IMG/VR virus record: IMGVR_UViG_3300009082_000017
Location: 62,001 to 126,000 of that record
Length of the DNA: 64,000 nucleotides
Strand: one strand, 5' to 3'
Origin: a virus
The position numbers were made by a program, and so were the translations under genes. Under the pieces are notes generated by a model. The model was not told the DNA's origin. It ran no database searches and saw only the letters and a program-made list of their open reading frames with translations. Each line of letters opens with the position of its first letter. The first letter of the stretch is position 1. Shown here one piece after another: positions 1 to 64,000 of this stretch.

Positions 1-7
1 AAAACAC

Positions 8-37
8 TTGACTTTTGAATATACTTGACTGTATAAT
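8..37 (+). promoter_or_regulatory. SigA-type promoter
   Basis: TTGACT at 8-13 and TATAAT at 32-37 with an 18-nt spacer, about 45 nt upstream of the first gene. Confidence 0.75.
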
Positions 38-80
38 GGTTATGTAATCAAAAACAGTTTACAAAAAAGGAGAAAATAAA

Positions 81-305
81 ATGGCTGAACATAACGAACA
101 CCGTGTAATCGAATTATTGGAAACCGAACAACTATTAAACAGAATAGATAATGTTTATGATCGTCTTGTTGATGAGACAGAAAATCCAGAAACTTATCAT
201 AACAAAATTAAAACAGAAAAACTTCACGCGTTATTGGATATTTTGGAATACATCAAAAACAATGTGGATAATCCTTTGGATGAGATTTTCTGGAAAGAGT
301 CATAG
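81..305 (+). CDS. hypothetical small acidic protein (74 aa)
   Basis: Not recognised. It has a strong Shine-Dalgarno (AAAGGAG about 7 nt before ATG) and is the first gene after the promoter at 8-37. The protein is acidic and probably helical, with no membrane segment or cysteine motif. It is followed by a hairpin repeat at 318. Confidence 0.75.
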   Translation: MAEHNEHRVIELLETEQLLNRIDNVYDRLVDETENPETYHNKIKTEKLHALLDILEYIKNNVDNPLDEIFWKES

Positions 306-317
306 AACACTTACACC

Positions 318-335
318 ATGAAATGTCAATTTTAT
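318..335. repeat. intergenic hairpin repeat
   Basis: ATGAAA / loop tgtcaa / TTTTAT (one G-U pair), preceded by ACC and followed by TAG. Confidence 0.7.
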
Positions 336-354
336 TAGAACAGAAAGGATAAAA

Positions 355-519
355 ATGATAACACGAATCGAACAAACAGCAAAATTATTTTATGATAGTT
401 ATGGATATGAAAAATCAACAGCAATTATTAATCAAATTGCATTTGTATATCGTGACAATAAAGAGGAAGCAAAATTCTGGTATGATGTTTTTACAGAACT
501 AACAAAATTGAGAAACTAG
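355..519 (+). CDS. hypothetical protein (54 aa)
   Basis: Not recognised. ATG at 355 follows AGAAAGGAT with good spacing and the frame stays open to TAG at 517. The peptide is mixed-charge and helical (starts MITRIEQTAK, ends LTKLRN). It sits in the run of small genes between hairpin repeats. Confidence 0.65.
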   Translation: MITRIEQTAKLFYDSYGYEKSTAIINQIAFVYRDNKEEAKFWYDVFTELTKLRN

Positions 520-541
520 ATTAACAGAAAAGGAGATATAA

Positions 542-919
542 ATGACCGATTACAAAGTTGATGACATAATTTCATATACGGTGCAAACAGACCCAATAAC
601 CTACACCTCAAAGATCACAAATATTAGACTTGGTAATGGATATACAGAATACCTAGTATCTAATTATTGTGGAATGAAAGTAGACGGAGTTGTATTTGAT
701 TTTCAAATAACAAAACCCTCAAAAAAACGATATAACACAATGTCTAATATCGGTCATGCCAAATATGTAGTGAATTATTGTGGTGGTATCAAAAAGCATA
801 GTGACGGTAGCGACTTCTTTGATATTGCAATTTTCAAGAACAAAAAGAAATTAAATGATTTTCTTCTTGAATTAGTCAATGATGGATATATTCAAGCAAA
901 AATGGGTATTTATTCTTAA
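542..919 (+). CDS. hypothetical protein (125 aa)
   Basis: Not recognised. Good ribosome-binding site AAAGGAGATATAA before ATG. The N-terminal half looks beta-rich (alternating I/T/Y) and the C-terminal half helical. No cysteine motif or membrane segment. It lies 22 nt after the preceding small gene. Confidence 0.75.
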   Translation: MTDYKVDDIISYTVQTDPITYTSKITNIRLGNGYTEYLVSNYCGMKVDGVVFDFQITKPSKKRYNTMSNIGHAKYVVNYCGGIKKHSDGSDFFDIAIFKNKKKLNDFLLELVNDGYIQAKMGIYS

Positions 920-936
920 CAGAAGGGTATAAACAG

Positions 937-1080
937 ATGAGAATAGGTAAAAACGTTATACTAATAGGTTTTTCTAAGCAATTCCGATTTTATAAAACCG
1001 GATTTAGCATGACTGGATTATACTCTTATAGAACAATCATAAGAATCGGATTTATTCAAATTGATATTTTCAAAGATTAG
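937..1080 (+). CDS. hypothetical basic protein (47 aa)
   Basis: ATG at 937 follows AGAAGGGTATAAACAG; the frame is open to TAG at 1078. The peptide is basic and rich in aromatic residues (KQFRFYKTGF). Family not recognised. It fills the space between two better supported genes. Confidence 0.55.
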   Translation: MRIGKNVILIGFSKQFRFYKTGFSMTGLYSYRTIIRIGFIQIDIFKD

Positions 1081-1091
1081 AAAGGATAACC

Positions 1092-1328
1092 ATGAAAAAA
1101 TCATACGAATTTTGGCTCCTACCCTATAACGAATTTCACCAAACGCCTGAACAACCCTATTCAGGTATAACAGGAACACTTAACACGGTCAAGAATTGGT
1201 GCGAGGAGTTATTCTGGACTAACCATAACGCAACCGCTATTCAATATAAATCGGTTGGTGGTAGAATTACTCATACAATGGAACGTGGGGACTTGCCTAG
1301 TTTTTATAAACCTGGACAAAAGGTTTAA
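1092..1328 (+). CDS. hypothetical protein (78 aa)
   Basis: Strong site AGAAAGGATAACC before ATG. Aromatic-rich N-terminus (YEFWLLPYNEF). No known motif. The next gene starts only 3 nt after its stop, so the two are probably co-translated. Confidence 0.75.
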   Translation: MKKSYEFWLLPYNEFHQTPEQPYSGITGTLNTVKNWCEELFWTNHNATAIQYKSVGGRITHTMERGDLPSFYKPGQKV

Positions 1329-1331
1329 TTT

Positions 1332-1565
1332 ATGAAACTACTTCGCAGGCTTGAATGCTTAAAATATCAACTCCACTACACCCTATCAAAACATAAAACT
1401 TATATTTGTGACGAATGTAAACAATCACATATAACAGCAAGTGACAGGATTATCCTCAACGAAAAATTATGTATCTTTGTTGGTGGTGAATGTGGAAGAA
1501 AAGTAATCCAACAAGCAAAAGAAATTTTGAGAAATGGTGTAATTGATCAATTGACAAAGATGTAA
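1332..1565 (+). CDS. zinc-ribbon-like small protein (77 aa)
   Basis: Contains CDEC at about residues 27-30 and two later cysteines (KLCIF, GECG), which could bind a zinc ion together. The N-terminus is basic. Function unknown. It follows the preceding gene by 3 nt without a good ribosome-binding site of its own, suggesting translational coupling. Confidence 0.7.
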   Translation: MKLLRRLECLKYQLHYTLSKHKTYICDECKQSHITASDRIILNEKLCIFVGGECGRKVIQQAKEILRNGVIDQLTKM

Positions 1566-1570
1566 TCCCC

Positions 1571-1588
1571 ATGAAACTTTTCTTTCAT
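1571..1588. repeat. intergenic hairpin repeat
   Basis: ATGAAA / cttttc / TTTCAT with outer CC/GG pairs; begins 5 nt after a stop codon. Confidence 0.85.
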
Positions 1589-1638
1589 GGTGTAGATAGA
1601 ACAGAAATTCTATAACAGACAATAACAGGAGGATGACT

Positions 1639-1854
1639 ATGAATAAACAAAAATTTACAATCGAATTTGACGAACATCCAGGCGGTCTTTGGGCTAGAAT
1701 CAATGGTAAACGATATCTTATATGCCAAACTAGCGGTGAATTTGTTGCAGATAACGGTTGTGCTATTAGTGATTTTTATTGGGAAGACCCTAGTAAAAAT
1801 CCAGAAATTGTAAAAGATATTTTTCAGGCCATCGCTAATAAATTTGGTGCTTGA
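1639..1854 (+). CDS. hypothetical protein (71 aa)
   Basis: Two in-frame ATGs exist. The first (1633) directly abuts AGGAGG, so the second (1639) is chosen. The protein looks beta-rich, with GGLWARINGKRY near the N-terminus. Not recognised. Its stop codon overlaps the -35 box of the next promoter. Confidence 0.7.
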   Translation: MNKQKFTIEFDEHPGGLWARINGKRYLICQTSGEFVADNGCAISDFYWEDPSKNPEIVKDIFQAIANKFGA

Positions 1855-1879
1855 CATTACTTAACAGTCGTGCTATTAT
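1851..1879 (+). promoter_or_regulatory. SigA-type promoter
   Basis: TTGACA 1851-1856, TATTAT 1874-1879, 17-nt spacer. The stop TGA of the upstream gene lies inside the -35 box. Confidence 0.75.
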
Positions 1880-1902
1880 GAATAACGAAAGGAGATATAA
1901 AA

Positions 1903-2280
1903 ATGAATAAAGAATATCACTTGGTCTTATATGCAAAAGGCTGGTATCAAAAATCAGATAATAAAATCAATGACCTAAAGGTTATTTGTGGCAATATTGC
2001 AAGTTATGATGCGGAATATGTATCAGAAAAAGATATTGTTTATTGGTTGCAGGATTGCACAAAAACATGGTTTGCTAAAAATCCTCAACGTTTTTATGAT
2101 CTTATTGAATCATGGAGAAAAGGCGAAAACATTATTGACTCATTCCTTTCATTCATTAGAATTATGCCTGTTGATGCCTTTGAATTTGAAATTGGTAATC
2201 CTGATGAAAATATTCTACCATTACATAAGCACACAATGATTGATTCTAATATGAAAGTCGTTGAACAAAAATCAGTTTAA
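1903..2280 (+). CDS. hypothetical protein (125 aa)
   Basis: First gene after the 1851 promoter, with AAAGGAGATATAAAA before ATG. Tryptophan-rich (GWYQKS, YWLQDC, TWFAKN, SWRKG). No motif that I can name and no membrane segment. An overlapping out-of-frame open reading frame inside it has no ribosome-binding site and was ignored. Confidence 0.75.
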   Translation: MNKEYHLVLYAKGWYQKSDNKINDLKVICGNIASYDAEYVSEKDIVYWLQDCTKTWFAKNPQRFYDLIESWRKGENIIDSFLSFIRIMPVDAFEFEIGNPDENILPLHKHTMIDSNMKVVEQKSV

Positions 2281-2301
2281 TGAATAAGAAAGGATAACCC
2301 T

Positions 2302-2526
2302 ATGAATAACAAAACCGAACAAGAACAATTTCTCAAAGATTTAACCCAAAACATTCTGGATGATATTCTTGGTCACTTATCAGATGGCGATATCCCCGAA
2401 AATTGGGATGGTATTGAACTCCGGTGGTTGTTGGCTGAAAAGTTTGCAGACTCCGCTAGTCTTGGAGACAAGGCAACAAAACGTTGGAAGGATTATAAAA
2501 ATTGGATGTTAATTAATAACCTATAA
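2302..2526 (+). CDS. hypothetical acidic protein (74 aa)
   Basis: Start preceded by AGAAAGGATAACCCT. Acidic helical N-terminal half, then WDGIELRWLLAEKF and a lysine-rich C-terminus. The pattern resembles small phage early proteins, but no family is recognised. Confidence 0.72.
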   Translation: MNNKTEQEQFLKDLTQNILDDILGHLSDGDIPENWDGIELRWLLAEKFADSASLGDKATKRWKDYKNWMLINNL

Positions 2527-2543
2527 CAGAAAGGACTAATAAT

Positions 2544-2747
2544 ATGAAGGTTGAACTTTGGCAAACAACAGATGAAGACGGTCATTATGAAACCGAAGCA
2601 GTCTATACTAACGTTGAATCTTTTACCGTTGAAGTAGGTACAACAGAAAAATATTTTAGTCTTCACATAACAGAAAAAGATGGAGCGATACGGACTTGTG
2701 GAAATTTTAATGTGGAGTGGCAAAAAGTTGTAGTATCACCAGATTGA
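2544..2747 (+). CDS. hypothetical protein (67 aa)
   Basis: AGAAAGGACTAATAAT precedes ATG. A short, probably all-beta protein with alternating hydrophobic and charged residues. No motif recognised. Confidence 0.7.
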   Translation: MKVELWQTTDEDGHYETEAVYTNVESFTVEVGTTEKYFSLHITEKDGAIRTCGNFNVEWQKVVVSPD

Positions 2748-2755
2748 CCACACCA

Positions 2756-2773
2756 ATAAAACATCTATTTCAT
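2756..2773. repeat. intergenic hairpin repeat (degenerate)
   Basis: ATAAAA / catcta / TTTCAT; one A-C mismatch in the stem, 6-nt loop kept. Confidence 0.55.
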
Positions 2774-2815
2774 GGCACTTAACAGATAATCATATTTAAA
2801 TAAAAGGAGAAAATA

Positions 2816-3439
2816 ATGCACACACATGCAGAGATTTACTTGGAAAGCAACGAAAATTGGCAAGAACAGGTCGAAGATATTTTGTCACAGTATGATGCAA
2901 ATTTAGAAATTCAAGAAGAAAAAGATGAAGATGGCAACCTTTATTGGTGCAACCCTAACGGAATTTTTGATTGGTATGAAATTGGTGGTAGATGGACTGG
3001 ATCACATGGCAATTATAATCCTGAAGAAGATATTAGGAATTATGAGAAGTGTAGACTTTGTGATGGTACAGGATTACGCAATGATGAAATTGGACTAAAA
3101 CACAGACAAGAAAATCCTGATTACAAATGTAACGGATGCTATCATTATAACAGAGATACCGGAGTGGATGAGCCAGGATTCTTTGGTGTCGGAATGGCCT
3201 TGAAGTGGCCTACTGATTGGTTCAATCATGAAAGTAATATTATTCCGATTGAAGAAATTGACGAAAAATTAGATTGTGGCACTATCTTTTTCAATGGTGA
3301 TTATTGGGAAAATGAAGAATGGGATTATGACAATAAAAAATTCAAACCAAACAAAGATTTTAACGGAAACGTAAAAGAATTTTTAACTAAAAATAATATT
3401 ACTACCGGCTTTTTGGTAACAGTTGATTATCACTGGTAG
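2816..3439 (+). CDS. phage protein with DnaJ-like CxxCxGxG zinc motif (207 aa)
   Basis: Preceded by AAAAGGAGAAAATA. An acidic N-terminal half with FDWYEIGGRWTG (about residues 54-65) is followed by CRLCDGTG (about 80-87) and CNGCYHY (about 111), which resemble the DnaJ/CR-type zinc-binding repeats. The C-terminus is acidic and aromatic. The GGRW plus CxxCxGxG layout recurs in hypothetical phage proteins as I remember them. Function unknown; zinc or nucleic-acid binding is inference. Confidence 0.7.
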   Translation: MHTHAEIYLESNENWQEQVEDILSQYDANLEIQEEKDEDGNLYWCNPNGIFDWYEIGGRWTGSHGNYNPEEDIRNYEKCRLCDGTGLRNDEIGLKHRQENPDYKCNGCYHYNRDTGVDEPGFFGVGMALKWPTDWFNHESNIIPIEEIDEKLDCGTIFFNGDYWENEEWDYDNKKFKPNKDFNGNVKEFLTKNNITTGFLVTVDYHW

Positions 3440-3445
3440 TACCCC

Positions 3446-3463
3446 ATGAAATTTCCATTTCAT
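3446..3463. repeat. intergenic hairpin repeat
   Basis: ATGAAA / tttcca / TTTCAT preceded by CCCC and followed by TAG; 6 nt after a stop. Confidence 0.8.
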
Positions 3464-3492
3464 TAGACTATATAACAGAAGGAGACAAATAG

Positions 3493-4047
3493 ATGAGCGA
3501 AGAAATGATTTTACGAAAAGAAATGTGTGGTTCACACCTTATTCAAAGAATTGAAAAGCCTTATGGTGTTCCTAGTGATATTGACTTTTCTAACACTATA
3601 TCAGTTGATGGGTTATCAACGGAAGCAAAAACAATATTAAAAACTATTTATCGTTTTGATTATATGGGATCGGCAGAATTTGAATTTGGTGCAATCCCAA
3701 CCGCTTTTAGATTTATGGCAAAACAAGCGCACGCTAAGAACCTTGTTGCTGGAAGTGTAGGAAATGTTTATTATATTACTCCTAAACCTTATGAGCAAGA
3801 AGTAAAGGTACGCATTGAAAGACTGAGACAAGATGAATATAGTTTTAGATTAAAAGAATGGTGTGGACTAAAAGACGCTTTACTTCCAACAAAAGAATCT
3901 TTTGGCAGTAAGTCTATTGGATGGTTTGAAATTGATAATGGTTTTATGTTTTTCGTTGATAAAGAAATGTTTGAAAATAGTTGTAATTTATTTGGGATTA
4001 AAGTAAAACAATTACCCCATGAAACAGCAATTTCATTGATTTTTTAA
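3493..4047 (+). CDS. conserved phage protein of unknown function (184 aa)
   Basis: Strong site AGAAGGAGACAAATAG. The segment FDYMGSAEFEFGAIP (about residues 55-69) is a pattern I associate with hypothetical phage proteins. The rest is a mixed alpha/beta fold with no catalytic motif I can name. Its last codons run through a hairpin repeat at 4019-4036, so the structure overlaps coding sequence here. Confidence 0.72.
   Translation: MSEEMILRKEMCGSHLIQRIEKPYGVPSDIDFSNTISVDGLSTEAKTILKTIYRFDYMGSAEFEFGAIPTAFRFMAKQAHAKNLVAGSVGNVYYITPKPYEQEVKVRIERLRQDEYSFRLKEWCGLKDALLPTKESFGSKSIGWFEIDNGFMFFVDKEMFENSCNLFGIKVKQLPHETAISLIF
4019..4036. repeat. hairpin repeat overlapping 3' end of CDS
   Basis: CCCC-ATGAAA / cagcaa / TTTCAT. 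It lies inside the last codons of the preceding gene in a shifted frame. Confidence 0.75.
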
Positions 4048-4059
4048 AAGGAGATTACA

Positions 4060-4233
4060 ATGGAAGAAAAAGGCGATTGGTCACAAACTGATATAACCAA
4101 AGTCACAGATGATACATTAGACTTATGGAAAAGAATGCTAGATAAAGCCAGAGGCGACGATCCAGATTGTAAATTTGGTCTAATTCCTTTTAGTAGATAT
4201 GAAGTTTATCAAGAATTATTACGCAGAATTTAA
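4060..4233 (+). CDS. hypothetical acidic protein (57 aa)
   Basis: AAAAGGAGATTACA precedes ATG at 4060, 13 nt after the upstream gene. Acidic and helical (TDDTLDLWKRMLDKARGDD), ending in a basic patch. Not recognised. Confidence 0.68.
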   Translation: MEEKGDWSQTDITKVTDDTLDLWKRMLDKARGDDPDCKFGLIPFSRYEVYQELLRRI

Positions 4234-4242
4234 AACTCCCTA

Positions 4243-4271
4243 TTGACTTTAATAAAATGTCGTGCAATAAT
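4243..4271 (+). promoter_or_regulatory. SigA-type promoter
   Basis: TTGACT 4243-4248, AATAAT 4266-4271, 17-nt spacer, upstream of the 4295 gene. Confidence 0.65.
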
Positions 4272-4294
4272 ATATATTAGAAAGGAAAATAAAA

Positions 4295-4549
4295 ATGAGA
4301 ATCAATAAGCACACAGAAAAATTAAAAGCTGGTGATAAAATTACTACTGATTTTTTTGAGGGTGAAGAAAGTGTAGTAAGAACAATTATTTGGATTGAAG
4401 ATAATGCAAGGATGGGATCAGGCAGAGAAGTATTTTTCGATGGAGGTAATGAATGTCCTTGTTGTCATAGACTTCTTGGAACACCATTATCTGAACATGT
4501 AAGAGTCGGTGGCATTGATGCGGCTTGGGCTATTGCCATGAAACAATGA
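4295..4549 (+). CDS. small protein with CxCC zinc motif (84 aa)
   Basis: First gene after the 4243 promoter; AGAAAGGAAAATAAAA before ATG. Contains ECPCCHRLLG (about residues 51-60), a probable zinc knuckle with few ligands. Its last codons and stop (Met-Lys-Gln-stop) lie in the 5' arm and loop of the next hairpin. Function unknown. Confidence 0.72.
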   Translation: MRINKHTEKLKAGDKITTDFFEGEESVVRTIIWIEDNARMGSGREVFFDGGNECPCCHRLLGTPLSEHVRVGGIDAAWAIAMKQ

Positions 4550-4555
4550 TTTCAT
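4538..4555. repeat. hairpin repeat containing upstream stop codon
   Basis: ATGAAA / caatga / TTTCAT. The TGA in the loop is the stop of the preceding gene; followed by AAAGGA, the next ribosome-binding site. Confidence 0.8.
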
Positions 4556-4571
4556 TGAAAGGAAATGAATT

Positions 4572-4781
4572 ATGGCACTACGAATAAGACAAAATGGTAG
4601 AATCTTTTGTGCCGCTATTTGTCCAGCAGAGGATGGTGATACATATATCAATGACGATCTACACTATGAGATGTCAGTTATACACCGTGTAATCGTTACA
4701 GAGCCATCAGAAAGACATTTACTTCATGGTGAATGGTGGTGGGCAAATAATGTTCCAAAAGGGATTGTGATTGAACATTAG
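4572..4781 (+). CDS. hypothetical protein (69 aa)
   Basis: GAAAGGAAATGAATT precedes ATG. Contains two cysteines, a central acidic stretch and a tryptophan-rich C-terminus (GEWWWANN). Not recognised. Confidence 0.7.
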   Translation: MALRIRQNGRIFCAAICPAEDGDTYINDDLHYEMSVIHRVIVTEPSERHLLHGEWWWANNVPKGIVIEH

Positions 4782-4816
4782 AATTGGATTAGAATTCTTA
4801 AATTAACTGAAAATGC

Positions 4817-4845
4817 TTGACTTTTCAATTTTATAACTGTATAAT
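4817..4845 (+). promoter_or_regulatory. SigA-type promoter
   Basis: TTGACT 4817-4822, perfect TATAAT 4840-4845, 17-nt spacer. Confidence 0.8.
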
Positions 4846-4880
4846 ATTACTATAACGAATAAAGAAAAGGAGATAATATT

Positions 4881-5057
4881 ATGAAACAAACTTTAGTAAA
4901 TGTTACAGTAAGACTCGTGATCAATCATGATACTGATCTTGATGAAATTATTGACAATATGGATTATGACTTTTCAAATAAATTTATCACTGGGGCGGAA
5001 ATTGTAGATACTGAAATTTTAGACTATGAAGTTATTAATCCAGAAGAAGAGGAATAA
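4881..5057 (+). CDS. hypothetical acidic protein (58 aa)
   Basis: AAAAGGAGATAATATT precedes ATG at 4881, directly downstream of the 4817 promoter. Starts with a hydrophobic beta strand (TLVNVTVRLVI), then is strongly acidic and ends EEEE. It resembles other small phage acidic proteins in composition only. Confidence 0.7.
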   Translation: MKQTLVNVTVRLVINHDTDLDEIIDNMDYDFSNKFITGAEIVDTEILDYEVINPEEEE

Positions 5058-5058
5058 C

Positions 5059-5295
5059 ATGAAAAAATATAGTAAAAAAGACACTATTATTATTACAGTG
5101 GATCAGGGATTAATTACAGAATTATTTTATGCCCCCAAAAGCATTAAGAATGTATTACAAATTGATTATAATGAAATTATGGAAAATCCAGAGGCTTATT
5201 GCCCCTCTTGCGAAGAAAGAGTAAAATGGACTGACGATTTGATTTGTCCTAATTGTGGATTTGATGCGATGGAACTTGAAAACAACTTAAAGTAA
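5059..5295 (+). CDS. zinc-ribbon protein (78 aa)
   Basis: A longer in-frame start exists upstream, but ATG at 5059 immediately after the preceding stop fits the operon. The C-terminal third carries CPSC (about residues 52-55) and CPNCG (about 68-72), a two-knuckle zinc ribbon. The N-terminus is lysine-rich. Function unknown; nucleic-acid or protein binding is inference. Confidence 0.75.
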   Translation: MKKYSKKDTIIITVDQGLITELFYAPKSIKNVLQIDYNEIMENPEAYCPSCEERVKWTDDLICPNCGFDAMELENNLK

Positions 5296-5302
5296 CAACC
5301 AC

Positions 5303-5320
5303 ATGAAATACAATTTTCAT
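5303..5320. repeat. intergenic hairpin repeat
   Basis: ATGAAA / tacaat / TTTCAT with CCAC before and GG after; 7 nt after a stop. Confidence 0.8.
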
Positions 5321-5343
5321 GGCAATGAAAGGACATAAATAAA

Positions 5344-5544
5344 ATGAGAAGAAGATTGCCCAAAAACACTAAAATTGTTATTAGAAAAACTCAAATTAGG
5401 AGTTCTCAATTATGTCACAAATGTAATTCTAATATTGAAAAATTAAGCGAAGTGATCCTAGTCAGTAATGGTCGTGGTCAAAATAGAAAGTATTATCATC
5501 TTAAGTGTGCAGAATTAGAAGGGATTAAAAATGACAGAGAATGA
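5344..5544 (+). CDS. zinc-binding small basic protein (66 aa)
   Basis: GAAAGGACATAAATAAA before ATG. Very basic N-terminus (MRRRLPKNTK) followed by CHKC (about residues 25-28) and HLKC (about 56-59), a treble-clef/LIM-like pair of knuckles. The charge suggests nucleic-acid binding (inference). Confidence 0.72.
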   Translation: MRRRLPKNTKIVIRKTQIRSSQLCHKCNSNIEKLSEVILVSNGRGQNRKYYHLKCAELEGIKNDRE

Positions 5545-5680
5545 AGAAGATAAATTAATGGTGGTATTAGAACATTTTTTATCGTTGCATGAAGCCGATG
5601 AAATTTACAATGCAATATTTGATATAACAGTTGACGAAAAACAGTTGAGTGCGATTCTGGATAGTTATAAAGAACCATGA
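5531..5680 (+). CDS. hypothetical acidic protein (49 aa)
   Basis: ATG at 5531 overlaps the end of the preceding gene by 14 nt. Acidic helical peptide (MTENEEDKLMVVLEHF). Its TGA stop sits in the 5' arm of the next hairpin repeat, a repeated arrangement in this window. Not recognised. Confidence 0.62.
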   Translation: MTENEEDKLMVVLEHFLSLHEADEIYNAIFDITVDEKQLSAILDSYKEP

Positions 5681-5694
5681 AATTCTACTTTCAT
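5677..5694. repeat. hairpin repeat containing upstream stop codon
   Basis: CC-ATGAAA / ttctac / TTTCAT-TGG; the TGA of the 5' arm ends the preceding gene. Confidence 0.85.
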
Positions 5695-5717
5695 TGGAAA
5701 ACAAAAAGGAGATAATA

Positions 5718-5933
5718 ATGGAACTAAAAATTAACGCTGATAGATGGAATAATCGTGATATGGAAAGCGTAACTGGAATTTATATTCGTGCTATGACCCC
5801 TGACGGAAAATGGGATAACGCCGATCTTGCTCAACTTGATAGGGATTCTATTATTGAGTGGACTAAAACCAGAGAAAATGGCGCATTGAACACTTTACTA
5901 ATTTTGCTCGGATACGATCAAGTAACAAACTAA
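5718..5933 (+). CDS. hypothetical protein (71 aa)
   Basis: Start at 5718 is set by AAAAAGGAGATAATA; a longer upstream start would run through the hairpin and lacks a site. Contains MELKINADRWNNRDMESV and a C-terminal LLILLGY. Not recognised. Confidence 0.72.
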   Translation: MELKINADRWNNRDMESVTGIYIRAMTPDGKWDNADLAQLDRDSIIEWTKTRENGALNTLLILLGYDQVTN

Positions 5934-5937
5934 ACCC

Positions 5938-5955
5938 ATGAAATGTAACTTTCAT
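5938..5955. repeat. intergenic hairpin repeat
   Basis: CCC-ATGAAA / tgtaac / TTTCAT-TAG, then AAAGGAG; 4 nt after a stop. One of the clearest copies. Confidence 0.88.
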
Positions 5956-5971
5956 TAGAAAGGAGAATAAA

Positions 5972-6187
5972 ATGAAATTTTTAAACAAATACGAAATAGA
6001 ACACGCTGGCAATTACATTTATTGGAGACCAGATTGGATAAAAGGAAGTCCAGTTTATGTTACTGGTCATCAAGCGAATTTTGATGTGCATTTTGACAAA
6101 AATACTTATCCTACTTTATTAAGAGATGTTCCTGAAGATGCAATATTTATGAGATTACATTCTTCTAATGTTTTCCCTGAACTATAA
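5972..6187 (+). CDS. hypothetical protein (71 aa)
   Basis: AGAAAGGAGAATAAA precedes ATG and itself directly follows a hairpin. Aromatic-rich, likely beta (YIYWRPDWIKG). No known motif. Confidence 0.72.
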   Translation: MKFLNKYEIEHAGNYIYWRPDWIKGSPVYVTGHQANFDVHFDKNTYPTLLRDVPEDAIFMRLHSSNVFPEL

Positions 6188-6205
6188 CAGAAAGGACACT
6201 CAACA

Positions 6206-6430
6206 ATGACCTGCAAACAAAAGAATCTACTCGAACACTACTTTTATCAAATACTCACTCGTCAAGGTATTGCTCCAAAGTTTTCTTTTATCCATAGCAA
6301 ATATAAAGACGATGGTTCAGAACTTATTCAAACCATTGTAACAAAAGATAATAAACCTGTGGCAGTATTTGATAGGGTTTATATTGACTCAAAAGGTTAT
6401 GTGCTTAATTATGAAATGATGTTGGCTTAA
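6206..6430 (+). CDS. hypothetical protein (74 aa)
   Basis: AGAAAGGACACTCAACA before ATG. Basic helical N-terminus with one cysteine, then a beta-rich half (ELIQTIVTKDNKPVAVF). No motif named. Confidence 0.7.
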   Translation: MTCKQKNLLEHYFYQILTRQGIAPKFSFIHSKYKDDGSELIQTIVTKDNKPVAVFDRVYIDSKGYVLNYEMMLA

Positions 6431-6447
6431 CAGAAAGGACTATAACA

Positions 6448-6816
6448 ATGAAACTCAACATTAACCCTAAAACTAACCCTGATCTCTTAGGTGAAACCCT
6501 ACGTGATGAATTTTTCAAACAAGAACTCAAACATACTAGATATGGTGATTACCGTCAATTAGGGTGCTATGATACATTTGAACTCAAAGACGATGTAACA
6601 CCACTGCCTGACGAGTTGCTAGACGAAGGATATCCTGAAGATGGTTCGTACCATGTATTCAAGAAAGTGGTGAATGGTCAAGAAATTATTATGAAATATT
6701 TTTGGGATGGAGATGGTGAATTGGAGTTTTTCTTCAAAGGTGGTATGATTAGTAATGATGATTGCAAAAAGACTTATGGCTGGACGTTTTATGATGAAAA
6801 GCCGATTGAGTATTAA
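6448..6816 (+). CDS. hypothetical protein (122 aa)
   Basis: AGAAAGGACTATAACA precedes ATG. Acidic, with a beta-rich C-terminal half (EIIMKYFWDGDGELEFFFKG). No catalytic or metal motif visible. It lies in the tight series of small genes. Confidence 0.72.
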   Translation: MKLNINPKTNPDLLGETLRDEFFKQELKHTRYGDYRQLGCYDTFELKDDVTPLPDELLDEGYPEDGSYHVFKKVVNGQEIIMKYFWDGDGELEFFFKGGMISNDDCKKTYGWTFYDEKPIEY

Positions 6817-6834
6817 CAGAAAGGGAAAAATAAA

Positions 6835-6987
6835 ATGAGATGTAAACATCCAACCAAAGAAATTTTTAGTAGATGGGTAGATATGAATGGGCGTTCAATC
6901 AACTTCAGCGCCGGTATAGGAGAAGTCAAGAAAGAATATACTTGCCTAGCTTGTGGTAAAGTCGTAAGAAAGCCCAAATCAGAATAA
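6835..6987 (+). CDS. small zinc-knuckle protein (50 aa)
   Basis: AGAAAGGGAAAAATAAA before ATG at 6835; open to TAA at 6985. RCKH at residues 2-5 and CLAC at 37-40 form a C-x-H / C-x2-C set suggesting one zinc ion. Basic C-terminal tail. Function unknown. Confidence 0.68.
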   Translation: MRCKHPTKEIFSRWVDMNGRSINFSAGIGEVKKEYTCLACGKVVRKPKSE

Positions 6988-6993
6988 CAGTCA

Positions 6994-7011
6994 ACGAAAT
7001 ACCACTTTCAT
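6994..7011. repeat. intergenic hairpin repeat (variant)
   Basis: ACGAAA / taccac / TTTCAT; ACG replaces ATG in the 5' arm; 6-nt loop kept. Confidence 0.65.
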
Positions 7012-7036
7012 GTGGTTAACAGAAAAGGAGAATAGA

Positions 7037-7192
7037 ATGACAACTTATACAGTTTCGTTTGTAAAAGATGCTTATGTAACAGTAGAAGCAGATAGTGTGG
7101 AAGAGGCGGAAGAATTGGCAACGAAAGAAGTCAATGATCGTGGAGTTGATTGTGAAAGTAAATGGCAATTAGATGAAGTTATTGATGAGTAA
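7037..7192 (+). CDS. small protein, DpnD/PcfM-like pattern (51 aa)
   Basis: Start at 7037 follows AAAAGGAGAATAGA; a longer start through the hairpin is rejected. The pattern of a beta strand then VTVEADSVEEAEELATKEV (residues about 14-32) resembles the short DpnD/PcfM-type domain. The protein at 42509 has the same layout. Function unknown; family suggestion is by eye. Confidence 0.6.
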   Translation: MTTYTVSFVKDAYVTVEADSVEEAEELATKEVNDRGVDCESKWQLDEVIDE

Positions 7193-7198
7193 CACTCA

Positions 7199-7216
7199 AT
7201 AAAATTTATATTTCAT
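7199..7216. repeat. intergenic hairpin repeat (degenerate)
   Basis: ATAAAA / tttata / TTTCAT-GG; 6-nt loop; 6 nt after a stop. Confidence 0.6.
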
Positions 7217-7363
7217 GGTGAAGTAAACCCAAACATCTATTATAAATAGATCAGGGTCTAGAGATTGCGATTTACAATCAGTTTGAATAAATTCAAACAA
7301 AGGAGTGAAATTGCTCCAATAAATTATATCATTCATGGGAAAAATAAAAAGAAAGGAGGTCAA
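7217..7363 (+). other. leader region upstream of tnpB
   Basis: This 147-nt stretch has several small palindromes. They are ATCTAT-TAT-AATAGAT-like at about 7235-7251, GTTTGAAT/ATTCAAAC at about 7281-7298, and GGAG/CTCC at about 7303-7318. It also has a hairpin repeat at 7319-7336. It is probably the left end of the IS-derived tnpB unit or its 5' leader. Confidence 0.4.
7319..7336. repeat. hairpin repeat upstream of tnpB
   Basis: CCA-ATAAAT / tatatc / ATTCAT-GGG; degenerate copy, 6-nt loop, 27 nt before the TnpB start. Confidence 0.5.
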
Positions 7364-8575
7364 TTGATTGTTAATCGCATTGAAAAACATTGCATTAAAA
7401 GGAACACTCCATTATGGAAAGTTATAGATCAAAAATGTTGGGAAGCCAAAAGTTTATATAATTGTGCTAATTATATTATCACACAAGAATTTAAATCTAC
7501 TGGAAAGTGGATTAGATATTATAGTCTTGACAATATGATGCAAAGTACTTTACAATACAAACGATTAGGTTCTCAGGCTGCGCAGAACACATTGGTTTTA
7601 CTTGATAGAGACTGGCGTTCATTTTTTAAAGGAATCAAACAATGGTCTAAAAAGAAAGGAGAAGGATTTTTTGGTAAACCAGAAATGCCTTTCTATAAAA
7701 AGAAAAATGGTAGAAGTGTTTTAATGATAAAAAATATTCAATGTAGAATAGAAGGGAATAAACTTATTTTTTCTTGGCTACCATTAAGAAAATTTAGTGG
7801 TATTCCCACAAAAGCAACAGGAAAATTAATGCAAGTGCGTTTTGTTCCAAAAGGATCATGTTATTATATGGAGATAGTTTATCAAATAAACATTCCTGAC
7901 CAAAAGAAATTTAATAATCGCATTGCAGGAATAGATTTAGGCGTTAATAATTTTGCCACTATTGTAAACAATATCGGTCTTAGACCAATTTTTGTTAAGG
8001 GTAATATTATTAAATCTATGAATCAGTATTATAATAAAGAACGTGCTGAAATATCTAGATCAACTGGAATGGTCTGGAATAATAGAATGAGGAGATTAAC
8101 AGATAAACATTTGAAAAAATTAGATACTTACACCCATACAGTTAGCAAAAGAATTATAGAATATTGTTTAGAAAATAATATAGATACACTTATTGTTGGG
8201 CTTACTAAAGAATGGAAGGATGGAATTAATCTAGGACACGTTAATAATCAAAATTTTGTATGTATTCCTTATGATAAATTTATTCTTCAGTTACAATATA
8301 AATGTGAAAACATTGGAATAAGATTTATTATGAATGAAGAAAACTTTACATCTGGTACAAGTTTTCTTGATAATGAATTACCTATTGAGGAAAACTATAA
8401 TATTAAGCGTAGGATTAAAAGAGGTTTATTTAAATCTAACAATGGCGCAGTTATTAATTCCGATGTTAATGGTGCATATCAAATTGTTAAGAAAGTATAC
8501 CCAAACGCTTTTACAGAAATGTTTAGCAGAGGGATTAGAGGGTGTGATTTACACCCAATTAAGCTAGTAATCTAG
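7364..8575 (+). CDS. tnpB: TnpB-type RNA-guided nuclease (IS200/IS605 OrfB), copy 1
   Basis: About 403 aa. The TTG start at 7364 is chosen because AAAGGAGG ends 4 nt before it and because the second copy (35399) starts at the same point (LIVNR/MIVNR). Domains: a helical N-terminal region, then RuvC with motif I (GIDLGVNNFATI), the LIVGLTKEWKDGINLGHVNN block, EENFTSGTSFLDNE where classical TnpB has the zinc finger, and motif III (NSDVNGAYQI). The zinc-finger cysteines are missing and the usual RuvC-II Glu position is a Gly. This is typical of one OrfB branch, in which a nearby Glu may serve instead. No TnpA is adjacent. It probably acts as a guided nuclease (family knowledge), maybe in homing. 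Confidence 0.9.
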   Translation: MIVNRIEKHCIKRNTPLWKVIDQKCWEAKSLYNCANYIITQEFKSTGKWIRYYSLDNMMQSTLQYKRLGSQAAQNTLVLLDRDWRSFFKGIKQWSKKKGEGFFGKPEMPFYKKKNGRSVLMIKNIQCRIEGNKLIFSWLPLRKFSGIPTKATGKLMQVRFVPKGSCYYMEIVYQINIPDQKKFNNRIAGIDLGVNNFATIVNNIGLRPIFVKGNIIKSMNQYYNKERAEISRSTGMVWNNRMRRLTDKHLKKLDTYTHTVSKRIIEYCLENNIDTLIVGLTKEWKDGINLGHVNNQNFVCIPYDKFILQLQYKCENIGIRFIMNEENFTSGTSFLDNELPIEENYNIKRRIKRGLFKSNNGAVINSDVNGAYQIVKKVYPNAFTEMFSRGIRGCDLHPIKLVI

Positions 8576-8601
8576 ATAATAAAGAAGTGATTTTTTGCTT
8601 C
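8480..8601 (+). ncRNA. candidate omega-RNA of TnpB copy 1
   Basis: In TnpB systems the guide RNA scaffold is the 3' end of tnpB plus the right end. Here there is a GGGTGT/ACACCC stem at about 8539-8555, then CTAGTAATCTAGA and a GAAG/CTTC stem. The order and wording match the region after TnpB copy 2 (36500-36622). The guide would start near 8602. Confidence 0.35.
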
Positions 8602-8619
8602 GTAAATTCTTCGTTTTAT
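8602..8619. repeat. hairpin repeat (degenerate) after tnpB
   Basis: GTAAAT / tcttcg / TTTTAT; it sits where the TnpB guide would be read. Confidence 0.4.
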
Positions 8620-8644
8620 GAAAAATAATAAAAAGGAAATAATT

Positions 8645-8668
8645 ATGAAAGCTATATTAACCTTATGA
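8645..8668 (+). CDS. 7-codon leader peptide coupled to the HTH gene
   Basis: AAAAGGAAATAATT precedes ATG at 8645, which reads MKAILTL then TGA. The stop overlaps the ATG of the next gene (ATGA at 8665-8668). The HTH gene has no ribosome-binding site of its own, so its translation probably depends on this leader. Leader-peptide coupling is known for replication-initiator genes (established); its role here is inference. Confidence 0.5.
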   Translation: MKAILTL

Positions 8669-9072
8669 ATGACCTTACAAGATATGTAAACATAAACGAT
8701 ACCTATATCCATTGCGCCAAATACCTATCCCCACAAACAACCCTGGTATGGTTATGTTTGAATACCTATTGGTTCAATAAGAAGGATAAGGGTGAACGCA
8801 TCAATGATTATGTCAAACCGTCTATAAACAGCATTGTAGCCGGTACTGGGCTATCTAAAAACACTATCAGGAAGTGTATCAAAGAATTAAATATATTAGG
8901 GTTTATCTCTAAAATTGAAAAAATATATGATAAAGAGACTGGAATGAATAGATCAAATCTTTATTATATGGACGAAAACCCTGAAAACCTTATTGAAAAC
9001 ATGGTAAAATTGAAGGAATTTAGAAGTGTAAAACGGTCAAAAGATACAATAAGTGAGGATGGATTTGACTAA
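8665..9072 (+). CDS. winged-helix protein, possible replication initiator/replisome organiser (135 aa)
   Basis: Contains an HTH_36-like winged helix: SINSIVAGTGLSKNTIRKC (about residues 53-71) followed by IKELNILGFISKIEKI, the usual recognition helix and wing. The preceding segment (LSPQTTLVWLCLNTYW) matches the first helices of that family. Such domains occur in phage replication organisers, DnaD-like proteins and plasmid Rep proteins. It is coupled to a leader peptide and followed by inverted and direct repeats, a context that fits a DNA-binding initiator or autorepressor. The C-terminus is charged and unrecognised. Confidence 0.7.
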   Translation: MNDLTRYVNINDTYIHCAKYLSPQTTLVWLCLNTYWFNKKDKGERINDYVKPSINSIVAGTGLSKNTIRKCIKELNILGFISKIEKIYDKETGMNRSNLYYMDENPENLIENMVKLKEFRSVKRSKDTISEDGFD

Positions 9073-9082
9073 AAAATCTTGT

Positions 9083-9126
9083 CTAAACTCACTATTTGAC
9101 CCACCTAGTTCAAATAGTGAGTTTAG
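9083..9126. repeat. 17-bp perfect inverted repeat
   Basis: The arm 9083-9099 (CTAAACTCACTATTTGA) is perfectly complementary to 9110-9126 with a 10-nt spacer. It begins 10 nt after the winged-helix gene. It could be an operator, an origin element or a hairpin. Confidence 0.85.
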
Positions 9127-9130
9127 GTAG

Positions 9131-9168
9131 TTCAAATAGTGAAGGAGGGGTGGTTCACGGTTTGAACC
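9131..9168. repeat. third half-site plus small palindrome
   Basis: TTCAAATAGTGA at 9131-9142 repeats the right arm of the preceding inverted repeat. GGTTCA/TGAACC at 9152-9157/9163-9168 forms another dyad. Together they look like an iteron or operator array. Confidence 0.65.
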
Positions 9169-9169
9169 C

Positions 9170-9234
9170 GAATAATTACTAAGTATTAATAACTACTAAG
9201 TAGTTAAATAAATACTAATAAATAATCAATCAAA
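9170..9234. other. AT-rich segment with TACTAAGTA repeats
   Basis: Very AT-rich, with TACTAAGTA twice (about 9177-9185 and 9194-9202, the second inside ACTACTAAGTAGT). An AT-rich tract next to repeats is a common origin layout; not proven here. Confidence 0.45.
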
Positions 9235-9269
9235 ATCAAAAAGGCAAAAACCAAGAGCGCCTTTTTGAT
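9235..9269. terminator. bidirectional intrinsic terminator-like hairpin
   Basis: ATCAAAAAGGC (9235-9245) pairs perfectly with GCCTTTTTGAT (9259-9269), 13-nt loop, with A- and T-tracts on both sides. Confidence 0.7.
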
Positions 9270-9307
9270 TTATGAACACAAATTTTTAATGCTTTTAATT
9301 TAAAGGA

Positions 9308-9320
9308 GTAAACAGTTTAC
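9308..9320. promoter_or_regulatory. palindrome GTAAAC-A-GTTTAC
   Basis: Perfect 6-bp dyad. The half site with flank (AACAGTTTAC) also occurs at about 53-62, upstream of the first gene, so it may be a shared operator. Confidence 0.4.
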
Positions 9321-9324
9321 AACC

Positions 9325-9342
9325 ATGAAACTATTGTTTCAT
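9325..9342. repeat. intergenic hairpin repeat
   Basis: ACC-ATGAAA / ctattg / TTTCAT-TGA; stands alone about 100 nt before the next gene. Confidence 0.8.
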
Positions 9343-9379
9343 TGAAAATAATTTTAGATTAATTTAAGGTAATGTTCTA

Positions 9380-9408
9380 TTGTAATTAAAAAATTAGGAC
9401 TGTATACT
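9380..9408 (+). promoter_or_regulatory. SigA-type promoter
   Basis: TTGTAA 9380-9385, TATACT 9403-9408, 17-nt spacer. Confidence 0.6.
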
Positions 9409-9440
9409 ATTAGTATAAATAAATAAGAAAGGAATAAAAA

Positions 9441-10022
9441 ATGATAACTCATGAAAAATATGGTCAATGTACACAGTCCTTTAATCCTTGGCGTGACGCT
9501 ATTGAAAGAAAAGATTTTCTAAATAGATCATGCGGAGAATCAAAAATTACAGACAATGAAGATGGGTCTTATACGGTTGTAAGTGATAGTTACTGGAGTA
9601 CCTTTACTTATTTGCCTAATAACTGGGAGGAACCTTTACAATTTATTGATCCTCAGATTTTTCCATGTATTCAAAAATGTTCAATCCAAATAACAAAATG
9701 GCCTTGGGATGAAGTTGAAGATTACTTCCCACCAAAATTTTATAACAGAAATTTTTACACCGTTTCTATAAAATTATATGATGGTTATGATGAAAAAGGC
9801 AATCCTGAAAATTTGTCTGAATTTGACAATTATTTCTATCCAGAGTATATTTCTAATTTTGATATGTCTGTTTACAAAGAATTTGGATTTTGTACCGACA
9901 AAGACGATCATGATTTTGGAACTTTCAATAAACAATTTGCTATAAAATTAGCAAAGTATGTAAAAACAGAATTAGAAAAATCAGGATTTATTGTTTTTAA
10001 AACCGAACTTCATGAAGCTTAA
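9441..10022 (+). CDS. hypothetical protein (193 aa)
   Basis: First gene after the 9380 promoter; AGAAAGGAATAAAAA before ATG. Rich in aromatic and acidic residues (SDSYWSTFTYLPNNWEE, WPWDEVEDYFPP), likely beta-rich. No known motif or membrane segment. Confidence 0.75.
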   Translation: MITHEKYGQCTQSFNPWRDAIERKDFLNRSCGESKITDNEDGSYTVVSDSYWSTFTYLPNNWEEPLQFIDPQIFPCIQKCSIQITKWPWDEVEDYFPPKFYNRNFYTVSIKLYDGYDEKGNPENLSEFDNYFYPEYISNFDMSVYKEFGFCTDKDDHDFGTFNKQFAIKLAKYVKTELEKSGFIVFKTELHEA

Positions 10023-10029
10023 TTCACCC

Positions 10030-10047
10030 ATGAAAGTTCTATTTCAT
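10030..10047. repeat. intergenic hairpin repeat
   Basis: CCC-ATGAAA / gttcta / TTTCAT-GG; followed by AGAAAGGAT. Confidence 0.85.
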
Positions 10048-10069
10048 GGTGTTATAAGAAAGGATTAAA

Positions 10070-10324
10070 ATGAAAATCTTAAAAATTCAAGATATTACAC
10101 CCTTTCGTGGTAAAGAACCTAATGATATGGATTTATTAAATTGTTTGGTAGAATATAACGATGGAGTTACTGGAAATTCATATATGTATCGTGCTAAATA
10201 CGATAAACTTATTTTTCAAGCAGACCTAATTAAAAAATATAATATCACGGAATATGAATTAAATGTGTTTACAGATTTGATCAGAGATGAAATTGATACT
10301 GAACATTTTTATAATGAAACTTAA
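10070..10324 (+). CDS. hypothetical protein (84 aa)
   Basis: AGAAAGGATTAAA before ATG. Begins MKILKIQDITPFRGKEPN, with a mixed alpha/beta appearance. No motif recognised. Confidence 0.72.
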   Translation: MKILKIQDITPFRGKEPNDMDLLNCLVEYNDGVTGNSYMYRAKYDKLIFQADLIKKYNITEYELNVFTDLIRDEIDTEHFYNET

Positions 10325-10339
10325 AGAATAGGAGAAAAA

Positions 10340-10741
10340 ATGAAAGGTAAAATTACTATTTCAAAAACTTATGGCAATTATGACAATCCAAGGCCAGTTC
10401 GTATTACTATTACAGACACAGATGCCAATATTGATTTTGCTGAAATTAATTTAAGTCTGGAAGAAATTGCCGAAGCATTACTTGGATTGGCTCATGTGGA
10501 ATGTGAAATAACAACACATGATTTAAAAAACGTTGGAAAAACAAGGGAAATGGATACATTAATTGTAAAGTTCCCTGAAGAAATTAACTATCCTACCAAA
10601 CAAGATGCTCATGACTTTGCAATTCAACAAATGCCTGAAACTTGGGAATTACGAGACAGTTTTACTTCGCAAAAATCTTTCTTTGAAGAAAATGGTAAAA
10701 AATATGCAAGAGCCAATATTATAAGATGGGTAGAAAAATAG
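10340..10741 (+). CDS. hypothetical protein (133 aa)
   Basis: AATAGGAGAAAAA before ATG. The N-terminal half is strand-rich (VRITITDTDANIDFAEI), then INLSLEEIAEALLGL helix and a second alpha/beta half. Small phage proteins with a beta sheet followed by SLEEIAEAL-type helices are common, but I cannot name the family. Confidence 0.72.
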   Translation: MKGKITISKTYGNYDNPRPVRITITDTDANIDFAEINLSLEEIAEALLGLAHVECEITTHDLKNVGKTREMDTLIVKFPEEINYPTKQDAHDFAIQQMPETWELRDSFTSQKSFFEENGKKYARANIIRWVEK

Positions 10742-10746
10742 TACCC

Positions 10747-10764
10747 ATGAATTTACCGTTTCAT
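10747..10764. repeat. intergenic hairpin repeat (variant)
   Basis: CCC-ATGAAT / ttaccg / TTTCAT-TAG; one stem mismatch. Confidence 0.7.
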
Positions 10765-10783
10765 TAGAAAAGGAGAAAAAGAT

Positions 10784-10981
10784 ATGTATAATAAAAATGC
10801 AGAAACAAAAATAAGCGATCATGTTCCTATGTTAATGCTTGCATCTTTTTTAAGTCCACTCGTTCTTGGAATAGCAACAGGAATGATTATAAATGACTTT
10901 AGTGCAGGTGGAGGATTAGGAGTATTTATTATGATTGGTTTATGGGTTTTATGTTTTCTATCAATGGCATTTGATTTTTAA
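10784..10981 (+). CDS. two-TM membrane microprotein (65 aa)
   Basis: AAAAGGAGAAAAAGAT before ATG. Hydrophobic segments at about residues 13-36 and 44-62 are separated by a glycine-rich loop; the short N-terminus is charged. Holin-like topology but with no specific holin signature. Function unknown. Confidence 0.7.
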   Translation: MYNKNAETKISDHVPMLMLASFLSPLVLGIATGMIINDFSAGGGLGVFIMIGLWVLCFLSMAFDF

Positions 10982-10997
10982 TAAAGAGGTTGAAAAA

Positions 10998-11198
10998 ATG
11001 AGCAAATATGAATATTTAATAGGGGAAACTGTGTCTTGGAAGGAACATATTGATACAGGTGGAGGCACATATAATTATTGCGAAGGAAAAGTTTTAAACG
11101 TAATTGGTAAAAATGTATTTTTTGAATCAGATGTTAAGTGGATTCCTTATATGCACGAATTAAAAATTATTGAAAAGACGACACAAATAACCCCATGA
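10998..11198 (+). CDS. hypothetical protein (66 aa)
   Basis: ATG at 10998 follows AGAGGTTGAAAAA; a longer in-frame start inside the upstream gene is rejected. YLIGETVSWKEH followed by a strand-rich stretch. No motif recognised. Confidence 0.68.
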   Translation: MSKYEYLIGETVSWKEHIDTGGGTYNYCEGKVLNVIGKNVFFESDVKWIPYMHELKIIEKTTQITP

Positions 11199-11212
11199 AA
11201 TTGCTCTTTTAT
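11195..11212. repeat. hairpin repeat containing upstream stop codon
   Basis: CCCC-ATGAAA / ttgctc / TTTTAT-TGA; its TGA ends the preceding gene. Confidence 0.78.
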
Positions 11213-11250
11213 TGAAAACATTAGAATTCTTAAAATTTCTAAAAAAACTA

Positions 11251-11279
11251 TTGTAATTGTGTTTTTCTCGTGGTATACT
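11251..11279 (+). promoter_or_regulatory. SigA-type promoter
   Basis: TTGTAA 11251-11256, TATACT 11274-11279, 17-nt spacer. Confidence 0.6.
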
Positions 11280-11302
11280 ATTGCTAGAAAAGGAGATGAA
11301 AT

Positions 11303-11518
11303 ATGACAGATAAAATTAAAACATTAAAATTGTGGTCAAGTGAGTCATATAGTGTAGAATGGCATGAAAACACTATTGATATGGGTGATTATAACCCCGA
11401 AGAACAAGTAAATGTTTTATTGGGGCTAATATATAATCAATTACCAGGAGATGTTTTTGAGGCATTAGCAAAAAGATTGGGCATTACAGAGGAACGTTTA
11501 GCAGATGTTTGTCCATAA
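11303..11518 (+). CDS. hypothetical acidic protein (71 aa)
   Basis: AAAAGGAGATGAAAT before ATG, directly after the 11251 promoter. Strand-rich N-terminus then helical C-terminus (VFEALAKRLGITEERLADV). Not recognised. Confidence 0.72.
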   Translation: MTDKIKTLKLWSSESYSVEWHENTIDMGDYNPEEQVNVLLGLIYNQLPGDVFEALAKRLGITEERLADVCP

Positions 11519-11523
11519 TTCCC

Positions 11524-11542
11524 ATGAAATAAGGTTTTTCAT
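11524..11542. repeat. intergenic hairpin repeat (7-nt loop)
   Basis: CCC-ATGAAA / taaggtt / TTTCAT-TGGG; the only clear copy with a 7-nt loop. Confidence 0.7.
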
Positions 11543-11585
11543 TGGGTAGTAAATAAAATTTTAAATATACAAAGAAGGAGATAAA

Positions 11586-11864
11586 ATGGAAAAAAGTTAC
11601 GGTTCGGGTTATAATTGGGTTGTCACGGATAATGGGAAAGTCGCTCGTTTCGCAGTAGGCGATCATTATGCTGGTGGTTTGTGGGATTTACAAAAAGAAG
11701 GAACACAAGACTCTTTAGAGAATAAAAGTACTCGTGCGTATCTTTTTGAAGCAATTTATAGTATTTCGCCTAGAGAGTATTTTGAATTAAAAGAAGATGT
11801 TGGAAAAGATTTTATAGAACTATTAGAAAAACAAATATCAAATGATTTAAAAAATGAAAAATAA
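11586..11864 (+). CDS. hypothetical protein (92 aa)
   Basis: AGAAGGAGATAAA before ATG. GYNWVVTDNGKVARFAVGD, then a helical, acidic C-terminal half. Not recognised. Confidence 0.72.
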   Translation: MEKSYGSGYNWVVTDNGKVARFAVGDHYAGGLWDLQKEGTQDSLENKSTRAYLFEAIYSISPREYFELKEDVGKDFIELLEKQISNDLKNEK

Positions 11865-11869
11865 TCCCC

Positions 11870-11887
11870 ATGAAATGAGACATTCAT
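11870..11887. repeat. intergenic hairpin repeat
   Basis: CCCC-ATGAAA / tgagac / ATTCAT-GGG; one stem mismatch; an in-frame TGA in the loop argues against coding. Confidence 0.75.
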
Positions 11888-11910
11888 GGGAATAAAGAAA
11901 GGATAATGAA

Positions 11911-12084
11911 ATGGACAAAAAAGAATTGAAAGAATATTTACGCAATAACTTAGGCGTGACAGTTTTTATCAATGATGGCGATCTTCAAGTGGATATTACT
12001 TTAGAGGATGAAGTTATTGCCAGCGCAGGAACTTGTATGCCGTTTGAAAATGCTCGTTATGATGATTATGGTAATCGAATTTAA
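11911..12084 (+). CDS. hypothetical protein (57 aa)
   Basis: GAAAGGATAATGAA before ATG at 11911; open to TAA at 12082. Helical N-terminus (DKKELKEYLRNNLG), then strands. Not recognised. Confidence 0.65.
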   Translation: MDKKELKEYLRNNLGVTVFINDGDLQVDITLEDEVIASAGTCMPFENARYDDYGNRI

Positions 12085-12088
12085 CCCC

Positions 12089-12106
12089 ATAAAACAACGC
12101 TTTCAT
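12089..12106. repeat. intergenic hairpin repeat (degenerate)
   Basis: CCCC-ATAAAA / caacgc / TTTCAT-GTGG; 4 nt after a stop. Confidence 0.65.
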
Positions 12107-12120
12107 GTGGAAAGGATAAA

Positions 12121-12372
12121 ATGAAAATAAAAGGAAAGCAAATAGTTGAAGTAGAAATTACTGAAAGAGAATTGGCTTATGCTCTTATGGACATAGTGCG
12201 TAAAAAATTGAAACTTGATAATAGTTTTGATGATGCCGGTTGTGATTGGGTTACCGATAAAGACAAAACATATATTGGAAATAATAAATGGTTAATATCA
12301 AATAATCCTGAAATAGCAAGCATGATCAACACAGTAAATTTATTGATCTATAATCAAACTTTGGGAATATAA
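12121..12372 (+). CDS. hypothetical protein (83 aa)
   Basis: GGAAAGGATAAA before ATG. A lysine-rich strand then helix (ITERELAYALMDIVRKKLKL), a WVTDKDKTYIG centre and a helical end. Not recognised. Confidence 0.7.
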   Translation: MKIKGKQIVEVEITERELAYALMDIVRKKLKLDNSFDDAGCDWVTDKDKTYIGNNKWLISNNPEIASMINTVNLLIYNQTLGI

Positions 12373-12400
12373 TATCCAACCTTAAAAAATCTCAAAACGC

Positions 12401-12429
12401 TTGACTTTCGTATTTTATCGTGCTATACT
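12401..12429 (+). promoter_or_regulatory. SigA-type promoter
   Basis: TTGACT 12401-12406, TATACT 12424-12429, 17-nt spacer. Confidence 0.75.
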
Positions 12430-12471
12430 ATATACAAGGAATTAAATAAAGCACGTAAAAAGGAGATAATA

Positions 12472-12846
12472 ATGAAAGAAACTGGTGAATATGTAACTTT
12501 CAGTCTTGACAATGATAAGGATTTAGTTATTTCTTTAAATAAAAATATCACTAAAAAATCAAGAAAAGAATTTTTAGATGATACAAAAGATTATCATAGT
12601 GACCAAAGATTTATGGAACTTATTGAAGACTTTTTGTGTAACGGTTGGGATTGGGTTAATGCGGAAGATATTGGAGCTTTAACAGAAGCGCCTTTGTTGA
12701 CCAACGATATTGAAATTGACGATCAAGGTAATGTAATAAAAGTTGGTATAATTTATAAATATGAAATGTATCAGGTTTATGATCCTGTGGAAGAAATTTT
12801 TAGTGAAGGAAAGATTATTTTAACAAAACATGAACCAGAGAATTAA
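12472..12846 (+). CDS. hypothetical acidic protein (124 aa)
   Basis: First gene after the 12401 promoter; AAAAGGAGATAATA before ATG. Acidic, with FLCNGWDWVNAEDIGAL (about residues 53-69) and a strand-rich C-terminus. Not recognised. Confidence 0.75.
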   Translation: MKETGEYVTFSLDNDKDLVISLNKNITKKSRKEFLDDTKDYHSDQRFMELIEDFLCNGWDWVNAEDIGALTEAPLLTNDIEIDDQGNVIKVGIIYKYEMYQVYDPVEEIFSEGKIILTKHEPEN

Positions 12847-12852
12847 TTCCTA

Positions 12853-12870
12853 ATAAAACGTTCATTTCAT
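12853..12870. repeat. intergenic hairpin repeat (degenerate)
   Basis: ATAAAA / cgttca / TTTCAT; 6 nt after a stop. Confidence 0.55.
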
Positions 12871-12891
12871 GTAGTAGAAAGGTAGGATAAA

Positions 12892-13074
12892 ATGGAACTA
12901 ATCAAATCTAGATTAAATTTTGCTATAACACTAGAAGAATTAAAAGTTCTAGTAAAATTATTGGGCAGTATGAGTAGATCAGATGCCACCAAATTAGGTC
13001 TGACTCATGAAGAAGATGACTTAATTCTAAATATTTTTAGAAAGATTGATGAAATACTTATAAAAACACGATGA
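12892..13074 (+). CDS. hypothetical helical protein (60 aa)
   Basis: GAAAGGTAGGATAAA before ATG. All-helical, leucine-rich (LEELKVLVKLLGSM). Its TGA stop lies in the 5' arm of the next hairpin. Not recognised. Confidence 0.68.
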   Translation: MELIKSRLNFAITLEELKVLVKLLGSMSRSDATKLGLTHEEDDLILNIFRKIDEILIKTR

Positions 13075-13088
13075 AATCACTATTTTAT
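13071..13088. repeat. hairpin repeat containing upstream stop codon
   Basis: ATGAAA / tcacta / TTTTAT-TAG; its TGA ends the preceding gene. Confidence 0.75.
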
Positions 13089-13107
13089 TAGAATAAAAGG
13101 AGAAAAT

Positions 13108-13299
13108 ATGTTAATTTTTATGGTTTCTGTAAATATTGTTGTTGGATTTGCAATTTTATTAGCATTTTATGGTATGATGAAGGCATGGATTGACACTGAC
13201 AATACGTTAGGATTGGTAATATTGAAAATCATTGGGTCAGTTTGTTGCCTTGCAATAATTCCTTGTTACATTAGTTTATGGTTGGCTACACCGCTATAA
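13108..13299 (+). CDS. two-TM membrane microprotein (63 aa)
   Basis: AAAAGGAGAAAAT before ATG. Hydrophobic segments at about residues 2-24 and 34-60 with a short acidic loop (DTDN). Not recognised. Confidence 0.7.
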   Translation: MLIFMVSVNIVVGFAILLAFYGMMKAWIDTDNTLGLVILKIIGSVCCLAIIPCYISLWLATPL

Positions 13300-13306
13300 A
13301 ATTTCC

Positions 13307-13324
13307 ATGAAATTCGCATTTCGT
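13307..13324. repeat. intergenic hairpin repeat
   Basis: CC-ATGAAA / ttcgca / TTTCGT; G-U in place of A-U; immediately precedes the tRNA. Confidence 0.7.
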
Positions 13325-13334
13325 TGAGAATTTT

Positions 13335-13410
13335 GCCCTTGTAGCTCAGTTGGATTAAGAGCAATTCTCTTCTAAAGAATAGGTCGCGTGTTCGAGCCAC
13401 GCCAAGGGCG
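13335..13410 (+). tRNA. tRNA-Arg (anticodon TCT)
   Basis: 76-nt cloverleaf. Acceptor GCCCTTG (13335-13341) pairs with CAAGGGC (13403-13409), discriminator G. The D arm contains GCTCAGTTGGATTAAGAGC. The anticodon arm is ATTCT-CTTCTAA-AGAAT, giving TCT. The T arm is GCGTG-TTCGAGC-CACGC. CCA is not encoded. It would read AGA codons, which are frequent in this AT-rich genome. Confidence 0.93.
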
Positions 13411-13443
13411 CTAGGTAAAATTATTGAAAGGAGATATAACACA

Positions 13444-13731
13444 ATGCCATTAACAGATGCCGAAGTAATCAAACTAATACCAAAAAAGGCTTTCCTAGAA
13501 TACGAAGAAGCAAAGAAATCAAAGAAGGTAAACTTCTACGACTACAACGCAATGAGGCAATACGCAAAACAAAATAACCTACTACGATTATATAAATTGG
13601 ATTGGAGCGACTACATGGATATGGTCGCAGGTTACAAAGTGCTGATGTACCATTACGGATTGGAATTATGGTTCGATAATAGGTGTGATGAGAAACCTAA
13701 AAAATCAAGAAAGGTGGTAGAAAATGTCTAA
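13444..13731 (+). CDS. hypothetical basic protein (95 aa)
   Basis: GAAAGGAGATATAACACA before ATG, 33 nt after the tRNA. Basic, tyrosine-rich and helical (KKAFLEYEEAKKSKKV). It overlaps the next gene by 8 nt. Not recognised. Confidence 0.75.
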   Translation: MPLTDAEVIKLIPKKAFLEYEEAKKSKKVNFYDYNAMRQYAKQNNLLRLYKLDWSDYMDMVAGYKVLMYHYGLELWFDNRCDEKPKKSRKVVENV

Positions 13732-13957
13732 ATCTCAAAAAGTTGTAATTGTAATAATTGTTGTTATGGCTGTTATTGGAGCGGGAGTTATTGGTTTGTC
13801 TTATGGTAGATCATTAAATCAACAAACCGTGACTCATGTAGAACAAGTTTTTGCAGACGTAAATGGTGATGGAACTCTTGACCTTATCTTAAAAGGTGAT
13901 GTTATTATTAACACTGGACAATCAAATTTAGCAACCAGCCAGTTGAGCAACAATTAA
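13724..13957 (+). CDS. membrane-anchored protein, zero-frame part of a probable -1 frameshift gene
   Basis: Basic start (MSKSQKVV), one transmembrane segment (about residues 7-27), then an exported Asp-rich loop DVNGDGTLDLIL (about 46-57) like an EF-hand/FG-GAP calcium loop. The zero frame ends at TAA 13955. At 13924-13930 the heptamer A-AAT-TTA sits in register for -1 slippage; reading then continues in the frame of the 13924-14325 entry. The fused product would be about 200 aa. The unframeshifted product alone would be a 77-aa anchor with no catalytic part. Confidence 0.72.
   Translation: MSKSQKVVIVIIVVMAVIGAGVIGLSYGRSLNQQTVTHVEQVFADVNGDGTLDLILKGDVIINTGQSNLATSQLSNN
13924..13930 (+). promoter_or_regulatory. 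candidate -1 ribosomal slippery site (A AAT TTA)
   Basis: Canonical X-XXY-YYZ heptamer, in register with the zero frame (TCA-AAT-TTA). An imperfect stem CCAGTT (13939-13944) / AACCGG (13961-13966) starts 8 nt downstream. Confidence 0.6.
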
Positions 13958-14325
13958 TTGAACCGGTTTCTAGTAACATAGAACAATCACAAGAAAACGT
14001 TTCAACTGGCACAAAAATATTAGTGAGAATATCGCACTATACGCCTTGGGTTGGTGGAATTAATTGTTTCAATTTTGTAAATGGTGAATGTGTTAGCAAA
14101 ATGTCAAATGGAGAACGATGGCAGGATTGGATGAATAAGGCTATTGCTTGCCCTCCAGAAATACCATTTGAATCAAAAATAATTGTTGATAATATAGAAT
14201 GGATATGTAAGGATCGTGGTGGAGCTATAACGTATGATGGATACGCTTATTGGATAGACCAATTGACAGCAAGTCCACAATATAGTTATGGTCAAGTAGT
14301 TGAAGCGATATTAATAGAACCATGA
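13924..14325 (+). CDS. secreted DPBB/3D-like domain, -1 frame part of the frameshift gene
   Basis: The frame is open from about 13909 to TGA 14323, but no start with a ribosome-binding site exists. The first candidate (GTG 14023) has none, which supports entry by frameshift. After a Gln/Ser/Pro-rich linker comes a compact cysteine-containing domain. It carries ISHYTPWVGGINC, MSNGERWQDW, ACPPEIPFESKI and WICKDRGGAI. This pattern resembles double-psi beta-barrel/3D-type domains of extracellular proteins. A wall-active or surface role is inference. Alternative: a frameshift mutation or sequencing error. Confidence 0.65.
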   Translation, partial: KFSNQPVEQQLIEPVSSNIEQSQENVSTGTKILVRISHYTPWVGGINCFNFVNGECVSKMSNGERWQDWMNKAIACPPEIPFESKIIVDNIEWICKDRGGAITYDGYAYWIDQLTASPQYSYGQVVEAILIEP

Positions 14326-14346
14326 TAAATAAAAAAGGAGATTAAT

Positions 14347-14529
14347 ATGAAAATTACAGAATTGATCGAGAAGTTAGAACAAATTGCCGTTGATAATGGT
14401 GATATGGAAGTAGTATTACCACAGTCTTGTACCGATGAAATTACTTTGGAAGAAAGAGCATGGAACGCAGATATTAGTGAAGTAGAAACTTCTGGTACTG
14501 GTGCTGATAAAGTAACATTAATCTATTAA
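14347..14529 (+). CDS. small conserved phage-type protein (60 aa)
   Basis: AAAAAGGAGATTAAT before ATG. Pattern MKITELIEKLEQIAVDNGDM then EVVLPQ is typical of short phage proteins of unknown function. Acidic, ends in a beta strand. Confidence 0.7.
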   Translation: MKITELIEKLEQIAVDNGDMEVVLPQSCTDEITLEERAWNADISEVETSGTGADKVTLIY

Positions 14530-14549
14530 ATCAAAAGGAGAATATAAAA

Positions 14550-14807
14550 ATGAAAAACTTAAAACTCACACAGGATTCACAACGTAAGTGGAACGTCATT
14601 AACACAATCACTGGTTTGGTTGTGACTGGTCACTTCACCAATAAGTCTCTTGCTCTGGACGCTATGAAGAATTATAAAGAAGATGTTGTAACAGCAACCA
14701 AAAAGTCGATCACGATGTCACGCAAAGACCAGATCCGTCATGCTCGTGCAAAGGCACAGGGTATTAGTTATGCTGACTATGTTGCAAAATATGTGGTTGG
14801 AGGGTAA
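14550..14807 (+). CDS. hypothetical basic protein (85 aa)
   Basis: AAAAGGAGAATATAAAA before ATG. Basic; strand-rich first half (WNVINTITGLVVTGHF) and helical second half. It could bind nucleic acid (charge only). The ribosome-binding site of the next gene lies in its last codons. Confidence 0.7.
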   Translation: MKNLKLTQDSQRKWNVINTITGLVVTGHFTNKSLALDAMKNYKEDVVTATKKSITMSRKDQIRHARAKAQGISYADYVAKYVVGG

Positions 14808-14808
14808 G

Positions 14809-14979
14809 ATGAAAATCAATTGGAAAGCGATTTTTGGGCGTTTACTAATTTTGGTAGTTTTAGGGACTTTAACCTTTTTGTCATTTTCCCTTGGATGGGA
14901 TCTTTATGCCAAAGCATTAAGTACAGTTTTTACGGCGATTTTCCTTATTGCCATTGGCTTTGAACTGATGTTTTCATGA
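14809..14979 (+). CDS. two-TM membrane microprotein (56 aa)
   Basis: ATG at 14809 uses GGAGGG at the end of the upstream gene; a longer in-frame start is rejected. Transmembrane segments at about residues 8-29 and 36-55. Its TGA lies in a hairpin repeat. Function unknown. Confidence 0.68.
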   Translation: MKINWKAIFGRLLILVVLGTLTFLSFSLGWDLYAKALSTVFTAIFLIAIGFELMFS

Positions 14980-14993
14980 AATTAGTATTTCGT
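14976..14993. repeat. hairpin repeat containing upstream stop codon
   Basis: ATGAAA / ttagta / TTTCGT-GGG; its TGA ends the preceding gene. Confidence 0.72.
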
Positions 14994-15032
14994 GGGATTG
15001 GGCAAATTAAAATTTACATTATAGGAGATTAA

Positions 15033-15083
15033 ATGCTATTTTTCTGGATTGTGATATTGATTTTGTTTGCGGGTTGTAAGTAA
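15033..15083 (+). CDS. 16-aa lipoprotein-like micropeptide
   Basis: ATAGGAGATTAA precedes ATG at 15033. The peptide is one hydrophobic stretch ending LFAGCK, a lipobox-like cysteine one residue before the stop. If lipidated and cleaved it would leave only Cys-Lys. Too short to assign; it could be a leader or a lysis/lipoprotein micropeptide. Confidence 0.45.
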   Translation: MLFFWIVILILFAGCK

Positions 15084-15090
15084 TTGGGTA

Positions 15091-15119
15091 TTGACAGTTT
15101 GAAATAAATATGATAGTAT
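15091..15119 (+). promoter_or_regulatory. SigA-type promoter
   Basis: TTGACA 15091-15096, TAGTAT 15114-15119, 17-nt spacer. Confidence 0.65.
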
Positions 15120-15141
15120 TAGTAAAGAAAAGGAGATTTAA

Positions 15142-15297
15142 ATGGATATAAATATTCAAAAAAGTATTTTGCTTGGATTGTTTGGAATGGCATATGCTAT
15201 AAGAAGTTTGCGCCTATATATGTATACTAAATCAAAATGGGATTTATTGGGAATTTTATTTGGGGTTATAAGTATTGTATACAGTTTTACCCCATGA
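15142..15297 (+). CDS. two-TM membrane microprotein (51 aa)
   Basis: AAAAGGAGATTTAA precedes ATG at 15142; open to TGA at 15295, which lies in a hairpin arm (ending Thr-Pro-stop like several genes here). Hydrophobic segments at about residues 5-25 and 33-50 flank a basic loop. Not recognised. Confidence 0.65.
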   Translation: MDINIQKSILLGLFGMAYAIRSLRLYMYTKSKWDLLGILFGVISIVYSFTP

Positions 15298-15311
15298 AAC
15301 CTGAATTTCAT
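15294..15311. repeat. hairpin repeat containing upstream stop codon
   Basis: CCCC-ATGAAA / cctgaa / TTTCAT-TGGG; its TGA ends the preceding gene. Confidence 0.85.
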
Positions 15312-15340
15312 TGGGTTGTATAACAGAAAAGGAGAATAAA

Positions 15341-15772
15341 ATGGAAGTTGTGATTAATAAATGTTTTGGTGGATTTAGTTTATCTCCAAAAGGAATGATT
15401 GAGTATTACGGGAGAAAAGGGAAAAAAGTTTATTTTTATAAACAGACGGAATATCGTTTCAATACCGGCAAAGACCATTATGTAAAAGTTGATGAAAATA
15501 CGAACGATGGACTTTTTATCAATAGTGTCTTTGAAGACCTTGGAGATTCATTTGATAATTGGCCTGAAAACCACAATGATTTGTGGGCAGATTCAAGACC
15601 TGATCAAAGAGATGATCCTGATTTGGTAGCTACTGTGAAAAGTTTAGGTGAAAAAGCTAATGGTGCTTGCGCGTCTTTAGAGATTGTAGAAATACCTAAT
15701 GGTGTTAATTATGAAATTGATGAATATGACGGAATGGAATCAATTCATGAGTCCCATAGAAGTTGGGGATAA
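15341..15772 (+). CDS. hypothetical protein (143 aa)
   Basis: Start 15341 follows AAAAGGAGAATAAA. Begins with a glycine-rich sheet (CFGGFSLSPKGMIEYYGRKG) and has an acidic middle (NWPENHNDLWADSRPDQRDD). A FGGFSLS...KG.EYY start is seen in hypothetical phage proteins as I recall. Function unknown. Confidence 0.73.
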   Translation: MEVVINKCFGGFSLSPKGMIEYYGRKGKKVYFYKQTEYRFNTGKDHYVKVDENTNDGLFINSVFEDLGDSFDNWPENHNDLWADSRPDQRDDPDLVATVKSLGEKANGACASLEIVEIPNGVNYEIDEYDGMESIHESHRSWG

Positions 15773-15774
15773 TT

Positions 15775-16263
15775 ATGAATTTACAAGATTTTTTTAGTAA
15801 AACAAATAAAGTTATTGATCTTGAAAATTCACATTATCGTTTTCAAGAAATTAGACCTAGAATAATTTGTCGGGATGGTGTTTCATTATCTGTTCAAGGA
15901 AGCGAAACACATTATTGCCAACCGCGCATTAATGATTATGCCAATTATTATGAAGTAGAAGTTGGATATCCATCAATAAGACCACCTGAAACATGGAAAC
16001 AATATTTTGATGGTGAATGGCAACAAGTAGGAATTATTGGATGGATTAAAAGAGTTTGGAAAGAAAGGTCTAACATTTTCTATTCCTTGAAAAATTTGAA
16101 GGGATTAGGCAAGTGGAAGATTAAAGATATTCTTTCTTTGGAAGATAATGCAACAAGGAGTGTTTATGGTTATATTCTTAGTAGTTTAGTTGAAGATTTT
16201 ATTAATACTCATGGTGGAATAGATGAAGAAGAAACTTTTAAAAAATCTACCATGAAAGAGTAG
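15775..16263 (+). CDS. hypothetical protein (162 aa)
   Basis: ATG at 15775 immediately follows the preceding stop. The first half resembles a mixed alpha/beta domain (HYRFQEIRPRIICRDGVSLSV), with conserved-looking proline and glycine. The second half is helical. Not recognised; clearly in the same operon as the 15341 gene. Confidence 0.72.
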   Translation: MNLQDFFSKTNKVIDLENSHYRFQEIRPRIICRDGVSLSVQGSETHYCQPRINDYANYYEVEVGYPSIRPPETWKQYFDGEWQQVGIIGWIKRVWKERSNIFYSLKNLKGLGKWKIKDILSLEDNATRSVYGYILSSLVEDFINTHGGIDEEETFKKSTMKE

Positions 16264-16269
16264 ATTCAT
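16252..16269. repeat. hairpin repeat overlapping 3' end of CDS
   Basis: CC-ATGAAA / gagtag / ATTCAT-GTGG; the TAG stop of the preceding gene is in the loop. Confidence 0.7.
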
Positions 16270-16291
16270 GTGGTTGGTGGAAAGGACAGTT

Positions 16292-16510
16292 ATGAAAAAA
16301 TTTATATCAACACAGGGCGACTTAACAGTCGAATTAAGTCAGAACACAATCTTTATTGAAGGCACATATATTTTCAATGGTGATATTCATAACCTTCGTG
16401 TTTGGTTGGATGGTGTGGACAGCTTACTTAACAGTAATAGAAATATAGATGCCGATGAAGATATGTGGTTGCCTGAAGATATTTATGGTACTTCGGATAA
16501 TGTGGAATAA
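16292..16510 (+). CDS. hypothetical acidic protein (72 aa)
   Basis: ATG at 16292 follows GGAAAGGACAGTT. Strand-rich, then an acidic tail. Not recognised. Confidence 0.7.
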   Translation: MKKFISTQGDLTVELSQNTIFIEGTYIFNGDIHNLRVWLDGVDSLLNSNRNIDADEDMWLPEDIYGTSDNVE

Positions 16511-16517
16511 TAACCCA

Positions 16518-16535
16518 ATGAAACGAGGATTTTAT
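16518..16535. repeat. hairpin repeat with SD in loop and start codon in 3' arm
   Basis: ATGAAA / cgagga / TTTTAT; loop GAGG is the Shine-Dalgarno and the ATG of the next gene begins in the 3' arm at 16534. Confidence 0.8.
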
Positions 16536-16917
16536 GGGAATGTTTGATAGTGTTGGTTTAGAATGTAATTTGCCAGAAAATATTGAACCATATAGAAAAG
16601 GTTGGTGGCAGACAAAAAGCCTTGGTAGACATATGGATCAATATTATATTGACAATGATCATATTTATAAAGAATTGTGTCATTATGAAGATGTCCCAGA
16701 GCAAGAAAGAACATTCTATGGAGAACCGGAGTGGGATAAAGATGATTTTTATAAATTAATAGGATCACAAAAACGAATAGTAGATAAAACTGTTGTGGTT
16801 GACTATACTGGCGAAATAGAATGCCATGCATATGTTGAAGAAAAACAATTAATGGTTCGATTATTATTTACTTTTGTAAACGGAAATTTATTGAAAAAAG
16901 AAGTTTTGACACCATAA
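16534..16917 (+). CDS. conserved MGMFDSV-type protein (127 aa)
   Basis: Begins MGMFDSVGLECNLP, a start I associate with a widespread family of hypothetical phage and bacterial proteins. GWWQTKSLGRHMDQYYID follows, then a strand-rich C-terminal half. The start codon lies in the 3' arm of a hairpin whose loop holds GAGG, so initiation may need prior unfolding by ribosomes ending the upstream gene. Function unknown. Confidence 0.75.
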   Translation: MGMFDSVGLECNLPENIEPYRKGWWQTKSLGRHMDQYYIDNDHIYKELCHYEDVPEQERTFYGEPEWDKDDFYKLIGSQKRIVDKTVVVDYTGEIECHAYVEEKQLMVRLLFTFVNGNLLKKEVLTP

Positions 16918-16931
16918 AATAATGGTTTCAT
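16914..16931. repeat. hairpin repeat containing upstream stop codon
   Basis: CC-ATAAAA / taatgg / TTTCAT-GG; TAA of the 5' arm ends the preceding gene. Confidence 0.68.
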
Positions 16932-16940
16932 GGAGAAAAA

Positions 16941-17180
16941 ATGAAAACAAAAATGTATGAAGTATTTTTTGAAATTATTGGAAAGCATTTAGATGCTCAT
17001 AAATTTCTGAACGCTAATGAAGATTGGCTTCTAGAAATGTATAAGGATTTGTCTAATAATATTCCCAATTCTACAATCAAAGATATTAAACGACTTGACC
17101 TATATAACATGGGTCACATTGACTATCATCATAAATTCGCTCTGCATTGTGATGAATTATATCAGAAAAACACCCCATAA
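16941..17180 (+). CDS. hypothetical protein (79 aa)
   Basis: CATGGAGAAAAA precedes ATG, so the ribosome-binding site GGAG borrows the 3' flank of the hairpin. Helical, with NEDWLLEMYKDLSNNIPNS and a His-rich end. Not recognised. Confidence 0.7.
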   Translation: MKTKMYEVFFEIIGKHLDAHKFLNANEDWLLEMYKDLSNNIPNSTIKDIKRLDLYNMGHIDYHHKFALHCDELYQKNTP

Positions 17181-17194
17181 ATTATGTATTTCAT
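17177..17194. repeat. hairpin repeat containing upstream stop codon (degenerate)
   Basis: CCCC-ATAAAT / tatgta / TTTCAT-GGG; the TAA is the stop of the preceding gene. Confidence 0.6.
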
Positions 17195-17204
17195 GGGAAA
17201 TTAC

Positions 17205-17233
17205 TTGACTTTTTGCAATAAATATGATAATAT
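17205..17233 (+). promoter_or_regulatory. SigA-type promoter of the NAD cassette
   Basis: TTGACT 17205-17210, TAATAT 17228-17233, 17-nt spacer, within ATATGATAATATT. Confidence 0.7.
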
Positions 17234-17250
17234 TATAAAAAAGGAGCATT

Positions 17251-18024
17251 ATGAAAATATTCGCAATAGATAATGGAGCAAATTTAAAACTAACCACATT
17301 CCCAGACGGACAACCTCATATCCAGGTTATTGATTTTGATCCTCCAGATGAGGCTATGGTAGTTTGTTCAATCACATCACCATCAAAACTTTTGCAATTA
17401 TTAGAATTGTCAAATGCATTACAATACCTAAAAACAAAAAGAACTTGTTTGAGTATTCCATATCTTATGTGCGCAAGATCAGATAGGCATATGTTGGAAG
17501 GTGATAGTTTTGATTTGGAAGTAATGGCGATATTAATTAATCTTTGCGATTTTGAAGAAGTTTTGTTATGTGATGTTCATTCTGAAGTTGCAACAAAACT
17601 AATCAAAAACTCTAAAAATATTGTTCCTAACTTATTAGAAAAATATGATAAAGAAAACCCTTTATATATTTGCCCAGACAAGGGAGCAATTAACAGAGTC
17701 CCAAAAGATGTAGAAGTGATTTATTGCGAAAAGTCTAGGGATTTATCAACAGGAAAAATTACACTCAAAGTAAATACTCCAGAAAAAGCGTGGGGTAGAA
17801 ATTGTATTATTGTTGATGACATTTGCGATGGAGGAGGAACATTTATTGCAATAGCCGAACAAATTAATCCAAATCATTTAACGCTTGCTGTGACCCATGG
17901 AATTTTTTCAAAAGGGTTAGACATATTATTTGAATATTTTGATGAAATTATTACTACCAATAGTTATGCCTGTTTTGACTTACAAGAAAAATATAAAAAT
18001 TTAAAAATGATCAGGGTATCATAA
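17251..18024 (+). CDS. Prs-like pyrophosphokinase, candidate ADP-ribose pyrophosphate synthetase (Adps of NARP1)
   Basis: 257 aa, shorter than cellular PRPP synthetases (about 310). Family signatures are present. PYLMCARSDRHMLEGDSF is the flexible-loop/ATP region (about residues 70-87). CDVHSE (about 110-115) and YICPDKGAINR (about 141-151) follow. IIVDDICDGGGTF (about 188-200) is the PRPP loop. In the NARP1 pathway the enzyme annotated as ribose-phosphate pyrophosphokinase makes ADP-ribose-pyrophosphate from ADP-ribose and ATP. The partner annotated as Nampt (here immediately downstream) joins nicotinamide to remake NAD+. Sequence alone cannot separate Prs from Adps activity. Own promoter at 17205 and site AAAAAGGAGCATT. 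Confidence 0.87.
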   Translation: MKIFAIDNGANLKLTTFPDGQPHIQVIDFDPPDEAMVVCSITSPSKLLQLLELSNALQYLKTKRTCLSIPYLMCARSDRHMLEGDSFDLEVMAILINLCDFEEVLLCDVHSEVATKLIKNSKNIVPNLLEKYDKENPLYICPDKGAINRVPKDVEVIYCEKSRDLSTGKITLKVNTPEKAWGRNCIIVDDICDGGGTFIAIAEQINPNHLTLAVTHGIFSKGLDILFEYFDEIITTNSYACFDLQEKYKNLKMIRVS

Positions 18025-18049
18025 TAAAAAAGAAAAGGAGAAATATAAT

Positions 18050-19510
18050 ATGAAAGAAATTAATCCATTTTTACTTACCGACTTCTATAAGGTTGGACAT
18101 GTGTTTCAATATCCAAAAGGAACTACCCTTGTTTATTCAAATATGACACCAAGGCAATCACGCTTAAAAGGTGTTGATAAGATGGTGGTTTTTGGTATTC
18201 AGTGGTTTATTAAACGATACTTATTAGAATATTTTAATGAGAATTTCTTCAATCGTCCGAAAGAAGAAGTTATGGCTGAATACAAACGTATGATTTTTTA
18301 TACATTGGGTGGTGATTTGCCATCCTATGAACATATTGCTAAAATCCATGATTTAGGATTTTTGCCAATCGAAATTAAAGCATTACCAGAAGGATCAACA
18401 GTCTCTATGCGTATTCCTTTTCTTACGATTGTAAATACTAAACCAGAATTTTATTGGTTAACTAATTTTATTGAATCTTTGATTTCTTCTGTTATTTGGC
18501 AACCCTGTACAAGTGCCACTATTGCTTACGAATATCGTAAGATTTTGAATAAGTATGGCACAATTACAGGAATGTCTCCAGATACAGTTCAATGGCAAGG
18601 ACATGATTTCTCATTTCGTGGAATGAGCAGTCCTGAAAGTGCTGCGACTAGTGGTATGGCTCATTTGCTTTCCTTTACTGGAACCGATGGTATCCCTGCT
18701 ATTGCAAGACTTGAACAGTACTATAATGCAAATGTTGAAAAAGAACTTGTAGGTGCTAGTATTTCTGCTACGGAGCATTCTGTAATGAGTGCCGGTGGAT
18801 TTGAAAATCAATTCGATACATACAAACGATTGATTACGGAAATCTATCCAAATGGTATGCTTGCTATTGTTAGTGACACCTGGAATCTTTGGGATGTATT
18901 AACTGATTTTATGCCAAGGCTTAAGAATGACATTATGTCTCGTGATGGTAAAATTGTTATTCGTCCTGATAGTGGAGATCCTGTTTTAATTATTTGTGGA
19001 AATCCTGCTGGAAAAACTGAAGAAGAGCGTAAAGGTGTTGTTGAGCTTCTTTGGGAAGTGTTTGGTGGAACTCTTACTTCTACCGGCTATAAACTGCTTG
19101 ATTCTCATATTGGAACCATTTATGGCGATAGTATTACACGAGAACGTTGTGAAGAAATTTGCTCACGTTTAGAGAAAAAAGGTTTTGCTTCTCAGGCGGT
19201 TTTAGGAATTGGTAGTTATACTTACCAATACAATACTCGTGATACTTTTGGAACAGCAATGAAGTCAACTTATGTTGAAATTAAAAATATTGGTATGGCA
19301 ATTTTTAAACATCCTGTTACAGACGATGGAACCAAGTTTTCTGCAACTGGTTTGTTAGAAGTTGTAAAAGATGGTAATAGAGAATTTGTGTTGAAAGAAA
19401 ATGTAACTTGGGATGAAGAAAAACAAGGCGAATTAAAAACTGTATTTTTGGATGGAAAGTTGACAAAAGATTTTACTCTGGCAGAAATTAGAAATAATCT
19501 TTGGGGTTAG
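18050..19510 (+). CDS. Nampt-like transferase, candidate Namat of NARP1
   Basis: 486 aa, full length for nicotinamide phosphoribosyltransferase. Visible landmarks: LTDFYKVGHVFQYPKGT (about residues 9-25), FSFRGMSSPESAATSG (about 187-202), ISATEHSVM with the catalytic-region His (about 237-245), IVIRPDSGDP (about 303-312) binding the phosphoribosyl group, and GDSITRERCEEI. It starts 25 nt after the Prs-like gene with AAAAGGAGAAATATAAT, so the two form an operon. Known roles of the family are NMN synthesis from PRPP (Nampt) or NAD+ synthesis from ADPR-PP (Namat). The latter rebuilds NAD+ destroyed by defence systems such as Thoeris. Confidence 0.9.
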   Translation: MKEINPFLLTDFYKVGHVFQYPKGTTLVYSNMTPRQSRLKGVDKMVVFGIQWFIKRYLLEYFNENFFNRPKEEVMAEYKRMIFYTLGGDLPSYEHIAKIHDLGFLPIEIKALPEGSTVSMRIPFLTIVNTKPEFYWLTNFIESLISSVIWQPCTSATIAYEYRKILNKYGTITGMSPDTVQWQGHDFSFRGMSSPESAATSGMAHLLSFTGTDGIPAIARLEQYYNANVEKELVGASISATEHSVMSAGGFENQFDTYKRLITEIYPNGMLAIVSDTWNLWDVLTDFMPRLKNDIMSRDGKIVIRPDSGDPVLIICGNPAGKTEEERKGVVELLWEVFGGTLTSTGYKLLDSHIGTIYGDSITRERCEEICSRLEKKGFASQAVLGIGSYTYQYNTRDTFGTAMKSTYVEIKNIGMAIFKHPVTDDGTKFSATGLLEVVKDGNREFVLKENVTWDEEKQGELKTVFLDGKLTKDFTLAEIRNNLWG

Positions 19511-19516
19511 GGCACA

Positions 19517-20032
19517 TTGAAAAGATATATTGTATATCTTAAGAAAGTATTGACGCATAAATGGTTTGTGTTTTTGGCTTGTCTAAATTTAGGAGTACCG
19601 TTTTATTTAGCGGTACTCCATGACATTTCAAAATTTAGTTCAGTTGAATTTGTTCCTTACGCAAAATATTTTTATAATAAAAAAGGAGAGTCTAATCAAA
19701 TTAGAAATGCTCATGGATCATACGATCCTGCAAAGCAAGCTGACAGTTTTAGATACGCTTGGTTACACCATCAAAATCATAACAAACATCATTTTGGATA
19801 TTGGTGTATAATTGGGAATGATAGTGTCATAAGCCCGATGCAGATTCCAGATATTTATGTGAGAGAAATGATTGCTGATTGGATTGGAGCAGGGAAGGCG
19901 TATTCTAGTAAATCTACTCCGCAAGAATGGTATGATAAAGAAAAAGGTAATTTGATATTACATGAAAAAACCAGGATTCGAATTGAAGAGTTATTAGGAG
20001 AATTAGATGGAACTACCACAAGAATATTATGA
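19517..20032 (+). CDS. DUF5662 family protein (171 aa), copy 1
   Basis: TTG start, 6 nt after the Nampt-like gene. Contains LHDISKFSSVEFVPYAKYF (about residues 35-53), AWLHHQNHNKHHFGYW (about 82-97), MIADWIGAGKAY and KTRIRI. The clustered His/Asp residues suggest a metal site like an HD-type hydrolase (inference; the family is uncharacterised). A paralogue lies at 44910. Its position directly behind the NAD genes suggests possible co-function with them. Confidence 0.78.
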   Translation: MKRYIVYLKKVLTHKWFVFLACLNLGVPFYLAVLHDISKFSSVEFVPYAKYFYNKKGESNQIRNAHGSYDPAKQADSFRYAWLHHQNHNKHHFGYWCIIGNDSVISPMQIPDIYVREMIADWIGAGKAYSSKSTPQEWYDKEKGNLILHEKTRIRIEELLGELDGTTTRIL

Positions 20033-20249
20033 TTTCTGTCATCAATTTAAAACAGGTGTAAAATTTAGAATCAACCGATGGAATGTTCAAAATGGCGAAC
20101 GCTTGTTGCATGTCTTAGATAATTATGACGAAGATCATATTGCTATCAAATTCTTTGGCAAACATAAACAATATTGGCATTATGATTTTATGGATGGTTA
20201 TTTGTTATGGGAATGTGATAAAGCTGGTTGGTTAGAGTTTGTTAAATAA
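20007..20249 (+). CDS. hypothetical protein (80 aa)
   Basis: Overlaps the preceding gene by 26 nt; AGGAGAATTAG precedes ATG. Aromatic-rich, with His and Asp. Not recognised. Confidence 0.68.
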   Translation: MELPQEYYDFCHQFKTGVKFRINRWNVQNGERLLHVLDNYDEDHIAIKFFGKHKQYWHYDFMDGYLLWECDKAGWLEFVK

Positions 20250-20257
20250 AGGAGAAA

Positions 20258-20791
20258 ATGGCAAAGAAAAAAGAATTTAATGAATATGTGATCGAAGGTG
20301 ACACAACTAAAATAAAAGTTAGTTATAAACAACTTACATTGTGGACAATTATTGACACCGAAGATTTACAGAAATTAATCAGTTTAGGTTATCATTGGTA
20401 TGCAAGATATAGAAAATATTTAAATAATTATTACATCCAATGCAATACTTATTTTGATGGAATACATAAAAATGTTTTATTGCACCAATTTGTTTTAAAT
20501 TATTTTGACCCATATGGTATAGATCATATTGATAACAATAGTCTGAATAATACAAAAAATAATTTAAGAATAAGCGATCATAGACAAAATCATAGGAACA
20601 GGAAGTCACGAAATAGTAATAATAAAACAGGGTATCGGAATGTTTCTTTTTCGCATGATAAATATATTGTCACATTACAAGTTGATGGAAAACAGAAAAC
20701 GTTAGGAACTTTTGACGATGTAGACGAAGCAGGCAGGTTCGCGGAAGAGATGAGATTGAAATATTACGGTGATTGGGCAGGGAAGAATTAG
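20258..20791 (+). CDS. HNH endonuclease with AP2 DNA-binding domain, copy 1
   Basis: 177 aa. HNH core about residues 70-115: LHQFVLNYF...GIDHIDNNSLNNTKNNLRI, then RQNHRNRKSRNSNN. C-terminal AP2 domain: GYRNVSFSHDKYIVTLQV, then GTFDDVDEAGRFAEEM. This arrangement is typical of phage homing endonucleases. Close paralogue at 25888 (long stretches identical). It occupies a slot between ordinary genes, consistent with an inserted selfish gene. Confidence 0.9.
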   Translation: MAKKKEFNEYVIEGDTTKIKVSYKQLTLWTIIDTEDLQKLISLGYHWYARYRKYLNNYYIQCNTYFDGIHKNVLLHQFVLNYFDPYGIDHIDNNSLNNTKNNLRISDHRQNHRNRKSRNSNNKTGYRNVSFSHDKYIVTLQVDGKQKTLGTFDDVDEAGRFAEEMRLKYYGDWAGKN

Positions 20792-20796
20792 TTTCA

Positions 20797-20814
20797 ATGA
20801 ATGGAACATTTCAT
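20797..20814. repeat. intergenic hairpin repeat (variant)
   Basis: ATGAAT / ggaaca / TTTCAT; follows the HNH gene by 5 nt. Confidence 0.6.
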
Positions 20815-20827
20815 GTGAAATTGGCAC

Positions 20828-20856
20828 TTGACAAAAATCAAGAATAGGTGTATAAA
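20828..20856 (+). promoter_or_regulatory. SigA-type promoter
   Basis: TTGACA 20828-20833, TATAAA 20851-20856, 17-nt spacer. Confidence 0.75.
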
Positions 20857-20876
20857 TATAGAAAGGAGAAAATATT

Positions 20877-21503
20877 ATGTATGCGAGAATAACATTCAAT
20901 AATGGACAACAATTTACATTAAAGAGAATTCAAGAAATTGAAAAAACTATTGCAGACCAATTAGATAAATCGCAAATGTGCAAAGATCCAGAAGGACGAA
21001 TTACCTCTTATAATACATGGAGGTATTCTGATGATCCCGAAAGCGAAGAAGTAAAATCTGGTAAGAAAAAGTTAGTAACTTTTGTTGATTTATATGAGAT
21101 TGGTTCTTCAAAAGAATATATCGTTGATTTAGATTTATTTTTATCAAAACATCCAGAATTAAAAGTGGGATTACGTGGAACTCCTCCAAATGCAACACAG
21201 GATTATTCTTCTTTGATTCAACAAATTATTGGTATTCAAGATAAATTTGAAAATGCTTTAAAAATGTTTGATCAACAAATTGAGTTTAATCAAAAATGTG
21301 ATGTACATGTTGTCAACTTAGGACTATTAAATATTAATCAATTGGGTTATGCTGTTGATTATTGTACAGAGCAATTGCAAGAAATTGTTAATCAAGGTTG
21401 GAGAATTATTGCTTGCTGTGTTCAACCAGATGGACGTAGACCAGATTATATTCTTGGTCGATATGTCGCTGAAGGTAAAGATTTTGAGTGTGTTAAGTTT
21501 TAA
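20877..21503 (+). CDS. hypothetical protein, DUF4177-like C-terminus (208 aa)
   Basis: First gene after the 20828 promoter; GAAAGGAGAAAATATT before ATG. The C-terminus reads LQEIVNQGWRIIACCVQPDG then DYILGRYV (about residues 165-195). That is the alpha/beta pattern of small proteins ending in GW.vv......yil. A helical middle (IQQIIGIQDKFENALKMF) could be a coiled coil. Function unknown. Confidence 0.73.
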   Translation: MYARITFNNGQQFTLKRIQEIEKTIADQLDKSQMCKDPEGRITSYNTWRYSDDPESEEVKSGKKKLVTFVDLYEIGSSKEYIVDLDLFLSKHPELKVGLRGTPPNATQDYSSLIQQIIGIQDKFENALKMFDQQIEFNQKCDVHVVNLGLLNINQLGYAVDYCTEQLQEIVNQGWRIIACCVQPDGRRPDYILGRYVAEGKDFECVKF

Positions 21504-21508
21504 TCCCC

Positions 21509-21526
21509 ATGAAAAACTTATTTCAT
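21509..21526. repeat. intergenic hairpin repeat
   Basis: CCCC-ATGAAA / aactta / TTTCAT-GTGG; 5 nt after a stop. Confidence 0.85.
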
Positions 21527-21550
21527 GTGGTATAAAAGAGAGGATAATGA

Positions 21551-21955
21551 ATGGATGGTTATATAGATCATGTAGCAATTTATGCAAAGCAATTAAATGA
21601 TGAATGGCAAAAAGAATTACAATCAAATTTCAAATTAGAATTAGAAAAGGAGATTTATAAAAAAATGGAATACACACCGATTTTTAGTACTTTATATAGT
21701 TATGGGACATCTACACAACAATTTAAGAAATCAGATTTGGTTCCAACAAAGATTATTTACAATGACAAAACCACTGTTTGCTATTTTAAAGATGGTAGTA
21801 AAGAAATGGTTCATTGCGCTGAAGATGAACAATTTGTAAAAGAAGTTGGTGTGATGAGTTGTATTATGAAGAAGTTATTTGATAGCAGGAATGATTTCAA
21901 ACGGCTAGTCAATTCTGGTTATGTACAACCTCAAAAGGTTGAAAAGAAAGACTAA
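21551..21955 (+). CDS. hypothetical protein (134 aa)
   Basis: GAGAGGATAATGA before ATG 21551. Helical N-terminus then a beta domain (TKIIYNDKTTVCYFKDGSKE). A second start with AAAAGGAG exists inside (ATG 21665, MEYTPIFSTL), so a shorter internal product is possible. Not recognised. Confidence 0.7.
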   Translation: MDGYIDHVAIYAKQLNDEWQKELQSNFKLELEKEIYKKMEYTPIFSTLYSYGTSTQQFKKSDLVPTKIIYNDKTTVCYFKDGSKEMVHCAEDEQFVKEVGVMSCIMKKLFDSRNDFKRLVNSGYVQPQKVEKKD

Positions 21956-21962
21956 CTACCAC

Positions 21963-21980
21963 ATGAAATCTGGCTTTCAT
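21963..21980. repeat. intergenic hairpin repeat
   Basis: CCAC-ATGAAA / tctggc / TTTCAT-GGTG; 7 nt after a stop. Confidence 0.85.
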
Positions 21981-22013
21981 GGTGTAGTATAAATATAATA
22001 AAAGGAGAATGAA

Positions 22014-22487
22014 ATGATTGTAGTAGTTGGATTTGTAACACTTATTGGTACAATTGCTTTGTCTTGTGCGGCGTTTGAAGGCTGGAATAAAAAATGGTTA
22101 GGAATATTATCTTTAGTAGTGGGAGTATTGCTCATTGCGGGAGAAATTACTTTAGGAGTTATTTCTTGTGATACATATTCGGAAAATAATATTCCCTTAT
22201 ATGCCGGATATAATAATTCAGAAATTAATGCGCACTTCTTTTTGGGGTCTGGATCAATTAATGACACCGACATGGTATATTTCTGGATAGACCAAAATGG
22301 AGTAAAATCAAAGCATGAAGCAAGAATGAGTGACAGTGTATTTATTGAAGATGGTAAAAATACTTTGGTTTTAAAAGAGACTGATTGTAAAGATAATCTG
22401 CATTGGTTATTTATTTGTGACGAAACATTTGAGTATGAATTTCATGTTCCAGAAAATTCAATTGTTCAAATGTATCAATATCATTAA
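22014..22487 (+). CDS. membrane protein with extracytoplasmic domain (157 aa)
   Basis: AAAAGGAGAATGAA before ATG. Transmembrane segments at about residues 1-20 and 29-49 are followed by an approximately 105-aa soluble domain with cysteines (about 55, 124, 132). That domain probably lies outside the membrane if both termini are out. Not recognised. Confidence 0.72.
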   Translation: MIVVVGFVTLIGTIALSCAAFEGWNKKWLGILSLVVGVLLIAGEITLGVISCDTYSENNIPLYAGYNNSEINAHFFLGSGSINDTDMVYFWIDQNGVKSKHEARMSDSVFIEDGKNTLVLKETDCKDNLHWLFICDETFEYEFHVPENSIVQMYQYH

Positions 22488-22491
22488 CTCC

Positions 22492-22509
22492 ATGAAACTG
22501 CGCTTTCAT
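22492..22509. repeat. intergenic hairpin repeat
   Basis: CC-ATGAAA / ctgcgc / TTTCAT-GG; 4 nt after a stop. Confidence 0.85.
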
Positions 22510-22531
22510 GGGAAGATCAGAAAGGATTGAT

Positions 22532-22702
22532 ATGAAATCTACAAAAGATATTTCTCAAAAGTTAAAAGAAGCTGAATTGCTTCTTGAAAAATTTAATTTA
22601 GAATATATGGACAAATATGATTATGGCGACCCAGAATGTGGCGAAGAAGAAGTGTCGCTAAAGAAGGAAATAGAAATTTTAAAATGGGTTCTTGGTAAGT
22701 AA
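22532..22702 (+). CDS. hypothetical helical protein (56 aa)
   Basis: ATG at 22532 follows AGAAAGGATTGAT; a longer in-frame start in the hairpin arm (22508) is less likely. Lys/Glu-rich, probably two helices. Not recognised. Confidence 0.65.
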   Translation: MKSTKDISQKLKEAELLLEKFNLEYMDKYDYGDPECGEEEVSLKKEIEILKWVLGK

Positions 22703-22711
22703 TACGGGGTA

Positions 22712-22729
22712 ATGAAAGGACGATTTCAT
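22712..22729. repeat. hairpin repeat with SD in loop and start codon in 3' arm
   Basis: ATGAAA / ggacga / TTTCAT-GGG; AAAGGA spans arm and loop, and the next gene starts at 22728. Confidence 0.82.
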
Positions 22730-22919
22730 GGGAAAACAAGCAGTAATTTATTTCAAAAATGGAACTAAAGATTGGGTTGATCCGATTGACGATGAATCTA
22801 GAGATATATTTTATGGAGATTCTGTTATAATTGTTACCAATGGAGCGAATAATAAATATGTTTATGATAAGTTGTCAGTTGAAAAGATTGAATTTATTGA
22901 ATTGGATAATATAGAATGA
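22728..22919 (+). CDS. hypothetical protein (63 aa)
   Basis: Starts in the 3' arm of the hairpin with AAAGGA in the arm and loop. Strand-rich (KQAVIYFKNGTKDWVDPI). YFKNGTK resembles the YFKDGSK segment of the 21551 protein. Overlaps the next gene by ATGA. Confidence 0.7.
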   Translation: MGKQAVIYFKNGTKDWVDPIDDESRDIFYGDSVIIVTNGANNKYVYDKLSVEKIEFIELDNIE

Positions 22920-23128
22920 CAAAAATGATTTGTACTTGTAAAGAATTTACTGAAAATATGTCGAAATTAAATGACTCGACAATGTATGCGTTCCTTCATG
23001 GACATCAACTTGGAGCAGGGTTTGTATATTTTAGATTTTGTCCATGGTGTAGCAAAAAATTATTTGATGACGATATTAATACTTGGTCTGGTTCTGGCGA
23101 AGATAAACAAGGTGAACTAAATTATTAA
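22916..23128 (+). CDS. zinc-binding small protein (70 aa)
   Basis: ATGA overlap with the preceding stop. CTCKEF (about residues 5-10) and FCPWCSKKL (about 40-48) form a C-x-C / C-x2-C zinc site as in short phage ribbon proteins of the FCPWCGK.L type. Function unknown. Confidence 0.72.
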   Translation: MTKMICTCKEFTENMSKLNDSTMYAFLHGHQLGAGFVYFRFCPWCSKKLFDDDINTWSGSGEDKQGELNY

Positions 23129-23145
23129 TTGAGAAAGGAATAAAA

Positions 23146-23376
23146 ATGGTACAAAATTCAAATTTGGGATTAAAGATTGATGGTCTCGAAGGTTGCCCTT
23201 GGTGTGGCAGTCATGTTTTGAAACATTATGAGAACAATCAATTTAAGGCATTACAATGTCAATATTGTTTAGCTATTGGAGGAATATTGCCACATATTCA
23301 TTTTGCAGATAGTGAATATTTAGATTCCAGTAGGTGGCAATTAGTATATTCAAGATGGAATAAAAGATTACAATAA
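23146..23376 (+). CDS. Lar-like zinc-ribbon protein (76 aa)
   Basis: GAGAAAGGAATAAAA before ATG. CPWCGSHVL (about residues 14-22), CQYC (about 39-42) and a C-terminal SRWNKR match the layout of the Lar restriction-alleviation family (CPFCG...C..C...A...WN.R). Restriction alleviation is inference. Its stop overlaps a hairpin 5' arm. Confidence 0.65.
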   Translation: MVQNSNLGLKIDGLEGCPWCGSHVLKHYENNQFKALQCQYCLAIGGILPHIHFADSEYLDSSRWQLVYSRWNKRLQ

Positions 23377-23390
23377 AATAACAATTTCGT
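23373..23390. repeat. hairpin repeat containing upstream stop codon (degenerate)
   Basis: ATAAAA / taacaa / TTTCGT-GGG; the TAA at 23374 ends the preceding gene. Confidence 0.55.
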
Positions 23391-23409
23391 GGGAACAATA
23401 GGTGATAAA

Positions 23410-23823
23410 ATGTTTGACAAATGGTATGTGCAATATTGTTTTAATAATATATTAAAAGAAGCTGGAGATCCTCCATTAAGACTTGTATCAAGAAAATTTT
23501 TTGAAGAACAAGTTGGTAAGGGATTTAAGGGATCTTTTGGTATGGCATCAAATTCTATTAATGTTATTTGGATTAATAAAAATCATCCCGATACACTAGA
23601 ATTACAAGATACTATTTGGCATGAAATCCTTCATTGTTTATTCCCAAGAACGGCCGAATGGTGGATAGAGCTTTCTGCAAAAAGATTATCAAAAAATATA
23701 TTTAGTGACTATGGGTTCCATGCAGAAAAATTAAATAAATGCTTAGAAGATGTTCCATCTCGAACACAATTATTAAAAATGGTAAAAGCAACGTCTGATG
23801 CAATGAATGGTTGTGTAAAATAA
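23410..23823 (+). CDS. HExxH metallopeptidase-like protein (137 aa)
   Basis: ATG at 23410 follows AGGTGATAAA; a GTG at 23389 in the hairpin is a weaker alternative. Contains TIWHEILHCLF (about residues 74-84), an HExxH zinc-peptidase motif. It is preceded by INVIWINKNHPDTLELQD, as in small ImmA/IrrE-like or SprT-like phage proteins. The third ligand is not obvious. Substrate unknown. Confidence 0.68.
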   Translation: MFDKWYVQYCFNNILKEAGDPPLRLVSRKFFEEQVGKGFKGSFGMASNSINVIWINKNHPDTLELQDTIWHEILHCLFPRTAEWWIELSAKRLSKNIFSDYGFHAEKLNKCLEDVPSRTQLLKMVKATSDAMNGCVK

Positions 23824-23829
23824 TACCTA

Positions 23830-23847
23830 ATGAAATGTAGGTTTCAT
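23830..23847. repeat. intergenic hairpin repeat
   Basis: ATGAAA / tgtagg / TTTCAT-GGT; 6 nt after a stop; followed by AGAAAGGAG. Confidence 0.82.
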
Positions 23848-23870
23848 GGTAATAAGAAAGGAGAAGTTCT

Positions 23871-24164
23871 ATGCCAGATAACGAATCATTAAAATATTCT
23901 GGTCTTTCAAATACAGATATAAATATGATGATTGCCAAGTTGTTAAAACTAGATTTTACTAGATTTAATGATGTTGATAATCCAGACTCATGTGGCGATT
24001 GGGCGTATACTGGGTCAATTTTAGACGAAGTTATGTCTAAACATCCTATTGAAATTCATAATGTAGAAGCAGGATTTTTAATTTATGTGGATTGTTGCAG
24101 AGAGTTTTCAGGGGAAGATTTAAAAAGATTGTTATGTGAAGTGTGGTTGTCAGATTATGATTAA
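23871..24164 (+). CDS. hypothetical acidic protein (97 aa)
   Basis: AGAAAGGAGAAGTTCT before ATG. Acidic, with SCGDWAYTGSILDEVMSKHP and a cysteine pair near the end. Not recognised. Confidence 0.72.
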   Translation: MPDNESLKYSGLSNTDINMMIAKLLKLDFTRFNDVDNPDSCGDWAYTGSILDEVMSKHPIEIHNVEAGFLIYVDCCREFSGEDLKRLLCEVWLSDYD

Positions 24165-24182
24165 TGAGATTTATATTCCATC

Positions 24183-24211
24183 TTGACAAATTCTTATAAC
24201 TATGATAAACT
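24183..24211 (+). promoter_or_regulatory. SigA-type promoter
   Basis: TTGACA 24183-24188, TAAACT 24206-24211, 17-nt spacer. Confidence 0.7.
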
Positions 24212-24240
24212 TGTATTATCTTAGTTATAAGGAGGCATTA

Positions 24241-24597
24241 ATGAGGATGTGGCAATTACCAACGAATTTGCTTTGCAGAAATCATTTGCTTGGGGAGCAT
24301 TCAGAATTGCATAAGCATAAACATAATTTTGAAAAACATCATAGTATTTCTGGGCGTATCAGCCCAATTGTACTGATAGAGCCAGAAAACATGCAGAAAC
24401 GACATGATGAACTGGCACAAGAAATGCTTCGTAGAGGATACAACCATCAAAGTCCATATGAACAACCAGATTTATCATATTTGCCAGATAATGAACGATA
24501 TGCAAAAGTTGACATGGATTATAATATTAGGGATTTAATGGATAGGTGTGTTGAGTGTAGGAAAAGGATTGAGAAATATTATGAAAATTTGGCGTAA
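24241..24597 (+). CDS. pyrimidine-dimer DNA glycosylase-like protein (118 aa)
   Basis: Start 24241 follows TAAGGAGGCATTA and lies downstream of the 24183 promoter; earlier in-frame codons are upstream of the transcript. The N-terminus (MRMWQLPTNLLCRNHLLGEH, then SELHKHKHNF) and RGYNHQSPYEQPDLSYLP match the Pyr_excise family related to T4 DenV. Expected role: excision repair of UV lesions. Assignment is from remembered pattern; a DUF-type relative without glycosylase activity is possible. Confidence 0.65.
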   Translation: MRMWQLPTNLLCRNHLLGEHSELHKHKHNFEKHHSISGRISPIVLIEPENMQKRHDELAQEMLRRGYNHQSPYEQPDLSYLPDNERYAKVDMDYNIRDLMDRCVECRKRIEKYYENLA

Positions 24598-24757
24598 AGA
24601 TAAAAGAGTACGATGTTTAAACTGTTATCATGAGTTTTGGATGGATGCGAAATTGCCTAAAAAAATGTCGTGGTGTCCTCGTTGCAACAGCTTAAATATT
24701 GAGTTCGCCAAAGAATATGGCAAACAAGTAATTGAGTTAAGAGAATATGGAGTCTAA
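24581..24757 (+). CDS. zinc-ribbon protein (58 aa)
   Basis: ATG at 24581 overlaps the preceding gene by 17 nt. CLNCYHEF (about residues 12-19) and CPRCNS (about 32-37) form a zinc ribbon of rubredoxin-like type. Basic N-terminus. Function unknown. Confidence 0.7.
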   Translation: MKIWRKDKRVRCLNCYHEFWMDAKLPKKMSWCPRCNSLNIEFAKEYGKQVIELREYGV

Positions 24758-24774
24758 TAAAATGGGGATTTCAT
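24757..24774. repeat. hairpin repeat (degenerate) at a stop codon
   Basis: ATAAAA / tgggga / TTTCAT-GG; overlaps the TAA that ends the preceding gene. Confidence 0.55.
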
Positions 24775-24796
24775 GGAATTTTAGAAGGAGTAAGTA

Positions 24797-25582
24797 TTGA
24801 AACTATATTATAAAGACGAATATTGCACTTTACTTCAAGGTGATTGTCTTGAAGGCATGCAGAAAATGGCAGAAAAGGGTTTGAAATTTGATGCAATCAT
24901 AACAGACCTTCCCTATGGAACTACTGCTTGTAAATGGGATACAATTATTCCTTTTGATAAAATGTGGGAATGTTTGAATAATTTAAGAAAAGATAATTCA
25001 CCAATTATTTTGTTTGGAAGCGAGCCATTTAGTAGCTTGTTGAGATGTAGTAATCTGAAGGAATTCAAGTATGATTGGATTTGGAGGAAAAATACAGGGA
25101 CAGGGTTTGCAACGGCAAAATATCAACCATTAAAATATCATGAAATTATATCAATATTTTCAATTGGCAAAATAAAATATAACCCCATCCCAACTGAAAG
25201 ATTTAGCGAAGCAAGTAAAAGGGTATGTAAAAATCCAGTAAGAGGTGGCGGGAAAACAACAAGCAACCATGTTCCAATGAATATTGTGAAAGTCCAATAT
25301 GATAGCGAAACAAAAACGCCAGAAAGCGTTTTAGAATTTAAAAGTGTTCCTAATGCTGGAGGAAATAAATTGCATCCAACGCAGAAACCAATTGAACTAT
25401 TAGAGTATCTTATAAAAACATATACAAATGAAGGTGATATAATTTTAGATTTTACTTGTGGATCTGGAACTACTTTATTAGCAAGTAAAAAATTAAATCG
25501 TAAATGTTATGGTGTTGAATTAGAAAAGAAATATTGTGAAGTTACCAAAAATAGATTAATTGAGTTAGATAATACCCCATGA
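24797..25582 (+). CDS. DNA adenine/cytosine-N4 methyltransferase (N6_N4_Mtase, beta order)
   Basis: 261 aa; TTG start with AGAAGGAGTAAGTA. Catalytic motif TDLPYG (residues 36-41) comes first and the SAM-binding motif FTCGSGTTLLASKKL near the C-terminus, i.e. beta-class order. HPTQKPIELLEYLI precedes it. Such solitary phage enzymes usually protect DNA from host restriction or compete for sites. No partner restriction gene is visible. Its TGA is in a hairpin arm. Confidence 0.9.
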   Translation: MKLYYKDEYCTLLQGDCLEGMQKMAEKGLKFDAIITDLPYGTTACKWDTIIPFDKMWECLNNLRKDNSPIILFGSEPFSSLLRCSNLKEFKYDWIWRKNTGTGFATAKYQPLKYHEIISIFSIGKIKYNPIPTERFSEASKRVCKNPVRGGGKTTSNHVPMNIVKVQYDSETKTPESVLEFKSVPNAGGNKLHPTQKPIELLEYLIKTYTNEGDIILDFTCGSGTTLLASKKLNRKCYGVELEKKYCEVTKNRLIELDNTP

Positions 25583-25596
25583 AACTGTTGTTTCAT
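25579..25596. repeat. hairpin repeat containing upstream stop codon
   Basis: CCCC-ATGAAA / ctgttg / TTTCAT-TGA; its TGA ends the methyltransferase gene. Confidence 0.87.
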
Positions 25597-25617
25597 TGAA
25601 AATTTAAAGGAGAGAAA

Positions 25618-25854
25618 ATGAAATACTACAAATATGATTACGGTGCGATTGGCGCTTATTGCTTTGGATTTTCAAATTTGATTGAATCTGATTCTCTTGG
25701 AAATGCAATAAATGAAATTACAAAGAAATCAGAGAGGTTATTTAATCATTATGAGTATGGTGGTTTTGGTGAAGCATCTAGATTCGAAATTAATGAAATT
25801 TCTGAAAGATTATATAACGAGTTGTCAGAAGGAAATAAAAGATTTACCCAATGA
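25618..25854 (+). CDS. hypothetical protein (78 aa)
   Basis: AAAGGAGAGAAA before ATG. Tyrosine/glycine-rich first third (YKYDYGAIGAYCFGF), then helices. Its TGA stop lies in the next hairpin arm. Not recognised. Confidence 0.7.
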   Translation: MKYYKYDYGAIGAYCFGFSNLIESDSLGNAINEITKKSERLFNHYEYGGFGEASRFEINEISERLYNELSEGNKRFTQ

Positions 25855-25868
25855 AATGTCCAATTCAT
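25851..25868. repeat. hairpin repeat containing upstream stop codon
   Basis: ATGAAA / tgtcca / ATTCAT-GTGG; one mismatch; its TGA ends the preceding gene. Confidence 0.75.
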
Positions 25869-25887
25869 GTGGTAGAAAGGTTTAGGC

Positions 25888-26421
25888 ATGCCAAGACCAA
25901 TAGAATTTAATGATTATATAACTGAAGGTAATATTACAATAATAAAATTGAATCATAAACCAAACATTCTTTGGGCAATTATAGATACGGAAGATTTGCC
26001 AAAATTAATTGATTTAGAGTATAGATGGTGCGCCAGATATAGAAAATATTTAGATGATTATTATGTTCAATGCAACACATATTTTGGCGGAGTTCATAAA
26101 ACTTTTACATTACATCAGTTTGTTTTAAATTATTTTGAAAAATCAGGAATAGATCACATTAATGGTGATACATTAGATAATAGAAAATCAAATTTGAGAA
26201 TTAGTGATAAAAGGCAAAATCATCAAAATAGGAAATCAAAAAACGCAAACAATAAAACAGGATACAGAAATGTATGCTTTATAAAAGGCAAATATGTTGT
26301 AACATTGCAAATAGATGGAAAGCAAAAAACTTTAGGTAGATTTGATGATGTTGATAAAGCGGGTGCTTTTGCCGAAGAAATGAGACAAGATCACTATAAA
26401 GATTGGGCTGGTAATAATTAA
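25888..26421 (+). CDS. HNH endonuclease with AP2 DNA-binding domain, copy 2
   Basis: 177 aa, same length and layout as the 20258 gene: LHQFVLNYFEKSGIDHINGD, then RQNHQNRKSKNANNKTGYRN and GRFDDVDKAGAFAEEM. GAAAGGTTTAGGC precedes ATG. The two copies lie 5.6 kb apart and differ most in their N-terminal parts, suggesting duplication with divergence of target choice (inference). Confidence 0.9.
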   Translation: MPRPIEFNDYITEGNITIIKLNHKPNILWAIIDTEDLPKLIDLEYRWCARYRKYLDDYYVQCNTYFGGVHKTFTLHQFVLNYFEKSGIDHINGDTLDNRKSNLRISDKRQNHQNRKSKNANNKTGYRNVCFIKGKYVVTLQIDGKQKTLGRFDDVDKAGAFAEEMRQDHYKDWAGNN

Positions 26422-26440
26422 TTAAAAAAGGAGAATCCAA

Positions 26441-27580
26441 ATGAACCAAACCCTATACCAAAAAGATTCAAGTGATAGAATTCGTTCCTGGCAAATTGAG
26501 GTTATTCAACATTCTGATTCTAGCGATATTGTTATTAGCACAGGATTATTAGATGGTGCTAAAGTAAAAACTGTAACTCAAATTACAGAAGGAAAGAATA
26601 TTGGTAAGTCCAATGGCACAGATCATTATTCTCAGGCCATATTAGAAGCCAATAGTAAAATTGAATCACAACTTAAAAAGGGATATGTTAAGGATTTTGA
26701 TAATATCCAGAGTAAAGATGTTTTGGGGAGTGGTGTGCTTGCGCCGATGCTTGCCCACAAACATCATCCTACTGGTGCGCAAAAGAGTAGTAAAACTTTA
26801 GCACAGATGGGTATTTTGGGGAAGAAGATATTCTGCCAGCCGAAGCTAGATGGGAATAGATGCCTAATTAAAGTTGAAAATGGTGTAGCGACTATGTACA
26901 CGAGAAGCGGCGATGTTATGCCGGTGCAGCTTAAAAATATTTTAGATGATGTTCTTAAGGGTCGTACTCAAGTAGAATCTTTTATTTTAGATGGCGAATT
27001 GTTTTCAAACAAATTTTCTTTCAATAAATTAAATGGATTGATCAAACGTCAAACGGTATCAAAAGAGGATATTGAAGAACGAAAAAACATCAAGTATCAT
27101 TTGTATGACGTTATGACAGATGAAGGTTATGAAAAGCGTTATGACTTTATTAAAAACTTCGCCTCTGATAATATCGAAGTAATCCCTAATTTTGAGATTA
27201 TTGCAACAGATGAAAATATTCAAAAATATCTTGAACAATTCCTTGCCGCAGGGAACGAAGGGTTGATGATCCGGCAACTTGGAATGCCTTACGATCATAA
27301 ACGTAGTTGGCAATTGGTTAAGGTTAAGGTGTTTGAAGATGAAGAGTTTGAATTAATTGGGTTCGAGGAAGATAAGAGAAAAGGCTTTGTTGGAGCGTTT
27401 GTTATGTTGAATAAAGATGGAAATACTTTTAATGCTGGAGCTTCAGGACAGGGTGAGCAGGAACGAACTTATATGTGGAGCCATCCAGAAGAATTTATTG
27501 GTAAAATGGCGACAGTGTGTTATTTTGGCATGTCTGAGTACAATGTGCCCCGATTCCCCAAATTCAAAGGGCCAAAGTAA
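26441..27580 (+). CDS. ATP-dependent DNA ligase
   Basis: 379 aa. An N-terminal WGR-like beta domain (SWQIEV, TGLLDGAKV, GKNIGKSNGT; about residues 17-60) precedes the nucleotidyltransferase domain. Motif I is QPKLDGNR with the adenylated Lys at about 135. FILDGELF is motif III/IIIa, EGLMIRQ is motif IV, and LVKVKVF is motif V. A C-terminal OB fold follows (FELIGFEED...MATVCYFGM). It seals nicks in phage replication or repair. AAAAGGAGAATCCAA precedes ATG. Confidence 0.92.
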   Translation: MNQTLYQKDSSDRIRSWQIEVIQHSDSSDIVISTGLLDGAKVKTVTQITEGKNIGKSNGTDHYSQAILEANSKIESQLKKGYVKDFDNIQSKDVLGSGVLAPMLAHKHHPTGAQKSSKTLAQMGILGKKIFCQPKLDGNRCLIKVENGVATMYTRSGDVMPVQLKNILDDVLKGRTQVESFILDGELFSNKFSFNKLNGLIKRQTVSKEDIEERKNIKYHLYDVMTDEGYEKRYDFIKNFASDNIEVIPNFEIIATDENIQKYLEQFLAAGNEGLMIRQLGMPYDHKRSWQLVKVKVFEDEEFELIGFEEDKRKGFVGAFVMLNKDGNTFNAGASGQGEQERTYMWSHPEEFIGKMATVCYFGMSEYNVPRFPKFKGPK

Positions 27581-27586
27581 ATCCCA

Positions 27587-27604
27587 ATGAATCGTTGATT
27601 TTGT
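27587..27604. repeat. intergenic hairpin repeat (degenerate)
   Basis: ATGAAT / cgttga / TTTTGT-TGG; weak, but position and 6-nt loop fit. Confidence 0.4.
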
Positions 27605-27623
27605 TGGCTAAAAAAGGAGTAAA

Positions 27624-28001
27624 ATGGCAAAAAGACTTGCAGAATTTCAAAAATATAAATTCATCAATCCAGATCCAACCCTACGAAACAATCTTATGGC
27701 TTTTGGGTTTGAAATTGGTGACGGTTGGATTCCTATCATGCGAGAACTGTGTGAGAAAATTCAAGCAGAAATTGATTCTGATCCTGAAGCTTATAAGGAC
27801 TTAGAATTTACACAAGTGAAAGAAAAATGGGGTGGGTTAAGGGTATATTTAACTTATTATTATCCTAAGATTGAAGAATTGGTGGATGATGCTGAAGCGA
27901 AGTCTTTTGAAACTTGTGAAATTTGTGGTAAACCAGGGGAATTAAGAGACAGAGGTTGGATGTCAACTTTATGTAATGAGTGTAACGAAAAGGAGAAATA
28001 A
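27624..28001 (+). CDS. conserved phage protein with C-terminal zinc motif (125 aa)
   Basis: AAAAAGGAGTAAA before ATG. EKWGGLRVYLTYY (about residues 69-81), then CEICGKPGELRDRGW (about 98-112) and TLCNECNEK (about 115-123), giving a four-cysteine zinc site. I recall this EKWGGLRFY...C..CG.PG pattern from hypothetical phage proteins. Function unknown. Confidence 0.73.
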   Translation: MAKRLAEFQKYKFINPDPTLRNNLMAFGFEIGDGWIPIMRELCEKIQAEIDSDPEAYKDLEFTQVKEKWGGLRVYLTYYYPKIEELVDDAEAKSFETCEICGKPGELRDRGWMSTLCNECNEKEK

Positions 28002-28002
28002 T

Positions 28003-28218
28003 ATGAAAGGCAAATTCAGGAAAGACCATGACGATCACAACTATTTTATTCCAGAAATCTCTCTAGAAGCTTTTGACGATTATCAGACTAGGCTTGGATT
28101 ACTTGATTTTTATGGAGATGAGTGGGAGGCTTTGAATGATGAGTTTTTAGAAAGATTTGAGAAACTTGTTTTGAAGTACCCGCCCAATCATTATTTAATT
28201 GAAATGTCATTACCATGA
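28003..28218 (+). CDS. hypothetical protein (71 aa)
   Basis: ATG at 28003 follows AAAAGGAGAAATAAT; the upstream alternative is rejected. Charged start with several His, then DDYQTRLGLLDFYGDEWEAL. Its TGA is in the next hairpin arm. Not recognised. Confidence 0.7.
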   Translation: MKGKFRKDHDDHNYFIPEISLEAFDDYQTRLGLLDFYGDEWEALNDEFLERFEKLVLKYPPNHYLIEMSLP

Positions 28219-28232
28219 AATGCCAGTTTTAT
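28215..28232. repeat. hairpin repeat containing upstream stop codon
   Basis: ACC-ATGAAA / tgccag / TTTTAT-TAG; its TGA ends the preceding gene. Confidence 0.8.
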
Positions 28233-28255
28233 TAGAATGACGGAAAGGATAAATT

Positions 28256-28696
28256 ATGTGTAGACCAGAACCAGAAAGGACACCTATGGCTGTTTATGAA
28301 AGACCAGAACCAACTACACTACCTCCAACATCAAGACCAACTATTCATAATGAGAATTGTTGTTCACATTGCGGAAGTGGAATTGATGCAGAAGACAAAA
28401 ATTGTACAAGATGTGGTGCCCCAAATGAAAATTATATGCAAAATAATATCAAAAAACAAACATATAATAAGGTTGTATGGATGGATGAATGTTTATATTT
28501 TGATTCAAATGGGTTTACACGGCTTAGTCATAAGGCGAAAAATGGAATTGTTGGAATTGTAGACAAAAGTAATGAAAATTCTTATACATATTACAGAATG
28601 GATACATATATGCCTCATGAAACCTATGACATTATTGGTTGTAGTGATTTGAAAAATAAAACAGTTTTAGTAAGTTACAACCCCATGAATGTGTAA
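28256..28696 (+). CDS. zinc-ribbon protein with proline-rich N-terminus (146 aa)
   Basis: GGAAAGGATAAATT before ATG. Pro/Arg/Glu-rich N-terminus (about residues 1-30), then a CSHCGSGIDAEDKNCTRCG zinc ribbon (about 36-54) like the zinc-ribbon_2 type. A strand-rich C-terminal domain follows. Function unknown; its end overlaps a hairpin. Confidence 0.72.
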   Translation: MCRPEPERTPMAVYERPEPTTLPPTSRPTIHNENCCSHCGSGIDAEDKNCTRCGAPNENYMQNNIKKQTYNKVVWMDECLYFDSNGFTRLSHKAKNGIVGIVDKSNENSYTYYRMDTYMPHETYDIIGCSDLKNKTVLVSYNPMNV

Positions 28697-28702
28697 TTTT
28701 AT
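28685..28702. repeat. hairpin repeat overlapping stop and start (variant)
   Basis: CCCC-ATGAAT / gtgtaa / TTTTAT-GG; upstream stop TAA is in the loop and the next gene may start at 28701 in the 3' arm. Confidence 0.68.
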
Positions 28703-28922
28703 GGAAAAGAAATGGTGGATAAATATTAAAAAGATGAATAATGATATAAATGTATTGCCCGTTGGTGATATAAAATCGCATATCGAAGATGCAACTTGCC
28801 CCTGCAATCCGAGAATTGAAGTTATAAGGGCTAATTTATTAATTGTTCATCATGCTTGGGATAATAGAGAATTATTTGAGGAAATTGATGCTGCTATAAA
28901 AGATGGTAGTTTAATGAAATAG
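28701..28922 (+). CDS. conserved small phage-type protein (73 aa)
   Basis: Start at 28701 in the hairpin arm (an ATG at 28734 is the alternative). INVLPVGDIKSHIEDATCPC then NPRIEV and IVHHAWDNRELFEE match a family of short phage proteins (VlPvnDl.eH....C.C.P......VHns.DgRE). Function unknown. Possible metal site from Cys/His. Confidence 0.72.
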   Translation: MEKKWWINIKKMNNDINVLPVGDIKSHIEDATCPCNPRIEVIRANLLIVHHAWDNRELFEEIDAAIKDGSLMK

Positions 28923-28931
28923 TGCTTTCAT
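28914..28931. repeat. hairpin repeat containing upstream stop codon
   Basis: ATGAAA / tagtgc / TTTCAT-GG; the TAG in the loop ends the preceding gene. Confidence 0.78.
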
Positions 28932-28952
28932 GGATAAAATTAAGGAGAAATA

Positions 28953-29123
28953 ATGGATTATAAAAAGGTTTACGGGCACGTTGATAAGTTTGGTGATTTT
29001 TATGAGGATAAAGAAGAGGCATCAGATGAACCGGATTTGATTATTAATTTTGACGAATATTTTCGATGGTTTTATGTTATGAAAATTGTCAAATTTTTCA
29101 AGAAACTATTACACATAAAATGA
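28953..29123 (+). CDS. hypothetical protein (56 aa)
   Basis: TAAGGAGAAATA before ATG at 28953; open to TGA 29121. Acidic first half, basic/hydrophobic C-terminal helix (YVMKIVKFFKKLLHIK), possibly membrane-associated. Not recognised. Confidence 0.6.
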   Translation: MDYKKVYGHVDKFGDFYEDKEEASDEPDLIINFDEYFRWFYVMKIVKFFKKLLHIK

Positions 29124-29132
29124 GCAATTCAT
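29115..29132. repeat. hairpin repeat containing upstream stop codon (degenerate)
   Basis: ATAAAA / tgagca / ATTCAT-GG; TGA in the loop is the upstream stop. Confidence 0.5.
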
Positions 29133-29141
29133 GGAGTACAA

Positions 29142-29240
29142 ATGAATAGTAAAAATAAAAACATACAGACAATAATTTGGATTCTAGGAATCATATTATT
29201 CCTTATAATTACTTTTGGAGAAAGTTTTAGGTGGTGGTAA
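29142..29240 (+). CDS. single-TM micropeptide (32 aa)
   Basis: ATGGAGTACAA precedes ATG at 29142. Basic start (MNSKNKN), one hydrophobic segment (about residues 9-26) and a Trp-rich end. Its sequence overlaps the ribosome-binding site of the next gene. Confidence 0.5.
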   Translation: MNSKNKNIQTIIWILGIILFLIITFGESFRWW

Positions 29241-29241
29241 A

Positions 29242-29451
29242 GTGACAAAAGAAAAGAAAATTTTACATAATCGTGCTCAATGCAAAAAATGCAACGATAT
29301 TATTGAATCAAAAACTGTTCATAATTTTGTTTCTTGTAAATGTGGTGAAATTTTTATTGATGGTGGTTTAGAATATTGCCATTGGGGAGCTAATGATTTG
29401 GATAATATTATTGATATGTGTGAATATGAAAGCGAAGAATCTAATGGGTAA
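29242..29451 (+). CDS. DUF7695-like zinc protein (69 aa)
   Basis: GTG start at 29242 after AGGTGGTGGTAAA; an upstream in-frame ATG is less well placed. KKILHNRAQCKKCNDIIES then FVSCKCGEIFIDGGL matches a family of small phage proteins with CxxC and CxCG knuckles. Function unknown. Confidence 0.72.
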   Translation: MTKEKKILHNRAQCKKCNDIIESKTVHNFVSCKCGEIFIDGGLEYCHWGANDLDNIIDMCEYESEESNG

Positions 29452-29824
29452 ACTTGGAATACAATTAGTTTTTAAGCCAACATCCGAAGATTATGAAGAT
29501 GATGAATTTTATCGTTTTGATAATTTAAATTGGGGACTATCTGATTACAGTTTCTTTGGAAACGATACTTCTGCTGGAGACTGGTATATAGAATCTATTG
29601 GATTTTCAGATTTATATGAAGGTTATTTAAAAGAAGTTATTGATCCTATTGCTATAGAAAGAATAAGAGAATATTCGCAAAATACAAATTATGATAGACT
29701 CTATGATAAGAAAATACAGATTCCAATTCTTGTTGATGCTTGGTGGGAAGAAGAAATTGATTGGGAGTCAGGTGTAGATGAAGGCTCATATGAATTTCAG
29801 TTTGATAGAATTTTAGATATATAA
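29444..29824 (+). CDS. hypothetical protein (126 aa)
   Basis: ATG at 29444 overlaps the preceding gene by 8 nt (ATG at 29426 is an alternative). Very acidic and aromatic (DYEDDEFYRFDNLNWGL, AWWEEEIDWESG). Not recognised. Confidence 0.68.
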   Translation: MGKLGIQLVFKPTSEDYEDDEFYRFDNLNWGLSDYSFFGNDTSAGDWYIESIGFSDLYEGYLKEVIDPIAIERIREYSQNTNYDRLYDKKIQIPILVDAWWEEEIDWESGVDEGSYEFQFDRILDI

Positions 29825-29844
29825 TTAGTATGGAAGGAATGAAA

Positions 29845-30075
29845 ATGTATAAAGATATTTGTACAATAGCGACAGTATTATTGCGAGATGGAACTTTCTT
29901 ACGGGCAGTAATATTTGATGATAATAATCCCAAAGAAAGATCAATCCAAGACGAAGCGATAATTCGTCAAAAGTTTACTGAAGATAAATTAATAGCATTT
30001 CAAACCGCAAATATCAATGGTCATTTCCATCCTATTAATGTTTTGTGGTATGATATTATTTTTGAAGAGTTTTAA
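29845..30075 (+). CDS. hypothetical protein (76 aa)
   Basis: ATG at 29845 follows GAAGGAATGAAA; the ATG at 29830 precedes the site. Strand-rich (TIATVLLRDGTFLRAVIF). Not recognised. Confidence 0.68.
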   Translation: MYKDICTIATVLLRDGTFLRAVIFDDNNPKERSIQDEAIIRQKFTEDKLIAFQTANINGHFHPINVLWYDIIFEEF

Positions 30076-30079
30076 CCCC

Positions 30080-30097
30080 ATAAAAGGAGAATTTCAT
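30080..30097. repeat. hairpin repeat with SD in loop and start codon in 3' arm
   Basis: CCCC-ATAAAA / ggagaa / TTTCAT-GG. AAAAGGAG spans arm and loop; the next gene starts at 30096. Confidence 0.75.
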
Positions 30098-30371
30098 GGA
30101 TTACAGAGATGAGATACAAGAATTTTTAAAAGAGTTTGAAAAAGAATTTAAATTAAATTTACAACAACTAAATTGGGTAGACCAAAGACTAGAGGAAGTA
30201 TATAGTTTTGGTTTAGACGATGGTCAAAATTCTAGATCTGAAAAAGATTATGACGAAGGCTATAGTGACGCTAAAGATTATTTTACAAACGAAGATAGAG
30301 AAGATGAATTTTATGACGATGGATATAAAAAAGGATATGAAGAAGCAAAAAGGGATTATGGGATCGAATGA
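30096..30371 (+). CDS. highly acidic repetitive protein (91 aa)
   Basis: Start inside the hairpin 3' arm, SD in its loop. After a helical N-terminus there are related short repeats: YDEGYSDAKDYF, FYDDGYKKGYEEAK (pattern D-x-GY-x2-A/G). DNA-mimic-like charge, but no family is recognised. ATGA overlap with the next gene implies translational coupling. Confidence 0.72.
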   Translation: MDYRDEIQEFLKEFEKEFKLNLQQLNWVDQRLEEVYSFGLDDGQNSRSEKDYDEGYSDAKDYFTNEDREDEFYDDGYKKGYEEAKRDYGIE

Positions 30372-31345
30372 AAATTAACACTGAAGAATATTATGATTAT
30401 GACGATCTTGTTATTAAACCGAAACCATCATCTATCCCATCAAGGGATGATGTTGATATTTCTGTTAATGTGCTAGATAGATTCACATTAAAATTTCCAG
30501 TTTTTGCAAGCCCAATGAGGGCAATTGTAAACGCTGATTTTTGTAAATTGTTTGCTGATTTAGGAGGTTGTGGAATCCTTCATCGTTTCTATGACACAAA
30601 AGACGAATGGTATCTAGAAGCAGAAAAAATATCTGAAGCAAAAATATTTGGTTTGTCTATTGGCATGAATGATTATGCAGTTGCCATGGATTTTCTTAAA
30701 TTTAATCCTCATGTGATTTTATTAGATGTCGCAAATGGCTACACCGACTCTGTTATTAATTTTTGTAAAAGTTTGCGAAAGTTAATTGATAAGGAAAGTC
30801 CTAGTACGTTATTAATGGCTGGCAATATTGCAAGTTATGAAGGAGCCGAAAATCTTTATAAAGCAGGTGTTGATATGGTTCGCTGCGGAATTGGGGGTGG
30901 CGGTCTTTGCTCAACTAGGAATAAAACTGGTGTGGCGGTTCCTCAACTTTCAGCAGTTATGGATTCATCTAAATCTGATGTGTTTATTGTAAATGATGGT
31001 GGAATTAGAAATGCTGGTGATGCAACAAAAGCATTTATAGCAGGAGCAGATGCAATTATGTGTGGCAGTATCCTTGCACAAACTTATGAAAGTCCAGCCG
31101 AGAATACCATTTTCGGTATGGCCTCAAGAAAGTTACAGGATTTGCGTCACACACAAGTAAAATCTGTTGAAGGAATTGAAAAGTTTATTGAAAAGAAAAT
31201 GTCTCTAAAAGATTTTGTGGAAGAATTTTCTTGGGATATGCGATCTACTGGAACAATGATTAATGCTAGAAGTCTTCAAGAAATGCGAAATAATGGCGAA
31301 TTTCTTAAGGTTGGCAAAGGTACATTGAGTCTTGACAAGAATTAG
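30368..31345 (+). CDS. GMP reductase / IMP dehydrogenase family enzyme
   Basis: 325 aa TIM barrel. FPVFASPMRAIV (about residues 43-54), LLDVANGYTDSV, LLMAGNIASYEGAENLYKAG, then CGIGGGGLCSTRNKTGVAVPQ with catalytic Cys at about 181. IVNDGGIRNAGD and ADAIMCGSILA follow. The short length without CBS domains and the KTGV motif favour GMP reductase (GMP to IMP) over IMP dehydrogenase. It heads a run with RNA ligase and kinase genes. A role in purine supply, or in making a precursor of a modified base, is inference. Confidence 0.88.
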   Translation: MKINTEEYYDYDDLVIKPKPSSIPSRDDVDISVNVLDRFTLKFPVFASPMRAIVNADFCKLFADLGGCGILHRFYDTKDEWYLEAEKISEAKIFGLSIGMNDYAVAMDFLKFNPHVILLDVANGYTDSVINFCKSLRKLIDKESPSTLLMAGNIASYEGAENLYKAGVDMVRCGIGGGGLCSTRNKTGVAVPQLSAVMDSSKSDVFIVNDGGIRNAGDATKAFIAGADAIMCGSILAQTYESPAENTIFGMASRKLQDLRHTQVKSVEGIEKFIEKKMSLKDFVEEFSWDMRSTGTMINARSLQEMRNNGEFLKVGKGTLSLDKN

Positions 31346-31360
31346 TTTATGTGATATAGT
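31332..31360 (+). promoter_or_regulatory. SigA-type promoter of the RNA-repair pair
   Basis: TTGACA 31332-31337, TATAGT 31355-31360, 17-nt spacer; the -35 lies in the last codons of the upstream gene. Confidence 0.72.
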
Positions 31361-31393
31361 TATGGTATAAAATAAATAAACCAAGGAGATAAT

Positions 31394-32482
31394 ATGAGCA
31401 CATTGATTGTAGAAATTTGCGAAATTGAAAACGTCCAGAAGCATCCTAACGCTGACCGATTATCGGTAGCCCAAGTGAAGGGTTGGAACGTGATCATCGG
31501 ATTAGACCAATATAAAAATGGAGACCTCGTAACATTTATCCCTCCAGATTGCATCATACCTCCTAACCTTATTGAAGAACATAAGTTGGAATATTTACGT
31601 AGCGATGGTCGCACCAAAAGTGTTAAACTTCGTGGGTATTTGTCTCAAGGTCTTGTGTTAGATGTACCTAAAGGAAAATTCAAATTAGGAGATGATGTAT
31701 CTTCTGTTTTGGGTATTACAAAATGGCAACCTCCTGAACCAAAATATTCTGCACAAAATCAAACAAAGAAAACTTCTAAAAAGAAAATTAATCCTTTGTT
31801 TGATAAATATACTGATATTGAGAATATCAAACATTATAATGATGTTTTCAAAGATGGTGATATTGTTGCGATAACCGAAAAGATCCATGGCGCGAATTCA
31901 CGTTACGCCAATCTTGAAATTTCTATCAATAAAAACCAACCATTCTTTGATAGGATTGAATCATTTATTAAAAAATATATTTTAAAACATACTCATGAAT
32001 TTGTATATGGTTCACACAATGTTCAAATTACTTATCATTCAAACAGAAAGTCTTTCTATGGAGAAGATGTTTGGGGGAGTATTGCAAAGAAATATAATTT
32101 GGCAAATATTATTCCTCAAGATTATATTGTTTATGGTGAGGTGTATGGGCAAGGAATTCAAGATTTGACCTATGGGCTTTCTAGTGTTGATTTAGTAGTA
32201 TTTGATATTAAATATAAAAATCAATATTTAGATTGGGAAGTTGTAAAAGATTTATGCCAGCAATGGAATTTAAAGACTGTCCCACAATTATATGTAGGAG
32301 AATTTTCAAATGAAATCCTAAGACTGACTGATGGGAATTCTATGGTTTGCCCATATCAAATTCGTGAGGGAATTGTAATCAAGATGCTTCATGAAGAAAA
32401 TGATCCTATAATTGGGAGGAAAATTTTGAAGAGTGTTAGTGCTGATTATTTGACCCGTAAGGGAGCGACGGAATACCAATGA
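31394..32482 (+). CDS. RNA ligase with N-terminal OB domain
   Basis: 362 aa. An N-terminal OB-like domain (HPNADRLSVAQVKGWNVIIG, then GDLVTFIPPD) is followed by a ligase domain. Motif I is ITEKIHGANSR with nucleotidyl Lys at about 163. YIVYGEVYGQGIQDLTYG (motif III/IIIa) and EGIVIKML (motif IV) follow. This matches the Rnl5/DraRnl-type layout of OB plus ligase. Together with the next gene it would heal and seal cut RNA, e.g. tRNAs cut by host anticodon nucleases. ATGA overlap with the kinase gene. Confidence 0.88.
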   Translation: MSTLIVEICEIENVQKHPNADRLSVAQVKGWNVIIGLDQYKNGDLVTFIPPDCIIPPNLIEEHKLEYLRSDGRTKSVKLRGYLSQGLVLDVPKGKFKLGDDVSSVLGITKWQPPEPKYSAQNQTKKTSKKKINPLFDKYTDIENIKHYNDVFKDGDIVAITEKIHGANSRYANLEISINKNQPFFDRIESFIKKYILKHTHEFVYGSHNVQITYHSNRKSFYGEDVWGSIAKKYNLANIIPQDYIVYGEVYGQGIQDLTYGLSSVDLVVFDIKYKNQYLDWEVVKDLCQQWNLKTVPQLYVGEFSNEILRLTDGNSMVCPYQIREGIVIKMLHEENDPIIGRKILKSVSADYLTRKGATEYQ

Positions 32483-33312
32483 AAAAAGTTATTCTCACTA
32501 AGGGACTCCAAGGTTGCGGGAAAACAACTTGGGCAAAACAGATGCAAGCAGATTTTCCTAATCAGTATAAGCGCGTCAATAAGGACGATCTTAGACTCAT
32601 GCTTGATAATTCTATTTGGAGCAAAGGAAATGAAAAGTTTGTTTTAAAACTTCGTGATCATATTATTTTACAAGCATTAGAAGATGGAAAGCATGTGATT
32701 GTGGACGACACTAATTTAAATGTCGTCCACGAAAACCATATCAAAGAATTAGTAAAGGGTTTGGCAGAAGTAGAAATAAAAGACTTCACGGACATTGATA
32801 TTGAAACTTGTATCAAAAATGATACTAAACGTGCTAATCCTGTTGGAGAAAAGATTATTCGTCAAACCTATAAACAATGGTTGTATAAAGAACCGGTTAA
32901 GCCAGAATATATAAACGATGCTCCAGATGTGATTATTTGTGACATGGATGGTACACTATCATTATTCGGTGATAAGAATCCATACGAAAGAGATTTTGAA
33001 AATGATATATTAAATAATGTTATTTATGATATTATCAAAAATAAAAACTTACTTTTCGTTTCTGGACGTAAAAATAAATATAGAAATAAAACATTAGAAT
33101 TTTTGCAAAACAATAATATTAAATTTATTTCTTTGTTTATGCGAGGCGATGAGGATGATAGAAAAGATTCTATTGTCAAAAAAGAAATTTACGAGAAATA
33201 TATCTTAGGGAAATATAATGTTCAATTTGTTTTAGATGATCGAACACAGGTTGTAAAATTATGGCGTTCTTTAGGACTGACATGTCTACAAGTAGCAGAT
33301 GGTGATTTTTAA
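32479..33312 (+). CDS. pnkP: polynucleotide 5'-kinase / 3'-phosphatase (T4 Pnkp-like)
   Basis: 277 aa. Kinase domain with P-loop GLQGCGKTT (residues 9-17) and VIVDDTNL (about 73-80). C-terminal HAD phosphatase domain with DMDGT (residues 155-159), FVSGRKNKYR and a late FVLDDR. The order kinase then phosphatase is as in T4 Pnkp. Overlaps the RNA ligase by ATGA, so both products are made together. Confidence 0.93.
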   Translation: MKKVILTKGLQGCGKTTWAKQMQADFPNQYKRVNKDDLRLMLDNSIWSKGNEKFVLKLRDHIILQALEDGKHVIVDDTNLNVVHENHIKELVKGLAEVEIKDFTDIDIETCIKNDTKRANPVGEKIIRQTYKQWLYKEPVKPEYINDAPDVIICDMDGTLSLFGDKNPYERDFENDILNNVIYDIIKNKNLLFVSGRKNKYRNKTLEFLQNNNIKFISLFMRGDEDDRKDSIVKKEIYEKYILGKYNVQFVLDDRTQVVKLWRSLGLTCLQVADGDF

Positions 33313-33316
33313 CCCC

Positions 33317-33334
33317 ATGAAATAACCCTTTTAT
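33317..33334. repeat. intergenic hairpin repeat
   Basis: CCCC-ATGAAA / taaccc / TTTTAT-TGGG; in-frame TAA in the loop; 4 nt after a stop. Confidence 0.78.
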
Positions 33335-33373
33335 TGGGATTTTTCAATCAATTATTAGTAAAAAGGAGAGAAA

Positions 33374-33388
33374 ATGGACGCAAAATGA
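33374..33388 (+). CDS. 4-codon upstream ORF (MDAK)
   Basis: AAAAGGAGAGAAA is ideally placed for ATG 33374, which reads Met-Asp-Ala-Lys-stop; the TGA overlaps the ATG at 33385 of the next gene. Either a coupling leader or a decayed start. Confidence 0.4.
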   Translation: MDAK

Positions 33389-33639
33389 TGTTGGATTTAG
33401 GAAAAGAAAACGGACTACAAACTATGCGCGAATGTTATGAATCTGTTATGACAGACTATAAAAAGTTTTTCTCAGATGAAAATTATTTGAATGAAGAAGC
33501 TACTTTTGAAAATGATATTGATAAATATGGTCTAGAATTGACTGACACTATTAAAGAAGCTTATGTTAAACTTGGTGTTGAAGAATCTGTTTGGAATGAA
33601 GTAGAAGATTCACAAAATAAAAATTTATTAGGATGTTAA
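33385..33639 (+). CDS. hypothetical acidic protein (84 aa)
   Basis: ATG at 33385 (or 33388) overlaps the stop of a 4-codon upstream frame. All-helical, acidic (LGKENGLQTMRECYESVM...LTDTIKEAYVKLGVEE). Not recognised. Confidence 0.65.
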   Translation: MMLDLGKENGLQTMRECYESVMTDYKKFFSDENYLNEEATFENDIDKYGLELTDTIKEAYVKLGVEESVWNEVEDSQNKNLLGC

Positions 33640-33649
33640 AGGATAAAAT

Positions 33650-33898
33650 ATGACAAATAAAATCACCATCACCTCAATAACTATAACTCCTCCTAAAACT
33701 ATTGTTCGTTGGAGTGATAAAACACGCACAGAAGTAAACTGCGATACAGATCCTTTTGATGAAGAAAAAGGTGTATTGTTATGTATTTGTAAGAAATTTT
33801 TAGGGTCATATTCTGAAGTTATGAAGGCAGTGGATATGGGCAAGAATGATGTTAAGGAAAGTATTAAGAAGTTTAATGAGAGTAGGAAATTACTCTAA
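33650..33898 (+). CDS. conserved small phage-type protein (82 aa)
   Basis: TTAAAGGATAAAAT before ATG. VRWSDKTRTEVNCDTDPFDE then KGVLLCICKKFLG matches a pattern found in many phage proteins (TvV.w.dgtkT.Vkc...d.fd.E.G...ai.kk..g). Function unknown. Confidence 0.75.
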   Translation: MTNKITITSITITPPKTIVRWSDKTRTEVNCDTDPFDEEKGVLLCICKKFLGSYSEVMKAVDMGKNDVKESIKKFNESRKLL

Positions 33899-33915
33899 TG
33901 AAATCTCTGTTTCAT
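33898..33915. repeat. hairpin repeat overlapping stop codon
   Basis: ATGAAA / tctctg / TTTCAT-GG; first base is the last base of the upstream TAA. Confidence 0.8.
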
Positions 33916-33930
33916 GGAGTAAGGAAAATT

Positions 33931-34137
33931 ATGGACTGGATATTTAAAAGATTAACTTGTTTCTTTAAAGGATGCAATAAAACATATTGGCACGAAAATG
34001 AATATGTTGGAGGAACTGATTGCTCTAGATGCGAAGCGGGGATTGAAAGTACAGGATATAAAACTTCACATAAATTATTTGAAGGCAATCTTATTGCTAG
34101 ATTGTTTCCTAGATTTTGGATGGATTATTTTGAATAG
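33931..34137 (+). CDS. small zinc-binding basic protein (68 aa)
   Basis: ATG at 33931 follows GTAAGGAAAATT; a start at 33898 inside the hairpin is rejected. CFFKGCNKTYWH (about residues 9-20) and CSRCEAG (about 31-37) make a C-x4-C / H / C-x2-C set. Function unknown. Confidence 0.7.
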   Translation: MDWIFKRLTCFFKGCNKTYWHENEYVGGTDCSRCEAGIESTGYKTSHKLFEGNLIARLFPRFWMDYFE

Positions 34138-34148
34138 GAGAAAATAAA

Positions 34149-34355
34149 ATGGAAGTATCTTTTTATGGCATACATGGAAACTCTGGTATGATTGGATTTT
34201 CTTTAAATTGGGAAGATCCAAAATTTGGGTTTGGGCAAATTGAGATCAATCAAGGTAATGCAGATGGGAAGATTTTTATTGATTCAGAATCAATGTCGCC
34301 AGAATTTGTAAAATCGGTATTGTGTGCGTTGGTTGATAATAGCACCATGAAATAG
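34149..34355 (+). CDS. hypothetical protein (68 aa)
   Basis: AATAGGAGAAAATAAA before ATG. Strand- and glycine-rich (SFYGIHGNSGMIGFSLNW). Its stop overlaps a hairpin. Not recognised. Confidence 0.7.
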   Translation: MEVSFYGIHGNSGMIGFSLNWEDPKFGFGQIEINQGNADGKIFIDSESMSPEFVKSVLCALVDNSTMK

Positions 34356-34364
34356 CATTTTCAT
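34347..34364. repeat. hairpin repeat overlapping 3' end of CDS
   Basis: ACC-ATGAAA / tagcat / TTTCAT-GTGGT; the TAG in the loop is the upstream stop. Confidence 0.8.
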
Positions 34365-34381
34365 GTGGTTAAAAAGGAGTA

Positions 34382-34780
34382 ATGATGATAGATTTTTGGG
34401 ATAGCGATTATATAAAAAAATCAAGAAAAGATCATGTGTGTGAATTTTGCCATGGTAAAATCTTGCAAAGTAGTTCGTGTTATCATGAACATGGCAAATA
34501 TGACGGAGAATTTCAAGATTATTATTTATGTGAAAGATGCAGAGAATTGATTGATAGCCGAGATGAAAGATGGGAATGGTATGATTCTGGAGAGCTTGGA
34601 GAATTTCATGAATTATTTATAGATGGCGGTTATATTAAATGCCCCAAATGTGGATCTAATAATTATGATGAAATAGACTATTCTGGAGATGCGCTGTCTT
34701 GCACAATTTCTTGTGATAACTGTGAAAACGAATATAAATTAAATTTATCAGCAGAAAATCTTTTGGGACAAAACAAATGA
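34382..34780 (+). CDS. double zinc-ribbon protein (132 aa)
   Basis: AAAAAGGAGTA before ATG. First site CEFCHGKI (about residues 20-27) with CERC (about 55-58). Second site CPKCGS (about 93-98) with CDNCE (about 115-119). Two zinc modules flank an aromatic/acidic linker. Possibly nucleic-acid or protein binding. Overlaps the next gene by ATGA. Confidence 0.75.
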   Translation: MMIDFWDSDYIKKSRKDHVCEFCHGKILQSSSCYHEHGKYDGEFQDYYLCERCRELIDSRDERWEWYDSGELGEFHELFIDGGYIKCPKCGSNNYDEIDYSGDALSCTISCDNCENEYKLNLSAENLLGQNK

Positions 34781-35037
34781 ACATAAATGAATCTTTTGGT
34801 AAAGAGTTTGATGCTTTATCTGTTGAAAGCAATCAATTAATGACTTACGTGACAGAGATTAGAAATAAAATTAATGATATTCCTCAGATAACAGACTTAA
34901 ATGTTTGTTTAGAATTAGAAAAAGAATATGGTAATCTTGGAGAATATACTAGGCTTTTAGGAGATACGTTTTTCAAATTATCACAAATGTATCATTATGT
35001 TAGACTAGTGAACAAAGTTGCTTTGGACGAACAATAA
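34777..35037 (+). CDS. hypothetical helical protein (86 aa)
   Basis: ATGA overlap with the zinc protein. Helical, heptad-like leucines, possibly coiled coil (LMTYVTEIRNKINDI, LELEKEYGNLGEYTRLL). Not recognised. Confidence 0.7.
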   Translation: MNINESFGKEFDALSVESNQLMTYVTEIRNKINDIPQITDLNVCLELEKEYGNLGEYTRLLGDTFFKLSQMYHYVRLVNKVALDEQ

Positions 35038-35038
35038 T

Positions 35039-35362
35039 ATGAAAATAAATAGACAACAAGTTTTAGATAAATATAACGGTCATTGCGCTTATTGCGGATG
35101 TGGAATAACACTAAAGACAATGCAAGTAGATCATAAAAAGTCAAAAGCATATGGTGGAACAGACGAATACCAAAATCTTATGCCATCATGTAGATTGTGT
35201 AATCATTATAAACGAGCCAATAACTTAGAAACGTTTCGAAGATATATTATAGAAATGTATAAAAAATTATCAAAGGTTTATATTTTCAGAGTAGCCGAGA
35301 AATATGGAATGTTTGTATGGAAAGATTGGGATGGAAAGTTTTATTTTGAGAGATTGCCATGA
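35039..35362 (+). CDS. HNH endonuclease (107 aa)
   Basis: ATG at 35039 right after the preceding stop. CAYCGCGI (about residues 16-23), then MQVDHKKSKAYGGTDEYQNL (about 29-48) and CRLCNHYKRAN, a complete HNH/McrA-type His-Asn-His zinc core. C-terminal extension with WKDWDGKFYF. Could be a homing or nicking enzyme. It is directly followed by TnpB copy 2. Confidence 0.88.
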   Translation: MKINRQQVLDKYNGHCAYCGCGITLKTMQVDHKKSKAYGGTDEYQNLMPSCRLCNHYKRANNLETFRRYIIEMYKKLSKVYIFRVAEKYGMFVWKDWDGKFYFERLP

Positions 35363-35374
35363 AAGTTATTTTAT
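35359..35374. repeat. hairpin repeat (weak, short loop) upstream of tnpB 2
   Basis: CC-ATGAAA / gtta / TTTTAT, 4-nt loop if paired; overlaps the HNH stop. Confidence 0.35.
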
Positions 35375-35398
35375 AATGTTGATAAAAGGATAAAATCT

Positions 35399-36598
35399 TT
35401 GATTGTAAATAGAACCGAAAGACATATTATTAAAAACACCGATGCTATGTGGAAAATCATAGATCGAAAATCTTTTTTAGCTAAAAATTTGTATAACGAA
35501 GCCACATATGCCGTTAGACAGGAATTTTTCGCAACGGGAAGTTGGATTAGAGACCACGAACTAGATAAATTGTTGCAAAGTAGTGAAAATTATAAACAAT
35601 TGGGTTCGCAAGCATCACAAAAAACAATTCAACTTGTAGACAAGAACTTTAAATCATATTTTAAGGGAATTAAAGACTGGTCTAAGAAAAGCGGGAAAGG
35701 TTATTTTGGCAAACCATCTCTTCCTAATTACAAAAAGAAAGATGGACGCAGTATTGTAATAATTAAAAATATTCAGTGTAGGATACAAAATGGAGAAATT
35801 TATTTTTCTTGGAAGCCTTTACGAGAATTTACAGGTATTAAAACTAGTATATTAGGAGGATTACAACAAATTCGTTTTGTGCCCATGGGTTCAACTTATG
35901 TAATGGAAATTGTTTATCAAATTAAAGTGCCAAAAGTGAAAAATTTTACTAATAGAATTATGGGAATAGACCTAGGAGTTAATAATCTTGCAACTATTTC
36001 AAACAATATTGGTATTCAACCAATTATTGTTAAGGGTGGGGTTATTAAGTCTATGAATAGATACTATAATAAAGAGAGAAAGAATATTTCAATAGAGACA
36101 GGTATGATTTGGAACAAGAGGATGCGTTTACTAACTGACAAACATATGCGAAAGATGGACAGCTATATGCATTTAGTAAGTCGAAGGATTGTGGAATATT
36201 GCCAGAAATATGACGTGGGTACTTTGGTAATTGGCTTGACAAAAGAATGGAAAGATGGTATAAATATTGGACACGTAAATAATCAAAATTTTGTATCAAT
36301 CCCTCATGAGAAATTGATCCAACAATTGCAATATAAGTGTGAGAATGTTGGAATTAATTGTGTTGTTACAGAGGAAAAGTTTACATCAGGGACAAGTTTT
36401 TTGGATAATGAGCTTCCTACAGAGGATAATTATAATATAAAGAGAAGAGTCAAAAGAGGAGTATTTAAATCTAATGATGGTATAAAATTGAATTCTGATG
36501 TTAATGCGGCATTTCAAATTATTAAAAAAGTATTCCCAGACGCTTTCAAGCAATGGGATAGAGGTTGTGGTTTACAGCCGGTTGCGCTAGAAATCTAG
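35399..36598 (+). CDS. tnpB: TnpB-type RNA-guided nuclease (IS200/IS605 OrfB), copy 2
   Basis: 399 aa, TTG start after AAAAGGATAAAATC. Strongly similar along its length to copy 1 at 7364. RuvC-I is GIDLGVNNLATIS, then LVIGLTKEWKDGINIGHVNN, EEKFTSGTSFLDNE, RVKRGVFKSNDGIKLNSDVN (RuvC-III) and a C-terminal GCGLQPVALEI. As in copy 1, the zinc-finger cysteines and the standard RuvC-II Glu are absent. No TnpA nearby. Hairpin repeats flank it. Confidence 0.9.
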   Translation: MIVNRTERHIIKNTDAMWKIIDRKSFLAKNLYNEATYAVRQEFFATGSWIRDHELDKLLQSSENYKQLGSQASQKTIQLVDKNFKSYFKGIKDWSKKSGKGYFGKPSLPNYKKKDGRSIVIIKNIQCRIQNGEIYFSWKPLREFTGIKTSILGGLQQIRFVPMGSTYVMEIVYQIKVPKVKNFTNRIMGIDLGVNNLATISNNIGIQPIIVKGGVIKSMNRYYNKERKNISIETGMIWNKRMRLLTDKHMRKMDSYMHLVSRRIVEYCQKYDVGTLVIGLTKEWKDGINIGHVNNQNFVSIPHEKLIQQLQYKCENVGINCVVTEEKFTSGTSFLDNELPTEDNYNIKRRVKRGVFKSNDGIKLNSDVNAAFQIIKKVFPDAFKQWDRGCGLQPVALEI

Positions 36599-36622
36599 AC
36601 AGCAAAGGGATGATTCTATCCC
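36500..36622 (+). ncRNA. candidate omega-RNA of TnpB copy 2
   Basis: By analogy with TnpB systems the 3' end of the gene plus right end forms the guide scaffold. It has GGTTGTGGTTTACAGCC near 36561-36577, CTAGAAATCTAGA, then the perfect stem GGGAT (36607-36611)/ATCCC (36618-36622). The guide would then begin at 36623, i.e. in a hairpin repeat. Confidence 0.35.
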
Positions 36623-36640
36623 ATAAATTGATACTTTTAT
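36623..36640. repeat. hairpin repeat at the presumed guide position of tnpB 2
   Basis: CC-ATAAAT / tgatac / TTTTAT-GAGG; directly abuts the ATCCC end of the preceding stem. Confidence 0.5.
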
Positions 36641-36650
36641 GAGGCAAACA

Positions 36651-37097
36651 ATGAACAAAGGTTACATAGCAGATCAACAAATCATGGACAAATACAACCA
36701 CCTCTTATCTTATAAAAAAGATTTAGGCGAAATATCAATACAATATCGTAGAACCAATAATGCGTTTTGTCAAAACCTTATTCATAATAATAAAAATGTT
36801 GGTAGGATTTATATCTTTGGGCTACAAGAGAAAAACAATAATATCCATGGTTATGTTGCAAGAGTTCATTTGAATCCTAAGTTTAGGGTAAATGGTTATG
36901 CAATACAAATGATGTCTGATATTATTAAACATTTTGGAAATTGTGTTTTACATATTACATCTGCTAGTCCAAACAGAATTGAAGGGCTTACGGATGATAA
37001 TAGGGAAATTTATAGAGACAAATTATATAAATTTTATGGTAGGTTTGGGTTTGTGAGAACGAGTGAAGAACATACTGGAATGATAAGGAGAATATGA
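36651..37097 (+). CDS. GNAT-like acetyltransferase (148 aa)
   Basis: ATG at 36651 follows GAGGCAAACA. VGRIYIFGLQE, then ARVHLNPKFRVNGYAIQMMS (motif A-like, about residues 78-97) and DKLYKFYGRFGFVRT (motif B-like, about 124-138) fit the N-acetyltransferase fold. The RxxGxG/A acetyl-CoA loop is imperfect (RVNGYA). Substrate unknown. Confidence 0.68.
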   Translation: MNKGYIADQQIMDKYNHLLSYKKDLGEISIQYRRTNNAFCQNLIHNNKNVGRIYIFGLQEKNNNIHGYVARVHLNPKFRVNGYAIQMMSDIIKHFGNCVLHITSASPNRIEGLTDDNREIYRDKLYKFYGRFGFVRTSEEHTGMIRRI

Positions 37098-37351
37098 TGT
37101 TATTGGAAACACATTTTACTGTTTCAAAAAATTTACAAGATATGCCAGATCATATTGAAAGATTAAAAGAAAATTCAATATTAACATTAAAAGATTTACT
37201 TTTTAATTTGATCAAAGATGGTGGTAGATTTGAATTTGGTGAAGCAATTGAAAAATCACATTATAATGAATATAGTAAAGAAACTCAATATGATTTTTAT
37301 ATTACTTATGAGAATTTAGATATTCATTTGCGTCCGTTGTATAAAGAATAG
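37094..37351 (+). CDS. hypothetical protein (85 aa)
   Basis: ATG at 37094 overlaps the GNAT stop. Helical middle, acidic. Not recognised. Confidence 0.68.
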   Translation: MMLLETHFTVSKNLQDMPDHIERLKENSILTLKDLLFNLIKDGGRFEFGEAIEKSHYNEYSKETQYDFYITYENLDIHLRPLYKE

Positions 37352-37356
37352 TTTCC

Positions 37357-37374
37357 ATGAAAGAGGGATTTCAT
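37357..37374. repeat. intergenic hairpin repeat
   Basis: CC-ATGAAA / gaggga / TTTCAT-GGGG; 5 nt after a stop and 11 nt before the next -35 box. Confidence 0.85.
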
Positions 37375-37385
37375 GGGGAATTCGC

Positions 37386-37414
37386 TTGACAAAAATACAA
37401 TAGTGTGATAATAT
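37386..37414 (+). promoter_or_regulatory. SigA-type promoter
   Basis: TTGACA 37386-37391, TAATAT 37409-37414, 17-nt spacer, within GTGATAATATT. Confidence 0.72.
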
Positions 37415-37446
37415 TATTATATAAAAAAATAAAAAGGAGATATAAA

Positions 37447-37650
37447 ATGAGTGGATTAACAGATATTGATGATGGAGCAGTACAATTAAATGATGGTTCA
37501 TACAGCATTAAACAAGAAGATATTGATAGGGAACATCTAAAATATTCTATTTGGAATATTTTAGATAAAGTCATTCCAATTGTTTTTCTTTTATTAGTGG
37601 TTATTGTAGGATCATTCTTTTTATCTAATTTATTTGCACACCCAAAATAA
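37447..37650 (+). CDS. C-terminal single-TM protein (67 aa)
   Basis: ATG at 37447 follows AAAAGGAGATATAAA, downstream of the 37386 promoter. Acidic cytosolic part and one hydrophobic segment (about residues 40-62), a tail-anchor layout. Function unknown. Confidence 0.7.
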   Translation: MSGLTDIDDGAVQLNDGSYSIKQEDIDREHLKYSIWNILDKVIPIVFLLLVVIVGSFFLSNLFAHPK

Positions 37651-37655
37651 AAATA

Positions 37656-38645
37656 ATGAAAATATTATTAGTTGATGTTGATAGCAAAATACCCAATTTA
37701 GCATTAATGAAAATATCAACATATCATAAACAATTGGGCAATAATGTTGTCTTAAAGAAAATAGGATTGGATGGGTATCCAAAGAAGAAACATATTGTAG
37801 TAGATGCATTCGGGTATGATAACGTTTATGCATCTACGTTGTTTGTTGCAAATCAAAAATGTTATGAAATAAAAAATTGTAAAAATATTGAAATTGGTGG
37901 TACGGGATATGATATTGAGAAAAAACTTCCAATCATTATAGATGATCTAGATCCCGATTATTCAATTTATCCTGAAAACGATACAAGTGTAGGGTTTATA
38001 ACCAGAGGATGTGTTAGGGATTGTTATTTTTGTGTTGTCAGAAAAAAAGAAGGTTTGATATATAAGTATAGGGATATAAATCAAATTGTCAAACATAAAA
38101 AAGTTGATTTCCTAGATAATAATATATTAGCATACAATAAACATTTAGAAATTTTACAAGAATTAATAGATAAAAAAATATATTGTTGGTTTAATTCTGG
38201 ATTAGATATTAGGCTTATTAATGATAAAAATGCTGAACTATTATCTAAACTAAAATATTTAGGAGAATATACTTTTGCTTTTGATCTTATTGAAAATGAA
38301 GAAATTATAAATAAAAAATTACAAATATTGAAAAAATATATTGATAAAGATTGGAAATTAAAATTTGATTTATATGTCAATCCAAAAGATGATATTAGTG
38401 ATATTTTATTTAGAATAAATTGGTGTAGAAAAAATAAAGTTTTGCCTTATGTAATGCGAGACAAATCTTGTTGGGAAAGTGAAAATAATGAGTTCTATGT
38501 TGATTTGGCGGCTTACTGTAATCAACCAAATATTTTTAAAAAAATGAGTTGGGAAGAATTTTTAAATAAAAGACATACAAAGCAAGAGCGCATTCAATCA
38601 AGTTTAAACTTATGGAGAGAAGGAATAAAAAATGTTCAAATATGA
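37656..38645 (+). CDS. radical SAM enzyme (329 aa)
   Basis: GFITRGCVRDCYFCVV (about residues 111-126) carries the CxxxCxxC [4Fe-4S] motif. The N-terminal VDVDSKIPNLALMKIS...HKQLGN resembles the cobalamin-binding-like start seen in phage radical SAM proteins. GLDIRLIND and YTFAFDLIENEE are barrel strands. Substrate unknown. It is followed by a nucleoside-deoxyribosyltransferase-like gene (overlap 14 nt), so a nucleotide- or base-modifying role is possible (inference). Confidence 0.85.
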   Translation: MKILLVDVDSKIPNLALMKISTYHKQLGNNVVLKKIGLDGYPKKKHIVVDAFGYDNVYASTLFVANQKCYEIKNCKNIEIGGTGYDIEKKLPIIIDDLDPDYSIYPENDTSVGFITRGCVRDCYFCVVRKKEGLIYKYRDINQIVKHKKVDFLDNNILAYNKHLEILQELIDKKIYCWFNSGLDIRLINDKNAELLSKLKYLGEYTFAFDLIENEEIINKKLQILKKYIDKDWKLKFDLYVNPKDDISDILFRINWCRKNKVLPYVMRDKSCWESENNEFYVDLAAYCNQPNIFKKMSWEEFLNKRHTKQERIQSSLNLWREGIKNVQI

Positions 38646-38991
38646 TGTTTTTTTAATTTGTCCAGTTCGGAATGCTACTGAAGATCAAAAAGAAAAAATG
38701 CAACAATATATAAATGAAATAGAGAATCAAGGAAAAACTATTTATTATCCCGCCAGAGATACAGATCAAAATGACACTATTGGATTTAGGATTTGTACAG
38801 ATAATAAAAATGCTATTAAAAATTCTAAAGAAATTCATATTTTTTGGGACAAAAATAGTACTGGGAGTTTATTTGATTTGGGTATGGCGTTTGCTACTGA
38901 TAAAAAATTAAAGATTGTGAATTTAGATGATGCGCCTTTGACTGAAGGAAAAAGCTTTACAAATATGATTCGTTATTGGAGTGAACAATAA
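38632..38991 (+). CDS. nucleoside 2-deoxyribosyltransferase-like protein (119 aa)
   Basis: DVFLICPVRNATEDQKEKMQ, then YYPARDTDQND (substrate Asp region), ICTDNKNAI and STGSLFDLGMAFA match the PF05014-type fold (D-x2-S-x-G-x2-F-D-x-G-x-A). The family exchanges bases on deoxyribonucleosides or hydrolyses N-glycosidic bonds. Its start lies in the radical SAM gene's end, implying coupling. Role in base salvage or modification is inference. Confidence 0.75.
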   Translation: MFKYDVFLICPVRNATEDQKEKMQQYINEIENQGKTIYYPARDTDQNDTIGFRICTDNKNAIKNSKEIHIFWDKNSTGSLFDLGMAFATDKKLKIVNLDDAPLTEGKSFTNMIRYWSEQ

Positions 38992-38997
38992 TACACC

Positions 38998-39015
38998 ATG
39001 AAACACAGATTTCAT
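38998..39015. repeat. intergenic hairpin repeat
   Basis: ACC-ATGAAA / cacaga / TTTCAT-GA; 6 nt after a stop. Confidence 0.82.
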
Positions 39016-39034
39016 GAACAAATAAAGGAGTAAA

Positions 39035-39259
39035 ATGTTAACAAATATTGTAGGAGACATACATAGACATATGGCATATTTCGGAACAGTTCCGAAATTA
39101 GTAATTGGCAAATTTACTTTAGAGACCATAAGAAAAGAATTTGGCAACTTAATTATTGATGCTGATTTAGATAATCAAAGAGGACAAACTATTGCCGGAT
39201 GTGAATTTGAAGAAGCCGATTTTTGGTGGGGATATTATTTGAAAAAGTTTATATCATGA
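39035..39259 (+). CDS. hypothetical protein (74 aa)
   Basis: ATAAAGGAGTAAA before ATG. MLTNIVGDIHRHMAYFGTVP then mixed sequence with DADLDNQRG. Its TGA is in the next hairpin arm. Not recognised. Confidence 0.7.
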   Translation: MLTNIVGDIHRHMAYFGTVPKLVIGKFTLETIRKEFGNLIIDADLDNQRGQTIAGCEFEEADFWWGYYLKKFIS

Positions 39260-39273
39260 AACTTGTATTTCAT
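39256..39273. repeat. hairpin repeat containing upstream stop codon
   Basis: ATGAAA / cttgta / TTTCAT-TAG; its TGA ends the preceding gene. Confidence 0.85.
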
Positions 39274-39293
39274 TAGGGAAGAAAGGATAATTT

Positions 39294-39488
39294 ATGATAG
39301 ATGCGATTATTGCGATTGTAGTAGGATTGTTGCTTTTATATTTTGGCATATCATCAATAATATTGTTTATAAAAAATGTTAATAAAAATGATGGAATATG
39401 GATTATAGCGAGTGCATTAATTTGTTCCATTGGATTATTTTTATTTGGTGGTGGAATTTTACAAATAATAAAAATTATTTTACCATGA
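39294..39488 (+). CDS. two-TM membrane microprotein (64 aa)
   Basis: AGAAAGGATAATTT before ATG. Hydrophobic segments at about residues 4-27 and 34-60 with a short KNVNKND loop. Ends Pro-stop in a hairpin arm. Not recognised. Confidence 0.7.
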   Translation: MIDAIIAIVVGLLLLYFGISSIILFIKNVNKNDGIWIIASALICSIGLFLFGGGILQIIKIILP

Positions 39489-39502
39489 AACTAGAATTTC
39501 AT
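39485..39502. repeat. hairpin repeat containing upstream stop codon
   Basis: ACC-ATGAAA / ctagaa / TTTCAT-GG; its TGA ends the preceding gene. Confidence 0.85.
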
Positions 39503-39549
39503 GGTGTATTACAAATAAGATAATATTAGTATAGTGTAAGGAGATAAAT

Positions 39550-40584
39550 TTGGGAATAAACGTACTTTCATGTTTTGATGGAATTTCTGCCGGTCAATTG
39601 GCATTACAAAGAGCAGGAATTAAAGTAGACAATTATTTTGCATCAGAAATTGACAAATATGCAATTCAAATTACACAGAAGAATTTTCCTAATACTATTC
39701 AACTAGGAAGTATTAATGATTATAAAGACTGGGATTTGCCTAAAATTGATTTGGTTATTGGCGGTAGTCCATGTCAAGGCTTTAGCAATGCAGGGAAAGG
39801 ATTAAATTTTGAAGACCCAAGAAGCAAATTGTTTTTCACATTTTCTGATATTATCAAATATTATAACCCTAAATATTTTTTGTTAGAAAATGTAAAAATG
39901 AAAAAAGAATGGCAAGATGTTATTAGTGAATATATGGGTGTTGGCCCTATTGAAATTAATTCATCTTTAGTTTCTGCTCAAAATAGAAAACGCTTATACT
40001 GGACAAATATTAATTCTGTTGAAGTCCCCTTGGATAAAAATATTTATATTGCAGATATTGCCGAAGAAGATGCAGAGCCTATCATATTACATAATTTATA
40101 TGGTGGTTTTGGAGAATCAAAACCAAGAGTTTTTACAGAAAAATCTCCAACAATAAGAACTGCAAGTGGTAGAGGTCATATTCCAAGCGTTGTTCGTAAA
40201 GATATTTATTGGAAAGACGTTCAGGAAACTGATGCCAAAGATGTTTTTTATTATACTGATAAATCATTTAATTGGATAAATAAGTCAGAAGAACGAAAAG
40301 CAAAATTTAAGATTTATGATAAAAATACTGAAGAAAAAATGCAAATGGTTGAGGCATCACATTATAAATTGTATAGTAATCAACGTTGTTTTGGCATAAG
40401 AGATAAAGGTGGAATTAGGTATATTTCAAATATTGAATGTGAAAGATTACAAACGTTTCCAGATAATTATACGGAAGGCGTATCCAAAACTCAACGATAC
40501 AAAGCAATTGGTAATTCCTGGACGGTAGATGTAATTGCTCATATTTTTTCATATTTGCCTGAAAACTGGAAAGTCACCACATAA
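39550..40584 (+). CDS. C5-cytosine DNA methyltransferase
   Basis: 344 aa, TTG start after TAAGGAGATAAAT. Motif I VLSCFDGISAGQLAL, motif IV GGSPCQGFSN with nucleophile Cys at about 75, motif VI LLENVK (Glu about 113) and motif VIII QNRKRLYW. A target-recognition region follows, then late motifs RLQTFPDNYTEG and YKAIGNSWTVDV. A complete enzyme by these marks. Likely protects DNA against host restriction. No partner endonuclease is visible. Confidence 0.93.
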   Translation: MGINVLSCFDGISAGQLALQRAGIKVDNYFASEIDKYAIQITQKNFPNTIQLGSINDYKDWDLPKIDLVIGGSPCQGFSNAGKGLNFEDPRSKLFFTFSDIIKYYNPKYFLLENVKMKKEWQDVISEYMGVGPIEINSSLVSAQNRKRLYWTNINSVEVPLDKNIYIADIAEEDAEPIILHNLYGGFGESKPRVFTEKSPTIRTASGRGHIPSVVRKDIYWKDVQETDAKDVFYYTDKSFNWINKSEERKAKFKIYDKNTEEKMQMVEASHYKLYSNQRCFGIRDKGGIRYISNIECERLQTFPDNYTEGVSKTQRYKAIGNSWTVDVIAHIFSYLPENWKVTT

Positions 40585-40598
40585 AAGTGTCATTTCAT
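40581..40598. repeat. hairpin repeat containing upstream stop codon (degenerate)
   Basis: CCAC-ATAAAA / gtgtca / TTTCAT-TGG; the TAA ends the methyltransferase gene. Confidence 0.65.
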
Positions 40599-40621
40599 TG
40601 GAAATTGATATTGATTTACTC

Positions 40622-40650
40622 TTGACAGATTTATAAAACTGTGTTATAAA
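40622..40650 (+). promoter_or_regulatory. SigA-type promoter
   Basis: TTGACA 40622-40627, TATAAA 40645-40650, 17-nt spacer. Confidence 0.75.
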
Positions 40651-40673
40651 TAAAAGAAAAAAGGAGATTTAAA

Positions 40674-41189
40674 ATGGCCTATAGTAATCCTAATAATATT
40701 ATTACAAAAGGAAAAGAATTGTCTCATTCATCAGAGAATAAAATTGAAGCTATTAATGCTCTTGAAAAAGCATTAAGCACATTAAATGAAACAATAAGAA
40801 GTGCTTGTGATCTTGGTATTTTCCCAAAAGTGGAAGTTAGGCAACAGATGTCCTTTTATGAATCTAATCCCGATTCTATTATGGGAATTATTCATTATCT
40901 TTCAGCAGATTCCGTATTTTTAGAATATTTAGAAATGTATGATAATGCTCAAGGTTTAGTTGGTATGGCACTTCCTCATGGCGAAACCGCAAAGCATAGA
41001 CTTTCAATATATGAAAGCTCATATAATGAAAGAAAAGAATTTTTAGAAAAATCTGAATTAGAAGATAAAAAAGATCAATTATTAAAGTTGGAAGATTGGT
41101 GGACAAATACAAAAGATACTTTTGAATCCAGAATGGAAAAAACAGAAAAAGATATTATTAAAGAGTCTTGTGTAGAAGTTACCCCATGA
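40674..41189 (+). CDS. hypothetical helical protein (171 aa)
   Basis: First gene after the 40622 promoter; AAAAGGAGATTTAAA before ATG. Long helices, charged C-terminal part with likely coiled coil (ESSYNERKEFLEKSELEDKK). Ends Thr-Pro-stop in a hairpin arm. Not recognised. Confidence 0.73.
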   Translation: MAYSNPNNIITKGKELSHSSENKIEAINALEKALSTLNETIRSACDLGIFPKVEVRQQMSFYESNPDSIMGIIHYLSADSVFLEYLEMYDNAQGLVGMALPHGETAKHRLSIYESSYNERKEFLEKSELEDKKDQLLKLEDWWTNTKDTFESRMEKTEKDIIKESCVEVTP

Positions 41190-41203
41190 AAGATTTGTTT
41201 CAT
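41186..41203. repeat. hairpin repeat containing upstream stop codon
   Basis: CCCC-ATGAAA / gatttg / TTTCAT-GG; its TGA ends the preceding gene. Confidence 0.87.
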
Positions 41204-41235
41204 GGTATAAAAATTAGATAAGAAGGAGATTAAAC

Positions 41236-41409
41236 ATGCAAACAAAGCAAATTATTGGAATTGTTTTGGGAATTTTAATATTGTTGGGATTTTTGTCAAT
41301 CCCTATTTTTATAGCAGGATGGGTAATAGGTCTTTTATCAGATTTAATTATCATTGTAGCTTTAGGAATTATTGTTGTTGTGACGGGTTTAGCTAGTGGC
41401 GCATTGTAA
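41236..41409 (+). CDS. two-TM membrane microprotein (57 aa)
   Basis: AGAAGGAGATTAAAC before ATG at 41236; open to TAA 41407. Nearly entirely hydrophobic: segments at about residues 6-28 and 31-54 with a single Asp between. Holin-like topology only. Confidence 0.62.
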   Translation: MQTKQIIGIVLGILILLGFLSIPIFIAGWVIGLLSDLIIIVALGIIVVVTGLASGAL

Positions 41410-41420
41410 TTATTTGTCAC

Positions 41421-41438
41421 ATGAAATCAATATTTTAT
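41421..41438. repeat. intergenic hairpin repeat
   Basis: CAC-ATGAAA / tcaata / TTTTAT-GGTG; followed by AGAAAGGAT. Confidence 0.78.
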
Positions 41439-41469
41439 GGTGCTAAACACCATAGAAAGGATAAATCTA

Positions 41470-42300
41470 TTGAAAGAATTACAACCGGCAATCAAATGGT
41501 CAGGAAGTAAACGTCCTATTGCAAAAGAAATTGTAGAATCATTTCCAGATAATATTGAAACATATTATGAACCTTTTTGTGGCGGATGTTCTGTACTGTA
41601 TTATTTATTGAATAGCAATAAACTTGGTGCAAAACGATATGTTTGTTCAGATATCAATAATGATTTAATAGATTTGTGGAATACAATTAAATCTAATCCA
41701 AGTCAAGTTATTAATAATTATTCGAGAATGTGGAATGAGTTACAAGTTTTAAGTATTGCAGATCGCAGACAATATTTCTACGATGTTCGAAGTAGATTCA
41801 ATAAAGAAAAATCACCTTATGACTTTATGTTTATTATGAGAACTACAACCAATGGTATGCCTAGATATAATAAATTAGGAGAATTTAATAATTCTTTTCA
41901 TATTACAAGAGATGGTATTAATCCAAAAGAATTTACAACTACGATTGATAAATGGTCTAGTTTATTAAATAATTATGAAGTAGAATTTGTTTGTCAAGAT
42001 TATATTAATATTGTTTCAGATAGCGAAGATGTGATTTATTTAGACCCGCCTTATGCTGGGACAAAAGGAATGTATTATGGAGTAATTGATTATAATAAAT
42101 TATGGGAATGGGTGAAGATTCAAAAAGGATTTGTCGCACTAAGTTTTGATGGAAGAACCACAAGCACAGAATATTCTGATTTAGTTCCAAAGGATATTTT
42201 TAGTAATCATAAATTGATTTGTTCTGGTAATTCTTCATTCAGAAGGACTATCGGAAAATCAAGATCAGAGTATGTTTATGAAAGTTTATATACCCAATGA
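41470..42300 (+). CDS. dam: Dam-type DNA adenine methyltransferase (D12 class)
   Basis: 276 aa from TTG 41470, which has AGAAAGGATAAATCTA; an ATG at 41437 inside the hairpin is less likely. AIKWSGSKRPIAKEI (motif X/SAM entry, about residues 7-21), YEPFCGGCSVLYYLL (motif I) and VIYLDPPYAG (motif IV, DPPY) give the alpha-class order of Dam. Target probably adenine; site unknown. Third DNA methyltransferase in the window. Confidence 0.92.
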   Translation: MKELQPAIKWSGSKRPIAKEIVESFPDNIETYYEPFCGGCSVLYYLLNSNKLGAKRYVCSDINNDLIDLWNTIKSNPSQVINNYSRMWNELQVLSIADRRQYFYDVRSRFNKEKSPYDFMFIMRTTTNGMPRYNKLGEFNNSFHITRDGINPKEFTTTIDKWSSLLNNYEVEFVCQDYINIVSDSEDVIYLDPPYAGTKGMYYGVIDYNKLWEWVKIQKGFVALSFDGRTTSTEYSDLVPKDIFSNHKLICSGNSSFRRTIGKSRSEYVYESLYTQ

Positions 42301-42314
42301 AAGAACTATTTCAT
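42297..42314. repeat. hairpin repeat with stop in 5' arm and start in 3' arm
   Basis: ATGAAA / gaacta / TTTCAT-GG; TGA ends dam, and the ATG at 42313 can start the next gene. Confidence 0.85.
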
Positions 42315-42516
42315 GGAGAATAAACATTTGAAAACTAAAAATTTGGTATATTATTTATTTGGGGCAAATGATCTAGTTTCTTTATGGAAGTTGTTTCTTG
42401 CCACTATCTCAATAAAATATTTTTTGCCTAATAGACGATCCAAAAAAATGTTAAGAGAAAAGATAAAATATCTTAAAATATTAGAAAACATAAATAAGGA
42501 GAATAAAAATGAGTAA
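42313..42516 (+). CDS. hypothetical basic protein (67 aa)
   Basis: Start at 42313 in the hairpin, or TTG 42328 after GGAGAATAAACA. Hydrophobic middle (LVSLWKLFLATISIKYF) then a very basic tail; possibly membrane-associated. Not recognised. Confidence 0.65.
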   Translation: MENKHLKTKNLVYYLFGANDLVSLWKLFLATISIKYFLPNRRSKKMLREKIKYLKILENINKENKNE

Positions 42517-42697
42517 ATATCTTGTAAATATTATGGTTCCTGTAACTTTTCAAATTAAAATTGAAGCTGAAAATGAAGATGAAGCGTGGGATATTGCAGA
42601 AAAAGAAGGCTATGATCGTATTGATTTTTCTAGTGATGCAATTGATGACGATAAGGGTGGCAGTGAAGTATATGATGTAATGCTTGATAGTGATTAA
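42509..42697 (+). CDS. small acidic protein, DpnD/PcfM-like pattern (62 aa)
   Basis: AATAAGGAGAATAAAA before ATG. YLVNIMVPVTFQIKIEAENE then DEAWDIAEKEG resembles the 7037 protein (strand, then EAE..EEA..AE helix). Function unknown. Confidence 0.65.
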   Translation: MSKYLVNIMVPVTFQIKIEAENEDEAWDIAEKEGYDRIDFSSDAIDDDKGGSEVYDVMLDSD

Positions 42698-42701
42698 CCC
42701 A

Positions 42702-42719
42702 ATGAAAGGACTCTTTCAT
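42702..42719. repeat. intergenic hairpin repeat
   Basis: ATGAAA / ggactc / TTTCAT-GGG; 4 nt after a stop; a second SD follows it. Confidence 0.82.
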
Positions 42720-42736
42720 GGGAGAAAGGACAAATT

Positions 42737-43111
42737 ATGAATAAAAAACAATGGTTTTTGAATATTGAAGGAAGCAAACAAAAGTGGGATATCCCAATCG
42801 AGATCAATGAAAAATATCTTTCTGACTACACATCAGATAATCTCAAAATTCATTATCAATACATCCCTATAAAATTTTCTTTATCTAAAAAATATGTATA
42901 TGGCATTGATGTTAGAGGCAAGTATAAGCAATGGGGACTCCCTGTTGAGGCTACACCTAAAGAAGTAGAAGCATGGAGAGAAGATGGTATAGAGATTAAT
43001 CGAATTATAAATTCTATCCCATCTTGGTGGGTAGATATGGGATTCTCTGTTAGGGTTTGGTGCTTTTGGCAGGATGTGTTTAATTTTAATAATCCGTTTG
43101 TAAATAAGTAA
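42737..43111 (+). CDS. hypothetical protein (124 aa)
   Basis: GAGAAAGGACAAATT before ATG. Two related strand-rich stretches (WFLNIEGSKQKWDIPIEINE and YGIDVRGKYKQWGLPVEA) suggest an internal duplication. Trp-rich C-terminus. Not recognised. Confidence 0.7.
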   Translation: MNKKQWFLNIEGSKQKWDIPIEINEKYLSDYTSDNLKIHYQYIPIKFSLSKKYVYGIDVRGKYKQWGLPVEATPKEVEAWREDGIEINRIINSIPSWWVDMGFSVRVWCFWQDVFNFNNPFVNK

Positions 43112-43167
43112 TTATCACAAAACAAACTAATCGTATTATTAATTACATTATAGGAGGATTTTTTCTA

Positions 43168-43962
43168 TTGAACAAAAAAATAAAAATTTATAATTTGAAA
43201 TATTTTTTTATTACCATTTGTTTGTTAATTTTTATATTCTTTATTTTTCAAAAACAGTCTAGTGTTGTTGCGGTATTCTCAACTCCTACTTCAATCCCAT
43301 TCCCAGAAAAGACTCCTATGGTTTTTGATCATTCTGAAATAAACAATGATAATTATAAATATAATGGATATTGGGAAGGGAACTATTGGATAAAAGGAGT
43401 CCCCTCATATGAAACTCTTATGCTTAGAATGCCAATGGTTGCCGGTGGTTCGGCAGTTACTTACGATCCTTATTTAATGGAAGTCACTGCAAATAAAGCG
43501 GGATTTGATATTGAAAAATATGTTGGAACCGTCGCTGTTTCTTTTTGGTCAGAAGTGGGGCATGAAGTGTGGATATATCATCCTAATTATGGTTGGGAAG
43601 GCCCATTTTTAGTAGTAGATGTGTCTCGACAAATTGATGTTTATCGTCAAATTGTATATCAAAATCAAGTTGTTGAATTAGATTTTGAAACAGCAAAAAG
43701 ATGGGAGATGTGGGAAGTGGTTAATGGAAATAATATTTTGGTAAATGGCAGGGTTGATGGAGTTATTGTATCAAAAGTTCCACCAGAAAAAGTAAATAGG
43801 TATCCTGTTGTACAATTATCAGATTTCTTTTTAGAGAATGTGAAATATATAACTTCTTATGAAAAAACGCCAGTATATAATCCTCCTAAAAATACGGGGC
43901 TACCACTTCCTATCTGGAAAATAGGTGATTATTGGGTAATATTCCCAACAGAAAAATATTAA
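43168..43962 (+). CDS. membrane-anchored extracytoplasmic protein, DPBB-like (264 aa)
   Basis: TTG start after TAGGAGGATTTTTTCTA. Basic N-terminus and one long hydrophobic anchor (about residues 12-29). A short Thr/Pro linker (STPTSIPFPEKTP) leads to an exported domain with MVAGGSAVTYDPYLMEV, YVGTVAVSFW and GPFLVVDVSRQIDVYRQIV. The last pattern resembles a double-psi beta barrel. Possibly a surface, superinfection-exclusion or wall-active protein. Compare the frameshift gene at 13724. Confidence 0.68.
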   Translation: MNKKIKIYNLKYFFITICLLIFIFFIFQKQSSVVAVFSTPTSIPFPEKTPMVFDHSEINNDNYKYNGYWEGNYWIKGVPSYETLMLRMPMVAGGSAVTYDPYLMEVTANKAGFDIEKYVGTVAVSFWSEVGHEVWIYHPNYGWEGPFLVVDVSRQIDVYRQIVYQNQVVELDFETAKRWEMWEVVNGNNILVNGRVDGVIVSKVPPEKVNRYPVVQLSDFFLENVKYITSYEKTPVYNPPKNTGLPLPIWKIGDYWVIFPTEKY

Positions 43963-44136
43963 ATTGTTTATACCACTATATGTGATGGTATAAAAAGTAA
44001 CGACACACTATATGATGTATATATAATTCAACGGAAAATTGTGAATGGCATATGATTATATATCCAAGTGTAGGATAATTACTTCATGAAATATAACCTT
44101 CATGGAAACTAGTTCAAAATTGGTATCAATTTACCC
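43963..44136. other. intergenic region, mostly featureless
   Basis: AT-rich. CACTATATG occurs twice (43974-43982 and 44006-44014) as a short direct repeat, and a hairpin repeat is at 44086. No open frame with a ribosome-binding site. Confidence 0.6.
44086..44103. repeat. intergenic hairpin repeat (variant)
   Basis: ATGAAA / tataac / CTTCAT-GG; one mismatch; not adjacent to a stop or start. Confidence 0.6.
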
Positions 44137-44165
44137 TTGACAAAAATCAAATTATGTGATAGACT
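44137..44165 (+). promoter_or_regulatory. SigA-type promoter of the structured leader
   Basis: TTGACA 44137-44142, TAGACT 44160-44165, 17-nt spacer, preceded by CCC as in other promoters here. Confidence 0.7.
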
Positions 44166-44171
44166 TGTATA

Positions 44172-44400
44172 GTCTTGGTACGCGGATATACTTTTGGAGA
44201 TGAAGGAGATGGGGTCGCGGTTGGGATTGCTGGGCGACTAACCAAAAGAAATTTAGCATAAGATAGAAGCAAAATAAAGTGTATGAATATGCTTCAAAAA
44301 ATCTTGGTGAGATTAATTATATAATAATATGTATAAGATTCCTAGAAATAAACTCACAAAATACTAGGATTAAAAAAACTTATAAAGGAGAAAAACAAAA
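44172..44400 (+). ncRNA. candidate structured RNA / 5' leader
   Basis: Non-coding, locally G-rich segment in an AT-rich genome, starting right after a promoter. P1 CTTTTGG (44191-44197) pairs with CCAAAAG (44242-44248). Inside it P2 GTCGC (44214-44218) pairs with GCGAC (44234-44238). GGAGATGAAGGAGATGGGG and GGTTGGGATTGCTGG are G-rich single strands. It could be a riboswitch-like leader of the 44401 gene and glycan cluster, or a small RNA. No known class recognised. Confidence 0.5.
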
Positions 44401-44694
44401 TTGAAAGATTATAGAAAAACACATAGTAAAATTCGAATCCCCGCAAAACAAAATAATAACATTATTGTTTCACCTCTATCTACCTCCAAAGAAGAAACTT
44501 CTGTCGAAGGCTTAGAACCTAAAATCATTCCCGATAACGGCAAACGTTTTACAGTTAAATCCAATCAATGGGTTATGGAGAAGTTTCAAAACCAAGACAC
44601 TCCTACTAGAAAAATTATTGATTTAGGTAAAGATTTGACCTGGCAGGAAGCCAAGAAAATGAAGAAAGAAAATAAGAATTCGTGGATTATTTAA
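44401..44694 (+). CDS. hypothetical basic protein (97 aa)
   Basis: TTG start after AAAGGAGAAAAACAAAA. Basic, Ser/Thr-rich N-terminus (probably disordered), then TVKSNQWVMEKFQNQDT and KDLTWQEAKKMKKENKNSWI. Not recognised. First gene after the structured leader. Confidence 0.7.
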   Translation: MKDYRKTHSKIRIPAKQNNNIIVSPLSTSKEETSVEGLEPKIIPDNGKRFTVKSNQWVMEKFQNQDTPTRKIIDLGKDLTWQEAKKMKKENKNSWII

Positions 44695-44700
44695 TTCCCC

Positions 44701-44718
44701 ATAAAACGAATATTTCAT
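44701..44718. repeat. intergenic hairpin repeat (degenerate)
   Basis: CCCC-ATAAAA / cgaata / TTTCAT-GTG; last intergenic copy before the glycan cluster. Confidence 0.62.
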
Positions 44719-44736
44719 GTGATAAGAGAGACGTAA

Positions 44737-44910
44737 ATGTGTTTTAAAAAGAAAAATAATAAATATATGAAATGCCCATTATGTAGAGGGAAAGGTTATA
44801 CGGGAATTATAATACATGAAAAGTGTCCAAGGTGTGAAGGCGATAAAAAAGTATTAAAATCAGAAGACGAATCAAAAACTTGTGGAACTTGTGGTGGAAG
44901 ATTAGATTGA
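44737..44910 (+). CDS. DnaJ-type zinc-finger microprotein (57 aa)
   Basis: AGAGAGACGTAA precedes ATG at 44737; open to TGA 44908. CPLCRGKGY, CPRCEGD and CGTCGG are three CxxCxG-type knuckles as in the DnaJ cysteine-rich domain without the J domain. Basic N-terminus. Its stop touches the next start. Confidence 0.66.
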   Translation: MCFKKKNNKYMKCPLCRGKGYTGIIIHEKCPRCEGDKKVLKSEDESKTCGTCGGRLD

Positions 44911-45422
44911 TGCGTTATCTCGTACATTTAAAAAATATTTTGCTTCATAAATATTATGTTTTTTTTGCTTGTTTGAAATTAAAAGTCCCTTTGTATTTAG
45001 CAATTTTTCACGATATTTCAAAATTTAAATTATCTGAATTTATTCCATATGCTAAATATTATTATAATAAAGACGGATCTCATGCCGATGTAAAAGACAA
45101 ACACGGTGAATTAGAATACACTAAAGAAGCAAACAATATTAAAGTGGCGTGGCTATATCATTCTCATACAAACAGGCATCATTGGAACTATTGGATTACT
45201 ATTAGGTCTGATGGATTAATTTATCCAAATATAATTCCCGATAAATATATAAAAGAAATGGTTGCAGATTGGATAGGTGCATCTAAAGCTTATAATCTAA
45301 ATATTAAGGTTATTGATTGGTATAATAAGGAAAAAGAAAACTTAATATTACATCAAGATACTAGAACAAAAATAGAAAAAATATTACAAATATTGGAGTA
45401 TAATGGAAATAATAGAAACTGA
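44910..45422 (+). CDS. DUF5662 family protein (170 aa), copy 2
   Basis: ATG at 44910 overlaps the preceding TGA. FHDISKFKLSEFIPYAKYYY, AWLYHSHTNRHHWNYW, MVADWIGASKAY and DTRTKIEKIL match copy 1 at 19517. Conserved His/Asp suggest a metal site. Function unknown. It overlaps the RmlC-like gene by 20 nt. Confidence 0.78.
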   Translation: MRYLVHLKNILLHKYYVFFACLKLKVPLYLAIFHDISKFKLSEFIPYAKYYYNKDGSHADVKDKHGELEYTKEANNIKVAWLYHSHTNRHHWNYWITIRSDGLIYPNIIPDKYIKEMVADWIGASKAYNLNIKVIDWYNKEKENLILHQDTRTKIEKILQILEYNGNNRN

Positions 45423-45945
45423 AATCCCAGAAGTTGTTATTTTTAATCCCATTATTTATGGAGATAATAGAGGTTTTTTTGCAGAGATATTTGTTTATAA
45501 AGAATTTGAAAATAGATGTGGGAATTATTTATTTGTTCAAGAAAATTATTCAAAATCTATTAAGAATACTTTACGTGGACTTCATTATCAATTACAAAAA
45601 GAGCAAGGCAAATTGGTATCTTGTATTAATGGTGAAATATTTGATGTGGCTGTGGATATTAGAAAAAATTCGCCCACTTATAAAAAATATGTATCTGTTT
45701 TATTATCAGATAAAAACAAAAAAATGGTTTGGATTCCACCTGGATTTGCTCACGGGTTTTTTACTTTAAGCGATATTGCCGAAATAGAATATCGTTGTAC
45801 AAATTATTATAGCAAAGAAAATGAAAGAGGTATTAGGTGGGATGATCCGAGTGTTGGAATTAATTGGCCTATACAAGATGGAGAATTGCCTATATTGTCT
45901 GAAAAAGATAGTAAATTAAATTTTATTAATAGTGAGGAGAATTGA
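45403..45945 (+). CDS. rmlC: dTDP-4-dehydrorhamnose 3,5-epimerase-like (RmlC family)
   Basis: 180 aa cupin, full length. GFFAEIFVYKEF, FVQENYSKSIKNTLRGLHYQ (with the RGLHYQ signature, about residues 58-63), EIFDVAVDIRKNSPTYKKYV, WIPPGFAHGFF (catalytic-region His) and RGIRWDDPSVGINWP. It epimerises 4-keto-6-deoxy sugar nucleotides. First enzyme of the glycan cluster and tightly coupled to the next gene. Confidence 0.92.
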   Translation: MEIIETEIPEVVIFNPIIYGDNRGFFAEIFVYKEFENRCGNYLFVQENYSKSIKNTLRGLHYQLQKEQGKLVSCINGEIFDVAVDIRKNSPTYKKYVSVLLSDKNKKMVWIPPGFAHGFFTLSDIAEIEYRCTNYYSKENERGIRWDDPSVGINWPIQDGELPILSEKDSKLNFINSEEN

Positions 45946-47081
45946 TGCAAAAAGGTAATACGTTGAAAGTTCCAGTTACTGGGCAAGTTACAGGCGATGA
46001 AGAAACTGAAGCAATTATAGAAGTTGCAAAATCAAAGCAATATGCTCCTAATAAAAAAGTTGAGCAATTTGAGCATGATTTTGCAAAATTTGTTAAAAAA
46101 AGATATGGTTTATTTGTAAATAGTGGATCTTCTGCTAATTTATTAGCGACAACTGCTTGGGCGAAATATCATGAAAAAGAAACAAAAGCATTGGAATGTA
46201 CTCTTCCTGCTTTAATGTTTCCTACTACCTTGAATCCCTATCTCCAAAATAATTTTACTATAAAATTAATAGACGTAGAAGTTGAAACTCTGCAAGCAAA
46301 AAGCCCAGAAAAACATGGTGTGCATACATTAGGGAATTATGCGGATTTGTCAAATATAGAGGACAGTTGTGACGCCATGCTTCCAGGTCATTACAAGGGA
46401 GAGATACAAACCTTTTCTTTCTTCCCCGCACATTTTTTGTGTACCGGCGAAGGGGGAATGGTCACTACAGATAATCCTGAATTATATAAGTTGATGCGTT
46501 CAATTATGCATTGGGGTAAGGATTGCTGGTGCCCTCTTGGTAGCGACAATACTTGTGGTAAAAGATTTGAACATCAATTTGGAGAAATGCCTTATGGGTA
46601 TGATCATAAATATATTTATACCAATATTGGATATAATTTAGCCAATACTGAAATGGCTGCTGCAATGGGAATTGAACAATTGAAAAAACTTCCTTATTTT
46701 CTTGAAACTAGAAAAAATAATTTTAAGAAATTATATGAAGGATTGTCTAAATTTTCTGATAGCTTTATTCTTCCAAAAACAGTTTTACCAGATACTCCAT
46801 GGTTTGCATTTCCTATTACCGTCAAAAGAGAATCAAAAATTTCAAGACGAGATATGGTAGAATTTCTTAATAATGAAGGTGTTGCTTCAAGACCTATCAT
46901 GGGTGGAAATTTAAAGAGACAACCTGCATATTTAAATATAAAATTTAAGTATGGTGGGATATTAGAAAATTCTGATCTCATCACAGATAATTCATTTTAT
47001 ATTGGTTTATGGCATGGATTGTTCGAAGAACAAATTGAATATAGTATTAATACTATTGAAAGATTTATGGAAATGCAATGA
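45945..47081 (+). CDS. RfbH-like PMP-dependent sugar 3-dehydratase (DegT/DnrJ fold)
   Basis: 378 aa. DegT/DnrJ/EryC1 fold. In FSFFPAHFLCTGEGG the PLP-lysine position is His (about 163), as in the E1/RfbH and ColD dehydratases. DCWC-x7-C (Cys about 194, 196 and 204) plus Cys about 142 resembles the [2Fe-2S] ligand set of E1. GYDHKYIYTNIGYNLANTEM is the RfbH core. The family removes the 3-OH of CDP-4-keto-6-deoxyglucose to give 3,6-dideoxy sugars. No partner reductase (E3) is visible. Confidence 0.85.
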   Translation: MQKGNTLKVPVTGQVTGDEETEAIIEVAKSKQYAPNKKVEQFEHDFAKFVKKRYGLFVNSGSSANLLATTAWAKYHEKETKALECTLPALMFPTTLNPYLQNNFTIKLIDVEVETLQAKSPEKHGVHTLGNYADLSNIEDSCDAMLPGHYKGEIQTFSFFPAHFLCTGEGGMVTTDNPELYKLMRSIMHWGKDCWCPLGSDNTCGKRFEHQFGEMPYGYDHKYIYTNIGYNLANTEMAAAMGIEQLKKLPYFLETRKNNFKKLYEGLSKFSDSFILPKTVLPDTPWFAFPITVKRESKISRRDMVEFLNNEGVASRPIMGGNLKRQPAYLNIKFKYGGILENSDLITDNSFYIGLWHGLFEEQIEYSINTIERFMEMQ

Positions 47082-47788
47082 AAATATTAGCATTAGGATA
47101 CGGAAAGTTAGGACAAGAAATTGTTAAACAATCTGGTTGGGATTATATTAGCCGAGAAAAAAATAATTTTGATTTCAACAATATAAATTCTTACAATAAA
47201 TATCTTTACAATTATGACACAATAATAAATTGTATAGCAAACACATATACTTATTCTGACGACAAACAATCAATGATCGATACTAACTTCAAAGCAGTTG
47301 TGAACCTAATAGAATTCTCAAATTTGTATAATAAGAAGTTAATCCAAATAGGAACGGATTACATTTATGATGGGTCAGTAGAAAATGCTTCAGAAGAAGA
47401 TATTCCTGTCCATGCAAGAAATTGGTATTCTTATTCAAAACTTTTAATAGATGGATATATACAAAGCTTTTGTGAAAATTATTTATTAATAAGAACATCG
47501 TTCAAGTCCAATCCATTTCCTTATCCAAAAGCAATCACTACGCAAAAAGGTAATTTTGATTATACAGATAAAATTGTTGAAAAAATAATTAACTTAATAA
47601 ACAATAATGCAATCGGTGTTTACAATGTTGGACATAATACACCATGGACTATTTACGAAATGGCTTTAGAAACAAATAAAGATGTTGTACCTTGTGATGA
47701 TATTTTAAATGAATCAATGCCTACAAATATTACAATGAATATGGAGAAGTATAATGAGTTTATTAGAAATCTTAATACCGGTTTATAA
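47078..47788 (+). CDS. RmlD-like dTDP-4-dehydrorhamnose reductase / short NAD(P)-sugar reductase
   Basis: 236 aa, a little shorter than RmlD. LALGYGKLGQEIV is the Rossmann glycine motif (GxGxLG). IINCIANTYT, LIQIGTDYIYDG and NWYSYSKLLIDG contain the Ser/Thr-Tyr-Lys catalytic set (YxxxK). Reduces a 4-keto sugar nucleotide. Overlaps both neighbours, so part of one operon. Confidence 0.85.
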   Translation: MKILALGYGKLGQEIVKQSGWDYISREKNNFDFNNINSYNKYLYNYDTIINCIANTYTYSDDKQSMIDTNFKAVVNLIEFSNLYNKKLIQIGTDYIYDGSVENASEEDIPVHARNWYSYSKLLIDGYIQSFCENYLLIRTSFKSNPFPYPKAITTQKGNFDYTDKIVEKIINLINNNAIGVYNVGHNTPWTIYEMALETNKDVVPCDDILNESMPTNITMNMEKYNEFIRNLNTGL

Positions 47789-48446
47789 TATGCAAGGTAA
47801 GGGACTGGAAATGCTTGCATACAGTTTTAAACAACTTAAGTTGCAGCGTTTTAAAGATTTTAGCGTTCTTATTTCTGATGATTCAGAAGATGAAACAATT
47901 AAAACTTATGTAAGTGGGATCAAAGACCTAGAAATAAAATATGTAAAAAATGAAGGGATGCATAGTATTGCTGGCAATATGAATAATGCCATTAAAAATG
48001 CAACTGGAGAAATTCTTCAAGTAATGTGTCAAGATGATTATTTTTACAATAAAGATTCTTTACAAAAAATTGTAGATAATTTTGATAGGGGTAAGGGTTG
48101 GATGTGTAGTATGTATATGCATACAAAAGACAGGCTAGGGTTATTCAATCAACAAATTCCCAAATGGAATCCTAAGATTTGTTTGGATAATACTTTGGGC
48201 ACACCTTCTTGTTTGTCATTTTTGAACGATAAAGACGTTCCTTTATTGGATGAAAATTTAAAATGGTATGTTGATTGTGACCATTATTATCGGTTATTCA
48301 AAAAATGGGGCGAACCTAAGATTTTGAAAGAATTAATTTTTGTTCAGTTATTATGGGAAGGACAAACGACTCAAGGAATTACTCAAGAAATTGTTAATAC
48401 TGAAGTTGCATATATTAATGATAAGTATGTAGGAGAGTTGGGTTGA
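47754..48446 (+). CDS. glycosyltransferase family 2
   Basis: 230 aa GT-A. LEILIPVYNMQ at the N-terminus, LISDDSEDETI (first Asp motif), ATGEILQVMCQDD (DxD-like, about residues 80-92), then WYVDCDHYYRLF. Transfers a sugar from a nucleotide donor; acceptor unknown. Confidence 0.85.
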   Translation: MSLLEILIPVYNMQGKGLEMLAYSFKQLKLQRFKDFSVLISDDSEDETIKTYVSGIKDLEIKYVKNEGMHSIAGNMNNAIKNATGEILQVMCQDDYFYNKDSLQKIVDNFDRGKGWMCSMYMHTKDRLGLFNQQIPKWNPKICLDNTLGTPSCLSFLNDKDVPLLDENLKWYVDCDHYYRLFKKWGEPKILKELIFVQLLWEGQTTQGITQEIVNTEVAYINDKYVGELG

Positions 48447-49096
48447 AAAAATATTTAAAAGATGTTACTCTCCTTGCATATGATACTCGCCCAGATAAAA
48501 TTGAAGGGACTATTTGGGCACTACAAAAATGTTGTGAGGGATTAGATTTTTATGAGGTTAAGTTGTTGACAGATATAATGCCTGATAATTTACCTGAAAA
48601 TATTAAATTGGAATATGCTCCACACATTAATCATATTAATGATTTTAATTTGTATATGTTCTTAGAGTTAGGGAAACACATAGATAGTTCACATTGTTTG
48701 TATGTACAGGATCATGGGTTTGTTATTTCGCCTCAGATTTGGCGTGATGAGTGGTTAGAATACGATTATATTGGGGCTGGATGGAATTGGATGCCTGATG
48801 CTTATGTTTGTCATGAAACGGGTGAACATGTTCGACAGGGCAATGGGGGATTTTCACTTCGCAGTTCTCAAATTTTAAATTTGCCTAAAGAAAAAGGGTG
48901 GTATTTGAAAGAAGAACAAGGCTGGAAAAATGAAGATGGACAAGTGTGTGTTTATTGGCGCAAAGATATGTTAAAAAATGGAATAAAATATGCCCCTATT
49001 GAAGTTGCATCTGTTTTTTCTTATGAAAAAGATACCCCAGAGAATATGAATATTAAAGAATTTTTCGGATATCATAGAAATATGCCTAGGAGATAA
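48443..49096 (+). CDS. DUF5672-type glycosyltransferase-like protein (217 aa)
   Basis: TTG start overlapping the preceding stop, after GGAGAG. YVQDHGFVISPQIWRDEWLE, then YIGAGWNWM and RQGNGGFSLRSSQI match DUF5672, a GT-A-like family. In it QDxG replaces DxD and the NGGFSLRS loop holds the acceptor site (family knowledge). Acceptor unknown. Confidence 0.8.
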   Translation: MKKYLKDVTLLAYDTRPDKIEGTIWALQKCCEGLDFYEVKLLTDIMPDNLPENIKLEYAPHINHINDFNLYMFLELGKHIDSSHCLYVQDHGFVISPQIWRDEWLEYDYIGAGWNWMPDAYVCHETGEHVRQGNGGFSLRSSQILNLPKEKGWYLKEEQGWKNEDGQVCVYWRKDMLKNGIKYAPIEVASVFSYEKDTPENMNIKEFFGYHRNMPRR

Positions 49097-49098
49097 TA

Positions 49099-49755
49099 TT
49101 GAATAAACTTTTTATAATTAGTCGATATAATGAAGATTATTCTTGGATAAAAGAATATACTAAAAATTATCTTATTTATAATAAAGGTGATCTAATTTTA
49201 GATGATTCTCACGTTATCAATACCGAAAATATTGGTGGAAATCAACGAGACATATCCAAATTTGCTTTTGAAAATTATAATAATTTACCAGATATTATGA
49301 TATTTATTCAGTCGTTTGTTTGGGATCATTGTAAAAAAGATATTTTTGACAACCTAATCCAAAATACAACATTTACCCCTTTGGAATATTATGGAAGTAT
49401 TCCGGCAAATGGATGGGAACAAAGAGATGAATTTGGAGGGTTCCTTGAGACGAATAATAATTGGTACATTTCTGCACATAATTCAACTTATAATTTAACT
49501 TGCAGATATGAATCTTTTGATCAGTTTATGAATAAATATTTTGAAGACTACCAACATTTAGATTTTATTCGTTTTGCTCCAGGTTCACAATATATCATTA
49601 CACCAAAAGAAATTTTACAATATCCAAAAACATTTTGGAAATGCTTGATGGAAGAATTGACAACAAAAAATTCAACTGAAGCGCACATCGTAGAAAGAAG
49701 TTTATATTATATTCTTAATGGTGATTATAATTTGAGAAAGGATTTTTATGGATAA
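49099..49755 (+). CDS. DUF3431-like protein (218 aa)
   Basis: TTG start after GGAGATAATA. IISRYNEDYSWIKEYTKNYL, IYNKGD, NIGGNQRDISKFAFENYNNL then PDIMIFIQSF match DUF3431, a glycosyltransferase-like family (YnkG, N.GrE...yl.yI..nYd.Lpd...F.Q). Function presumed sugar transfer from context. Confidence 0.72.
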   Translation: MNKLFIISRYNEDYSWIKEYTKNYLIYNKGDLILDDSHVINTENIGGNQRDISKFAFENYNNLPDIMIFIQSFVWDHCKKDIFDNLIQNTTFTPLEYYGSIPANGWEQRDEFGGFLETNNNWYISAHNSTYNLTCRYESFDQFMNKYFEDYQHLDFIRFAPGSQYIITPKEILQYPKTFWKCLMEELTTKNSTEAHIVERSLYYILNGDYNLRKDFYG

Positions 49756-50683
49756 TTTTTCACAATACAAACCAGGTTTACATAAATTGGTTCATCATTT
49801 AGATCATTTAAAAAAATTACAAAACAGAGAACCATCCTCCCCTTTACATTTATCTGTTTTCCCTACAAATTTTTGCCAATTAGAATGTCCTTATTGTGGA
49901 TTTAGAAAAGTAAAAAGAAATAACACAGAATTATCTTTTGAAGATTTTAGCAAAGCAATTGATGTTTTAGTAAAGTATGGGTTGAAAGCTATGGAACAAT
50001 CAGGTGGTGGTGATCCTCTTTTATGGTCTCATTTTGATAAGGCAACAGAATATGCATATAACAAAGGTTTGAAATTATCACTAGTCACTAATGGATTGGA
50101 ATTAGGTCACATGTCATCAAAAACTTTATCTTTATTTTCTTGGATACGAGTTTCAATACAATCAGAAGCATATGCAAGAAAAATAGATTTGAGTAAAATT
50201 CCAAATAATATAAAAAGAAGTATGTCATTTATTGTTCACGATGAAAAATCTTTTAATGAATTGGATAAAATACATGAATTTGCAAAAGAAAAAAATATTC
50301 TTATTAGGATTGCACCAAATAGACCTTGCGACAAAAGTTGGGCAAATAAAGTAAAAGATAAAGCAGAAAATTTAGGACACCCATTTTTGTTTTTTGAAAA
50401 ATCTAATGAAACTCCTAACGGATGCTACATGGCTTGGATAAGAGCAGCATTAGATTGGGAAGGTAATTTTCTTCCTTGCCCATCAATTGAATTGACACCA
50501 GAATGTGCTGGATATATTCCTGATAATTTTAAATTATGCAAAGTGTCGGAATTGGAAGAATGGATTTTAAATAACCCTGTACACGATTTAGGACATCGTT
50601 GTAAATTCTGCAATTGTGGTAAAGACACAAATGATTTTGTGTATGGGATGCTTCAAGATATAGAGGATGTGGATTTTGTATAA
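49748..50683 (+). CDS. radical SAM/SPASM-like enzyme (311 aa)
   Basis: FPTNFCQLECPYCGFRKVKR (CxxxCxxC at about residues 40-47), then EQSGGGDPLLW (GGEP-like SAM motif) and LVTNGLEL. A C-terminal cysteine set (GCYMAW, LPCPSIE, CKFCNCGKD) could hold auxiliary clusters as in SPASM/twitch proteins. In the glycan cluster it may dehydrate, epimerise or methylate a sugar or peptide acceptor (inference). Confidence 0.85.
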   Translation: MDNFSQYKPGLHKLVHHLDHLKKLQNREPSSPLHLSVFPTNFCQLECPYCGFRKVKRNNTELSFEDFSKAIDVLVKYGLKAMEQSGGGDPLLWSHFDKATEYAYNKGLKLSLVTNGLELGHMSSKTLSLFSWIRVSIQSEAYARKIDLSKIPNNIKRSMSFIVHDEKSFNELDKIHEFAKEKNILIRIAPNRPCDKSWANKVKDKAENLGHPFLFFEKSNETPNGCYMAWIRAALDWEGNFLPCPSIELTPECAGYIPDNFKLCKVSELEEWILNNPVHDLGHRCKFCNCGKDTNDFVYGMLQDIEDVDFV

Positions 50684-51314
50684 TATTGATGGGAATTTTT
50701 TTGATAAAGATTATTTTGAAAATGGGAAACAAACCAATAAAAGTTTCTATGAAAATTATCATTGGATGCCTCAAAGAAGTTTTAGAGAAGCGTTAGCTTT
50801 TATTGACTGTTTGCAACTCAATGAAAATTCTTATGTTCTAGAAATTGGCTGTGCGAAAGGTTTTCTTATTCGTGCATTAAGAGAATTAGAAATTAAAGTA
50901 GATGGTGCAGATATCAGCAATTATGCCTTGTCGTTTGCACCGGAAGGATGTTGGAATTGCTCGAATGATTCTTCTTGGGATAACCATGCTAATTTTGGAT
51001 ACACAAATATAATTATCAAAGATATGTTGGAACACTTGAATAAAGAACAATTGGGAATATCTTTAAATAATTTTTCAAAAGTTTCAAATAAAATGATATG
51101 TGTTGTTCCAATTGGAAGCAATGGTAAATATCGAATCCCAGAATATGAATGTGATCAGAGCCACGTCATACGAGAAAACGAGTCATTCTGGTATTGTTTT
51201 TTTGAAATGAATGGTTGGAAAGTTATAAATCATTTTCCACATTTAAAAGGGATAAAAGATAATTGGACTCATTATCCTGATGGCAACCATGTTTTTGTAT
51301 TGGAGTATAAATAA
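50667..51314 (+). CDS. class I SAM-dependent methyltransferase (215 aa)
   Basis: Starts inside the radical SAM gene's end. VLEIGCAKGFLIRALRELEI is motif I (about residues 53-72), VDGADISNYAL follows, and IIKDMLEHLNKEQL is motif IV/post-motif. Methylates a small molecule, probably a sugar in this context. Confidence 0.83.
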   Translation: MWILYNIDGNFFDKDYFENGKQTNKSFYENYHWMPQRSFREALAFIDCLQLNENSYVLEIGCAKGFLIRALRELEIKVDGADISNYALSFAPEGCWNCSNDSSWDNHANFGYTNIIIKDMLEHLNKEQLGISLNNFSKVSNKMICVVPIGSNGKYRIPEYECDQSHVIRENESFWYCFFEMNGWKVINHFPHLKGIKDNWTHYPDGNHVFVLEYK

Positions 51315-52168
51315 TGTTGAGTATTGATTTAACCGGTAACTGCGGAGACCAAATCCTACGCTACTGTATTTGCAGAAGTGTAGCTGAAAAAAACAATTAT
51401 AGGTATGGGATAAATTCAATTACTAGTAATGATTATTATAATGGAAAAGGACAATTATATTTTTTTAAGGGTATTGATTATGGTGAACCTAACAATACAC
51501 CCTTTAGTCAATTGCCCCCAAACACAGACAATGTTTGGGAAGAAAAAAGAGAGTTTTATCAAGGATATAATTTTCATCCTTTCCAACCAGATATTTTTGA
51601 TGTTACACCTAATACTAAATTGATAGTTTATTGTGGACAAGATGCATTCTATCTGGATAAAGAAAAAGTTTCGAAATGGTTAGAGATTAAAGATGAATAT
51701 GCGGAAGAATCTAAAAGGTTATTAGAAGGATCAGAAATTGAATTAAATGAAAATACTTGTGTGATTAATTGTCGTGGTGGAGAATATAAATCAGTTCCAT
51801 CTTTATTTTTAACACATAATTATTGGGACAAAGCAATTGCTTTTATGAAACAAAAAAATCCTAACTTTAAATTTATTGTTGTTACGGAAGATCCAGAATT
51901 TTATAAAACATTTTTTGATGTACCTGTTTATCATTTTAATATTCATACTGATTACTATATTCTTAATAATGCAAAAAATATTATCGCTTCAAATTCTGGG
52001 TTTGGAATATTTCCGATTTGGACTAATAAAAATAATCCATATGTTATCGCCCCTTATTTATGGGCGAATCATAACTACGGTGAGAATGAGGAGTGGGCAA
52101 ATTCGAATATGAGAAGTTGGGATTGTTTTAATTTTATGGATAGGGATGGAGAGTTGTATGACAAATGA
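51314..52168 (+). CDS. probable fucosyltransferase-like glycosyltransferase (284 aa)
   Basis: LTGNCGDQILRYCICRSVAE at the N-terminus, LIVYCGQDAFY, then TCVINCRGGEYKSVPSLFL (HxRxGD-like region) and AKNIIASNSGFGIFPIW (SNSxFS-like). The overall layout fits GT11/GT-B alpha-1,2-fucosyltransferase-type enzymes. Donor and acceptor unknown. Confidence 0.65.
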   Translation: MLSIDLTGNCGDQILRYCICRSVAEKNNYRYGINSITSNDYYNGKGQLYFFKGIDYGEPNNTPFSQLPPNTDNVWEEKREFYQGYNFHPFQPDIFDVTPNTKLIVYCGQDAFYLDKEKVSKWLEIKDEYAEESKRLLEGSEIELNENTCVINCRGGEYKSVPSLFLTHNYWDKAIAFMKQKNPNFKFIVVTEDPEFYKTFFDVPVYHFNIHTDYYILNNAKNIIASNSGFGIFPIWTNKNNPYVIAPYLWANHNYGENEEWANSNMRSWDCFNFMDRDGELYDK

Positions 52169-52186
52169 GTTGCATAAGGGCGGAGT

Positions 52187-52906
52187 ATGTTTATTTATAA
52201 AACGACAAACTTAGTTAATGGTAAAATTTATATAGGGCAATCTCAGCACGACATTAGTTTTGATTATTTAGGTTCTGGAGTATTGTTTACAAAAGCTATA
52301 AAAAAATATGGAAAGAAAAATTTTAAAAGAGAAATTTTAGAAGACGGTATTGTTGATATAAAAACATTAAATGATAGAGAAATTTATTGGATAGAATATT
52401 TTCATGCGACGGATATAAATATAGGATATAATATTTCTATAGGAGGATTCGGTACAATAGATCCTACTGGAAGAGTTGCAAAAAGAATATCTGAAGGAAG
52501 AAAAGGGGTTAGGTTATCTGAAGAGTCTAAAAAAATATTATCAGATGCACATCTTGGAATAAGACAAACAGAAGAAAGTAAAGTGAAAATATCAAAAACA
52601 TGCAAAGAGAATATAGAAAAATTTGGTCATCCTCAAGCGGGGATACCTAAACCTGAAGAATTAAAAGAAATTATGCGGAGAAATTCTCAAGGCAAAATTC
52701 GTGGAGGGGCATCCAAATATATAGGTGTTCAAAAAGGAAGAAGAAAAAAGTGGAAATCCCAAATAGTTTATAAGAAAAAGATTTATTATTTGGGAGAATT
52801 TGACGATGAAAAAGATGCGGCAAGAGCATATAATAATAAAGCATTAGAGCTTTATGGGACAACCGCTAGATTAAATATTATAGAAGAGGATGAGAATAAT
52901 GAATAA
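52187..52906 (+). CDS. GIY-YIG endonuclease with NUMOD3 and AP2 domains, copy 1
   Basis: 239 aa. IYKTTNLVNGKIYIGQSQ (GIY-YIG core, about residues 3-20) and a helical Glu region. NUMOD3-type repeats follow (LSEESKKILSDAHLGIRQTE, about 102-121), then a C-terminal AP2-like domain (KYIGVQKGRRKKW, LGEFDDEKDAARAYN). This is the composition of phage homing endonucleases. It sits inside the glycan operon and looks inserted. Confidence 0.9.
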   Translation: MFIYKTTNLVNGKIYIGQSQHDISFDYLGSGVLFTKAIKKYGKKNFKREILEDGIVDIKTLNDREIYWIEYFHATDINIGYNISIGGFGTIDPTGRVAKRISEGRKGVRLSEESKKILSDAHLGIRQTEESKVKISKTCKENIEKFGHPQAGIPKPEELKEIMRRNSQGKIRGGASKYIGVQKGRRKKWKSQIVYKKKIYYLGEFDDEKDAARAYNNKALELYGTTARLNIIEEDENNE

Positions 52907-53636
52907 TTTTAAAATTTATTTTAGAATTTCTAGCAAGGGCAATCCACTTGGACGCACAGAACTTTCTGGTACTGAATTAGATGGAATTACTAGACAAGAT
53001 TGTTTTAATAATTTATTAAGAGTTTTTGGTACAGAGAATTTAATAGTGATTGCAGATAATGCTGACGATGATGTAATATCATTTTTACAATCTAAAGGAA
53101 TAAAAAATATTGATAGAACATATTTTGGGAATACTCTTAGTTTTAGATATATTTTAGATCGAGCAGTTAGTGAATTAGATGAGGATGGCATTGTTTACTT
53201 TTTAGAAGATGACTATGCTCACAATTATAATGCCGAAACAATAATTAGGGAAGGGCTAGAAATTGGGGATTATGTATCCTTATATGACAGCATGGACAAA
53301 TACAAAGATACTGATAAAGGAGGATATAATCCCTTTATTCATAATGGAGGGGAAGATACGAGAGTGATGATTACAGATACTTGTCATTGGAAAATTACAA
53401 ATGCTACGACTATGAGTTTTGCTTCAAAAATAAAAACGTTGCGAGAAGATTATGGTGTAATTACAAAATATTGTCCTAATGGCGCACAGCATCCCATGGA
53501 TTTTTTGATGTTTAGAGAATTGGTTACGCAAAAAAACAGAAAATTAATCAATCCTATCCCTGGATATTCTGCACATATTGGGCTTGAAATGTCACCTTTT
53601 GTTCCATGGATTAAATTATTAAAAGGAGAATTATGA
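52899..53636 (+). CDS. glycosyltransferase-like protein (245 aa)
   Basis: ATG at 52899 after AGAGGATGAGAATA. KIYFRISSKGNPLGRTELSG, LIVIADNADDDVI, then GIVYFLEDDYAHNYN (about residues 88-102) with an EDD metal motif, and a final HPMDFLMFREL. GT-A-like by pattern; donor unknown. Confidence 0.72.
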   Translation: MNNFKIYFRISSKGNPLGRTELSGTELDGITRQDCFNNLLRVFGTENLIVIADNADDDVISFLQSKGIKNIDRTYFGNTLSFRYILDRAVSELDEDGIVYFLEDDYAHNYNAETIIREGLEIGDYVSLYDSMDKYKDTDKGGYNPFIHNGGEDTRVMITDTCHWKITNATTMSFASKIKTLREDYGVITKYCPNGAQHPMDFLMFRELVTQKNRKLINPIPGYSAHIGLEMSPFVPWIKLLKGEL

Positions 53637-54256
53637 GTAAAGATATTGCTATTGAAGTACTTAAATATTTAGATTTTAATGATGGGGTGTACTTTGACGC
53701 AGGCGCGCAAAATGGCGAATTTCAGTCGAACACAGTCATTTTAGAAAGAGCAAAAAATTGGACAGGTATACTTGTGGAACCATCTCCAAAAGCATATAGT
53801 GATTGCTTGAAAAATAGAAGCCAAGAAAAAAATATTATTATTCATGGAGCATTAGTTTCTGCCGATTATGGTAAACCTACTATTATGGGGGATTTCTTTG
53901 GTCATCCTATGAATAGTATTGGTGGTAAAAGATTAAATAATGCAGGTAATTCTGTTATTGAAGTTCCCGCTTATACTATGAATGAAGTTTTGGAAAAATA
54001 TAACGTTGATAAAATTGATTTTCTAAGTTTGGATATCGAAGGGCTAGAATACTGGGTATTGAAAGATTTAAACTTTGATAAATGGGCACCAAAATGGGCA
54101 TTGATTGAATGGAACGAAGGGGAAGATGAATTATTTCCATTTATGAAAAGTAAAGGATATGACTGTGTTGGAAATATTTCTGATTTTAATTTAGTGGACG
54201 ACCCTCAATGGCCTCAAACACACCAAGACTGGCTCTTCAAATTAAAGGATAAATAA
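53633..54256 (+). CDS. FkbM family methyltransferase (207 aa)
   Basis: VYFDAGAQNGEFQSNTVIL (motif I with acidic D-x-G, about residues 17-35), GILVEPSPKAY, HGALVS and YNVDKIDFLSLDIEGLEYWV (about 126-145) are the FkbM landmarks. O-methylates sugars or polyketides; a glycan methyltransferase here. Confidence 0.92.
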   Translation: MSKDIAIEVLKYLDFNDGVYFDAGAQNGEFQSNTVILERAKNWTGILVEPSPKAYSDCLKNRSQEKNIIIHGALVSADYGKPTIMGDFFGHPMNSIGGKRLNNAGNSVIEVPAYTMNEVLEKYNVDKIDFLSLDIEGLEYWVLKDLNFDKWAPKWALIEWNEGEDELFPFMKSKGYDCVGNISDFNLVDDPQWPQTHQDWLFKLKDK

Positions 54257-54260
54257 TATT

Positions 54261-55079
54261 ATGTCAAAAGTCTATGACGTTCAAACAGTCTTTAATGAAA
54301 TTGATACATGGATGCTCCGTTTCGAGGTCTTGAATGATTCAGTAGATTATTTTGTAGTTAACGAGGCACCGTTAACTTTTAGTGGCAAACCTAAACCTTT
54401 ATATTTCTGGGAGAATCGTGATAAGTTTGCAAAATTTTCAAACAAAATTATCTACAATGTTTTTGACGAAGAAAAACAAGGTTGGGATCAATGGGATAGG
54501 GATAGAGAACATAAAAATGGAGCGATGAAAGCTCTTGAAGGTGTCGCCAATGATGAAGATATAATTTTCTATTCCGATGCTGACGAAATCTGGAACCCTT
54601 CCAATATCAATTTTGATAATTTTAAAGATGACACTTTATATATTCTATACCAATCGGTATATTATTACTATCTAAATTGCCTTTGGGAAAATACTGTAGA
54701 CCCAACTGCCATTTGGAGAGGGAGCCGTTATAGCTCCTATGGTTTATTAAAAAATCATTCTTTTGATGCTTTTAGAGCATACGATGGGTATTTCTTCCAG
54801 AATCAATTATTTAAAAAAGAATATATTAATAAAGGTGGTTGGCACTTTTCATTCTTAGGAGGCGCTGAGAATATTAAATATAAAATAGATTCTTACGGCC
54901 ATCAAGAACTTAATGTACCTGTTATTAATGATAATGTTCAAAATAATATTGATGCTTTACGAGATCCATTTTTCAGACCAAATTTCAGAATTAGTCCCAT
55001 TGATATAACTTTAGAGACTCATCCTAAATATTTAGTTGATCATTTAAATGAATATAGTAAATATATTTATAAAAGTTAA
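54261..55079 (+). CDS. glycosyltransferase family 17 (beta-1,4-GlcNAc-transferase-like)
   Basis: 272 aa. VYDVQTVFNEIDTWMLRFEV, VDYFVVNEAPLTFSGKPKPL, then ALEGVANDEDIIFYSDADEI (about residues 90-109; SDxDEI) and GGWHFSFLGGAENIKYKIDS are characteristic of GT17. Acceptor unknown. Confidence 0.9.
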   Translation: MSKVYDVQTVFNEIDTWMLRFEVLNDSVDYFVVNEAPLTFSGKPKPLYFWENRDKFAKFSNKIIYNVFDEEKQGWDQWDRDREHKNGAMKALEGVANDEDIIFYSDADEIWNPSNINFDNFKDDTLYILYQSVYYYYLNCLWENTVDPTAIWRGSRYSSYGLLKNHSFDAFRAYDGYFFQNQLFKKEYINKGGWHFSFLGGAENIKYKIDSYGHQELNVPVINDNVQNNIDALRDPFFRPNFRISPIDITLETHPKYLVDHLNEYSKYIYKS

Positions 55080-55092
55080 TTTGTTTTAACCC

Positions 55093-55121
55093 TTGACAGA
55101 TTTTAGTTTATGTGTTATAGT
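55093..55121 (+). promoter_or_regulatory. SigA-type promoter inside the glycan cluster
   Basis: TTGACA 55093-55098, TATAGT 55116-55121, 17-nt spacer. The flank GTTTTAACCCTTGACA is repeated at 59642. Confidence 0.78.
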
Positions 55122-55151
55122 AATAGAAATATATTGGGTTAGGAGGATAAG

Positions 55152-55787
55152 GTGAAATTAGACCAAATTTTTGAATTAGGATATTTAATCAATTTAAAAG
55201 AAAGAGTTGATCGTTGGGAATTATGCGATCATGAGTTCTATAAAATCAATTATTATCCACAACGATTTGAAGCAATTAAAAATGAAGTAGGTAGAGTTGG
55301 ATGCTTTCTTAGTCATTTAGAAATATTAAAAAAAGCACAAAGAGAAAATAAAAATGTTTTAATAATGGAGGATGATGTAGAGTTTGATGAAGATTGCAGA
55401 CAAGTATTGGAAGCGTCTCTAGACGAACTTTGTGATTTAAATTTTGATATGGCTTATTTCGGTGGGAATATTCTCCGTCCATTTTTCCAAGTCACAAAAC
55501 ATTGGGCAAGATTAAGCCATTGCCAATCAACCCATTGTTATAGTATTCATCGAAATTTTTTATCAACAATTATAAATTTTCTTGAAAATAATTCTACTCA
55601 AAAAACAGGATTGGCAATTGATCAATTATATGCAGACTATCTTATTCCTAATTGTAAAGCTTATATTATTATGCCCATAATCGCAAGACAACGTTCGGAT
55701 TTTTCAACTATTGAAAATAGAGAAGTAACTTATGATTTGCCGGTTAAAAGATATTGGCATTATTTGGTGAAAAATGAAAAAGTGTAA
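55152..55787 (+). CDS. glycosyltransferase family 25 (211 aa)
   Basis: GTG start after TAGGAGGATAAG. LGYLINLKERVDRWELC (about residues 10-26), VGRVGCFLSHLEILKKAQRE and NVLIMEDDVEFDE (about 72-84; EDD) are the GT25 signatures; SLDELCDLNFDMAYFGG follows. The family includes LPS beta-galactosyltransferases. First gene behind the 55093 promoter. Confidence 0.9.
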   Translation: MKLDQIFELGYLINLKERVDRWELCDHEFYKINYYPQRFEAIKNEVGRVGCFLSHLEILKKAQRENKNVLIMEDDVEFDEDCRQVLEASLDELCDLNFDMAYFGGNILRPFFQVTKHWARLSHCQSTHCYSIHRNFLSTIINFLENNSTQKTGLAIDQLYADYLIPNCKAYIIMPIIARQRSDFSTIENREVTYDLPVKRYWHYLVKNEKV

Positions 55788-56619
55788 AACAATTATATTC
55801 TCTCGCAATCGTCCTCTTCAATTAACCTTATGCCTTAAAACATTATTAAATCATTGTACGGACATTTTACAACAATCAAACATTACAGTTTTATACAGAA
55901 ATGATGAGGAATATCGGCAGTCTTTTGACAATTTAATGTTGGAATTTCCCCAAATATCGTTCAAAAAGGAGGAAAATTTCAAAAAAGACCTGCTTTCTTT
56001 GCTACCACATGAAAGCAACATTTCATGGGGTAAAAATGAAGGTTTTGTCACTTTTGTTGTCGATGATCAGATTTTCACCGAAGATTTTTCAATGAAAGAA
56101 GTTATTTCAACACTTGTTGAAAATCAGGATTGTATAGGGTTTAGTTTACGTCTTGGCAAAAATTGTGTACGATGTTTCCCTTATGATTGTGAGCAAGCAA
56201 TTCCAAAGACAGAAAAAGTTTCAAAGAATGTTGTAAAATATAATTGGCAAGAAGCAGAGTATGACTTCAATTATTGTTTAGAGTTATCTGCAAGCGTTTA
56301 CAGGGTAAACGACCTTATAGAGATGTTTGAGATTTGCGATTATGACTCACCCAACCACCTCGAATCAATTATGAGTTCGTGTTTTTATAAGGACAAACCA
56401 AACCTTTTAATGTTTGAAAAATCGGCATCCTTCAGTTATCCGATGAATAAGGTTCAAACATCACACCCAAATAGGAGTGGAGATTTCAATCCTGACACTC
56501 TTAGATTAATTTATGAAAAGGGTGGAAGATTTGAAAATAAGCAATTTGATGGTTATATTAGTAATGGAGCACATGAGATTCCAGAAAGTATAAATTTGGT
56601 GGACACATATGGCAAATGA
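55774..56619 (+). CDS. glycosyltransferase-like protein (281 aa)
   Basis: Overlaps the GT25 gene by 14 nt. Starts KTIIFSRNRPLQLTLCLKTL like GT2-type enzymes. FVTFVVDDQIFTED (about residues 88-101) carries the DD motif, and CIGFSLRLGKNC resembles capsular glycosyltransferases. A full hairpin-repeat sequence lies within the coding region at 56009. Donor unknown. Confidence 0.75.
   Translation: MKKCKTIIFSRNRPLQLTLCLKTLLNHCTDILQQSNITVLYRNDEEYRQSFDNLMLEFPQISFKKEENFKKDLLSLLPHESNISWGKNEGFVTFVVDDQIFTEDFSMKEVISTLVENQDCIGFSLRLGKNCVRCFPYDCEQAIPKTEKVSKNVVKYNWQEAEYDFNYCLELSASVYRVNDLIEMFEICDYDSPNHLESIMSSCFYKDKPNLLMFEKSASFSYPMNKVQTSHPNRSGDFNPDTLRLIYEKGGRFENKQFDGYISNGAHEIPESINLVDTYGK
56009..56026. repeat. 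hairpin-repeat sequence inside a CDS
   Basis: CCAC-ATGAAA / gcaaca / TTTCAT-GGGG; perfect core and good outer pairs, but within the glycosyltransferase gene in another frame. Confidence 0.6.
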
Positions 56620-57391
56620 TCTAGTAAGTATCTTAACCCCCACATACAACCGTCCAGACTGGTTAGTATTAACATTGAAATCATTAATTGCACAAACCTA
56701 TACTAATTGGGAATGTATCGTGGTAAATGATGCTGGTATGGATGTTGGTAATATTATAAAAAATCTTGACGATAATAGAATAAAATATTATACAAACCCC
56801 GTTAATTTGGATTTGTCGGGTACGCGCAATGTGGCAACAGAAAAAGCAACTGGTGATTGGTTTATTATGCTTGACGATGATGATCAACTTTTTCCAGAAG
56901 CCATTGAATTTAGATTATGGAGAGCACATAAATTAAATGCAGAAATAGTTTATTCTAGGGTTTTGCAATGTTATTACGAAAAACGAGATAATGGTTATCA
57001 ATATATTGGAGAAAAGCTTTATTGGGACAGCATTTATGACCCAGATTTGATACTTTTGCAAAATGTTAGCCCTTGCAATGGAATAATGTATTCTAGGAAA
57101 GCGCAAGAAGTAGGAGGATTGTTTGATACCGAATTAAAAGCAGGAGAAGATTGGTCGCATTCAATTGCTATGTCAAGACATTATCCGTTTTATGAAACTA
57201 AAATTATTGACTGTAGTTGTAGTTTTCGGACAGACAATAACCAAATGACCGGTAGCCGCAATTTTGCAATAGATCAAGCAAAGATTTATAAAAGATGGCG
57301 TTCGACAGCAAAGAACTTATCTTGGGTAGTTGAGAATCAAAACAAATCATTATTAGCACGAGGGATTAATCCTTCTGACTTTGGACTATAG
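56609..57391 (+). CDS. glycosyltransferase family 2 (260 aa)
   Basis: LVSILTPTYNRPDWLVLTLK (about residues 4-23), WECIVVNDAGMDV, ATEKATGDWFIMLDDDDQLF (DxD, about 80-99) and KAGEDWSHSI (ED motif) form a complete GT-A GT2. Overlaps the previous gene by 11 nt. Confidence 0.92.
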   Translation: MANDLVSILTPTYNRPDWLVLTLKSLIAQTYTNWECIVVNDAGMDVGNIIKNLDDNRIKYYTNPVNLDLSGTRNVATEKATGDWFIMLDDDDQLFPEAIEFRLWRAHKLNAEIVYSRVLQCYYEKRDNGYQYIGEKLYWDSIYDPDLILLQNVSPCNGIMYSRKAQEVGGLFDTELKAGEDWSHSIAMSRHYPFYETKIIDCSCSFRTDNNQMTGSRNFAIDQAKIYKRWRSTAKNLSWVVENQNKSLLARGINPSDFGL

Positions 57392-57402
57392 GAGAGAATA
57401 AA

Positions 57403-58515
57403 TTGACCCGTTTCGCAATGTTTTATTCAGACGACATTGGCTCGTTGAATTGCAGCCTTTATAATATTATTTATCCAGCAAAATATATTAATGAAAAATA
57501 TCCAGGAATTCATTCTGCTGACACTTTTAATATTAATCAATTAAATCAATGGACTCCAGAAGTTGTAGAGTCAATTGAAAAAGCAGATTTAGTATTGATT
57601 GAAAGAAATTTATTTGGCGATGCACTCATTCGAGAGATGCAACTTTTTTTACAAAATAAACCTGTCGCATTAATATGGGATGATTCTTATGAAAATATTT
57701 GCGAGGAGAACGCTAGTTTTTCGTTCTGGCACGATAGTCTTGTTCAACGTCAAAATGAAAAAGGAGTATTAGAAAATATAAAAATATTTCCGCATAATAT
57801 TACACAACTTCGTAAAGCAGCTAGATTGGCAAAAGCATATATTGGGCCATCTAGATTACTTGCAGAAGATTGGAGTAAATATACTGATTCTTATCGCATT
57901 TATAATTATTTAGATTTGGAACGTTATCCTGAAGATTCTAAACCATTGTTGCCTTTCAATGGAATTACTATTGGTTGGTGTGGATCTCTTTCTCATGTAT
58001 CATCTTTTACTGAAAGTGGAATTATTCCTGCTTTAACTTATATCGGTAGAAAATATGACAATGTTAGAATTATGACAGGTGGAGACAAAAGGATTTATGA
58101 TAAAATTAATCTTCCGAATACAAGAAAAATATTTTCATCATATGTTCCAGATGAACAATGGGCATCGTTACAAAAAAGTGTAGATATTGGTATTGCCCCA
58201 CTTACGTCATCTTTTGATCGTCGCAGATCACATATCAAAGTATTAGAATATATGCTTTTGAAAATTCCATGGATCGCCAGTAATTTTGAAACATATGAGG
58301 AATTGGGTGAATATGGGCATCTTATTGAAAATGGGGTTGACAATTGGAAGAAGGCTATGAGTGATGCAATTGAAAATATTGATAAGTATCGTGAGTTAGC
58401 GAATGGTAAAGCTTATGAGTTTGCCAAAGAACAAACCTATGAAAAGAATATTGATAAATTGATCGCTGTGTACCAACAGATTATAAGTTCTCCTGATAGA
58501 GATGACCCACAATGA
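57403..58515 (+). CDS. GT-B glycosyltransferase, family 4-like (370 aa)
   Basis: TTG start after GGAGAGAATAAA. Rossmann-like N-terminal domain. C-terminal domain has ITIGWCGSLSHVSSFTESGI (about residues 187-206), RIMTGGDKRIYD and VDIGIAPLTSSFDRRRSHIK, then VLEYMLLKIPWIAS (GT4 E-x7-E region). Last enzyme of the cluster. Confidence 0.85.
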   Translation: MTRFAMFYSDDIGSLNCSLYNIIYPAKYINEKYPGIHSADTFNINQLNQWTPEVVESIEKADLVLIERNLFGDALIREMQLFLQNKPVALIWDDSYENICEENASFSFWHDSLVQRQNEKGVLENIKIFPHNITQLRKAARLAKAYIGPSRLLAEDWSKYTDSYRIYNYLDLERYPEDSKPLLPFNGITIGWCGSLSHVSSFTESGIIPALTYIGRKYDNVRIMTGGDKRIYDKINLPNTRKIFSSYVPDEQWASLQKSVDIGIAPLTSSFDRRRSHIKVLEYMLLKIPWIASNFETYEELGEYGHLIENGVDNWKKAMSDAIENIDKYRELANGKAYEFAKEQTYEKNIDKLIAVYQQIISSPDRDDPQ

Positions 58516-59408
58516 TTGAAAGAATATCTGCAATTTATTCCATAAGAAATATTATTACAAATATGAGATATATTGGTGCATCTACAGATATTAAGAAAAG
58601 ATGGGATAAGCATAAAAGATATTTAAAGCACAACAAACATTGGAATTTTTTATTTCAAGAAGAATATAATATTTATGGTGAAAACGCATACGAATATACA
58701 ATTGTTCAATTGCTACCGTCAGACAAAGAATTACTAAAATTTATGGAAACATATTGGATTGTGTATTACGATTCTTTTGTTGATTGTGGGAAAGGATATA
58801 ATTTGACATATGGTTCTCCAAATTTTTGCCCATCAAATACTACGAGGGAGAGAAATAGAGAAGCCCAAAAGGGAAAAACAATGTCCGAAGAAACAAAAAA
58901 GAAAATATCTGATTTCATGTCCAGCGAAGACAATCCACATTTAGGAGCAAAAAGAAGTGAAGAAACAAAAAAGAAAATGTCAGATGCCGGAAAAGTAAAA
59001 ATATTTACAGAAGAACATAAAAAGCATTTATCAGAATCTTTATCTGGTGAAAATCATCCGTGGTTTAATAAACATTTACCAGAAGATACAAAAGAGAAAA
59101 TTGCAGAGGCTCAAAGAGGAGAGAAAAGCCCTAGGTTTAATTGGCAATACACAGAAGAGGAATTGGACTTAATTTCTAGAGGAAGACAGGGAATAAAAAA
59201 TAGCGGAGAACATACGAGTACTTATGTTGGAGTTTCTTTTTCAGATGCAACATGTGAATGGAGATCTTCTATCACTTTTAGAAAACAGGTTTATAATTTA
59301 GGCTTTTTTAATGATGAAATAAATGCAGCTAAAGCTTATGATAAAAAAGCTATTGAATTATATGGCGAGAATGCTAAAACAAATTTCCCAAAGGAAAATT
59401 ATAAATGA
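58512..59408 (+). CDS. GIY-YIG endonuclease with NUMOD3 and AP2 domains, copy 2
   Basis: 298 aa. AIYSIRNIITNMRYIGASTD (GIY-YIG, about residues 5-24), then several NUMOD3-like repeats (MSEETKKKISDFMS, RSEETKKKMSDAG, LPEDTKEKIAEAQRGEKS). An AP2-like end follows (TYVGVSFSDATCEWRSSITF, FNDEINAAKAYD). ATGA overlap with the GT-B gene. Homing endonuclease at the edge of the cluster. Confidence 0.9.
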   Translation: MIERISAIYSIRNIITNMRYIGASTDIKKRWDKHKRYLKHNKHWNFLFQEEYNIYGENAYEYTIVQLLPSDKELLKFMETYWIVYYDSFVDCGKGYNLTYGSPNFCPSNTTRERNREAQKGKTMSEETKKKISDFMSSEDNPHLGAKRSEETKKKMSDAGKVKIFTEEHKKHLSESLSGENHPWFNKHLPEDTKEKIAEAQRGEKSPRFNWQYTEEELDLISRGRQGIKNSGEHTSTYVGVSFSDATCEWRSSITFRKQVYNLGFFNDEINAAKAYDKKAIELYGENAKTNFPKENYK

Positions 59409-59623
59409 ACATCCCCGAAACCCTAACCTATCTCAACACAGAAATACAACTCAAAAAAGCGAGCCTCAAAAACTCGCTTTTTATTCTATCTATGGTTATT
59501 GAAGATACAAACGTTGGAAGTATAGAAGATGTTATTATAAATTATTATAATAGTCAAGGAATATCGTGTAAGGTAAAACGATGTAATTTGACAGGTGAAT
59601 TTGAGATTAGTATTTGGTGGTAA
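59405..59623 (+). CDS. hypothetical protein (72 aa)
   Basis: ATGA overlap with the endonuclease gene. Its codons 17-26 run through a terminator-like hairpin (59454-59482), so it may be translated from readthrough only or may not be real. Helical then strand-rich. Not recognised. Confidence 0.5.
   Translation: MNIPETLTYLNTEIQLKKASLKNSLFILSMVIEDTNVGSIEDVIINYYNSQGISCKVKRCNLTGEFEISIWW
59454..59482 (+). terminator. intrinsic terminator-like hairpin
   Basis: AAAAAGCGAG (59454-59463) pairs perfectly with CTCGCTTTTT (59473-59482), 9-nt loop and T-tract; ends the glycan cluster transcript. Confidence 0.72.
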
Positions 59624-59651
59624 TTTAATGTAACGAGTTTTGTTTTAACCC

Positions 59652-59680
59652 TTGACAAGATTTATATTTAATGATAAACT
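59652..59680 (+). promoter_or_regulatory. SigA-type promoter
   Basis: TTGACA 59652-59657, TAAACT 59675-59680, 17-nt spacer; flank GTTTTAACCCTTGACA as at 55083. Confidence 0.75.
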
Positions 59681-59714
59681 TCTTGCACAAATAAGAAAAA
59701 AGGAGAATAAAAAA

Positions 59715-60062
59715 ATGACTAGATCAACTCAATACATCGGACTAAACAATCTTGCTAGAACCTATATCAAAAACGCTCTTTCTGTCGAAAAATATGAAAT
59801 GACAGAAGGAATGTTTGACGAAAAAATTATGGGGTGTATTTATCATATGCCAGTTCCAGAAGGGCTAAATAAAGAATATATCTTTAAGGAAGTTGTTCAG
59901 TTTACTGCGTGGTCTTCTGGCCAGATGATCTTTACTCATTTGCAAGGTACTCTTATAAAAGAAATTGGTCAAGTCTGCGATATGGGTGAATATTTTTCAT
60001 GGATGAAAGTCCCTGATAATGATGTGGAATATGATCCTGATTTGGGTGTTTATAGTTTATAA
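59715..60062 (+). CDS. conserved phage-type protein (115 aa)
   Basis: ATG at 59715 follows AAAAGGAGAATAAAAAA, downstream of the 59652 promoter. GLNNLARTYIKNALSVEKYE then YHMPVPEGLNKEYIFKEVVQ; acidic C-terminus. I recall similar hypothetical phage proteins but no function. Confidence 0.72.
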   Translation: MTRSTQYIGLNNLARTYIKNALSVEKYEMTEGMFDEKIMGCIYHMPVPEGLNKEYIFKEVVQFTAWSSGQMIFTHLQGTLIKEIGQVCDMGEYFSWMKVPDNDVEYDPDLGVYSL

Positions 60063-60077
60063 GTTATTTAAGAATAT

Positions 60078-61253
60078 TTGAATTTCAAAAGGAAGGAGGA
60101 ATACATTATATATAAAACGATTTTTGTTCCAGTGAAATGCAATAAAAAAGATTTTGAATACATAAAAACTTTAAATAAAATTTCTGCAAATGTGTGGAAT
60201 TATTGTGTTGAAATAGACAAAGAAAATGGTCAAAAATTAACTTTATCGCAATTAGAATTTATGACTAAAAATAAATTTCCATTACATGCAAAAGGAATAC
60301 ATCATATTGTTTTTAAATATTTGAATGCAAGGAAGTCAATGTGGGAAGTTATTAAAAAGAATAAAGACAATGGAAATAAAATAACCTTACCATATAGATT
60401 AAAAGAATATATGCCCACTGGTTGGGATTCACAGGCAATACATCCAGAATATGACAATAATAAAATTAGGCTTACTTGCATTTTGGGTAGAGGACAAATT
60501 GTTTGCAAAGTTAAATCAATACCCAACAATATCGCAGAGATTGAATTGGTCTATAAAGACGAATATTATTTATCTATCAAATATAAAGAAGAAAATGATA
60601 CAAATTTAATTCAATCGGATAATATTGCTAGTATTGACCTTGGAGAAATTCATGCAATTACAAGCATTGACAAATTTGGGAATTGTGTTATAGTTACTAA
60701 TAGAAAGATTCGTAGTTTAATTAGATTAAAAGATAAAAGACAAGGCGAATTACAATCTTTAAGATCAAAATGCGTCAAAGGAAGCAAACAATCTAAAAAA
60801 TATACAAAAGCAATTTATGATATTAAATATGAGTTTGATAACAAAATTTTGGATGCGCTTCACAAACAAACAAATTTATACGTCAAATGGTGTAGAAGTC
60901 ATAAAATTTCGAAAGTTTATTATGGAGATTTAGATACCACTACTAGAAACAGCAAAGGCAAGAAAAGTCAAAAAATAAATCATAAATTAAGTATGTGGAG
61001 ATTTGGTATATTAATTAAACAACTTCAATATAAACTTTTTCAATATGGTATTGTAATGGAAGAAATAAGTGAAGCATATACAAGCCAAACTTGCCCAAAT
61101 TGTGGCAATAGAAAAAAGACGGGAAGTAGAAACTATTCTTGTAAGTGTGGATACATTCAACACAGAGATATTGTAGGTGCAATAAATATATTGAATTTTA
61201 ATACAGATACTGATTTAAAAATGTATAAAAACAAGGTATATCTACAAATCTAG
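60078..61253 (+). CDS. tnpB: TnpB-type RNA-guided nuclease, zinc-finger branch, copy 3
   Basis: About 391 aa from TTG 60078. GGAAGGAGG lies after that codon, so the true start may be a non-canonical ATT/ATA near 60105-60108 (IIYKTIFVP). RuvC-I ASIDLGEIHAIT, YYGDLDTTTR (II region; Glu not in the usual place), EEISEAYTSQTCPNCG plus CKCGYIQHRD (intact four-Cys zinc finger), then DIVGAINIL (RuvC-III). Clearly a different subfamily from copies 1 and 2. No TnpA nearby. Confidence 0.9.
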   Translation: MNFKRKEEYIIYKTIFVPVKCNKKDFEYIKTLNKISANVWNYCVEIDKENGQKLTLSQLEFMTKNKFPLHAKGIHHIVFKYLNARKSMWEVIKKNKDNGNKITLPYRLKEYMPTGWDSQAIHPEYDNNKIRLTCILGRGQIVCKVKSIPNNIAEIELVYKDEYYLSIKYKEENDTNLIQSDNIASIDLGEIHAITSIDKFGNCVIVTNRKIRSLIRLKDKRQGELQSLRSKCVKGSKQSKKYTKAIYDIKYEFDNKILDALHKQTNLYVKWCRSHKISKVYYGDLDTTTRNSKGKKSQKINHKLSMWRFGILIKQLQYKLFQYGIVMEEISEAYTSQTCPNCGNRKKTGSRNYSCKCGYIQHRDIVGAINILNFNTDTDLKMYKNKVYLQI

Positions 61254-61419
61254 AAATAGTGAGTAGTAGAAGTTGACGTTATCAACCTAGTTTAAAGACT
61301 GGTGGTTTCTTATTAGAAAAAATTTGGCTATTGCCAAAAATAACGGAAGTGTTCTTTTGTTACATAACAAATAAAAAGTAGCAAATATATTATTTGCTCA
61401 AATTATTTAAGGAGAAAAT
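61254..61419 (+). ncRNA. candidate omega-RNA / right end of TnpB copy 3
   Basis: After the stop: GTTGA-CGTTA-TCAAC stem (about 61273-61287), AAAGACTGGTGG, then TTTGGC-TATT-GCCAAA stem (61323-61338). TnpB guide RNAs arise from this position (family knowledge). The exact right end cannot be seen. Confidence 0.35.
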
Positions 61420-61638
61420 ATGAACAACGAATATCAAGACTGGCGATCCATTCTCAATCCACCTACAAAAGATGGTGAGATTTGGATTTATGCTTATATT
61501 TGGGACGACGGATGGTGTATCATTAGAAAATATTATTACATGTCTGAGGGATTCAAAAAAGGTACGGCAAGATGGATGCCCATTATAGTTCCTCAACCAC
61601 CTACCGATGTAGATTTTAGTTTATATGAAACCCCATAA
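61420..61638 (+). CDS. hypothetical protein (72 aa)
   Basis: TAAGGAGAAAAT before ATG. Pattern YQDWRSILNPPTKDGEIWIY, then DDGWCIIRKYYYMSEG and ARWMPII. Trp-rich and proline-rich; resembles DUF551-like short phage proteins (W.......P...g.w). Its TAA lies in the next hairpin arm. Confidence 0.7.
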   Translation: MNNEYQDWRSILNPPTKDGEIWIYAYIWDDGWCIIRKYYYMSEGFKKGTARWMPIIVPQPPTDVDFSLYETP

Positions 61639-61652
61639 AACGACTGTTTCAT
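61635..61652. repeat. hairpin repeat containing upstream stop codon (degenerate)
   Basis: CCCC-ATAAAA / cgactg / TTTCAT-GC; first intergenic copy after the glycan cluster; TAA ends the preceding gene. Confidence 0.65.
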
Positions 61653-61672
61653 GCGCAAAAAAAGGAAAATAA

Positions 61673-61849
61673 ATGAAAAAATCTAAAAAAGCAAAATTAG
61701 TAATCACAGAAAAACAATATACTAAAAAAGAATGTCAACTTACTTGCCCACATTGTCATACTGAATTTCATTATATGAATGGATTTGATGAAAATATTTT
61801 ATTATACAAATGTACTCAATGTGGAAATTCTATTAGACTATATGATTAA
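61673..61849 (+). CDS. zinc-ribbon microprotein (58 aa)
   Basis: AAAAAGGAAAATAA before ATG at 61673. Lys-rich N-terminus, CPHCHTEF (about residues 25-32) and CTQCGNS (about 47-53) form a zinc ribbon. Function unknown. Confidence 0.68.
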   Translation: MKKSKKAKLVITEKQYTKKECQLTCPHCHTEFHYMNGFDENILLYKCTQCGNSIRLYD

Positions 61850-61861
61850 GGATAAAATAAA

Positions 61862-62008
61862 ATGCCCCTAGATAGAGACCTAGAAGATACTCGTGACGAA
61901 GAATCATATCAAAACTATTCTGATGAAAAAGAAGAAGCATTTTGGGATGAGGTTGATTATGAATATGATAGAATGATGGATGATAAAATGGATAAAGAAA
62001 ATTGGTGA
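61862..62008 (+). CDS. hypothetical acidic protein (48 aa)
   Basis: AAGGATAAAATAAA before ATG at 61862; open to TGA 62006. Extremely acidic (RDLEDTRDEESYQNYSDEKE). Not recognised. Confidence 0.58.
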   Translation: MPLDRDLEDTRDEESYQNYSDEKEEAFWDEVDYEYDRMMDDKMDKENW

Positions 62009-62013
62009 AAAAT

Positions 62014-62172
62014 ATGACTGATCAACCGGCTGATAGTTATTGTAAAGGATGTAAATTTTTGAAATTAATTTATGAATTGGATGACAGGCAATATTATTTT
62101 GGATGTGAAAGCAAAATGACTTGTGATAAAATTAAAGAAAGTGAAGAAAACAAAAATGGCAGAGAAAACTAA
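62014..62172 (+). CDS. small cysteine-rich protein (52 aa)
   Basis: ATG at 62014 (GTG 62005 is an alternative). SYCKGCKF (about residues 9-16) and FGCESKMTCDKI (about 29-40) form a four-cysteine set typical of short phage proteins. Function unknown. Overlaps the next gene by 17 nt. Confidence 0.62.
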   Translation: MTDQPADSYCKGCKFLKLIYELDDRQYYFGCESKMTCDKIKESEENKNGREN

Positions 62173-62359
62173 CCCTATCTATAAAATTTGTACTTGTTGC
62201 CAAACCCCATTCCACTATACTAAAAAATGGAATGACAAAATTCTCGAACAAGAAGCCATCAAACGATATGGTGATACTGTGGTGAAGCAAGAGGGTGTTG
62301 AAATTTGTAAGAAGTGTTGGGATGGGTTGGAGAAACCGGAAGGAAATAAAAATGATTGA
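62156..62359 (+). CDS. zinc-binding small protein (67 aa)
   Basis: ATG at 62156 follows GAAGAAAACAAAA. CTCCQTPF (about residues 12-19) and CKKCWDGLE (about 51-59) form a two-knuckle zinc site. Function unknown. Confidence 0.68.
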   Translation: MAEKTNPIYKICTCCQTPFHYTKKWNDKILEQEAIKRYGDTVVKQEGVEICKKCWDGLEKPEGNKND

Positions 62360-62639
62360 TGCTGAAAAATTAAGAATTATTACTAAAGAAGGTAGTATTA
62401 AAAAAGAAAAAACAATTTTGGAAAAAATCAATGATTTTATTGAATATGTAGAAAAAGAAATAAAATATAAAGCGTCAAATGGATTTTATTCTGCAAAAAT
62501 TGATCCTATTAATTTTGATAAAAATTTAATAGACACAAAAATAATCAATGAAATTAGAAAAAAACTAGAAAATTTTGGCTATAAAGTTGAAATGGATTAT
62601 ATTAGTGATGATATTTATATTAGTTGGTATAATTCATGA
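62352..62639 (+). CDS. hypothetical protein (95 aa)
   Basis: ATG at 62352 after GGAAGGAAATAAAA. Helical charged first half then INFDKNLIDTKIINEI and a strand-rich end (VEMDYISDDIYISWY). The organisation recalls short phage proteins with a C-terminal ...YKV......ISW strand. Its TGA is in a hairpin arm. Confidence 0.68.
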   Translation: MIDAEKLRIITKEGSIKKEKTILEKINDFIEYVEKEIKYKASNGFYSAKIDPINFDKNLIDTKIINEIRKKLENFGYKVEMDYISDDIYISWYNS

Positions 62640-62653
62640 AACCGGTATTTCAT
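62636..62653. repeat. hairpin repeat containing upstream stop codon
   Basis: ATGAAA / ccggta / TTTCAT-GTGG; its TGA ends the preceding gene. Confidence 0.83.
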
Positions 62654-62672
62654 GTGGTAAAAAGGATAAAAA

Positions 62673-62978
62673 ATGACAAAAAATAAATGTATATATGAAA
62701 AATGGGGTGTATATTTTGCTCAGGGATGTACGGATCAACATATATCAGAGCACACTTGTAGTGATTGGTGCATATGCCCAAAATGCGGAAAAGAAATTGA
62801 ATTTTATGTTGAGCCAGAAGAGTACAGAGAAAAACAACCAGAAATTTATGAGGATGTAACTAGTGAAAAATGGTTCGCTGAAATAGTTTTTGAAGATGGA
62901 GAGCGCATTAAAGCTATTGGGAATTCTAAAATGGATGTTACTTTGAGATGGAATAGACTGCAAAGAGAATTATTATAA
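62673..62978 (+). CDS. zinc-binding protein (101 aa)
   Basis: AAAAAGGATAAAAA before ATG. GCTDQHISEHTCSDWCICPK then CGKEIEFY gives several Cys/His ligands (about residues 17-42). Acidic C-terminal half with EDGERIKAIG. Function unknown. Confidence 0.7.
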   Translation: MTKNKCIYEKWGVYFAQGCTDQHISEHTCSDWCICPKCGKEIEFYVEPEEYREKQPEIYEDVTSEKWFAEIVFEDGERIKAIGNSKMDVTLRWNRLQRELL

Positions 62979-62982
62979 CCCC

Positions 62983-63000
62983 ACGAAAGAACCATTTCAT
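62983..63000. repeat. intergenic hairpin repeat (variant)
   Basis: CCC-ACGAAA / gaacca / TTTCAT-GA; 4 nt after a stop. Confidence 0.65.
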
Positions 63001-63021
63001 GAACTTGATTAAATTGGTATC

Positions 63022-63050
63022 TTGACAAGTACATCAAAGTATGATAAACT
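63022..63050 (+). promoter_or_regulatory. SigA-type promoter
   Basis: TTGACA 63022-63027, TAAACT 63045-63050, 17-nt spacer. Confidence 0.75.
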
Positions 63051-63085
63051 TATTAAAATTGAATTTACATTAAGGAGAAAATATT

Positions 63086-63388
63086 ATGAGTAGCAATAAA
63101 GGTATGAAAAATTTAGATATTGAAAGTATGAAAGGCGATATTAATAGTGACGAGAATACAACAAATGCAATAGACGACTTTGAACCAACCGACGCAGAAT
63201 TACAAGAAATGATGAAAGAACTCCACATCGAAGAAGAAGCAGAAACCAAGAATAAAATTTTAGAAGACTGGTCGGAAGTGACTTGTATTTCTTGCTTAAA
63301 GCCAGTAGACTTAATGAAGGCAGTTTTCATTGATGAAGCACCTTACCATAAACATTGTGCAGAAGAAGAGTTGCGATATGAAGACTAG
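63086..63388 (+). CDS. acidic zinc-finger protein (100 aa)
   Basis: TAAGGAGAAAATATT before ATG, behind the 63022 promoter. Acidic, helical first two thirds (DFEPTDAELQEMMKELHIEE), then CISCLKPVDLMKAVFIDEAP and HKHC, a C-x2-C / H-x2-C finger. Function unknown; overlaps the next gene by 11 nt. Confidence 0.72.
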   Translation: MSSNKGMKNLDIESMKGDINSDENTTNAIDDFEPTDAELQEMMKELHIEEEAETKNKILEDWSEVTCISCLKPVDLMKAVFIDEAPYHKHCAEEELRYED

Positions 63389-63596
63389 TATTACACAAAA
63401 CGAATACGAATTACTTACTTTTTTAAAATCGCAACAAGATCAATTGGAACGTATGTCTAACCGTATGTATTATTATGCAAAGAAACTCTTAGAATTAGAA
63501 GATGACAACTGGCTCACAGATTACTTTAATGATACTATTGGTGTTACGGCGTTTTTGAATCAAGTTGGTATTGATATTGATACGAAAAACCCTTGA
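63378..63596 (+). CDS. hypothetical helical protein (72 aa)
   Basis: ATG at 63378 within the end of the preceding gene. TQNEYELLTFLKSQQDQLER is probably a coiled coil; acidic C-terminus. Its last codons overlap the next promoter -35 box. Confidence 0.68.
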   Translation: MKTSITQNEYELLTFLKSQQDQLERMSNRMYYYAKKLLELEDDNWLTDYFNDTIGVTAFLNQVGIDIDTKNP

Positions 63597-63621
63597 CAGA
63601 TAGCGAATAATGTAGTAAACT
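63593..63621 (+). promoter_or_regulatory. SigA-type promoter of the recombinase
   Basis: TTGACA 63593-63598, TAAACT 63616-63621, 17-nt spacer, preceded by AACCC. Confidence 0.75.
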
Positions 63622-63646
63622 TATCTTATAGAAAAGGAGGCATCAC

Positions 63647-64000
63647 ATGGTTACTGAAAAAAATAAAAAAGAACTCAAAATAATTGAGAAAAAAGAATTA
63701 GATAAATTCTTGCATCGCAAGTCTATTAAGTCTGAGCATACTAGGAAGTCATACAAAAATTGCATTGGACAATTGTTTGATCATTATAATATTGAAACGA
63801 TAGAAGATTATCAAAAACTCACATTGTCTAATTTCGAAGATTATCTTAATTCTTTACCAATCAAAGATGCCTCGTATAATCAACACCTTCGCTCTCTAAA
63901 GGTTTTCTCGTCTTGGTTAAAGAAGCATGATAAAATTCAAGAAGATATCCTCCAACCAATTAAATTGACTAAGGTAAACGCAGTTACTGGCGATAAAGAA
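63647..64000 (+). CDS. tyrosine recombinase/integrase, N-terminal part (runs off the window)
   Basis: ATG at 63647 after AAAAGGAGGCATCAC, own promoter at 63593. At least 118 residues. SIKSEHTRKSYKNCIGQLFD (about residues 25-44), then LTLSNFEDYLNSLPIKDASY and HLRSLKVFSSWLKK form the SAM-like core-binding domain of phage integrases/XerC-D. The catalytic domain lies beyond the edge. Could mediate integration or dimer resolution. Confidence 0.82.
   Translation, partial: MVTEKNKKELKIIEKKELDKFLHRKSIKSEHTRKSYKNCIGQLFDHYNIETIEDYQKLTLSNFEDYLNSLPIKDASYNQHLRSLKVFSSWLKKHDKIQEDILQPIKLTKVNAVTGDKE

What the first reader, a model, noticed from the sequence alone, without database searches (positions are those of the whole stretch)
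17251..19510. Prs-like plus Nampt-like pair with the architecture of the NARP1 NAD+-rebuilding pathway
A short Prs-type kinase (257 aa) sits directly before a full-length Nampt-type transferase under its own promoter. In characterised NARP1 phages, genes with exactly these annotations rebuild NAD+ from ADP-ribose and nicotinamide and defeat NAD-depleting defences such as Thoeris. No NMN adenylyltransferase (needed by NARP2) is seen nearby, which favours NARP1. A DUF5662 gene follows within 6 nt and may be a new accessory part.
Basis: partly seen in the sequence, partly recalled or inferred. Interest (0 to 1): 0.72.

Follow-up and report, generated by a model that had tools for sequence, protein, structure and literature searches.

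The report
Phage NAD+-rebuilding gene pair (NARP1)
A large tailed phage carries two neighbouring enzyme genes that match, in sequence motifs and family trees, the known NARP1 pathway by which phages rebuild the NAD+ that bacteria destroy to stop infection; it is a clear but new example of a known system, and the third gene beside it is probably unrelated.

Summary
At 17251-18024 and 18050-19510 of a 160,042-bp tailed-phage record lie an intact Prs-fold gene and an intact Nampt-fold gene, 25 nt apart, each with a Shine-Dalgarno site. A DUF5662 gene starts 6 nt later. The NARP1 reading is supported by tests that could have failed. (1) The Nampt-like protein is 57% identical to verified SPbetaL1 Namat, keeps 18 of its 20 NAD+-contact residues, carries the published Namat clamp motif, and falls with Namats, apart from eight Nampts, across a fully supported branch. 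(2) The Prs-like protein falls with SPbetaL1 Adps, apart from 20 true Prs. It keeps the catalytic residues but lacks the loop Thr/Ser that contacts ribose-5-phosphate (present in 20/20 Prs, 0/112 Adps-type proteins). (3) No PF01467 (NMN adenylyltransferase) domain was found in the record, arguing against NARP2. (4) A promoter-like motif recurring 11 times (0.30 expected) sits just upstream. The DUF5662 accessory idea is not supported: it neighbours NARP1 only in this phage lineage, has a second copy elsewhere, and 14 of 15 DUF5662 phage contigs show no Namat. Enzyme activity was not assayed. Verdict: new member of a known kind.

The parts
17205..17233 (+). Promoter-like element TTGACT-N17-TAATAT with an upstream TG (extended -10), one of 11 copies of a recurrent phage motif in the window
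   Evidence: TTGAC-N15-TGNTANNNT 11 matches, 0.30 expected; generic scan not enriched
17240..17246 (+). Shine-Dalgarno site AAAGGAG before the Adps-like gene
   Evidence: sequence read
17251..18024 (+). Adps-like ADP-ribose pyrophosphate synthetase (Prs fold), 257 aa
   Evidence: families; tree; model pLDDT 93.9; E. coli PRPP synthetase TM 0.85
17815..17844 (+). Codons for the PRPP/R5P loop DDICDGGGTF (residues 189-198); G194 replaces the Thr/Ser of Prs, F198 replaces Leu/Ile/Val/Met
18033..18040 (+). Shine-Dalgarno site AAAAGGAG before the Namat-like gene
   Evidence: sequence read
18050..19510 (+). Namat-like nicotinamide ADP-ribose transferase (Nampt fold), 486 aa
18161..18163 (+). Codon of Arg38, equivalent of the adenine-stacking Arg40 of the SPbetaL1 Namat selectivity-clamp loop
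   Evidence: alignment; role from PMC12774641
19211..19243 (+). Codons for GSYTYQYNTRD (residues 388-398), the Namat selectivity-clamp helix motif
   Evidence: consensus from PMC12774641
19517..20032 (+). DUF5662 gene directly downstream; probably shares the transcript, probably not a NARP1 component

Best explanation
The two genes are a NARP1 module of a 160-kb tailed phage. The Prs-fold protein (Adps) transfers pyrophosphate from ATP to the 1''-position of ADP-ribose, giving ADPR-PP. The Nampt-fold protein (Namat) joins ADPR-PP with nicotinamide to give NAD+ in one step. Both substrates are products of host NADase defences (TIR, SIR2, SEFIR effectors), so the phage can replenish NAD+ after such a defence fires. 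Shown here: the anatomy, membership by tree and motif, and absence of the NARP2 enzyme domain. Inferred from verified homologues: the two reactions and the anti-defence effect.
For: Namat: 57% identity to SPbetaL1 Namat, whose gene in L104 encodes the sequence of PDB 9w5x (compare). 18 of 20 NAD+-contact residues are identical; the two changes (A362S, F392Y) occur in other phage Namats. Clamp loop Arg38 is present, and clamp helix GSYTYQYNTRD fits the published consensus, where all six phage Nampts aligned have Gly at the first aromatic position. The tree puts 8 Nampts (human, Xanthomonas, 6 phage) on one side of a 100* branch and the window inside Namat. Adps: 20 Prs form one side of a 99* branch and the window lies with SPbetaL1 Adps; the catalytic residues are kept and the T225 equivalent is lost. 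Both genes have the same nearest relatives (L002; Chitinophagaceae loci). The pair is recurrent: 72 of 80 viral Namat loci hold an Adps-type ORF in the fetched stretch, and L065 is a natural 803-aa Adps-Namat fusion. PF01467 is absent from the record. Biochemistry of homologues: PMC12774641, PMC13232231.
Against: No assay exists for these proteins. Window Adps is only about 30% identical to SPbetaL1 Adps, so its substrate rests on tree and motif. Verified Namat also makes NMN from PRPP in vitro (PMC12774641), so side activity is possible. The G000 record may be incomplete, so an NMN adenylyltransferase outside it, or of another family, is not excluded.
Confidence: 0.93

Rival explanations
1. 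A conventional salvage pair: a phage Prs makes PRPP and a phage Nampt makes NMN, which a host NMN adenylyltransferase turns into NAD+.
For: Both folds are those of Prs and Nampt; verified Namat keeps NMN-forming activity in vitro (PMC12774641).
Against: Both proteins fall on the Adps/Namat side of strongly supported branches. The adenine clamp is present where Nampts have Gly, and the R5P-contacting Thr/Ser is gone.
Confidence: 0.04
2. NARP2: Nampt plus an NMN adenylyltransferase encoded by the phage.
For: Some phages carry Nampt next to a cytidyltransferase or NMN adenylyltransferase/Nudix gene (L113, L114, L116).
Against: PF01467 has no match in the 160-kb record although the control rings in 14 of 14 genomes; the transferase carries the Namat clamp, not the Nampt sequence.
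Confidence: 0.01
3. A three-gene system in which DUF5662 is a functional part of this NARP1 module, for example feeding or recycling an ADP-ribose compound as RyDEP does in phage DyoEdafos.
For: 6-nt spacing and no further copy of the promoter-like motif between Adps and 24183. NARP1 operons can hold accessory enzymes: RyDEP (PMC13232231), an annotated macro-domain gene shortly after PAK_P4 Namat. DUF5662 has invariant His/Asp/Glu positions suggestive of a metal site.
Against: Adjacent only in G000 and the near-identical contig G001; in L057 and L061 (sister rows in the Namat tree) a distant DUF5662 lies upstream and not adjacent; 41 of 50 NARP1 phage contigs lack DUF5662; 14 of 15 DUF5662 contigs show no Namat. 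A second DUF5662 copy lies at 44880-45422 in the same phage.
Confidence: 0.08

Closest known systems
NARP1 of Bacillus phage SPbetaL1 (Adps + Namat; OQ921341, PDB 9w5w/9w5x by sequence match)
   Same: Gene order, Prs and Nampt folds, clamp motif, 18 of 20 NAD+-contact residues; large-terminase relatives of this phage include SPbeta-like phages
   Different: 57% (Namat) and about 30% (Adps) identity; 25-nt gap rather than overlapping genes; followed by DUF5662
Bacterial chromosomal NARP1 homologues (Chitinophagaceae, Clostridium loci L124-L161; Paenibacillus foliorum pfNARP1 in PMC12774641)
   Same: Adps-Namat pairs; Chitinophagaceae pairs are among the nearest relatives (Namat 66-68% by tblastn; Adps up to 54%)
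   Different: Here on a phage; the Clostridium pairs are often separated by about 0.6-1 kb
NARP2 / phage Nampt with NMN adenylyltransferase (Stenotrophomonas phage Moby, Caulobacter phage RBC63, Vibrio phage PG07)
   Same: Nampt fold
   Different: 28-30% identity to the window protein, no clamp aromatics, no Adps beside it
RyDEP-NARP1 operon of mycobacteriophage DyoEdafos (PMC13232231)
   Same: NARP1 core
   Different: No RyR domain (PF02026) match in this record, though that search had no positive control

Membership tests
NARP1 | Adps gene next to Namat gene | tested here: met
   Prs-like gene 25 nt upstream of Nampt-like gene
NARP1 | Transferase belongs to the Namat clade, not Nampt | tested here: met
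   8 Nampts separated by a 100* branch; window inside Namat
NARP1 | Adenine selectivity clamp: GS-aromatic-x-x-x-aromatic-x-TRD helix motif and stacking loop residue | tested here: met
   GSYTYQYNTRD and Arg38; consensus from PMC12774641
NARP1 | Kinase belongs to the Adps clade, not Prs | tested here: met
   20 Prs on one side of a 99* branch
NARP1 | Catalytic residues intact in both enzymes | tested here: met
   Namat R305, D213, F187 and ATEHSV His; Adps H110, D143, K161, R163, D189, D190
NARP1 | Adps makes ADPR-PP from ADPR + ATP; Namat makes NAD+ from ADPR-PP + nicotinamide | not testable with these tools
   needs purified proteins
NARP1 | Restores NAD+ and phage growth against an NADase defence | not testable with these tools
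   needs a cell assay
NARP2 | NMN adenylyltransferase encoded with Nampt | tested here: not met
   no PF01467 match in 160 kb; controls positive
Cellular/phage Nampt | Nampt clade and Gly-rich helix without clamp aromatics | tested here: not met
Cellular Prs | Thr/Ser at E. coli T225, which hydrogen-bonds R5P (PMC9232217) | tested here: not met
   Gly194 in window; T/S in 20 of 20 Prs

The most novel reading that the evidence does not exclude
The Adps family has a signature that bears on the still unexplained question of how Adps chooses ADP-ribose over ribose-5-phosphate. Loss of the Prs loop Thr/Ser at E. coli position 225 (Gly, Lys, Tyr, Phe and others; never Thr/Ser in 112 Adps-type sequences), together with Phe after the loop Thr (107 of 112), would remove an R5P contact and make room for the ADP part. 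The window protein (G194, F198) is a typical example.
Probability: 0.4. Interest if true: 0.45.

Novelty: new member of a known kind. Interest (0 to 1): 0.3.

Why it matters
It adds a clear NARP1 module in a phage with no close named relative and shows that membership can be decided from sequence: the published Namat clamp motif, and a second, apparently undescribed marker in the Adps loop that separates Adps from Prs without exception in this sample. If that loop does set substrate choice, it opens the part of NARP1 whose selectivity was described as obscure (PMC12774641). The module itself is expected biology: 1,938 of 50,697 phage records encode a Namat/Nampt relative.

Tried and rejected
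DUF5662 as a conserved NARP1 partner: rejected on neighbourhood counts in both directions. DUF5662 as a recognisable fold: a confident all-helical model (pLDDT 90.4) has no significant match in the PDB (best E 2.4); an HD-type metal site is only a guess from invariant His/Asp/Glu positions. The KxRDxxTGxI flexible-loop motif as an Adps marker: rejected, because the Prs of PDB 4twb has KERDRTTGEV and many Adps neighbours lack it. Other cADPR/ADPR handling genes in the record: no Macro (PF01661) or Tad2-like (PF11195) match, with positive controls; no RyR (PF02026) match, without a positive control. PADLOC gave no hits. No close viral relatives by Adps seed search, a limit of the seed method. 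No literature on DUF5662 in the held library.

Full report
Observation. The window is bases 62001-126000 of a 160,042-bp IMG/VR virus record. The two ORFs at 17251-18024 and 18050-19510 are intact, on one strand, 25 nt apart, each behind an AAGGAG-type ribosome site; a DUF5662 gene follows 6 nt later. The first is a Prs-fold protein that scores below the cut-off of the Prs subfamily model (85 of 113 bits). The second is far above the cut-off of its Nampt/NAPRTase-type model (551 bits, cut-off 405). An AlphaFold model of the first (pLDDT 93.9) is closest to E. coli PRPP synthetase (TM 0.85, E 9e-18).

Phage context. The record's large terminase subunit is 37% identical to those of Thomasclavelia phages and about 32% to SPbeta-like phages, so this is a tailed phage, perhaps of a Bacillota host. 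The Namat and Adps nearest relatives are unnamed viral contigs and Chitinophagaceae (Bacteroidota) loci, so the host is not settled.

Nampt or Namat. [quoted passage not shown] The window protein reads GSYTYQYNTRD with Arg38 in the loop. Of 20 residues that contact NAD+ in the SPbetaL1 structure, 18 are identical, and the two changes (A362S, F392Y) occur in other phage Namats. Six phage Nampts have Gly at the first aromatic position. A 130-row tree places all 8 Nampts (human, Xanthomonas, six phage) on one side of a 100% SH-aLRT branch and the window among Namats. The tree is a quick search with some long branches, but this is the deepest split in it.

Prs or Adps. I compared the window protein with 112 distinct Adps-type proteins (itself included) and 20 Prs; most of the Prs were taken from the same bacterial genomes that also hold NARP1 pairs. 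The Prs form one side of a 99% branch; the window lies with the Adps of SPbetaL1 and other NARP1-type phages. The residues known to act in E. coli Prs are kept in the window protein (R96, R99, H131, D170, K194, R196, D220, D221, T228 equivalents). One R5P contact, T225 (PMC9232217), is not: it is Thr or Ser in 20 of 20 Prs and in none of 112 Adps-type proteins, where it is Gly (83), Lys, Tyr, Arg, Phe or another residue; the residue after T228 is Phe in 107 of 112. I found no description of this marker. The 2026 structural paper states that the selectivity mechanism of Adps was obscure. That the marker explains selectivity is my inference.

Pathway logic. No PF01467 domain occurs in the record, so NARP2 is disfavoured. 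72 of 80 viral Namat relatives have an Adps-type ORF in the fetched stretch, and several of the other 8 are cut near the gene. One contig (L065) fuses Adps and Namat in a single 803-aa frame. The two window genes have the same nearest relatives. All this fits a co-inherited two-enzyme pathway.

Expression. A generic promoter scan shows nothing exceptional. The specific form TTGAC-N15-TGNTANNNT occurs 11 times in the window, all on the + strand, against 0.30 expected by shuffling. Caveat: I chose the form after seeing this site, so the figure is optimistic. One copy ends 17 nt before the Adps start codon; the next downstream is at 24183. DUF5662 and further genes probably share the transcript.

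DUF5662. It is next to NARP1 only here and in a near-identical contig; two other contigs (L057, L061) have a distant DUF5662 upstream but not adjacent. 9 of 50 NARP1 phage contigs carry DUF5662, mostly far from Namat; 14 of 15 DUF5662 contigs show no Namat. Many contigs are fragments, so absences are soft. The same phage has a second DUF5662 at 44880-45422. The simplest reading is an unrelated phage gene that happens to lie in the same transcript.

Verdict. A well-supported new member of NARP1, with enzyme activity and anti-defence effect inferred from homologues. Interest is modest; the Adps loop marker is the part worth following.

Noticed in passing
window 44880-45422: A second DUF5662 gene, about 49% identical to the one beside NARP1, stands at the start of a sugar-metabolism cluster.
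   Followed up: partly
window 45403-58515: A long cluster with dTDP-4-dehydrorhamnose epimerase, DegT aminotransferase, a radical SAM protein and probable glycosyltransferases, unusual cargo that may decorate virion or host surface.
   Followed up: partly
window 7265-8575, 35399-36598, 60078-61253: TnpB/OrfB-like genes; Pfam confirms the first and third (OrfB_IS605 and Cas12f1-like TNB). Not examined for guide RNAs.
   Followed up: no
window 26441-33312: ATP-dependent DNA ligase, IMPDH-like protein, RNA ligase and a PNKP-type polynucleotide kinase close together, possibly an RNA-repair pair (ligase and kinase adjacent).
   Followed up: no
L065:5065-7476: Natural fusion of Adps and Namat in one 803-aa reading frame.
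   Followed up: yes
L124-L161: Adps-Namat pairs in bacterial genomes; in several Clostridium species the two genes are separated by about 0.6-1 kb; what lies between was not read.
   Followed up: partly
L120 (Listeria phage LP-048): A Namat-branch protein with a divergent clamp (GAYMYSFSLSRD) beside an Adps-type gene; substrate preference may differ.
   Followed up: no
window 1851, 12401, 15091, 17205, 24183, 31332, 37386, 44137, 55093, 59652, 63022: Eleven copies of TTGAC-N15-TGNTANNNT, all on the + strand, probably a class of phage promoters.
   Followed up: partly
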